A stretch of DNA of 26,169 nucleotides, from positions 1 through 26,169 of the IMG/VR virus record IMGVR_UViG_3300032265_000674; one strand, 5' to 3'. This document shows positions 1 through 26,169 of this stretch, piece after piece. The notes under the pieces were generated by a model, which worked only from the letters and a program-made list of their open reading frames with translations, was not told the DNA's origin and searched no databases. Origin of the DNA: a virus. Made by a program: the position numbers and the translations under genes. The number at the start of each line of letters is the position of its first letter. Within the stretch, counting starts at the first letter, position 1.

Positions 1-1
1 A

Positions 2-7
2 TATAAT
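2..7 (+). promoter_or_regulatory. Possible -10 box (TATAAT) upstream of the AAA+ ATPase gene
   Basis: A perfect TATAAT lies at the left edge, 56 bases before the ATPase start. Any -35 box would lie outside the window, so only half of the promoter can be judged. The bases after it (acatacatacag) resemble those after the -10 box of the next promoter at 1192-1197, which mildly supports the call. In AT-rich DNA this motif also occurs by chance. Confidence 0.35.
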
Positions 8-63
8 ACATACATACAGAGTTAATTCAACAACGTATTTTTTAAACTAAGATAGGAAATAAC

Positions 64-1152
64 ATGCCAGAAATTAGTAGCCGTACAGTGGGCCCTAGCG
101 GTGCTAAAAAGTCTTTGCGCAAGGCTTTTAAAAATAAACGTCCAATTTTCCTGTGGGGTCCTCCCGGAATTGGCAAGTCAGACATTATTAAACAGCTCGG
201 AACCGAGCTTGACGCTCACGTAATCGATGTACGTTTGAGCCTTTGGGAACCTACAGATATTAAGGGTATTCCGTACTTTGACTCCAACGACGGTACAATG
301 CGGTGGGCTCCTCCAAGCGAGTTGCCTAGCAAAGAATTTGCTAAAAATCATAAACAAATTATCCTGTTCTTGGATGAAATGAATTCTGCCGCACCTAGTG
401 TACAGGCGGCGGCTTATCAATTGGTTCTTAACCGTAAAGTTGGTACTTACGAATTGCCCGACAATGTTGTAATTGTTGCGGCTGGTAACCGTGAAACAGA
501 TAAAGGTGTTACATTCCGTATGCCTGCTCCGTTGGCTAACCGTTTTGTTCACTTGGAAATGCAAGTTAACTGGGATGACTATTTCGAGTGGGCTGTTGAA
601 AATCAAGTACACAAAGATGTTGTAGGTTTTTTGAGCTTCTCTAAAAAGGATCTTTACGACTTTGATCCTAAATCTAGCTCACGTGCGTTTGCTACTCCAC
701 GTAGCTGGTCATTTGTTTCTGAATTGTTGCATGATGACGATACAGATGCAGACACATTGACAGACTTGGTATCTGGTTCTGTGGGAGAAGGTCTTGCTAT
801 CAAATTTATGGCTCATCGTAAACACGCCAGCAAAATGCCTAATCCTTCGGACATTTTGAGCGGTAAAGTTAAGAAGATGGACACTAAAGAAATTAGTGCT
901 ATGTATTCTCTGACTGTGTCCTTGTGCTACGAATTGAAAGATTCTTGCGATAAAAATGCCAAAAACTGGAACGATCAAGTTAACAACTTCTTCCAATTTA
1001 TCATGGACAATTTTGAAACAGAATTGGTTATCATGGGTACTAAATTGGCATTGAGTACTTACAAGTTGCCGTTGGATCCAGATGAGATCAAATGCTTTGA
1101 TGACTTCCATGCTAAGTTTGGCAAATATATTGCACAAGCTACCGAAAAATAA
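64..1152 (+). CDS. MoxR/CobS-like AAA+ ATPase
   Basis: Predicted cytoplasmic AAA+ ATPase of 362 aa. Visible motifs are Walker A GPPGIGKS (residues 32-39), Walker B LFLDE (101-105) followed by MNSAAPSVQAA, sensor-1 AAGN (139-142), and ANR with a candidate arginine finger R160. This arrangement fits the MoxR branch (AAA_5 type), which also contains the cobaltochelatase subunit CobS. MoxR ATPases are known to work with VWA-domain partners that remodel or load metals into target proteins, and the next gene encodes such a partner. The start is supported by AGGA at 54-57 with a 6-base spacer. T4-like cyanophages often carry a gene annotated cobS. Whether this copy is a chelatase subunit or a general remodelling ATPase cannot be told here. 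The ATPase call is firm and the substrate unknown. Confidence 0.9.
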   Translation: MPEISSRTVGPSGAKKSLRKAFKNKRPIFLWGPPGIGKSDIIKQLGTELDAHVIDVRLSLWEPTDIKGIPYFDSNDGTMRWAPPSELPSKEFAKNHKQIILFLDEMNSAAPSVQAAAYQLVLNRKVGTYELPDNVVIVAAGNRETDKGVTFRMPAPLANRFVHLEMQVNWDDYFEWAVENQVHKDVVGFLSFSKKDLYDFDPKSSSRAFATPRSWSFVSELLHDDDTDADTLTDLVSGSVGEGLAIKFMAHRKHASKMPNPSDILSGKVKKMDTKEISAMYSLTVSLCYELKDSCDKNAKNWNDQVNNFFQFIMDNFETELVIMGTKLALSTYKLPLDPDEIKCFDDFHAKFGKYIAQATEK

Positions 1153-1158
1153 TTCGGT
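1141..1158 (+). other. Inverted repeat with the ATPase stop codon in its loop
   Basis: ACCGAA (1141-1146) and TTCGGT (1153-1158) are exact inverted repeats separated by six bases. The TAA stop of the ATPase gene (1150-1152) lies in that loop. No T-tract follows, so a terminator role is doubtful. It lies directly before the stronger UUCG hairpin and could help protect the 3' end of the mRNA. Confidence 0.4.
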
Positions 1159-1168
1159 TTAGTACTAT

Positions 1169-1197
1169 TTGACACCTCCTTCGGGAGGTGTTATACT
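1169..1197 (+). promoter_or_regulatory. Near-consensus sigma70-type promoter for the VWA gene, spacer filled by a hairpin
   Basis: TTGACA (1169-1174) and TATACT (1192-1197) are separated by exactly 17 bases (1175-1191). That is a perfect -35 and a 5/6 -10 with optimal spacing. Transcription would begin near 1204, leaving a short leader to the AAGGAG ribosome site (1216-1221) and ATG at 1227. The spacer is almost entirely the UUCG hairpin, so the upstream transcript's end and the new promoter use the same DNA. Confidence 0.75.
1172..1191 (+). terminator. C(UUCG)G tetraloop hairpin between the ATPase and VWA genes
   Basis: ACACCTCC (1172-1179), TTCG (1180-1183) and GGAGGTGT (1184-1191) form a perfect 8-bp stem with a UUCG loop closed by C-G. 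Such CUUCGG hairpins are known to be very stable and were noted early in T4 intergenic regions. Only TTATA follows rather than a T-tract, so it may be a weak terminator, an mRNA 3'-end stabiliser, or both. The same bases fill the spacer of a promoter (1169-1197). The hairpin is certain in sequence; termination is inferred. Confidence 0.6.
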
Positions 1198-1226
1198 ATA
1201 TACATAGTAACAGTTAAGGAGCAGGA

Positions 1227-2411
1227 ATGTCACATACAGATCCAATTATCGATAAAATTATTGTAGCCCGTGTGGGTCTACTACTTCGCCATCCATTTTT
1301 TGGCAATCTAGCTACACGATTGAAAATCGAAGAAGGTTCTGAATGGATGGGCACTGCCGCAACAGACGGCCGAACCATTTATTTCAATCGCAAGTTTTTT
1401 GAACCACTTAGTGTTAAGCAAGTAGAGTTTGTTATTGCACACGAAATCCTACATAATGTATTTGATCACATGGGGCGTCGTGAAGGTCGCAACCCACGTA
1501 TTTTTAATATTGCCGCCGACTACTGTGTAAACGGACAATTGGTTCGTGACCGCATCGGTGAACATAAAATCGATGGTATTACTATTTTCCATGATGCCAA
1601 GTACTACGGTATGGGCGCAGAGGAAGTTTACGACAAAATTTTTGAAGAACACGATGAGGAAGAACTTAGTGCTCTCGGACAGTTGTTGGACGACCATATT
1701 GATTGGGGCGAGAACGGTAAAGACGGACAGCCTAAGTACAGCAAAGAAGAACTAAAACAAATTCGTGACGAGATCCGTGAAGCTACTATGCAAGCCGCAC
1801 AGGCTGCGGGTGCAGGAAATACTCCAGCTAGCGTTCAACGAATGATTAAGGAACTTACAGAGCCTAAAATGAATTGGCGTGAAATTTTGCGTCAACAAAT
1901 TCAAAGCACTATTAAGAACGACTATTCGTTTATGCGTCCCAACCGTAAAGGCTGGCACATGAATGCTATTTTGCCAGGTACACAATTTCAAGAAACAATT
2001 GATATCTGTGTAAGTATTGACATGTCTGGTTCGATCGGCGACGAGCAAGCTAAGGACTTCTTAAGCGAAATCAAAGGTATCATGGAAGAATACAAAGACT
2101 TTAAAATTAAAGTATGGTGCTTTGATACTAAAGTCTATAACGAAGCAGACTTCGATGGTTACAACCTTGACGAGTTTGATAACTACGAACCGATGGGTGG
2201 TGGCGGAACTGAGTTTGATGCTAATTGGGAATACATGAAGGAACATGACATTCAACCTAAGAAGTTTATCATGTTCACTGACGGATATCCTTGGAGTAGC
2301 TGGGGTGATGAAAATTACTGTGATACAGTATTCATTATTCACGGCAACAATACCATTGTTCCTCCGTTCGGCGAGTACGCTTATTACGAAGAAGTTAAAG
2401 AAACAGCATGA
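1227..2411 (+). CDS. VWA protein with metallopeptidase-like domain (DUF2201 type), partner of the ATPase
   Basis: A 394-aa protein. The N-terminal half carries a zincin-type HExxH in HEILHNVFDH (residues 72-81), with D98 in AADYCVN as a possible further ligand, matching the putative metallopeptidase domain that accompanies DUF2201. The middle (about 135-230) is acidic and helical. The C-terminal part is a VWA-like fold with a MIDAS DMSGS (265-269), a Gly-rich loop ending at T328, and FTDGYP with D352. MoxR ATPases are typically encoded beside VWA proteins, and CobS beside the VWA protein CobT, so these two gene products probably form one complex. AAGGAG at 1216-1221 with a 5-base spacer fixes the start. 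Peptidase activity is not proven, since many members are known only by motif. Confidence 0.85.
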   Translation: MSHTDPIIDKIIVARVGLLLRHPFFGNLATRLKIEEGSEWMGTAATDGRTIYFNRKFFEPLSVKQVEFVIAHEILHNVFDHMGRREGRNPRIFNIAADYCVNGQLVRDRIGEHKIDGITIFHDAKYYGMGAEEVYDKIFEEHDEEELSALGQLLDDHIDWGENGKDGQPKYSKEELKQIRDEIREATMQAAQAAGAGNTPASVQRMIKELTEPKMNWREILRQQIQSTIKNDYSFMRPNRKGWHMNAILPGTQFQETIDICVSIDMSGSIGDEQAKDFLSEIKGIMEEYKDFKIKVWCFDTKVYNEADFDGYNLDEFDNYEPMGGGGTEFDANWEYMKEHDIQPKKFIMFTDGYPWSSWGDENYCDTVFIIHGNNTIVPPFGEYAYYEEVKETA

Positions 2412-2695
2412 GTCTTAAAAACGGTAAACCTAACGCTCTAAATTACTTTGGTTTGAGGAGGGTTGAGTTTGCCTGTCCTCATTTCAAGTATACTACTCTA
2501 GACAAATACAGCCCTACTATAATCAAATCTATCGATGGATGGATACGAAAGAATCTAAATAATAGGTATTATGTAGGACAAGGACTTGCATTAGATAATA
2601 CAAATACAATCGTATATACAACACGTATTGGATTTGAAAGTGAAAAAGAACTAAGTTTTTTCACGATTGCTTGCCCTTTCCTACAAAGTAGATAA
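2408..2695 (+). CDS. Hypothetical protein (95 aa)
   Basis: Not recognised. The start ATG overlaps the VWA gene's TGA stop as ATGA, which suggests translational coupling and membership of the same operon. The protein is basic and mixed alpha/beta in appearance, with aromatic residues and two cysteines (in FACPHF near residue 22 and ACPF near 89). No membrane segment or signal peptide is visible. Its place directly behind the ATPase/VWA pair makes an accessory role possible, but nothing in the sequence shows it. Confidence 0.65.
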   Translation: MSLKNGKPNALNYFGLRRVEFACPHFKYTTLDKYSPTIIKSIDGWIRKNLNNRYYVGQGLALDNTNTIVYTTRIGFESEKELSFFTIACPFLQSR

Positions 2696-2722
2696 TTATA
2701 TACGTACTTTAAGGAGACACAA

Positions 2723-2998
2723 ATGGCTGATCAAGCACAACAACCTGCACCTAACGGCGCACAATCCGCAGATCTAACAATCAACGACTTACAATCTTTG
2801 AAAGTTATCATCGACATTGCCAGTTCGCGCGGGGCATTTAAACCAACTGAAATGGTTGCAGTAGGTCAAACTTATACTAAATTAGCAACATTTTTAGAAA
2901 CAGTTGCCGCACAACAACCAGCACAACAACCAGCACAACAACCAGCACAACAACCAACAGCATCTGATGCTGCCGCTTCTGCTGTAGCAGGAGCTTAA
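2723..2998 (+). CDS. Small protein with AQQP tandem repeats (91 aa)
   Basis: Function unknown. Residues about 17-62 look like a compact helical domain (SADLTINDLQSLKVII, then SSRGAFKPTEM and TKLATFLETVA). It is followed by four exact AQQP repeats (63-78) and an Ala-rich tail. An imperfect further copy lies near the N-terminus (residues 5-8). AAGGAG at 2711-2716 precedes the ATG with a 6-base spacer. The helical core resembles small conserved proteins I recall from marine T4-like phages, but I cannot attach a role. The low-complexity tail is probably a flexible linker. Confidence 0.75.
   Translation: MADQAQQPAPNGAQSADLTINDLQSLKVIIDIASSRGAFKPTEMVAVGQTYTKLATFLETVAAQQPAQQPAQQPAQQPTASDAAASAVAGA
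2909..2956 (+). repeat. 12-bp tandem repeat, four perfect copies, encoding AQQP
   Basis: The unit GCACAACAACCA occurs four times without a mismatch at 2909-2920, 2921-2932, 2933-2944 and 2945-2956. The period is a multiple of three, so copy-number change would keep the reading frame of the 91-aa protein. Identical codons in all copies suggest recent slippage. Confidence 0.95.
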
Positions 2999-2999
2999 T

Positions 3000-3617
3000 A
3001 TGGCCGAACTTAAACATGTAGGCCGTGTTAAAGCCACTAACAAAAAATGTTTAGTAGCATATCGCACACTGCCGGGTGATGCACATCATTGCCTAATTAT
3101 TCCAACAGAAAATTTACCAGATATCTATCACGATGCAATCATCAATTTAGTAGAAAGTGGTTCTGGTCAAGATAGTTATGAATTTGCTGAAGTACTAGAT
3201 CGCACCCAGTTCCCAGACGGTAGCAGGATGTTGCCTTCATTACACGCATCGGGTCGATTGATTAAAGCTAGTACTGGTGAAATTGAAATGACTCCTACTC
3301 CAGGTTTTGGAATTTTGCTTTCCGAGTTGAATCAAATTATTGCAGAACAGCGCGGTGTGGCGGTAGACGATCTTTCACTCAAATCAAACACTCCAGAAAA
3401 AACTGAAGCTCGAAGCCTTGAAGACGCGGAAAAAAATCCGCCATCGGACATGAAAGTTGGCAAGGTATCTGAAGTTGTACAACCTACATCATTTAATAGT
3501 CCAGAAGACGAAGCTAAGTTTTATCGTAGTCAAGCAGACAAATTGAGCAAAGAAGCCGCAGAAATGCGTCGCAAAGCAGAGGATTTGGCTCCGACCAAGA
3601 AAAAGACGGTAAAATGA
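3000..3617 (+). CDS. Hypothetical protein with charged coiled-coil-like C-terminus (205 aa)
   Basis: Not recognised by function. The N-terminal two thirds (about 1-125) look globular. They begin ELKHVGRVKATNKKCLVAYR and include a stretch rich in hydrophobic strands. The C-terminal 40 residues (DEAKFYRSQADKLSKEAAEM onwards) are strongly charged and heptad-like, ending in a Lys-rich tail. The start is set by AGGAG (2989-2993) inside the end of the previous gene; its ATG is one base after that gene's TAA. The gene sits between the AQQP protein and a 106-aa protein in a coupled set, so the three probably act together. Confidence 0.75.
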   Translation: MAELKHVGRVKATNKKCLVAYRTLPGDAHHCLIIPTENLPDIYHDAIINLVESGSGQDSYEFAEVLDRTQFPDGSRMLPSLHASGRLIKASTGEIEMTPTPGFGILLSELNQIIAEQRGVAVDDLSLKSNTPEKTEARSLEDAEKNPPSDMKVGKVSEVVQPTSFNSPEDEAKFYRSQADKLSKEAAEMRRKAEDLAPTKKKTVK

Positions 3618-3934
3618 CACGAACGGGAAGATATCTTCCCAAGGATGTTATAAAGGATTGGCCAGAAGTATTCGAAGATGTAAGACTCAATGTGGTACCA
3701 CTTGGGTACTTACATACAGTATTGGTTAATTTTAAAGACGGTAAAACTTGGGAAATAAAAATAACACAACAGACTAAAAGAGACGGATGGTCTGCCTTTG
3801 AAAAAAACTTAGCAGAACTTGTTAAAAATTACGAAGCAACTATAGATAATATCGATTTTAAATTAGATACCAATCGTGTTAAAAAAGATATTGTTCGTAG
3901 TACACAAAAATTCCTTAAGAAAAAGAAGTTATAA
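3614..3934 (+). CDS. Hypothetical basic protein (106 aa)
   Basis: Not recognised. The ATG overlaps the preceding TGA as ATGA, indicating translational coupling. The protein is basic and ends in KKKKL. It contains TGRYLPKDVIKDWPEVFEDV and KDGKTWEIKITQQTKRDGW, suggestive of a small beta-rich domain followed by helices. No signal peptide or membrane segment is seen. The Lys-rich end would allow nucleic-acid binding, but this is only a possibility. Confidence 0.65.
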   Translation: MTRTGRYLPKDVIKDWPEVFEDVRLNVVPLGYLHTVLVNFKDGKTWEIKITQQTKRDGWSAFEKNLAELVKNYEATIDNIDFKLDTNRVKKDIVRSTQKFLKKKKL

Positions 3935-3937
3935 ATA

Positions 3938-4600
3938 ATGAATGTTAAGCTCTTATCCTATTCACAACCTACCAAGGAATTTGCAGAACTCGGAATTGCA
4001 GATGCGCAAGAGCTCATTGCCTACTGTGCCCGAGTATCAAACCCAAGTAACCAGCTCAACACCGATACTTCAGAAAAACTTATCAAGTATCTCATTAGAC
4101 ATCAACACTGGAGTCCTCTTGAAATGGTCTCAGCTTGCTTGGAGATTACGACAACACGAGATATTGCAAGGCAAATCTTACGACACAGAAGTTTTAGTTT
4201 CCAAGAGTTCAGTCAAAGATATGCTGACCCTACAAAGGATCTTAACTTTGTTACCCGAGAAGCTAGACTCCAAGACACCACAAATCGACAAAACAGTGTA
4301 GAAACAGAAGATACGCTATTGCAAAACGAATGGTTTCGCGCTCAACAACGAGTTATCTATGCCGCAAAACGAGAATACGAATGGGCTATTGCTAATGGCA
4401 TAGCAAAGGAACAAGCTCGTGCTGTATTGCCAGAAGGGTTAATCGAAAGTAGGATTTATATGAACGGCACATTGCGTAGTTGGATTCATTTTATTGAATT
4501 ACGTAGTGCAAATGGCACACAAAAAGAACATCAAGAAGTTGCTATTGCATGTGCAAAGGTTATTGCGGAAGTCTTTCCGCTAATGAATAATCTTAATTAA
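3938..4600 (+). CDS. thyX: Flavin-dependent thymidylate synthase ThyX
   Basis: ThyX converts dUMP to dTMP using methylene-tetrahydrofolate, FAD and NADPH. The diagnostic ThyX motif is present as RHRSFSFQEFSQRY (residues 82-95), with Q in place of the more usual N at position 89. It is preceded by RHQHWSPLEM (54-63). The C-terminal substrate-binding region reads NGTLRSWIHFIELR (176-189) followed by TQKEHQEVA. The length (220 aa) is normal for the family and no key residue appears lost. The ATG lies three bases after the previous stop and probably relies on the AAGAAAAAGAAG tract upstream. Phages often carry thyX to support DNA synthesis. Its TAA lies in the convergent TTAATTAA shared with the minus-strand operon. 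Confidence 0.95.
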   Translation: MNVKLLSYSQPTKEFAELGIADAQELIAYCARVSNPSNQLNTDTSEKLIKYLIRHQHWSPLEMVSACLEITTTRDIARQILRHRSFSFQEFSQRYADPTKDLNFVTREARLQDTTNRQNSVETEDTLLQNEWFRAQQRVIYAAKREYEWAIANGIAKEQARAVLPEGLIESRIYMNGTLRSWIHFIELRSANGTQKEHQEVAIACAKVIAEVFPLMNNLN

Positions 4601-4605
4601 AGATT
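4589..4605. other. Convergence-point dyad with both stop codons (TTAATTAA)
   Basis: thyX (plus) and the glycosyltransferase-like gene (minus) end in the same palindrome TTAATTAA (4593-4600). The plus TAA is 4598-4600 and the minus TAA is 4599-4597. AATCTT (4589-4594) and AAGATT (4600-4605) form a further AT-rich inverted repeat around it. A 6-bp GC-rich repeat, GCGGAA/TTCCGC (4565-4570 and 4575-4580), lies just upstream. This could be a compact bidirectional transcript end, but there is no T-tract, so terminator function is uncertain. Confidence 0.4.
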
Positions 4606-5313
4606 TTCCGGAGGGTAGGCTTGGGTATGCCCGTAGTATTCTGATTCTAACCAATCATAATCATTTATTTTAGATAACATTTCAAAGTTGTCTTTATAAG
4701 TAGATCCAAACCACTCTCCCGCACTCGCACCGCTTCTTGCATAATTAGCATATTGTGTTTTATTATTATTAGATTTCCAAACAGATAGTCGATGCTGGGT
4801 TTCATTATCTATTTGTCCCTGGATAGACTTACTAGCTAATTTTGCACATTCCCTAAATGCGCTACGCCATGTACTCATTTTGTCTGTGTTAAATGCTGTA
4901 ATATTGCTTACTTTTGGAATAATTTTAAATCTGTTAGATATACTAGTAGTCATGTCTGGGTTTCGAATATCCATGTTTAGTGTAAGTTCTCTAGGTAGTA
5001 ACTTAACTCCACCATAGCCGTATTCTAAACCATTAACCGGATTACGGCTGTGCCATACATGCACTATGTCTTCTTCGCTAGGATCTAATTTGATATCAAA
5101 TTTAAAACTTGGCACAATTTTTGCATCGGCATCTACTACATAAAACATAGTAGTAGTAACTTGTTTTGCCGCTTCTAAATGAGCTTGTTGTATTCCTTTT
5201 ATGCCATGAATTCGTAAAATATTACGATTCTCAAGAGCAGGATTTCCTATCAATTCTAAAAAATTTACAGTTGCCGACGGCTCGTTGTAGGATATAAAAA
5301 CAATATCATACAT
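4597..5313 (-). CDS. Glycosyltransferase-like protein, GT-A type (238 aa)
   Basis: Probable nucleotide-sugar glycosyltransferase. An N-terminal Rossmann-like strand (DIVFISYNEPS) is followed by RIHGIKG and a DxD-like metal site DAD (residues 61-63) after MFYVV. It is a paralogue of the next gene (5306-6208); shared blocks include NGLEYGYGG versus NGLMYGNGG and WRSAFRE versus WRAGFRE. I place the start at 5313 rather than an upstream ATG at 5337. ATG at 5313 overlaps the upstream stop as ATGTATGA, has GGAG upstream (11-base spacer), and aligns with the paralogue, while 5337 has no ribosome site. The acceptor is unknown; fibre proteins or host glycans are possible. Catalysis is inferred from the fold-like motifs only. 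Confidence 0.7.
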   Translation of the reverse strand: MYDIVFISYNEPSATVNFLELIGNPALENRNILRIHGIKGIQQAHLEAAKQVTTTMFYVVDADAKIVPSFKFDIKLDPSEEDIVHVWHSRNPVNGLEYGYGGVKLLPRELTLNMDIRNPDMTTSISNRFKIIPKVSNITAFNTDKMSTWRSAFRECAKLASKSIQGQIDNETQHRLSVWKSNNNKTQYANYARSGASAGEWFGSTYKDNFEMLSKINDYDWLESEYYGHTQAYPPENL

Positions 5314-6208
5314 TTCTTTTAAATCTCCGAGGAGCATTTGTGTAAACTGTTTTTAAAAATTTACTACCAGCTGGATCTAAATTGGCAATTTCTAAATTAC
5401 ATTTCTGCATTAGATCTTTACCCAGTTGATTAATTAATGCCGCGGCACCTTCAGGTGTCAATAGTTCATGCTGTTCTTCCCATCGTTTTGTTAGGTAATC
5501 AAAATCACGAACATTTGAATAATCCCAATCTGTGCAATTAGTAAGATAAGCGCCTTCTCTTGCACCTAATATACTCCACATACCATTTTCAACGTCTGCG
5601 CCAACACTACACCAAACTAATAGTCTATTATAATTTTGCCAATGTATAGTTTTAAGGTCTGGGGCTTTTGCACCTTGATCTAAACTCATCTTTACACCTT
5701 CACGGAATCCCGCCCTCCATGCCTGGAATGGTGTGGCATTGGTAAAACTCTCGCTGTAGTTTTCTGTAAACTGATAATAGTAGTCGTCAAAACAAAACTC
5801 TACTAATCCTTTTACATCTGTCGGCTCGCTATTTTCATGGGTGCGCATATTGTTGACAAACGCAGGAGTCCACATTTTTAAACCACCGTTGCCGTACATC
5901 AATCCGTTAACATGTACATTGCCACACCAGCTAAAAACATGGTTAGGTGTAAGTTCTAGTTTATTTAAATCTATTTCAACTTCTAAAAACTTAGGATCTA
6001 TAATATTATCACCGTCTACTGTAACAAAGTATTCTGTTTCGCATTGGGCGGCACAGGCTTTATGTGCGGCATCACTGCCTTTAACTCCGTGTACACGCTT
6101 TGCCCAAGGAACTTTAGTTAACAAATCTGCATAATTCTTTTCGGCATTTGGCTCGTCATAACTAAGATAGATAATATCTTGTTCAATTACTTTTATTATT
6201 TTACTCAT
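5306..6208 (-). CDS. Glycosyltransferase-like protein, GT-A type (300 aa)
   Basis: A longer paralogue of the 4597-5313 product. DIIYLSYDEPNA (11-22) matches the other's DIVFISYNEPSA. RVHGVKG follows, then the DxD-like site DGD (65-67) in FVTVDGDN, NGLMYGNGG and WRAGFREG. These fit a GT-A glycosyltransferase core with a C-terminal helical part. Start and upstream stop overlap by eight bases (ATGAGTAA), giving tight coupling with the 191-aa gene. The pair probably arose by tandem duplication within the operon. The sugar donor and acceptor cannot be read from the sequence. Confidence 0.7.
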   Translation of the reverse strand: MSKIIKVIEQDIIYLSYDEPNAEKNYADLLTKVPWAKRVHGVKGSDAAHKACAAQCETEYFVTVDGDNIIDPKFLEVEIDLNKLELTPNHVFSWCGNVHVNGLMYGNGGLKMWTPAFVNNMRTHENSEPTDVKGLVEFCFDDYYYQFTENYSESFTNATPFQAWRAGFREGVKMSLDQGAKAPDLKTIHWQNYNRLLVWCSVGADVENGMWSILGAREGAYLTNCTDWDYSNVRDFDYLTKRWEEQHELLTPEGAAALINQLGKDLMQKCNLEIANLDPAGSKFLKTVYTNAPRRFKRNV

Positions 6209-6776
6209 TTATTTCTTCTTGTATCCTTAAAGATTGTGTTAATGGCGAATTAGAAAATATTGAAAGATTTTCAATATGCTGTTCTAGCGGGTGTTCGAAC
6301 ACAACATGTTTTTTTTGATTTTTTAAATCAAACATTATACTTCTAATTAAAAAATTAGGATCATCATTAGATGTAATAAAAAATAGAATTGTATCTGTTA
6401 ACCCTGCTTTATTTGAAATTATATCCCATTGCGAACTATTACCATTCCAATAAATTTCGATATCCGTCGGTACACTTTGTTTAACGACACTAAAAATATT
6501 TTGAGACTTTTTAATTAAAGATTCTACAGATATTTCATAAAATATAATATTACCATCAACGTCTGTATCTATTACATAATCACTAAAACGTTTCTTCCCT
6601 GTCATTACTTTTTCATAATATTCGTATAGTATTTCTATAGAGAATAAATCTGTGGGTAATTTTTCATTAGATATTGATAATATTTTCTTAGTATCATTAT
6701 CGTAATGTGCGTAAAATTTATCGCTGTTTACCGGAGGAGGCGGTGGAGGGATGAAATCGATATCTTCAGGATCCAT
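6201..6776 (-). CDS. Hypothetical protein with N-terminal polyproline run (191 aa)
   Basis: Not recognised. The N-terminus is acidic and then has six prolines in a row (residues 10-15). The rest looks mixed alpha/beta, with alternating hydrophobic strands such as IEIYWNGNSSQWDII and DTILFFITSNDD. GAGG upstream with a 9-base spacer supports the ATG at 6776. The gene overlaps the preceding glycosyltransferase-like gene by 11 bases and the following one by eight, so it belongs to the operon. Polyproline tracts usually need EF-P for efficient translation, so output may be throttled. A chaperone or acceptor role for the neighbouring enzymes is possible but unsupported. Confidence 0.65.
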   Translation of the reverse strand: MDPEDIDFIPPPPPPVNSDKFYAHYDNDTKKILSISNEKLPTDLFSIEILYEYYEKVMTGKKRFSDYVIDTDVDGNIIFYEISVESLIKKSQNIFSVVKQSVPTDIEIYWNGNSSQWDIISNKAGLTDTILFFITSNDDPNFLIRSIMFDLKNQKKHVVFEHPLEQHIENLSIFSNSPLTQSLRIQEEINE

Positions 6777-7611
6777 TTGATAATTCCTCTAGTTTTAATA
6801 ACATAGATTCCGTTAAGAAATCCTTGTCCACATAATGAAACACTCTGGGTTGTTTAATATTGCCTACTAACAACTGCCCTTTAGAAGTAATAATCGTAGA
6901 TACATTATCGGACCATTTTTCTGGTGCTGTTTCCCAGCCTTGTATAGGAGATTTCATATGTACAAACTCCATAGGATTATTAACATCAAATATGTGTTCG
7001 TGAGATCCGGTAATTTCTATTGCAATTGCTGTTGCTAAATCCATACTGGGCCAATCTTGATATTTTTCAGGTGCAAATATAGTCCAGCATTGTTCCCAGT
7101 TATTACACACAAATTCTAATACTTTATAAAAATCTTTTGCAAAATTAGATTTTTTAAAATAATGTAAAGCATAATAAGGACTAGATAATTTATTAGCTAT
7201 AAATGTCTGTCGGTGTACAGTATCTTCTAAAACATATTCTAATTTATAATTCAAAATTTTATTGCAAAATTTAACATCATAATTACTACAGTAATTCCAC
7301 CAACTAGTTAGATCCTCTAATACTAACATATCACTATCTAATACAATTGTTTCTTCGTATGGAGTTGCACTATATAGTTGGTATCTATGTTCTGTTTTAA
7401 GAAAACTATTTACTGTGTCATTAAAATAAGGAATTGGTATTATTTGATCAAATACAGATTTATAATTCTCTGGTATTGAATCATTAGTAACTATTGATAT
7501 ATTTTTAATTTCGATTTGGCTGTATTTTATACTTAATGCCAATGCGTATGCCTGTTGAACATAATCAACTGTGTCTGTATTTTGAGCGTAGACTAAAAAT
7601 CCTCTATACAC
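6766..7611 (-). CDS. Glycosyltransferase-like protein with DSD motif, GTG start (281 aa)
   Basis: Probable GT-A enzyme resembling family GT8-like proteins. FLVYAQNTDTVDYVQQAYAL near the N-terminus is followed by SATPYEETIVLDSDML, with the metal-binding DxD at DSD (92-94). The 7604-8470 product shows the same plan (FAQN, VDYV, SPYDKTLVIDSDY), so the two are paralogues. I start at GTG 7611, not the in-frame ATG at 7623. The GTG has a strong GGAGG (7621-7617) with a 5-base spacer, overlaps the upstream stop as GTGTATAG, and fits the paralogue's N-terminus. The ATG itself overlaps that ribosome site. Substrates are unknown. Confidence 0.72.
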   Translation of the reverse strand: MYRGFLVYAQNTDTVDYVQQAYALALSIKYSQIEIKNISIVTNDSIPENYKSVFDQIIPIPYFNDTVNSFLKTEHRYQLYSATPYEETIVLDSDMLVLEDLTSWWNYCSNYDVKFCNKILNYKLEYVLEDTVHRQTFIANKLSSPYYALHYFKKSNFAKDFYKVLEFVCNNWEQCWTIFAPEKYQDWPSMDLATAIAIEITGSHEHIFDVNNPMEFVHMKSPIQGWETAPEKWSDNVSTIITSKGQLLVGNIKQPRVFHYVDKDFLTESMLLKLEELSNGS

Positions 7612-8470
7612 CAGAACCTCCATTTATATAACGACTAAGACTGGCTTTATTCATAACATGGACATCAATGCCTGTAGTTTTTACTAGAGTATATTCTCCG
7701 AGATATTTTTCTTTTTCTACTAAAAATTTCATCTTGTCGCCGTCGGTTCCTATTAAAATATCTCTATCTAAAATATAAGACATTTTTCCCGGAAGCTCTA
7801 CTGCAAAAATTCCTTCTGTTTTTCCATTCATAATATGAATAGCAATACTAAATGCAAGATCATTGCGATATACTTGTGAATTAACAGAATATAATAATTT
7901 AAAATATTCCCAATTATCTTTTATATAACTTATTAAATTAAAAAAACTTTCTGTTACTGGATTTTTTTTAAAAACAAATACAGTTGCCCAATAAAATGGA
8001 ATACTATATTGATTAATACGTGTAAACTCGGCAGTATCCCTCCATCCTGCTAAATCTAAACTATTACGATAAATTTGAAAATCGTAATCTGACTCTAATG
8101 CAGAACTTAGAATATTAGAATTTAAAATATAATCACTATCAATAACCAGTGTCTTATCGTACGGCGATAATTTATACACATTTGTACGATCCTCATTTTT
8201 CCATTCTAAATTTTTATTAGAAATAGAGCCGTCATAAAACTTTTTAATCTGTTTAATTTTTTTAAATTCAACAACAGAATCAAATTCTATATCTATAATT
8301 TGGTCGAACGGATGATCCGGTGTACTAGTCTCTAACCAGCCTCTGCTATCGGTTATTATGCTAACCGGAATAGTTAAATATTGTTTAATTTTAGAGGCAG
8401 CAAAGACCGCCAGTTTTACATAATCGACGCCTGAATTATTTTGTGCAAAAATTACTGCGCCTGTTGTCAT
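7604..8470 (-). CDS. Glycosyltransferase-like protein with DSD motif (288 aa)
   Basis: A paralogue of the 6766-7611 product. GAVIFAQNNSGVDYVKLAVF opens the Rossmann-like part and SPYDKTLVIDSDYI carries the DxD at 111-113. A later segment (FYWATVFVFKKNPVTESFF) is also shared in style with the paralogue (HYFKKSNFAKDFY). The C-terminal part differs and ends SRYINGGSGV. The ATG overlaps the upstream TGA as ATGA, so translation is coupled to the 114-aa gene. It is probably a cytoplasmic sugar transferase. The acceptor could be virion glycoproteins, host surface glycans or modified DNA bases; the sequence does not decide. Confidence 0.7.
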   Translation of the reverse strand: MTTGAVIFAQNNSGVDYVKLAVFAASKIKQYLTIPVSIITDSRGWLETSTPDHPFDQIIDIEFDSVVEFKKIKQIKKFYDGSISNKNLEWKNEDRTNVYKLSPYDKTLVIDSDYILNSNILSSALESDYDFQIYRNSLDLAGWRDTAEFTRINQYSIPFYWATVFVFKKNPVTESFFNLISYIKDNWEYFKLLYSVNSQVYRNDLAFSIAIHIMNGKTEGIFAVELPGKMSYILDRDILIGTDGDKMKFLVEKEKYLGEYTLVKTTGIDVHVMNKASLSRYINGGSGV

Positions 8471-8811
8471 AGCTCAATTATATCAGCAATTTTTCTTTTA
8501 GTCTTTATACTAGAATATTTTTGATGATATTCTGTGGCGGCAGAATCATATACTGCCATTATATCGCCTAAGAATTGTTGTGGATTTTCGATCTTAACTG
8601 GAAGATTATTTGAATCAACTAGTATTACATCGCCCGATCTTTCTGACAACATTTTTACAAAAGTAATTAATTGAGGTGTAATTTTAAATGTTGCGCCAGC
8701 AACATAGTAAATTAATTTTTGATTAAATTCTTCTAAAATTATTCGTCGTTGATTGGACAGCGTTGCCATAAAATTGGCAGTAGCAAAGGCTTTTTCGATT
8801 TTCTCATCCAT
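8467..8811 (-). CDS. Hypothetical helical protein, first gene of the glycosyltransferase operon (114 aa)
   Basis: Function unknown. A helical N-terminus (MDEKIEKAFATANFMATL) is followed by EEFNQKLIYYVAGATF, ITPQLITFVKMLSE and a charged C-terminus. It looks like a small globular or oligomerising protein. It is the first gene after the promoter at 8832-8860 and has GGAG with a 6-base spacer to the ATG. I have an impression that similar small proteins recur next to structural genes in marine T4-like phages, but cannot confirm it. No motif links it to sugar transfer. Confidence 0.7.
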   Translation of the reverse strand: MDEKIEKAFATANFMATLSNQRRIILEEFNQKLIYYVAGATFKITPQLITFVKMLSERSGDVILVDSNNLPVKIENPQQFLGDIMAVYDSAATEYHQKYSSIKTKRKIADIIEL

Positions 8812-8821
8812 AGATAACTCC

Positions 8822-8843
8822 GTAGTATACGATAATATACTAC
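8822..8843. promoter_or_regulatory. Inverted repeat over the -10 box (possible operator)
   Basis: GTAGTATA (8822-8829) and TATACTAC (8836-8843) are exact inverted repeats with a 6-base centre. They cover the -10 element and predicted start of the operon promoter. A perfect 8-bp arm at this place could be a repressor or activator site, or a 5' mRNA hairpin. No matching binding protein is visible in the window. Confidence 0.45.
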
Positions 8844-8860
8844 TTTAATTATCTTGTCAA
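8832..8860 (-). promoter_or_regulatory. Near-consensus sigma70-type promoter of the glycosyltransferase operon
   Basis: On the minus strand TTGACA (8860-8855) and TATTAT (8837-8832) are separated by exactly 17 bases. The predicted start is near 8825, and GGAG followed by ATG (8811) comes directly after. It lies in the 61-base gap between the tail genes and the operon, so the operon can be expressed independently of tail transcription. Confidence 0.8.
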
Positions 8861-8872
8861 GTAGTTAGAGTA

Positions 8873-9838
8873 TTAAGGTCCTGAACTAGTTACAGTTGGG
8901 CGGTAATCTAAATTCTGTGTATTTGAACTAGACACAGAAACGTTTGATCCAGAAGCATAATTTCCCTGTACAGTACTTGTTAATGTACCTAATACAGATT
9001 CATATATGTTGCCGCCTGGACCTGCAGATGGATCTACATATTGTATTGTAAATGTAATAGCTGTTGGAGAACCAGCAGAATCTACTCTGGCATATATACG
9101 ATACTGGTTTCCAGAATACGAACTTGCTGTTTTTGTAAAAATTAACTGGTTACTAGTAGTTAGTTGATAAAATCCAATACTGCTTGCTGGAGTACCAGAA
9201 GGTGTCGAGCCGGCTGTTGGATATGTGGCAGATCCTGCAACTTGGGTAGTGCTATTATAATTCATAGAAATTATACCCATTTTTTGGAACACTTGTTGAT
9301 CCCAATCTTGATCCAACGCGGCGTTGGCACCCGATCCAGGATAACCAGTCAACGTTGCTAAAAATTGAACATTTCCACCAGTATTAAAATAATATCTTGC
9401 ATAATTGGCATTAGCAAAACTTAGTGTAACAGTATGGGTAAGGGTAGTATTACTCCATGATGTCGATCTAGTAGCCGAGACAAAGTTAATAGAAGACTGT
9501 TGTGTAGCCGAAACTGCTAATGCACTTGATTGAACAGTATTTGCAAAATTATAATATGCTAATCGAATAGCTTCTGTTACAAGAGTGCTATTGGTAACTG
9601 TTGGTAAGTTGCCACTTTCATTATTACCAGTTTGATGTTGGCGACAAGAAATTAAATCTTGATACAATGCTTGCCAACCAATTGCCAAAATTGGGCTACC
9701 AGTTGATGGTATATAATTACTACTTCTAACTGTTTGCCCGTATCCTAATGTACCAGAACCAGTACCTAATACAGTCGCAACAATGCCTTGTATTTGATTA
9801 AAGTCCGACGCGGTAATCTTGGTTCCTACTCCAGCCAT
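8873..9838 (-). CDS. Virion structural-type protein, probable tail-associated (321 aa)
   Basis: Probably a virion component. The N-terminal region (ITASDFNQIQGIVATVLGTG, about residues 8-27, then GYGQ) looks like a helical attachment segment followed by a beta-rich, Ser/Thr/Asn-rich body. That is usual for fibre or baseplate-decorating proteins. The middle contains VTEAIRLAYYNFAN, and the C-terminus has alternating beta stretches ending in RPTVTSSGP. AAGGA upstream gives the ATG at 9838. It is the last gene of the minus-strand tail cluster and follows three tandem fibre genes. I cannot assign it to a named T4 gene product. No enzyme motif is visible. Confidence 0.65.
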   Translation of the reverse strand: MAGVGTKITASDFNQIQGIVATVLGTGSGTLGYGQTVRSSNYIPSTGSPILAIGWQALYQDLISCRQHQTGNNESGNLPTVTNSTLVTEAIRLAYYNFANTVQSSALAVSATQQSSINFVSATRSTSWSNTTLTHTVTLSFANANYARYYFNTGGNVQFLATLTGYPGSGANAALDQDWDQQVFQKMGIISMNYNSTTQVAGSATYPTAGSTPSGTPASSIGFYQLTTSNQLIFTKTASSYSGNQYRIYARVDSAGSPTAITFTIQYVDPSAGPGGNIYESVLGTLTSTVQGNYASGSNVSVSSSNTQNLDYRPTVTSSGP

Positions 9839-9861
9839 TTTTTATCCTTTTTTACTTCTTT

Positions 9862-11358
9862 TTAAAGTATTACACATTCGACAAGTGTTTCGTCTGCACT
9901 AGTACAATCTTCTAATGCAACAGCAAAACAAATATTATTAGTAGAGTCGCCGTTTAAAAACCCAGGAATACTTGCGGCAGTTCCATCACCGTATGGAGCT
10001 ATCATGTCGCCTTTAGTACATCCGCCGACTACTCTTACTGGAATACGTCCTTTAAGTGCAACATATACTCCACCGGATAATTCTGAATTCATCATATAAC
10101 CAGGTTGTGTACTAATTGCGCCAATTGCTTTATCTCCAGTGCCGCTAGCACAAACTTCTGCAGAGCCGCCAACTTTCATTACTGTCCCCGGTGTGTATGT
10201 AAAATTTGGGTCTGGTAGATATTTTTCTGCCAAGTCAGCATAATAACTTTGTGTACTTGCTCCGTTGAATATACTAGCATTAATATTACCGCTGCCATCT
10301 CGTATAACAACTGTTAGTGGACTGGCTGCGGCACTTGGAGTTGCTGTAACACTATTATACAATAATGCAGAAGCTGTAGTGGCATTTCCGTTAAATGTTG
10401 TAGCCCATACACTAGACCATTGATAACTAGAATTACCCAAATTGCTTAATGTAGTAATTCCCGGTAGTACATCTGTGCCTACTAATTGTAACGGTGTAAC
10501 TAAATTCGAGCCGACAGTTGTTTGGAAAACAATAGTGTTGTTGCTTTGATTTTGAATAGTTGGAGTTGTTGCATTATTATTAAAAACACGTAAACGAGAA
10601 ACTGGATTTCCAACAGTATAGCCTACATCGGCAAAATTAACTATTGTACTAAATCCAGCACTTCCAGCAGTAATATAGCTACTTGCAGGTTGGCCGCCAA
10701 GTTGTTCTGCGTTAGTCGCAGTGCCATAAAATCTGTGGGAACTTTGTGTTACACCAGGAGCGGCACTATTGTTAGTATATGCTAATGTTACACCTTGTTG
10801 AACTGTTGTAAATCCTGTGATTGGATTTATTGTAGTATCTAATGTAAAAGCACTATCTGCACTAATGATAAAAATAACTTGTCCATTGTCAATAGCTTCA
10901 ATAACTGTATGACTTTGTCCGTTTGTATCTTTTACACTTGTACTTAACATCTCCGTATCGCCCGAACCTGCAACTGCTTGCGGTCCAACTAATACATATC
11001 TAGATCCTGTCCATGCAAACAACTGGTTAGTAGCAGTATCAAACCAAAAATCGCCCTGTGTTAACCCTGTTGGTGCAGTAGTACCGATTTCTGCGCCGCC
11101 GGTAGTCCGAAAACTATTGCCGTCCCAGAATTTTAATTTTTTAGTGCCGCTGTCAAACCAGATTTGGCCTTTAACAGGGCTAGCAGGAGCAGTACTATTA
11201 GCAAAATTTTCCAATAAGTAGACAAAATTCTCATTCTGAATTTGTCCGTATCCTGCATAATTTTTACCTACCAGAGTTAAATCTGTAGAGGTATCAACGG
11301 TTCCATCTGAGACTGTTACCAGCGAGGATCCATTATAGTGATTAATTGTATATGCCAT
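9862..11358 (-). CDS. Tail fibre protein, shared N-terminal module, YADLAEKY-type C-terminus (498 aa)
   Basis: The first about 125 residues form the module shared with the two fibre genes upstream: DGT, TDLTLVGKNYAGYG, NENFVYLLENFANSTAP and GQIWFDS, followed by a second GDFWFDT copy. This is likely the part that docks to the tail. The middle is a beta-rich shaft with NA/SSVWATTFNGNA-type repeats. The C-terminal about 128 residues begin SYYADLAEKY (371) and continue TPGTVMKVGG, a compact domain I recall at the ends of other phage fibres. Ribosome-site-like AAGGA/AGGAG precede the ATG. A GATAAATA box lies 24 bases upstream. Host-receptor binding is inferred. Confidence 0.8.
   Translation of the reverse strand: MAYTINHYNGSSLVTVSDGTVDTSTDLTLVGKNYAGYGQIQNENFVYLLENFANSTAPASPVKGQIWFDSGTKKLKFWDGNSFRTTGGAEIGTTAPTGLTQGDFWFDTATNQLFAWTGSRYVLVGPQAVAGSGDTEMLSTSVKDTNGQSHTVIEAIDNGQVIFIISADSAFTLDTTINPITGFTTVQQGVTLAYTNNSAAPGVTQSSHRFYGTATNAEQLGGQPASSYITAGSAGFSTIVNFADVGYTVGNPVSRLRVFNNNATTPTIQNQSNNTIVFQTTVGSNLVTPLQLVGTDVLPGITTLSNLGNSSYQWSSVWATTFNGNATTASALLYNSVTATPSAAASPLTVVIRDGSGNINASIFNGASTQSYYADLAEKYLPDPNFTYTPGTVMKVGGSAEVCASGTGDKAIGAISTQPGYMMNSELSGGVYVALKGRIPVRVVGGCTKGDMIAPYGDGTAASIPGFLNGDSTNNICFAVALEDCTSADETLVECVIL
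11183..11211. repeat. 29-bp exact repeat in the fibre N-terminal modules (copy 1)
   Basis: Bases 11183-11211 and 14527-14555 are identical over 29 positions. They lie in the codons for the ENFANSTAP part of two different fibre genes. The third fibre gene has a shorter match near 12305-12321. Identity at the DNA level, not just the protein level, makes recombination between fibre genes possible. Confidence 0.85.
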
Positions 11359-11382
11359 TGCTCCTGTTTCCTTATTCTTGAG

Positions 11383-11390
11383 TATTTATC
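11383..11390 (-). promoter_or_regulatory. T4-late-like promoter box GATAAATA
   Basis: On the minus strand GATAAATA lies 24 bases upstream of the 9862-11358 start, in a 48-base gap. It differs by one base from the T4 late consensus TATAAATA. A second identical box occurs in the other larger gap of this cluster (15347-15354). No -35 element is evident, as expected of late promoters. Confidence 0.6.
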
Positions 11391-11406
11391 ATTATTTTGG
11401 CTCTTA

Positions 11407-12471
11407 TTACCATGTAGCCAGGGCCGCTCTTTTCCAAGTATTTGTTGCTACACAAACGTAAACATAGCCAGAATCCCATGCAATTTGTCCTACTACGCCC
11501 GATGATGAACTGCTTGCAGGAGTTGCGGTACTTATTCTAAAAGTACCATTTACATCTAAAGTTGTTTGAGGATTATTGTTAAACATTCCTACAAATTTAC
11601 CGCTAGCATTTATATAAATTGCAGGCGATAATACCGAACCATTCCATGTGCTAATTTGAAAATTTTGGTTTGCTGTATTGGACTGGATTTGAAATAAGGA
11701 AGGGCTAACAGTTATTTCGTTACTACTATTTGCTCCTAATACTAACGGAGTAGAGTTTGTTATAGTTAATGTGCCATTAATCGAAGAACTGCCGTTAATT
11801 GGAACAAAACTATCAGGGGTATAAAGTGTAATATTGTCCGAGCCTAAAAGTTTGCTAGCTGTAATCACAGGAGCATTAAACGTAACTCCAGATAAACTAC
11901 CAACATTAAACCCTATATTAATATTTCCGGAAAACCCGCTAATGTTAGAAGCAGGAGTAAATGCACTAGAACTAAACAATCCTAAAAGATTACCCGATAC
12001 ATACAAATAAACTACAGTATGAGGCAAGTTATTTGAATCAAGAATTGTTTCAACTTGGAAGCCACTTACTCCTTGACTGCTAGAATATATCGGTCCTGCA
12101 AGTACATTAGAAATTCCATCATTAAAATATAGTTGAGCATTTGTACTATCGATCCAAAAATCTCCAGTTGAAATGCTACTAGGAATTGTTGGAGCAACTT
12201 GGGCTCCACCGATATTTTGAAAATTAGATCCGTTGTATACTTTTAGCGTATTTTGAGTAGTATCATACCAAACTTGTCCGGTTAAAGCATTAGGAGGTTG
12301 GGTTGTATTAGCAAAATTTTCTAGCAAATATACAAAATTATCATTCATATAAATGCCATAACCTGTGGAATTCTTCCCTATCAAGGTTAGATCGGTTGTT
12401 GTTTGATCTATAGTACCATCAACAATTTGAGTTAATTGCGTACCGTCTGTTAAATTTATCGTATAACTCAT
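11407..12471 (-). CDS. Tail fibre protein, shared N-terminal module, short form (354 aa)
   Basis: The N-terminus repeats the fibre module: DGTIDQTTTDLTLIGKNSTG, NDNFVYLLENFANTTQPP and GQVWYDT, then GDFWIDS. The shaft is shorter than in its neighbours. It contains NNPQTTLDVNGTF, a motif also seen in the 747-aa fibre as NPQSTLDVIGG. The C-terminus (GQIAWDSGYVYVCVATNTWK) is a small tip with no collar or YADLAEKY domain. Its ATG shares one base with the upstream gene's TAA (TAATG), so translation should be coupled. It is probably a fibre or receptor-binding variant. Confidence 0.8.
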   Translation of the reverse strand: MSYTINLTDGTQLTQIVDGTIDQTTTDLTLIGKNSTGYGIYMNDNFVYLLENFANTTQPPNALTGQVWYDTTQNTLKVYNGSNFQNIGGAQVAPTIPSSISTGDFWIDSTNAQLYFNDGISNVLAGPIYSSSQGVSGFQVETILDSNNLPHTVVYLYVSGNLLGLFSSSAFTPASNISGFSGNINIGFNVGSLSGVTFNAPVITASKLLGSDNITLYTPDSFVPINGSSSINGTLTITNSTPLVLGANSSNEITVSPSLFQIQSNTANQNFQISTWNGSVLSPAIYINASGKFVGMFNNNPQTTLDVNGTFRISTATPASSSSSGVVGQIAWDSGYVYVCVATNTWKRAALATW

Positions 12472-14714
12472 TATATGACACCAGTAAAAATTATGTAATT
12501 TATAGTTTGATAAGGATTCATTACAGTAACTGGCGTCGATTGTGCAGTTGTTGGCACACTAACACTACCGCTATCTTGTAATCCATACCCTTGTCCTGTT
12601 TGTGTTGTTGCTGCCAACCCATACCCTGGAGTGATGTCAGTAAGTTGGCCTTCAGTTTGAGCGTTAACTTGAGGGTTGGGTGCTCCAACAGCATAAAATT
12701 GTTGGAATCCATCGTTAAGACTATGTTTATGATCTGGCAAGTTAGTTGAAGATAATGTAACTGTTTGGTTGCCGCCGCCGGTCCCTACATTATCTGCGGT
12801 TACATCTGCCACACGATTAGCAGAGCCGCCGCCTGCAGAAATTAAAGTAGAAGCAGATAATTTTGAAGGAACTGTTAAGTTATTATTCATATTATCTGCA
12901 CCTAATGGAAATCTTCCTCTTAAGTCCGGCAAAGCAAATGTGTTCAAACCTACTAGTAAAGAAGCTGCCTTATAAGTGTACTCTAAAACTGCAAACAACG
13001 ATGGATATTTGCTAATTTGAACTTCGCTACCATCACATAATAAGTACCCATCTGGCAGGTTTGAAGCAATGCCTGCAAAAGGAAATATTGAACCGATAGG
13101 TACAGTTGCTACATGATTTAGTAATACTTGCTTTGTCATACTTACTAGTTGGTTAGAACTAGCTTGAAAAACAAATATTTGATCGTTTAAGGCAGAATCT
13201 GTTGCGGATGGTTTTTCTGTAATAATACTTGGGCTAATACTAGTAGTAAATATTGCAGATCCTGTTTGTGTTTGTCCGTTAAACACTACCGATGTGCTAG
13301 TTACATCGCCTGTTAAGGAAAACGTTGTAGCAGATTGTAATTTTGCCGCAGATCCAGATACACTACCAGTAACTGTTCCAGAAAATGTTCCAGAAAAATT
13401 TCCAACAAACGCATTGGCATAAATGTTTCTAAACGGTCTTGTCGATGATCCAATATCATACAACCCAGCGGCGGCGTCACTTGCTGGTTCTATTAATGTT
13501 TTAGCTACCGGATTGCCGTTACTATCATTATAATTAAGAAATAGTTGGCCATTAAATGTAACATCATCTCCTAAGATAGATTGTTTTGCAACACTTAACC
13601 CGCCAAGGGTTTGTATGCTTGCACCCCCTGGATCGTCCGCAGTTGTGCTAGTATCGTTAACATCTGCCGTTCCGCTAACAACAATTCTTCCTGGAATTGC
13701 ATTGGTTAAATCATTACTAACAGTTATACCGCCAATAACATCTAATGTCGATTGAGGATTTGCATTATTAGTACCAATTCCAAGTCTTGCATTTGCATTA
13801 AGATGCATACTTGTAATAACAGAACCGTTATTATTTGTAGAAAATTCTACAGAATTACCACTATTTTTAGAATATAGTACAGTTGTTGTACCATTAACAC
13901 CAATGTTAAATCCTAATCCAGAACCTACTGTAATTCCACCGTCATTTCTGACGTTAATTGGAAAATTAGAAATATTAGTTACATCGCTTCTTAAGAAGTT
14001 TGAAGCAGGTACTGTTGTTGCTGTAGTACCTGATCCCACTAATAGCGCATCTGCTTGTTGTGCAGTCCCCCAAATTCTCGATAAGCTCGATGTATTTGTT
14101 GAATCAACCGAACTTAAATTAATACCCTGATTAATTGCAGTAAAACCTAGTATGGCAGATTTTGGAGTAAATGCATCTTTACTAATAATTACCATTCGGT
14201 AACTAGTTGTAGTAGTGCTTGCGCTAGTTGCGTATACAGTTGTTACAATATGGGTTACATTGTTTGTATCAATTATAGTTTCGACGATAGGACCAGATTG
14301 TAAACCAGAACTAAATTGCGGACCAACTAATACAAATGACGATCCTGAATACAAATATAGCTGACTATTAATAGTATCAACCCACAAGTCGCCAGATACA
14401 GGATTAGTTGGAGCAGTCCCAGATTTTTTAACGCTTCCTACAGGATTCCATGTAGTTCCATCGTAAGCATATAATAAATTAATTCCTGTAGAATTGTCAA
14501 ACCATAATTGTCCTTGCACAGGATTTGCAGGAGCAGTACTATTAGCAAAATTTTCTAATAAGTGTAAAAAATCTCCTGCAATAATAGGAGCGTAACCAGA
14601 ATAGTTTTTTCCTACATACTGCAAACTGGTAGTGTTATTTACAGTACCGTCTTGAACCGTAATAGGTTGTTTATCTGGATTATTAGATTCTGTAAAAGAT
14701 ATAGTATAAGACAT
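12471..14714 (-). CDS. Tail fibre with phage tail collar domain (747 aa)
   Basis: The longest of the three related fibres. The shared module occupies about residues 1-130 (VGKNYSGYAP, LLENFANSTAP, GQLWFDN, GDLWVDT). A long Thr/Ser/Asn-rich shaft follows. From about residue 538 a phage tail collar domain (PF07484 type) is visible: IGSIFPFAG, PDGYLLCDGS, YPSLFAVL and LPDLRGRFPLG. The end has NLPDHKHSL, giving HxH (H662, H664), and closes with MNPYQTINYIIFTG. T4 short tail fibre gp12 has a collar domain and coordinates zinc through an HxH, so a gp12-like receptor-binding role is plausible. GGAG with an 8-base spacer supports the start. Confidence 0.85.
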   Translation of the reverse strand: MSYTISFTESNNPDKQPITVQDGTVNNTTSLQYVGKNYSGYAPIIAGDFLHLLENFANSTAPANPVQGQLWFDNSTGINLLYAYDGTTWNPVGSVKKSGTAPTNPVSGDLWVDTINSQLYLYSGSSFVLVGPQFSSGLQSGPIVETIIDTNNVTHIVTTVYATSASTTTTSYRMVIISKDAFTPKSAILGFTAINQGINLSSVDSTNTSSLSRIWGTAQQADALLVGSGTTATTVPASNFLRSDVTNISNFPINVRNDGGITVGSGLGFNIGVNGTTTVLYSKNSGNSVEFSTNNNGSVITSMHLNANARLGIGTNNANPQSTLDVIGGITVSNDLTNAIPGRIVVSGTADVNDTSTTADDPGGASIQTLGGLSVAKQSILGDDVTFNGQLFLNYNDSNGNPVAKTLIEPASDAAAGLYDIGSSTRPFRNIYANAFVGNFSGTFSGTVTGSVSGSAAKLQSATTFSLTGDVTSTSVVFNGQTQTGSAIFTTSISPSIITEKPSATDSALNDQIFVFQASSNQLVSMTKQVLLNHVATVPIGSIFPFAGIASNLPDGYLLCDGSEVQISKYPSLFAVLEYTYKAASLLVGLNTFALPDLRGRFPLGADNMNNNLTVPSKLSASTLISAGGGSANRVADVTADNVGTGGGNQTVTLSSTNLPDHKHSLNDGFQQFYAVGAPNPQVNAQTEGQLTDITPGYGLAATTQTGQGYGLQDSGSVSVPTTAQSTPVTVMNPYQTINYIIFTGVI
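14527..14555. repeat. 29-bp exact repeat in the fibre N-terminal modules (copy 2)
   Basis: The partner of the repeat at 11183-11211, in direct orientation and about 3.3 kb apart. Recombination between the two would delete or fuse the intervening fibre sequence, joining one N-terminal module to a different tip. Confidence 0.85.
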
Positions 14715-14717
14715 TTA

Positions 14718-15326
14718 TTATACTCCTACCAAACCAGTCAAACTTTGTATGCGTACGGTATAATCAATCTGAATCAAACGATTTAAACTTTTTAACACCG
14801 GATGGAATATAACATGTGTTAACAAAGTAGTAGAACCATCTAAATTATAGCTTTGTAATCCTAATTCATCAAATACATACGCACTATTACCATTAGCTTC
14901 GATGTCGTATGCACTTTGTCCGCTTGGCTCGCCGTAATCTAACAAACAAGTAACAAAAACATCTGTGTAGTTTGTACCAGTAGTATGACGAGTTTCGATA
15001 AAATTTCGAGTAGGATCTAGATTGTTAGCAGATGCTTGGTTAACTACTTTAGCAAAAGTTTCATTATAAAGACTAGCATTTGTACCTGAAGTATTTGGAG
15101 TAAGGTACGTAATAATTCCGGTAGGATCGATGCTAGTTCCACCGTTACCAAATGCCATTTGATATACAAATCCACTTCCACTATCTGCTAGACTTTTTGC
15201 AATAGCAACACTCATGTTTTCATAATGAATGGCGTTGCGTTTATTAATATAAACTTCCTTAGAAACAGGGTCATATATTTTAATATGCCCTTCTATGTGG
15301 ATTCCTGTTTGATCTTTGGTCTGCAT
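14718..15326 (-). CDS. Probable virion structural protein (202 aa)
   Basis: A beta-rich protein starting KDQTGIHIEGHIKIYDPVSK and containing KRNAIHYENMSVAIAKSLA and YQMAFGNGGTSIDPTGI. The pattern resembles small baseplate or tail proteins that I recall from marine T4-like phages, but a specific T4 equivalent cannot be named. It lies between the sedolisin gene and the collar-domain fibre, three bases from the latter, supporting a tail role. The leader has a GATAAATA box 20 bases from the ATG and a purine-rich AAAGAGAG ribosome site. No catalytic motif is seen. Confidence 0.65.
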   Translation of the reverse strand: MQTKDQTGIHIEGHIKIYDPVSKEVYINKRNAIHYENMSVAIAKSLADSGSGFVYQMAFGNGGTSIDPTGIITYLTPNTSGTNASLYNETFAKVVNQASANNLDPTRNFIETRHTTGTNYTDVFVTCLLDYGEPSGQSAYDIEANGNSAYVFDELGLQSYNLDGSTTLLTHVIFHPVLKSLNRLIQIDYTVRIQSLTGLVGV

Positions 15327-15346
15327 AGTTAACTCTCTTTATCTAA

Positions 15347-15354
15347 TATTTATC
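15347..15354 (-). promoter_or_regulatory. T4-late-like promoter box GATAAATA (second copy)
   Basis: On the minus strand GATAAATA lies 20 bases before the 14718-15326 start, in a 53-base gap after the sedolisin stop. Same sequence and similar distance to the start codon as the box at 11383-11390. Together they suggest a late-type promoter signal for tail genes. Confidence 0.6.
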
Positions 15355-15379
15355 AATGTATAAAATGTGCTAGTTTAAT

Positions 15380-17020
15380 CTACCTTGCACCTGTTGTTTT
15401 TCTTGGATATGTTACACCGGATGTAGGTCTAAATCCGTAATTTTGTTTAGGAAATGTGTGTCCAGTATGAAAATATTTGTATATTTGGTCGGCTTTTGGG
15501 CTACCTAAACCAGTAACAGCGTCCCATCCAGAAGTACAAGCGTAACCAGTAGTATATCCGGCCCTGTTATTCCCAGTAGACACGTCATTGAATAACGCAG
15601 AACTATTTGAATAAAATGTAGACATATTAAACGGAATTCTTTTGCCTAATAATTGATTTAATCTTACCCACATACCTGCTAGTAAAGGAGCAGACGCACT
15701 GGTGCCGCCTACCCCGTTAATCAATGTTCCTTGCGCACCACTAGTTCCATTATAATAAAATGTATATCCCGTAGCAGGATCTGCAGGAGCACTCCAATCC
15801 GGAACACCTCTGCGAGTCAAAGCTGTTGGAGATCCTAATCCTGTAGCATTGCCACCTGTTGTAGTAGTATATGTTAAACCAGTTTGCCAACTAGGAACTG
15901 CAATAGTTGCACTCATGCCGCCGCCGGAACCGCTAGTGCCTGTACCTGTAGAATTTCCCCAACCTACTTCGGCAACAAGTTGATTAGATCCGTTAAGAGT
16001 TACGTTAGTACCTCCAGCAGATACCATATATTGACTACAAACCGTAGAAGACATACTCAAATTAACTGCCCCTGAATCGCCAGAACTTACAAAAACTGTT
16101 ATTCCTTTTACGATTGCGGCTTGCAAAGCAGTGTCATATTGGGTGCCGTCTCCTAATCCCCAACTTATACTTAATACGCTAGGATTATTTGTTGTATCGT
16201 TAACTGCGGCATTTATATTATCATTAATATTAGCTGTTCCGCCATTAGGAGCAATATAATAAGCTATCTTTGCTTTAGGTGCAACAGCACCAGCGCAGTA
16301 AATATCTAACATTGTTTCTACGGTACTGTTAGAATGAAAATAAGCACTATCAGTATTTACAGTTACGACTGTAGGAGCGGTAAGTCCTATACGACTAAAA
16401 CTAGCAGTCACGTCGGGTTGTTGCCAACCTTCTCTATAATCATATACACTAACCAAATTTAAACTTAATTCAAAAATCCCAATGCAGCCGCCGTAACCGT
16501 TGCCTGCTGGTACATTATATGCTGTTGCCATTTGAACCGGTGTTACTACGCTAGATCCGTAAGAAGATCCTAATTCAGGATCTGCAACATTATCTGCAAT
16601 AATAATATGTCTTTTTGCAAAAAAACTTTGATCAAATCCGCCCACATCTCGAACTGCCGATGCAATTTCTGTAGGTATGACCACTGGGTTATCATGGGTT
16701 ATATAAGTTCTATCATCTTCTGTTACTTCTTTAAGGATAACTTTAAATAGATCGCCAAGTTGTCCTATTGTGCCTTTAACTTTTATAGTTGCTATTGCAG
16801 ATTCTGCCAACACAATTTCAAGATTATTTTTAGTTGCCCAGTTAGACACTAGTGCCATATCGGTATCTGTTGCACCAAACTGGTAGTCTAGTCCGCCGTG
16901 ATCCAATATTGGATGAGTCCCAGCTAGTACCGCATCGGCATATTCTTTTAATGTCATCCCATTATCATGGGTGTCGTTATTAAGGTATATGCTAATTTGA
17001 AATGGTTGTGTATAATCCAT
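15380..17020 (-). CDS. Sedolisin (S53) serine-carboxyl peptidase with pro-domain, in the tail-fibre cluster
   Basis: A 546-aa endopeptidase of the sedolisin/kumamolisin family. The N-terminal about 150 residues look like the Pro-kumamolisin activation domain (LKEYADAVLAG, LAESAIATIKVKGTI, DNPVVIP). The catalytic domain follows (TPVQMATAYNVP, GGCIGIFELS). The active-site set is complete: E235 and D239 in ETMLD, the oxyanion Asp D315 in SSGDSG, and nucleophile S441 in GGTSASAP. Family landmarks SISWG, RRGVPDWSA-DP-TGY and the C-terminal calcium-site region (FNDVSTGN, SGWDAVTGLGSP, D479 and D500) are also present. No signal peptide is visible, as expected for a virion protein. GGAAG with a 6-base spacer sets the ATG, one base after the upstream fibre's stop. 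Likely roles are digesting a host surface protein layer or processing tail proteins; both are inferred from position. Confidence 0.92.
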   Translation of the reverse strand: MDYTQPFQISIYLNNDTHDNGMTLKEYADAVLAGTHPILDHGGLDYQFGATDTDMALVSNWATKNNLEIVLAESAIATIKVKGTIGQLGDLFKVILKEVTEDDRTYITHDNPVVIPTEIASAVRDVGGFDQSFFAKRHIIIADNVADPELGSSYGSSVVTPVQMATAYNVPAGNGYGGCIGIFELSLNLVSVYDYREGWQQPDVTASFSRIGLTAPTVVTVNTDSAYFHSNSTVETMLDIYCAGAVAPKAKIAYYIAPNGGTANINDNINAAVNDTTNNPSVLSISWGLGDGTQYDTALQAAIVKGITVFVSSGDSGAVNLSMSSTVCSQYMVSAGGTNVTLNGSNQLVAEVGWGNSTGTGTSGSGGGMSATIAVPSWQTGLTYTTTTGGNATGLGSPTALTRRGVPDWSAPADPATGYTFYYNGTSGAQGTLINGVGGTSASAPLLAGMWVRLNQLLGKRIPFNMSTFYSNSSALFNDVSTGNNRAGYTTGYACTSGWDAVTGLGSPKADQIYKYFHTGHTFPKQNYGFRPTSGVTYPRKTTGAR

Positions 17021-17021
17021 A

Positions 17022-18494
17022 TTAAACTTCCAATTTTAGATATGTTATTGTCACTGTAATGGCTGCAGAAGAACCGCTATTGTTATAAACCTTCAAGTAC
17101 ATGTTTGTACTTGGAGTACCGTCTGCATTATATCCAAATACTGCTGGAGTAAAATATGTTGTGGTAGCGGTTGTTGTTATTGCTTCTGCTACCACACCGC
17201 TACCTGGTGTCGGGTCTGTTGTAATGCTTCTGCTACTGTCATTAGATTGTGCAGTTGAGCTAGTATACACTGTTACCCACGCTCCAGCACTAACTTGGAT
17301 ACTATATAATACATAACCTTTTGCGGCTGTTACTGTAGCTGTTGCACTAGTGCCGTTAGATAAACTAGCCGTAGTAGTTGCAACTGCGGTTCTGCCTGGC
17401 AAGCTGGCTGGGCTAGCTGAAATTACACCATTGGTAATTGTAATCGTTGAGCCATCAACTTTGACACCGCCAAGTGTTCCTGTTGAAATTGTACCAACGG
17501 TTGCAGTTGGCAAAGTGTAATTGGTAACGTTACTAATTACTCCGCTACCGTTAACTGTAATTGTTGTACCATCAACTTTGACACCGCCTAATACGGTAGT
17601 ACTTGCAACTGGAGTTATAGAGCTAATAATTCCGTTGCTAATTGTTATAGTTGAACCATCTATTTTAACTCCACCTAATGTATTAGCACTTGCTGTTGGC
17701 AATAGGTATTGGATTTGGCCGCTACCGTTAATCGTAATACTTGAATTATCTATTTTAACACCACCTAATGTACCGGAACTTGCTGTTGGTAAAGAATATC
17801 CAGTATATCCGCTAATAACTCCATTATTGATAGTAATAGTTGTACCGTCTACTTTAACACCACCGAGGATACTTGTAGTTGCTGTTGGCAATAAGTATTG
17901 GATTTGTCCGCTACCGTTAATCGTAATACTTGAATTATCTATTTTAACACCACCAAGTGTACTAGAACTTGCTGTTGGCAAGATATAAGAATTGCCGCCT
18001 TGATTGATTGCGGTAATAACTCCGTTATTAATAGTAATAGTTGTGCCGTCAATCTTAACGCCGCCCAAGGTGCTTGTAGTTGCTGTTGGTAATGAATATC
18101 CGCCAGTACTGGTAATGACCCCGTTATTGATTGTAATTGTTGATCCATCGACTTTAACGCCGCCCAAGGTGCTTGTAGTTGCTGTTGGCAACGTGTAAGT
18201 TCTTGCACTAATAACGCCAGATGATGTAGTAATTGTAACTCCGTCAACTTTAACACCGCCTAATGTGCTTGTGCTTGCTACAGGTATAGTGTAGTTAAGT
18301 ACAGCAGAAGCTGGTTGCCATAGTAGTACTGATCCGTTGGTGGATAATATAAATCCACTATTTCCACCTTGTGGAGGAACAACTGACGAGTATAACTCGG
18401 TAAAATTTGCATTTATCTTTTGGCCGCCAGTACGGAGATTGTCCCCGGTACCGTCATCTAATGCCGTTCCTAAATTTAATAACTGCTGTGCCAT
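17022..18494 (-). CDS. Tail fibre protein with nine LGGVK repeats (490 aa)
   Basis: The N-terminus GTALDDGTGDNLRTGGQKIN and ANFTELYSS is a known phage fibre/structural motif (GTGDxLRTxxxKINxNFxELY). The central region holds nine copies of a roughly 26-36-residue unit, LPTAxxxTLGGVKVDGxTI followed by TIxNGVI, which should form a repetitive beta shaft. The C-terminal about 130 residues (from LPGRTAVATT) form a separate beta-rich tip. I place the start at ATG 18494, with GAGG 11 bases upstream and seven bases after the giant gene's stop. An in-frame TTG at 18515 would overlap that gene and has no better ribosome site. It is probably part of a side fibre. The next gene is the sedolisin. Confidence 0.8.
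   Translation of the reverse strand: MAQQLLNLGTALDDGTGDNLRTGGQKINANFTELYSSVVPPQGGNSGFILSTNGSVLLWQPASAVLNYTIPVASTSTLGGVKVDGVTITTSSGVISARTYTLPTATTSTLGGVKVDGSTITINNGVITSTGGYSLPTATTSTLGGVKIDGTTITINNGVITAINQGGNSYILPTASSSTLGGVKIDNSSITINGSGQIQYLLPTATTSILGGVKVDGTTITINNGVISGYTGYSLPTASSGTLGGVKIDNSSITINGSGQIQYLLPTASANTLGGVKIDGSTITISNGIISSITPVASTTVLGGVKVDGTTITVNGSGVISNVTNYTLPTATVGTISTGTLGGVKVDGSTITITNGVISASPASLPGRTAVATTTASLSNGTSATATVTAAKGYVLYSIQVSAGAWVTVYTSSTAQSNDSSRSITTDPTPGSGVVAEAITTTATTTYFTPAVFGYNADGTPSTNMYLKVYNNSGSSAAITVTITYLKLEV
17430..18290. repeat. In-frame repeat array of the LGGVK fibre
   Basis: Nine divergent direct repeats with unit lengths mostly near 80-110 bases. Some copies are recent. 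Bases 17692-17789 and 17881-17978 differ at about six of 98 positions and are offset by 189 bases (63 codons, a two-unit step). Bases 18055-18089 and 18154-18188 are identical over 35 positions, offset by 99. Offsets are multiples of three, so unequal recombination keeps the frame. Confidence 0.9.
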
Positions 18495-18501
18495 ATCTTG
18501 A

Positions 18502-21500
18502 TTATCCTCTATCAAATGTTATGTTGCCACTATCAAACGTGCCATTGCCGTTGTCAAATGTTACTGCCGATGTATTCGATACTTGGTTAGTACCTAATTT
18601 ATTATATTCGTTGTATGAAATTCCGGGTTCCGCACGTAAAAATTCTCCAACTACTCCTGGATCGTATAATATATCAATTTGAGATTGATTATTTTTATTT
18701 CCGTCCCAAGCAACACCTGTATTTTTAATAACTGTAATTTGTGTTCCAGGTGTTAACAAGTTTGTTAGAATTAAAGACGCCGCATTTACTATAAACAATA
18801 AATTTGCAGACCCATTTAACGCAGAACCAGTTGTATGCGTTGGAGCAATTGTACTAGTTGACTTAGAATAGGTTAATGTATTATTTACAATTGTAGATTT
18901 AGCTGGATTGCTTATAGTAATACTATGAGTACTTATTGCAGAAATAATAGTGCCGGTAACTATGCCTGTTCCAAATACTAAGTCGCCAACACCGAGTCCT
19001 GCAACACTACTAATATTTGTAATTGTTGTATTGTTGCCAGTTAAATTTCCACTAAAGGTGCCGCCATTTGTAACTTGATAATAGTTATTATTATATAAAA
19101 TATACTGGTTAAGTTGAACAACTGTATTAGATGTCCATGTTTTAGCAGAACTATATTTTACACTAGGAATAGTAAAATCAGGATCAAATTTAACATCTCC
19201 CGCAGGACTATACGGAGCATTGTTTATGTTGAATACGGTATATCCAACTTTCTTCAATCTTGTATTTCCTATGAAGAATTTCCAATTAGTAATGTCATTA
19301 AAGAATGTATCGGTACTTGTGTGAGCTACAGTACATCTGTATGTATAAGGTCCTTGGTTTACAATAGTTCCTACAGAGTAAGAAACTCCGCTAGCCCATT
19401 CTGCACCATCATTATACCCTCCAACAAATACTTCTACATCATTAACCGACGATGGTATGAACGGTAAACTAATAACACTTGTTCCATCGCTAATAAATTG
19501 GTTTGTCAATTGTGTATCAACATATGGAATTGTAGAACTTGTTCCAATATCTTGTACAAACGATCCGGCAATATAGAACGTGCGCATGCCAGTACCTAAT
19601 GTGGATCTTCTTAGTTGGCTCAAAGTATTTCCAGATACTTGATAATATTCAATGCGTTCTCCTACTATTTCAATTACGCCGGGTTTGGATCTAGCCGGGT
19701 TCGGTAAGTCAAGTTTACTAGCATCTGTAACTACTATCTGTGTGTCACTCCATAATAAATCGTGAGCCAATGTAGTTTGTTTATTAGAACTCAATCGCTT
19801 GTATGAAACTCGATTTAACATATCCTTGAATTGCATATATGCAACTCCTGGTAATAGTGTAGTACTACCAAATGTAATTATAGATAATACTGTAGTAGAA
19901 TCGATAATTAAAGAATTGGATAATGTTAAACTTAAATGATCGGCATTTAATTTATAATCAACACTAGGTGTTAATAATGTTCCGCTAAGAGTTGCCCATA
20001 CATAGTTTTGATCAATAACATATCGATCCAACGGAACAATTTTACCAGTTATATTTTGATATTCAAAATACGAAGGAGTGTTGACTACTAAATTTGCATT
20101 ATTGCTAACATTAATTTCGGTTCTCTCAATGTCTAAAATATCATGTTGATAGAAACTAACAACTTGTACTAAGTGTGTATTATCGTATGCTGTAGTAAAT
20201 GTTATTTGTTGTGTACTAGGATTATATGTATATGTTTCTCCTAAAGTTACGCTAACAATTAATGTTTGGCCTTTGTACTTAGAATAAACTTGTTTATTAA
20301 TTTTAATAGTAATTCCGCTAAGATCTACTGTATAATCAGTACCTAAGGATAATGTAACGTTGCCAACAATTACAAAAATACTGGTGATAGGTACGGTGTA
20401 AGGGGTAAATTTAGTAGAATCTATAGAATAATTTAATCTATTATTACCAATCGTAAAATAACTATTGTTAGGAGCTTGTAGTATAGTTTGGTCAACTCTA
20501 ACTAACATATTAGATTCGCTTGGTAATGAATTTCCTATTTGATTTTTCAATGTGTAAGATAGAGAACCATTAGTTGCAATAGTTTCTACACTAGCAATTG
20601 AAAATTCCTGTTGGGTTCCACTAACAATAATGTAGTTGATTACCTGCCCAGATGTTGGCGGAACTGCAAATCGTAATCCAATGACATCCACTACAGAGTA
20701 AGTAGAGTCTGTTCTAAATAATACAGGAGTTGCAACAACACCGTTTACATAAACTAAACTAGTAGCCGGAGATTGCCACTTGATATTAGTGACAAATTCT
20801 GTTGTTGAACCGTCGCCAATAAAATAATCAATACCAAGAATATTATTACCATTATATCCAATAGTAAACAAACTTAACTGTTGATTTGCACCAGGTACCG
20901 CATTTAAAACAACTGTTTGTTTATTTGATTGTGTATTGTAATTTACAACATAATCAACATTTAAAGTTTTAATATTTCCGTTAAGTTTTACAATAACAGC
21001 ACCTGGACTATTTGGCACTTGACTTAACGCATAAGTTGAGGTAGTTCCGTCGGTGATATAGTTGTCAACATGAATTTTTGCAGATCCAGAATTTGGAATA
21101 TTAAACACCTTAATAGCCACAGTATCAACAACTTGTCCTGGAACAACTTCTTCAGGTGCGCCGCTAGTATCTGGAGTAACAAAATCATCTCCGTCAACAA
21201 TTATGTCATCTGCTAACAAACCAGTAGCAGTTGAATAAACGCCATTTAAGCTAGTAGTATCGCCGCCAGTTAATGCTGTATCATAATCCGACTCTGGAGG
21301 AACAATTGATCCATCACTAGTAGTTTGTCTTATAATAAATTCATCACCGTCGATTACAGTATATGTATTTGGAATGTAGAATGTATTATTGATACCATCT
21401 GCTAAGAATGTATTAACTACTGCTGTAGAATTATAAACAGGAATTAATGTAGACTTTGCCGCAAGTATAGTGTTGGCTGTCGACTGTAATGTAGATACAC

Positions 21501-24500
21501 CTAACGTAACTGTAGGAGTTACTGTTGTAACTGTTACATTTGTCAAATATTTTACTATAGATGCAATATTATTAGAAACGGTAGTACTTGTAATTCCACC
21601 ATGAACCAAATTACTATTAGTGTATTGGAAAAATGCAGTTTGTAAAGGAGTAACTACAGTATTCAAAATAATACTTTGCACCAAGCTGTTCAAATAAGAG
21701 TATACGTCTGTCCAGTAAGCAGTCCAGTTAGATGGATTAGAAGTAAATCCTATTGCAGGAGCTAACGTGGCTGTGTATAACGTCTGACTATTTCCACCGT
21801 ATAGTACATCATATACCAACGACTCAACTGTATATTGTATCTGTGTTTGGAACAGATTTGTATTATAAGTTACACTTGGATAATTTGCTGTAATATATGC
21901 AATCATCTCTGCTTGAATAAATGGAATATTATCATTTAGTAAGATAGCGGCATTAGTAATTCCTCCGTTAGGAGTTTGGAAGGTATATATTCCATTTTCA
22001 ATAAATTCTGCAACTCTTAAATCAACTTTTGCCGCAATCAATCCGTTAGACGGTATCACTTCAACAGTTATTACTGTTGCTACTCCTGTTATTCCTGGGC
22101 CAGTAACAGTCCACCCTGTTGTAACAGGAGTACTGCTAACAGATGTTACAGGAATATAAACATGATAAAAGTCCACTGTCTGAATATTTGGTACATTGTA
22201 AGAAATTACTGTAGGAGTTCCGTAAGGAGACGGATATACAAAAGTAGGAACTATTCCGCCATTAACAATCGATGTAATAATACCAGCATAAGTGTTTATT
22301 GTAGAAACTGCTGTACTATTAGATTTTATCGACGATAAATTAGTAATAGTTTTAATAACATTATTAATTGAAAGAATTGCTTCTGAGGGTTTGTAACTGT
22401 TGCTAGTTACTGCCAACAATATTGCATTACCTACTTGTATACTTTGTAAATTACTTCCAAATACAGTGTCATATGCTATTGCATTAATCAATTGCGTAAT
22501 GTAAGAAGAAATATTATAATTAAGATCATCTAATCTTAATGGATTCAATACACCAGTAACATGTACCGTTGTATTTGAAATAATATTGCTATTTTTAAAA
22601 TTAATTAATTTAAGTGTGCCAGCAATAGGTATAATATAATCTATAGATAATGTTAATGTTCTAGTAAATGTTACACTAGTTCCATTCGGAATTATCTTAT
22701 ATAGCATGTGGTTTAGAGTAACTGTAGTACTGTTTAAAACACTAACTACTGTTGTTCCGCTAACAAACGCACCATTTCCGCCAGTTATAATATCTCCTGC
22801 TTTTATTCCTGACGAATTGGTAACTGTGAGAGTAGAACTGCTTATAACATTTTTTGTAAATGTCATTGTTCCAACTGGAGCGGCATCTGGACTATTACTC
22901 AAAGTTAACACCGTGCCATTAACAACTGTTGAAACAATTTGTCCTTGAGTGAAACCAGTTCCAATAATTGCCATTCCAGCCGTAATTCCTGCTGTATTAA
23001 TTACTGTTAATGTTGTACCGTATTGGCCGCCTGGAAGCGTATTAATTGAAACAAAATTTGTTGAAACGCCAGCTGTTGCTGTAGTCCAAGATGCGGTTAC
23101 TACTGGAGGTAAATCCGTAACATTAAATTGATAGCTACTTGTAGAGCCGTTGGATACGTAACTATTTGTATAACTTTGTGTTTTATAAATGTTTAATTGT
23201 GTTCCAACGCTTGGAGTGTATGGTAATGTAAATGCATGTGTGTTTGCGTTAACTACTATGGCATAATCTGTATAAGTTGAATCTGAAGCATCCCAACCAG
23301 TTGAATAATAAGGAACACTGTCCCAACCAGAAGATTCTACAAAATTCATACCATTAACTATTACTCCACCATAGTCTATGCCAGTTAATAGTTGTGACAA
23401 ATCTTGGCCGGGCATACCTGCGGTTGGGGAATAATAATATTGTATTCTATCGGTAGCACCTAATAAAGATTGATCAACAATATATGTAACAGATATTTTT
23501 GCACCGACTGCTGGAGCTGTAGTAAATGTTATATTTCCAGAATATTGTGTGTATCCTTTTGTTGTTGAACTAACAATGCTCAGTACATAACTATCTCTAA
23601 GTGCAAGTATTCCATTAACGGTAACAGTGCTTTTTCCAACACGAACATCAGGTCCCCATGTGAGTGGGAATTGTACTCGATTAGCTGTTCCGGTAAATGT
23701 TTCTATTTTTTGTAATTGTGTAATATAGTAACTGCTGTCAACTCTATCAAACTTCATTCCAAGTAGAGTAGATCTTACTACACTATTACCTATAATTGAT
23801 GTGGCTGTTGCCGCAACTCCGTGAGGTCCAAGGCCGCCTTCAATAGTTACAGTAGGTTTAGATAAGTATCCGCTTCCGTGTGTTAGTAACACAATTCTAT
23901 TAACAGAACCGTTAGTGATAAATGCTCTAGCAGTTGCTCCAGATCCTGAACTACTAGTTATTTTTACCACAGGATTAGATACATAACCAGATCCGTTGCT
24001 GGTCAATATTAATTCTGTAACTGTAAACCCTACATTGTCTAACCAAAATTTCCATGGATAATTTTGTATATTTGAATCTGGTGTAACAATTTGATCGTTT
24101 TCATAGTAAGCATTTAACACTGTCATCTTACTATTTTCGTAAATAGGTTGTAAATCAAAATCGGTTATTGGCAGTTGACCTACATCTAAATTTTTATAAT
24201 TATCAACATACTCTCTTACCTTAGTTCTATAAGGTTTAACTTCATTTACATAATCCTGGAAATTACTTAAATTATCGGGCTGATAAGTTACAGGTTGGGT
24301 TAACGAACCAACATTGTGCTCTGCTTTAACAAAGCTAGTTTTAAAGATCCAATCGACGTATGGTTGTTCGCTATGTATGTAACGAATACTGTCAAAGAAT
24401 ATATCTAAGTAAGATGTTATAAGTGTGTTTATAAAAATATTATTTTGCAATGTTTTAAGAATAATTCTTAATTCTACTGCGGCATATTGATCAAATCCTT

Positions 24501-26169
24501 CTGCATCGTATGTACTATTATCAAAACCTAATATTGTTCCAGACGTATTGTACAAACTAGGACTTAATTGTATAGTACCGTTTTGAATACCAACTGTATG
24601 ATATGACTGTGTCCAATCGACACTAGTAGAAGTAGCGTACTTGTATAATAAAATCCAGCCGCCGGCGCCTACAGTACGTACTTTAACTATTTCTCCAATA
24701 GCAACAGATATACTGCTTAAATCTGCTAATGTTGAAACAGAAAAATCTGGAGCTGTAAATTGTGTTGCTGTAACAGTATTTCCAGTAGTAGGATCTACAT
24801 ACGATCCATACCAGTCGGCATAATTCCAGAATTTTCTTACATCATATGATTGTGTAACTGTTCTGCTCCATACTTTGTAAACTGGATCGTAAGAATATAT
24901 ACTCCAATTACCACCAGCCTGACTATCGCTAGTTACCAACGCACTATAATTTCGAACAGAGAATGTTGTGGCATTGTCGTATCCTACTCCTGGAGATATA
25001 ACTTTAACTCCAGTAATCTGTCCTTTAGTATTAATAATACTTTGTACTACTGCACCAGTACCCGACCCGTTAACTTCAATATAAGGAGCTTGCAAATAAC
25101 CCTTACCCGAAGAAACGATTGTTGCGCCGATAATTCTACCATTTCCTATTACAGGAGTTAAGGAAGGAACAGCATAATTTGCAACAGTTGCATAAGGTAA
25201 ATCTGCATCAATTGCAAATGTAACATCATACATACCTAAAATTGCATTTGGAACAGGGTCGTAACTTTCTAATGCAGATAAATCACAACTTTCAACTATT
25301 TGATTTGCAAGGAGTGTTTTGTTAGCTATATCAGCAAATTCTTTTAATGCCTCAAAACGATTTACAAACATTCCTTGTCGTGGTCGGTTTTCAATACCAT
25401 AACGTAGTTTAATTGGCAATGCTGGATCTGGAACTATCCTACCTTGAGCATCTACTCCACACAAACTATCGATCCATTTTTGTAAAATGCTAGGTGGAAT
25501 TTTTGTATTTGGATCGTCGCTAATTAATTTCCAGTGTCTGTGAACATTCTGATCGGTATTTTCAATCAACCAATAATGTACACTAAGCACCACTTTAGTA
25601 TCTTGTAAGAATTGTTTTGCATTAACTAAACTAAAACTATTTGTTCCAGTTAGTGCAAGATATGTGTATCCTTGCCCGCGAGGGTTGGCTATAAGATTAG
25701 ATACATTTAATGCGTCTAAATGTCTGCCAGAGTTATCTGGAATATATCTCTTATTCTTAACCCAGAAATAATAAGTTTTAGTAAATTGTCCTGTAACACT
25801 ATTAAATGTTTGGCTGAAACTATATGCATTATTACCATATAAACTAGTTCCACTAATGCCACTTGCTAAACCTAATGGAGTATCTGCAATCTTATCCCAT
25901 GCACTAGGCATTTGATTATAAGAAACCCATTCGTAAATATCAATACTAGCGCCAGCTGCCAATGAATTCCAACTAGAATTACGATATACAGGATCGTTTA
26001 CATAAACATTTAAAAATTTAGCAGTTCTTAGATCCCACCATAATTGGCCTAACGGTGCTGTGGTCCAAGATGCATTTGCATTAACATTGACTTCAACTGT
26101 AGAGTTAGAATCAACGTAAGTATAAACAGCAGGGTCGTAAAATGCCTTGTAAGTTATTTCTTCTTCGGC
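18502..26169 (-). CDS. Giant virion structural protein, N-terminus outside the window (at least 2,555 aa)
   Basis: An uninterrupted frame from the window edge to TAA 18504-18502. The first methionine-like codon at 25962 is a TTG (Leu), and the frame stays open upstream (for example WWDLRTAKFLNVYVNDP near 25990-26040), so the gene is partial. Visible pieces in order are WWDLR; GxGY-P-V repeats (near 24965-25130 and 23800-24030); KPYRTKVREYV (near 24210-24240); three copies of a motif like TLTVTNSSGIKAGDIITG (near 22960-23025, 22730-22850 and 18960-19040); many VNG--DY beta repeats between about 23640 and 19900; an IEYYQVSG/LRRSTLGTG block (near 19590-19670); and an FDNGNGT tail. The protein is Thr/Ser/Asn/Val-rich with no enzyme motif. 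It resembles large structural proteins of marine T4-like phages and is likely a fibre, baseplate or whisker component. Confidence 0.8.
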   Translation of the reverse strand, partial: AEEEITYKAFYDPAVYTYVDSNSTVEVNVNANASWTTAPLGQLWWDLRTAKFLNVYVNDPVYRNSSWNSLAAGASIDIYEWVSYNQMPSAWDKIADTPLGLASGISGTSLYGNNAYSFSQTFNSVTGQFTKTYYFWVKNKRYIPDNSGRHLDALNVSNLIANPRGQGYTYLALTGTNSFSLVNAKQFLQDTKVVLSVHYWLIENTDQNVHRHWKLISDDPNTKIPPSILQKWIDSLCGVDAQGRIVPDPALPIKLRYGIENRPRQGMFVNRFEALKEFADIANKTLLANQIVESCDLSALESYDPVPNAILGMYDVTFAIDADLPYATVANYAVPSLTPVIGNGRIIGATIVSSGKGYLQAPYIEVNGSGTGAVVQSIINTKGQITGVKVISPGVGYDNATTFSVRNYSALVTSDSQAGGNWSIYSYDPVYKVWSRTVTQSYDVRKFWNYADWYGSYVDPTTGNTVTATQFTAPDFSVSTLADLSSISVAIGEIVKVRTVGAGGWILLYKYATSTSVDWTQSYHTVGIQNGTIQLSPSLYNTSGTILGFDNSTYDAEGFDQYAAVELRIILKTLQNNIFINTLITSYLDIFFDSIRYIHSEQPYVDWIFKTSFVKAEHNVGSLTQPVTYQPDNLSNFQDYVNEVKPYRTKVREYVDNYKNLDVGQLPITDFDLQPIYENSKMTVLNAYYENDQIVTPDSNIQNYPWKFWLDNVGFTVTELILTSNGSGYVSNPVVKITSSSGSGATARAFITNGSVNRIVLLTHGSGYLSKPTVTIEGGLGPHGVAATATSIIGNSVVRSTLLGMKFDRVDSSYYITQLQKIETFTGTANRVQFPLTWGPDVRVGKSTVTVNGILALRDSYVLSIVSSTTKGYTQYSGNITFTTAPAVGAKISVTYIVDQSLLGATDRIQYYYSPTAGMPGQDLSQLLTGIDYGGVIVNGMNFVESSGWDSVPYYSTGWDASDSTYTDYAIVVNANTHAFTLPYTPSVGTQLNIYKTQSYTNSYVSNGSTSSYQFNVTDLPPVVTASWTTATAGVSTNFVSINTLPGGQYGTTLTVINTAGITAGMAIIGTGFTQGQIVSTVVNGTVLTLSNSPDAAPVGTMTFTKNVISSSTLTVTNSSGIKAGDIITGGNGAFVSGTTVVSVLNSTTVTLNHMLYKIIPNGTSVTFTRTLTLSIDYIIPIAGTLKLINFKNSNIISNTTVHVTGVLNPLRLDDLNYNISSYITQLINAIAYDTVFGSNLQSIQVGNAILLAVTSNSYKPSEAILSINNVIKTITNLSSIKSNSTAVSTINTYAGIITSIVNGGIVPTFVYPSPYGTPTVISYNVPNIQTVDFYHVYIPVTSVSSTPVTTGWTVTGPGITGVATVITVEVIPSNGLIAAKVDLRVAEFIENGIYTFQTPNGGITNAAILLNDNIPFIQAEMIAYITANYPSVTYNTNLFQTQIQYTVESLVYDVLYGGNSQTLYTATLAPAIGFTSNPSNWTAYWTDVYSYLNSLVQSIILNTVVTPLQTAFFQYTNSNLVHGGITSTTVSNNIASIVKYLTNVTVTTVTPTVTLGVSTLQSTANTILAAKSTLIPVYNSTAVVNTFLADGINNTFYIPNTYTVIDGDEFIIRQTTSDGSIVPPESDYDTALTGGDTTSLNGVYSTATGLLADDIIVDGDDFVTPDTSGAPEEVVPGQVVDTVAIKVFNIPNSGSAKIHVDNYITDGTTSTYALSQVPNSPGAVIVKLNGNIKTLNVDYVVNYNTQSNKQTVVLNAVPGANQQLSLFTIGYNGNNILGIDYFIGDGSTTEFVTNIKWQSPATSLVYVNGVVATPVLFRTDSTYSVVDVIGLRFAVPPTSGQVINYIIVSGTQQEFSIASVETIATNGSLSYTLKNQIGNSLPSESNMLVRVDQTILQAPNNSYFTIGNNRLNYSIDSTKFTPYTVPITSIFVIVGNVTLSLGTDYTVDLSGITIKINKQVYSKYKGQTLIVSVTLGETYTYNPSTQQITFTTAYDNTHLVQVVSFYQHDILDIERTEINVSNNANLVVNTPSYFEYQNITGKIVPLDRYVIDQNYVWATLSGTLLTPSVDYKLNADHLSLTLSNSLIIDSTTVLSIITFGSTTLLPGVAYMQFKDMLNRVSYKRLSSNKQTTLAHDLLWSDTQIVVTDASKLDLPNPARSKPGVIEIVGERIEYYQVSGNTLSQLRRSTLGTGMRTFYIAGSFVQDIGTSSTIPYVDTQLTNQFISDGTSVISLPFIPSSVNDVEVFVGGYNDGAEWASGVSYSVGTIVNQGPYTYRCTVAHTSTDTFFNDITNWKFFIGNTRLKKVGYTVFNINNAPYSPAGDVKFDPDFTIPSVKYSSAKTWTSNTVVQLNQYILYNNNYYQVTNGGTFSGNLTGNNTTITNISSVAGLGVGDLVFGTGIVTGTIISAISTHSITISNPAKSTIVNNTLTYSKSTSTIAPTHTTGSALNGSANLLFIVNAASLILTNLLTPGTQITVIKNTGVAWDGNKNNQSQIDILYDPGVVGEFLRAEPGISYNEYNKLGTNQVSNTSAVTFDNGNGTFDSGNITFDRG
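18505..18558 (-). repeat. 21-bp tandem repeat at the 3' end of the giant gene
   Basis: Read on the minus strand, units at 18558-18538, 18537-18517 and a partial 18516-18505 each begin TTTGA and encode FDNGNGT, FDSGNIT and FDRG before the TAA. The last partial unit contains AGAGGA, which appears to serve as the ribosome site of the following fibre gene. Confidence 0.85.

Follow-up and report, generated by a model that had tools for sequence, protein, structure and literature searches.

Sedolisins are a family of secreted peptidases with an acid optimum, and the occurrence of a sedolisin gene among the tail-fibre genes of a phage raises the question of what such an enzyme does there. The gene is found in the window, i.e. 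the whole stretch of DNA that was analysed, a linear IMG/VR virus record of 26,169 bases (Table 1). The first-pass annotation had described a complete S53 protease that keeps the pro-domain, the catalytic set and the calcium-site region, starts one base from a repeat fibre and lacks a signal peptide; each of these points was borne out, the N-terminus being judged by eye and the gene lying on the minus strand. Two of the checks that it had proposed, an S53 profile search and a predicted structure compared with kumamolisin, gave concordant results. Indeed, the Pfam profile Pro-kuma_activ (PF09286) scored 34.8 bits (cut-off 23.5) and Peptidase_S8 scored 31.8 bits at residues 242-460; the best sequence match in the PDB by phmmer was pro-kumamolisin (1t1e, E 3e-53), which was also the top Foldseek match (E 5e-36) of the AlphaFold2 model (mean pLDDT 74.5).

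Table 1. Features of the sedolisin locus in the window.
Feature	Coordinates	Strand	Basis
Sedolisin (S53) protease gene, 546 aa	15380..17020	minus	Pfam, phmmer, alignment, Foldseek
Pro-domain, Pro-kuma_activ, residues 5-130	16631..17008	minus	Pfam
Sedolisin catalytic domain, residues 159-508	15497..16546	minus	phmmer, alignment, Foldseek
Catalytic residue codons	E235 16316-16318; D239 16304-16306; D315 16076-16078; S441 15698-15700	minus	
C-terminal tag, residues 519-546, TGHTFPKQNYGFRPTSGVTYPRKTTGAR, two half-repeats of (RP)xS/TGxxY/FP	15383..15466	minus	
One-base gap (17021) and GGAAG (17031-17027) within the fibre gene end	17021..17031	minus	
Repeat fibre gene, 497 aa; N-terminus weakly like T4 gp9/gp10	17022..18515	minus	
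Fibre C-domain, residues 371-497, predicted beta-sandwich, proposed dock	17025..17405	minus	
Giant virion structural protein, open at window end, phrog_10938	18502..26169	minus	homologues in same position
202-aa virion protein flanking the cassette; orthologue CBB_230	14718..15326	minus	
Fibre with phage tail collar domain	12471..14714	minus	Pfam

In the alignment with kumamolisin, E235, D239, D315 and S441, the residues named at the outset, correspond to the catalytic Glu and Asp, the oxyanion Asp and the Ser, and all four are unchanged across 21 divergent phage homologues; D479 and G498/D500 are retained in the calcium region. The window ORF shows sequence and structural hallmarks of family S53, namely the subtilisin-like fold, the Ser-Glu-Asp triad with the oxyanion Asp and the activation domain, and it is a complete kumamolisin-type sedolisin with an intact catalytic set. 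Pairwise dN/dS values of 0.05-0.19 indicate strong purifying selection. The fold, the pro-domain, the Glu/Asp/Asp/Ser set and the calcium region are common to kumamolisin and the bacterial sedolisins (MEROPS S53; 1t1e), whereas a C-terminal tag and a location in a tail cluster belong to the phage protein alone. An S53 fold in a virus is also found in Barrevirus, Homavirus and others; however, these are metagenomic giant viruses of eukaryotes, to which tail cassettes do not apply.

The gene belongs to a run of virion genes on the minus strand, which comprises the giant structural protein, the repeat fibre, the sedolisin, the 202-aa protein, the collar-domain fibre and more fibre-like proteins. 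A GGAAG motif precedes the sedolisin ATG, and its position within the end of the fibre gene, together with the one-base gap, suggests that the two genes are translationally coupled; promoter and terminator scans around the sedolisin gene performed no better than shuffles. The model of the fibre C-domain gave no confident match in the PDB (best E 2e-3), and for this reason no function was read from its fold. Three adjacent fibre-like proteins of the same run (9862-14714, minus strand) have a common N-terminus, VGKNYSGY...NFVYLLENFANSTAP, and probably represent paralogues that attach to sites of the same kind.

IMG/VR was searched using the protease, its tag and the fibre C-domain as queries, some loci being fetched twice, and 48 further contigs with a sedolisin were identified. 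A C-domain fibre lies directly upstream in all 48, as in the window, and the gap between the two genes is nearly always 1 nt, the exceptions being 35 nt (L025-L028 group) and 0 (L165). Some phage sedolisins, e.g. those of L028, L029 and L031, are short and devoid of the pro-domain, and these form one clade in the protease tree (100/100). Neither form matched any of 50,697 phage records, which represent cultured phages, and the literature that was searched yielded no relevant account of a phage sedolisin. In a tree with 57 cellular sedolisins, sampled by pattern and not exhaustively, the phage sequences occupy one side of a branch with support of 100/98; a scan with a tag-rich alignment found no cellular relative, its conserved stretches lying in the phage-only tag, and was repeated using a tag-trimmed alignment. 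In four contigs (L013, L017, L018 and L033) the fibre-sedolisin pair is placed in another neighbourhood, without homologues of the giant and 202-aa proteins, and therefore moves as a unit.

About 27 conserved residues (520-546), missed by the first-pass annotation, extend beyond the protease domain. Mean pairwise identity is 0.75 in this tag region, versus 0.56 in the catalytic domain and 0.46 in the pro-domain, and pLDDT is below 50 across residues 521-546, the tag being predicted as disordered. Its core is R-P-x-S/T-G-x-x-Y/F-P-R, often with a second half-copy ahead of it (clear in L113 and L118); the window sedolisin carries RPTSGVTYPR six residues from its C-terminal end. The cellular sedolisins inspected stop right after GLGSPxG, before the tag. 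Among 4,545 distinct ORFs, 65 end in the tag, and each of them is either a protease of the slot behind the fibre or a small protein encoded in a cyanophage fibre cluster; as the module guided the collection of these loci, the absence of the tag elsewhere is a measure of specificity and not of frequency in nature. The tag peptide alone, too short for tblastn, had no match in cultured phages, and the link to them came through neighbouring proteases of the subtilisin family S8.

Matches to the fibre C-domain occur in 45 phage records, which come almost entirely from cyanophages. An S8 protease is coded behind this domain, usually after 1 nt, in S-CREM1, S-RSM4, S-H38, Sf-FR1 and S-H9-1, and also in ACG-2014h, ACG-2014i, S-CAM4, S-CAM1 and S-WAM2. 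These subtilisin-like proteases (S-CREM1 UYA57622, S-RSM4 CAR63236, S-H38 QPB07966; T4-GC 292 cluster) thus share with the window sedolisin the slot, the fibre C-domain, mostly the 1-nt gap and a tag at or near the C-terminus; they differ in belonging to S8 and in coming from phages of marine cyanobacteria, while the window protease belongs to S53. The earlier view that enzymes of this sort are no regular part of tails has to be adjusted, as the subtilisin type occupies this slot in many cultured cyanophages and is often annotated; the novelty lies in the sedolisin family taking that slot.

The same alternation was found in a survey of the 80 IMG/VR C-domains nearest to that of the window, the best 80 of at least 593, a sample that leans towards close relatives: the adjoining genes of more than 350 aa fall into 38 clusters at 90% identity, 24 of S8, 12 of S53 and two unassigned by phmmer. 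One of the latter (L167/L168) has the N-terminus and tag of L141, which Pfam assigns to S8; the other resembles copper-binding proteins, and the same contig has a second C-domain fibre followed by a protein of the L141-type S8 family. In both families the slot protease has the tag at or close to its C-terminus; in several cyanophage S8 enzymes it is internal, with an added C-terminal domain after it, and in two (L154 and L158) it was not seen. Six phage S8 proteases that do not adjoin a C-domain fibre (from P-SSM2, S-SCSM1_228, Sf-CH8, S-T4 and AG-345-E02, and the second S8 of the L028 genome) have no tag. In the ACG-2014h protease (L079:4383-7307) the tag is followed by parts that by eye resemble an alpha/beta-hydrolase and a cupredoxin, and similar cupredoxin-like ends occur in the slot proteases of S-H9-1, S-CAM4 and ACG-2014i. 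The untagged second S8 protease of L028 lies at L242:1399-2943, on a 345-kb contig in which the slot is filled by a short sedolisin.

The explanation that we regard as probable is that the sedolisin is a virion-borne protease, docked on the tail fibre by its tag, which cuts proteins of the host surface. It would supply the catalytic part of a tail cassette of two genes. The first gene encodes a fibre ending in a beta-sandwich C-domain, and translation continues one base further on with the protease; the flexible tag, with its two RPxSGxxYP half-repeats, would dock the enzyme on the fibre, most likely on the C-domain. Made without a signal peptide, the protease would join the virion during intracellular assembly and leave the cell at lysis, and at adsorption it would cut host-surface or matrix proteins so that the tail can pass. 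Until self-cleavage the enzyme is presumably held silent by its pro-domain, and some phages use a version that has none. The enzyme is exchangeable, the position being taken by S53 with or without pro-domain, by an S8 subtilase or by nothing, while the fibre C-domain stays. The dock could also be another protein, since in some cyanophages the tag is found on small proteins of 77-142 aa near the C-domain fibre, two or three genes away. At L078:960-3496, L080:4386-6916, L088:5391-7603 and L089:5365-8516, other cyanophage C-domain fibres are followed by a non-protease family, starting with MAV..VNGGNTGW or similar, and then by a small tag-ending protein; cargo of the virion other than proteases may also be served by the tag.

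Exchange of the enzyme is directly visible in the genomes. On a backbone formed by the giant protein, the fibre, a variable gene and the 202-aa protein, the variable position holds S53, S8 (L106, L109, L110 and L120) or nothing: in L170 the slot is empty, with 57 nt between the fibre and the 202-aa gene, and a protease was not found on this 17-kb fragment of the phage genome. L029 is 74-86% identical to the window in two neighbouring genes, the 202-aa protein being at 86%, and only 39% in the protease, a short sedolisin without pro-domain, although its flanks are closer than those of most relatives. On the fibre C-domain tree at least three switches between S53 and S8 are required, all forced by well supported branches, and the short sedolisins are scattered over it with seven changes, at least five of which are forced in the same way. 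In the cultured jumbo phage Phosso the 202-aa orthologue comes directly after the giant protein, with no cassette between these flanking genes. Being swapped, empty in L170 and absent between the Phosso flanks, the cassette is an accessory part.

These results bear on the second proposal of the first-pass annotation, a maturation protease. During assembly such an enzyme would cleave the fibre, the giant protein or some other protein of the tail. The gene does lie within a block of virion genes, adjoining a giant structural protein, and phages use assembly proteases such as T4 gp21. However, an enzyme of this kind should always accompany its virion substrate genes, and this is contradicted by L170, by Phosso and by the exchange of families with different specificity behind related fibre domains; moreover, what has been conserved over long times as a partner is the tag with the fibre domain, and no cleavage site is visible in that role. 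These results weaken the maturation reading, which we consider unlikely.

Slightly less likely still is a free late protease, which would be made at lysis and act in the lysate or on the host envelope, in release or receptor destruction, without being part of the virion. The secreted habit of the family would fit this role, but the sedolisin has no visible signal peptide, its gene is coupled to that of a fibre and its tag is shared with a protein detected in virions. Indeed, mass spectrometry of purified P-SS2 particles identified ORF 087 by 11 peptides and ORF 090 by 4 peptides (PMC2784084); ORF 087 is a C-domain fibre, and ORF 090 (L087:7356-7784; 143 aa in the published table, PMC2784084) ends in the tag VRPTSGFIYPRRI. 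ORF 090 is a siphovirus protein coded three genes behind the C-domain fibre, so the module reaches beyond T4-like phages. The virion proteome of S-SCSM1 has been published (PMC9602691), and its record labels as virion proteins the C-domain fibre, the product of the next gene and a fibre ending in RPQSGQMYPR; in our reading these labels derive from mass spectrometry. CBB_230, the orthologue of the 202-aa protein, was detected by mass spectrometry in CBB virions (PMC5259590). The initial proposal of a virion-borne protease clearing a host layer is thus supported indirectly, by the coupling to a C-domain fibre, the tag, the presence of a homologous fibre and a tag-bearing protein in virions and the swapping.

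Two further explanations are very improbable. According to the first, the protease is a virion cargo injected with the DNA, which degrades defence or regulatory proteins in the host cytoplasm; cyanophages do carry virion enzymes, yet such proteins are usually in the head or the tail tube and not on fibres, and cytoplasmic conditions would leave an acid-type enzyme with little activity. That the fold is only a binding or decoration domain, as happens when enzyme folds are reused and as the lack of activity data on this phage clade in the literature searches would allow, is at odds with catalytic residues invariant in 21 divergent homologues and with the GTSxxxP motif of the catalytic serine, retained in most of the complete S8 slot proteins inspected.

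As to the phage that carries the protease, sedolisin contigs of 153-345 kb encode a T4-type gp23 nearest to those of Phosso, PA5oct and Erwinia SNUABM phages, and the 202-aa flanking protein likewise points to jumbo phages. Rak2-like and other jumbo myoviruses (Phosso, Atu_ph07, CBB and PA5oct) are the closest cultured relatives of both proteins; unlike the window phage, Phosso does not have the fibre-protease cassette between the flanking genes. The psbA gene was not found in 12 large sedolisin contigs. A cyanobacterial host is disfavoured by this absence and by the relationship of gp23 to proteobacterial jumbo phages; since the 202-aa protein is also nearest to these phages, the host is probably proteobacterial, as far as gene content and relatedness can tell.

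The tail enzymes known from phages are mainly polysaccharide or peptidoglycan degraders. There is an even chance that the large aquatic phages related to T4 have in common a general plug-in way of arming their tail fibres: the C-domain would be the dock, the tag the plug, and interchangeable proteases, i.e. S53 with or without pro-domain and S8 alone or fused to further domains, would be loaded according to the surface proteins of each host. Such a system would be the proteinaceous counterpart of the swappable polysaccharide depolymerases of other phages, and it would imply that surface proteins of the host (S-layers, pili, matrix or outer-membrane proteins) form a major obstacle to phages of aquatic habitats. 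The fibre-linked reading would also account for the subtilisin-like genes of cyanophages, annotated and so far uninterpreted, and the tag and its dock would offer a simple handle for testing it and for finding further virion enzymes.

Outside the fibre region, the window encodes a MoxR-like AAA ATPase adjoining a DUF2201 putative metallopeptidase/VWA protein (64-2411, plus strand), a pair with no assigned phage role, and a ThyX-type thymidylate synthase (3938-4600, plus strand). These are followed by a block of genes without Pfam match (4597-8470, minus strand), in which, by eye, two pairs resemble glycosyltransferases; the same fibre region is followed in Phosso (L253) by radical SAM genes.
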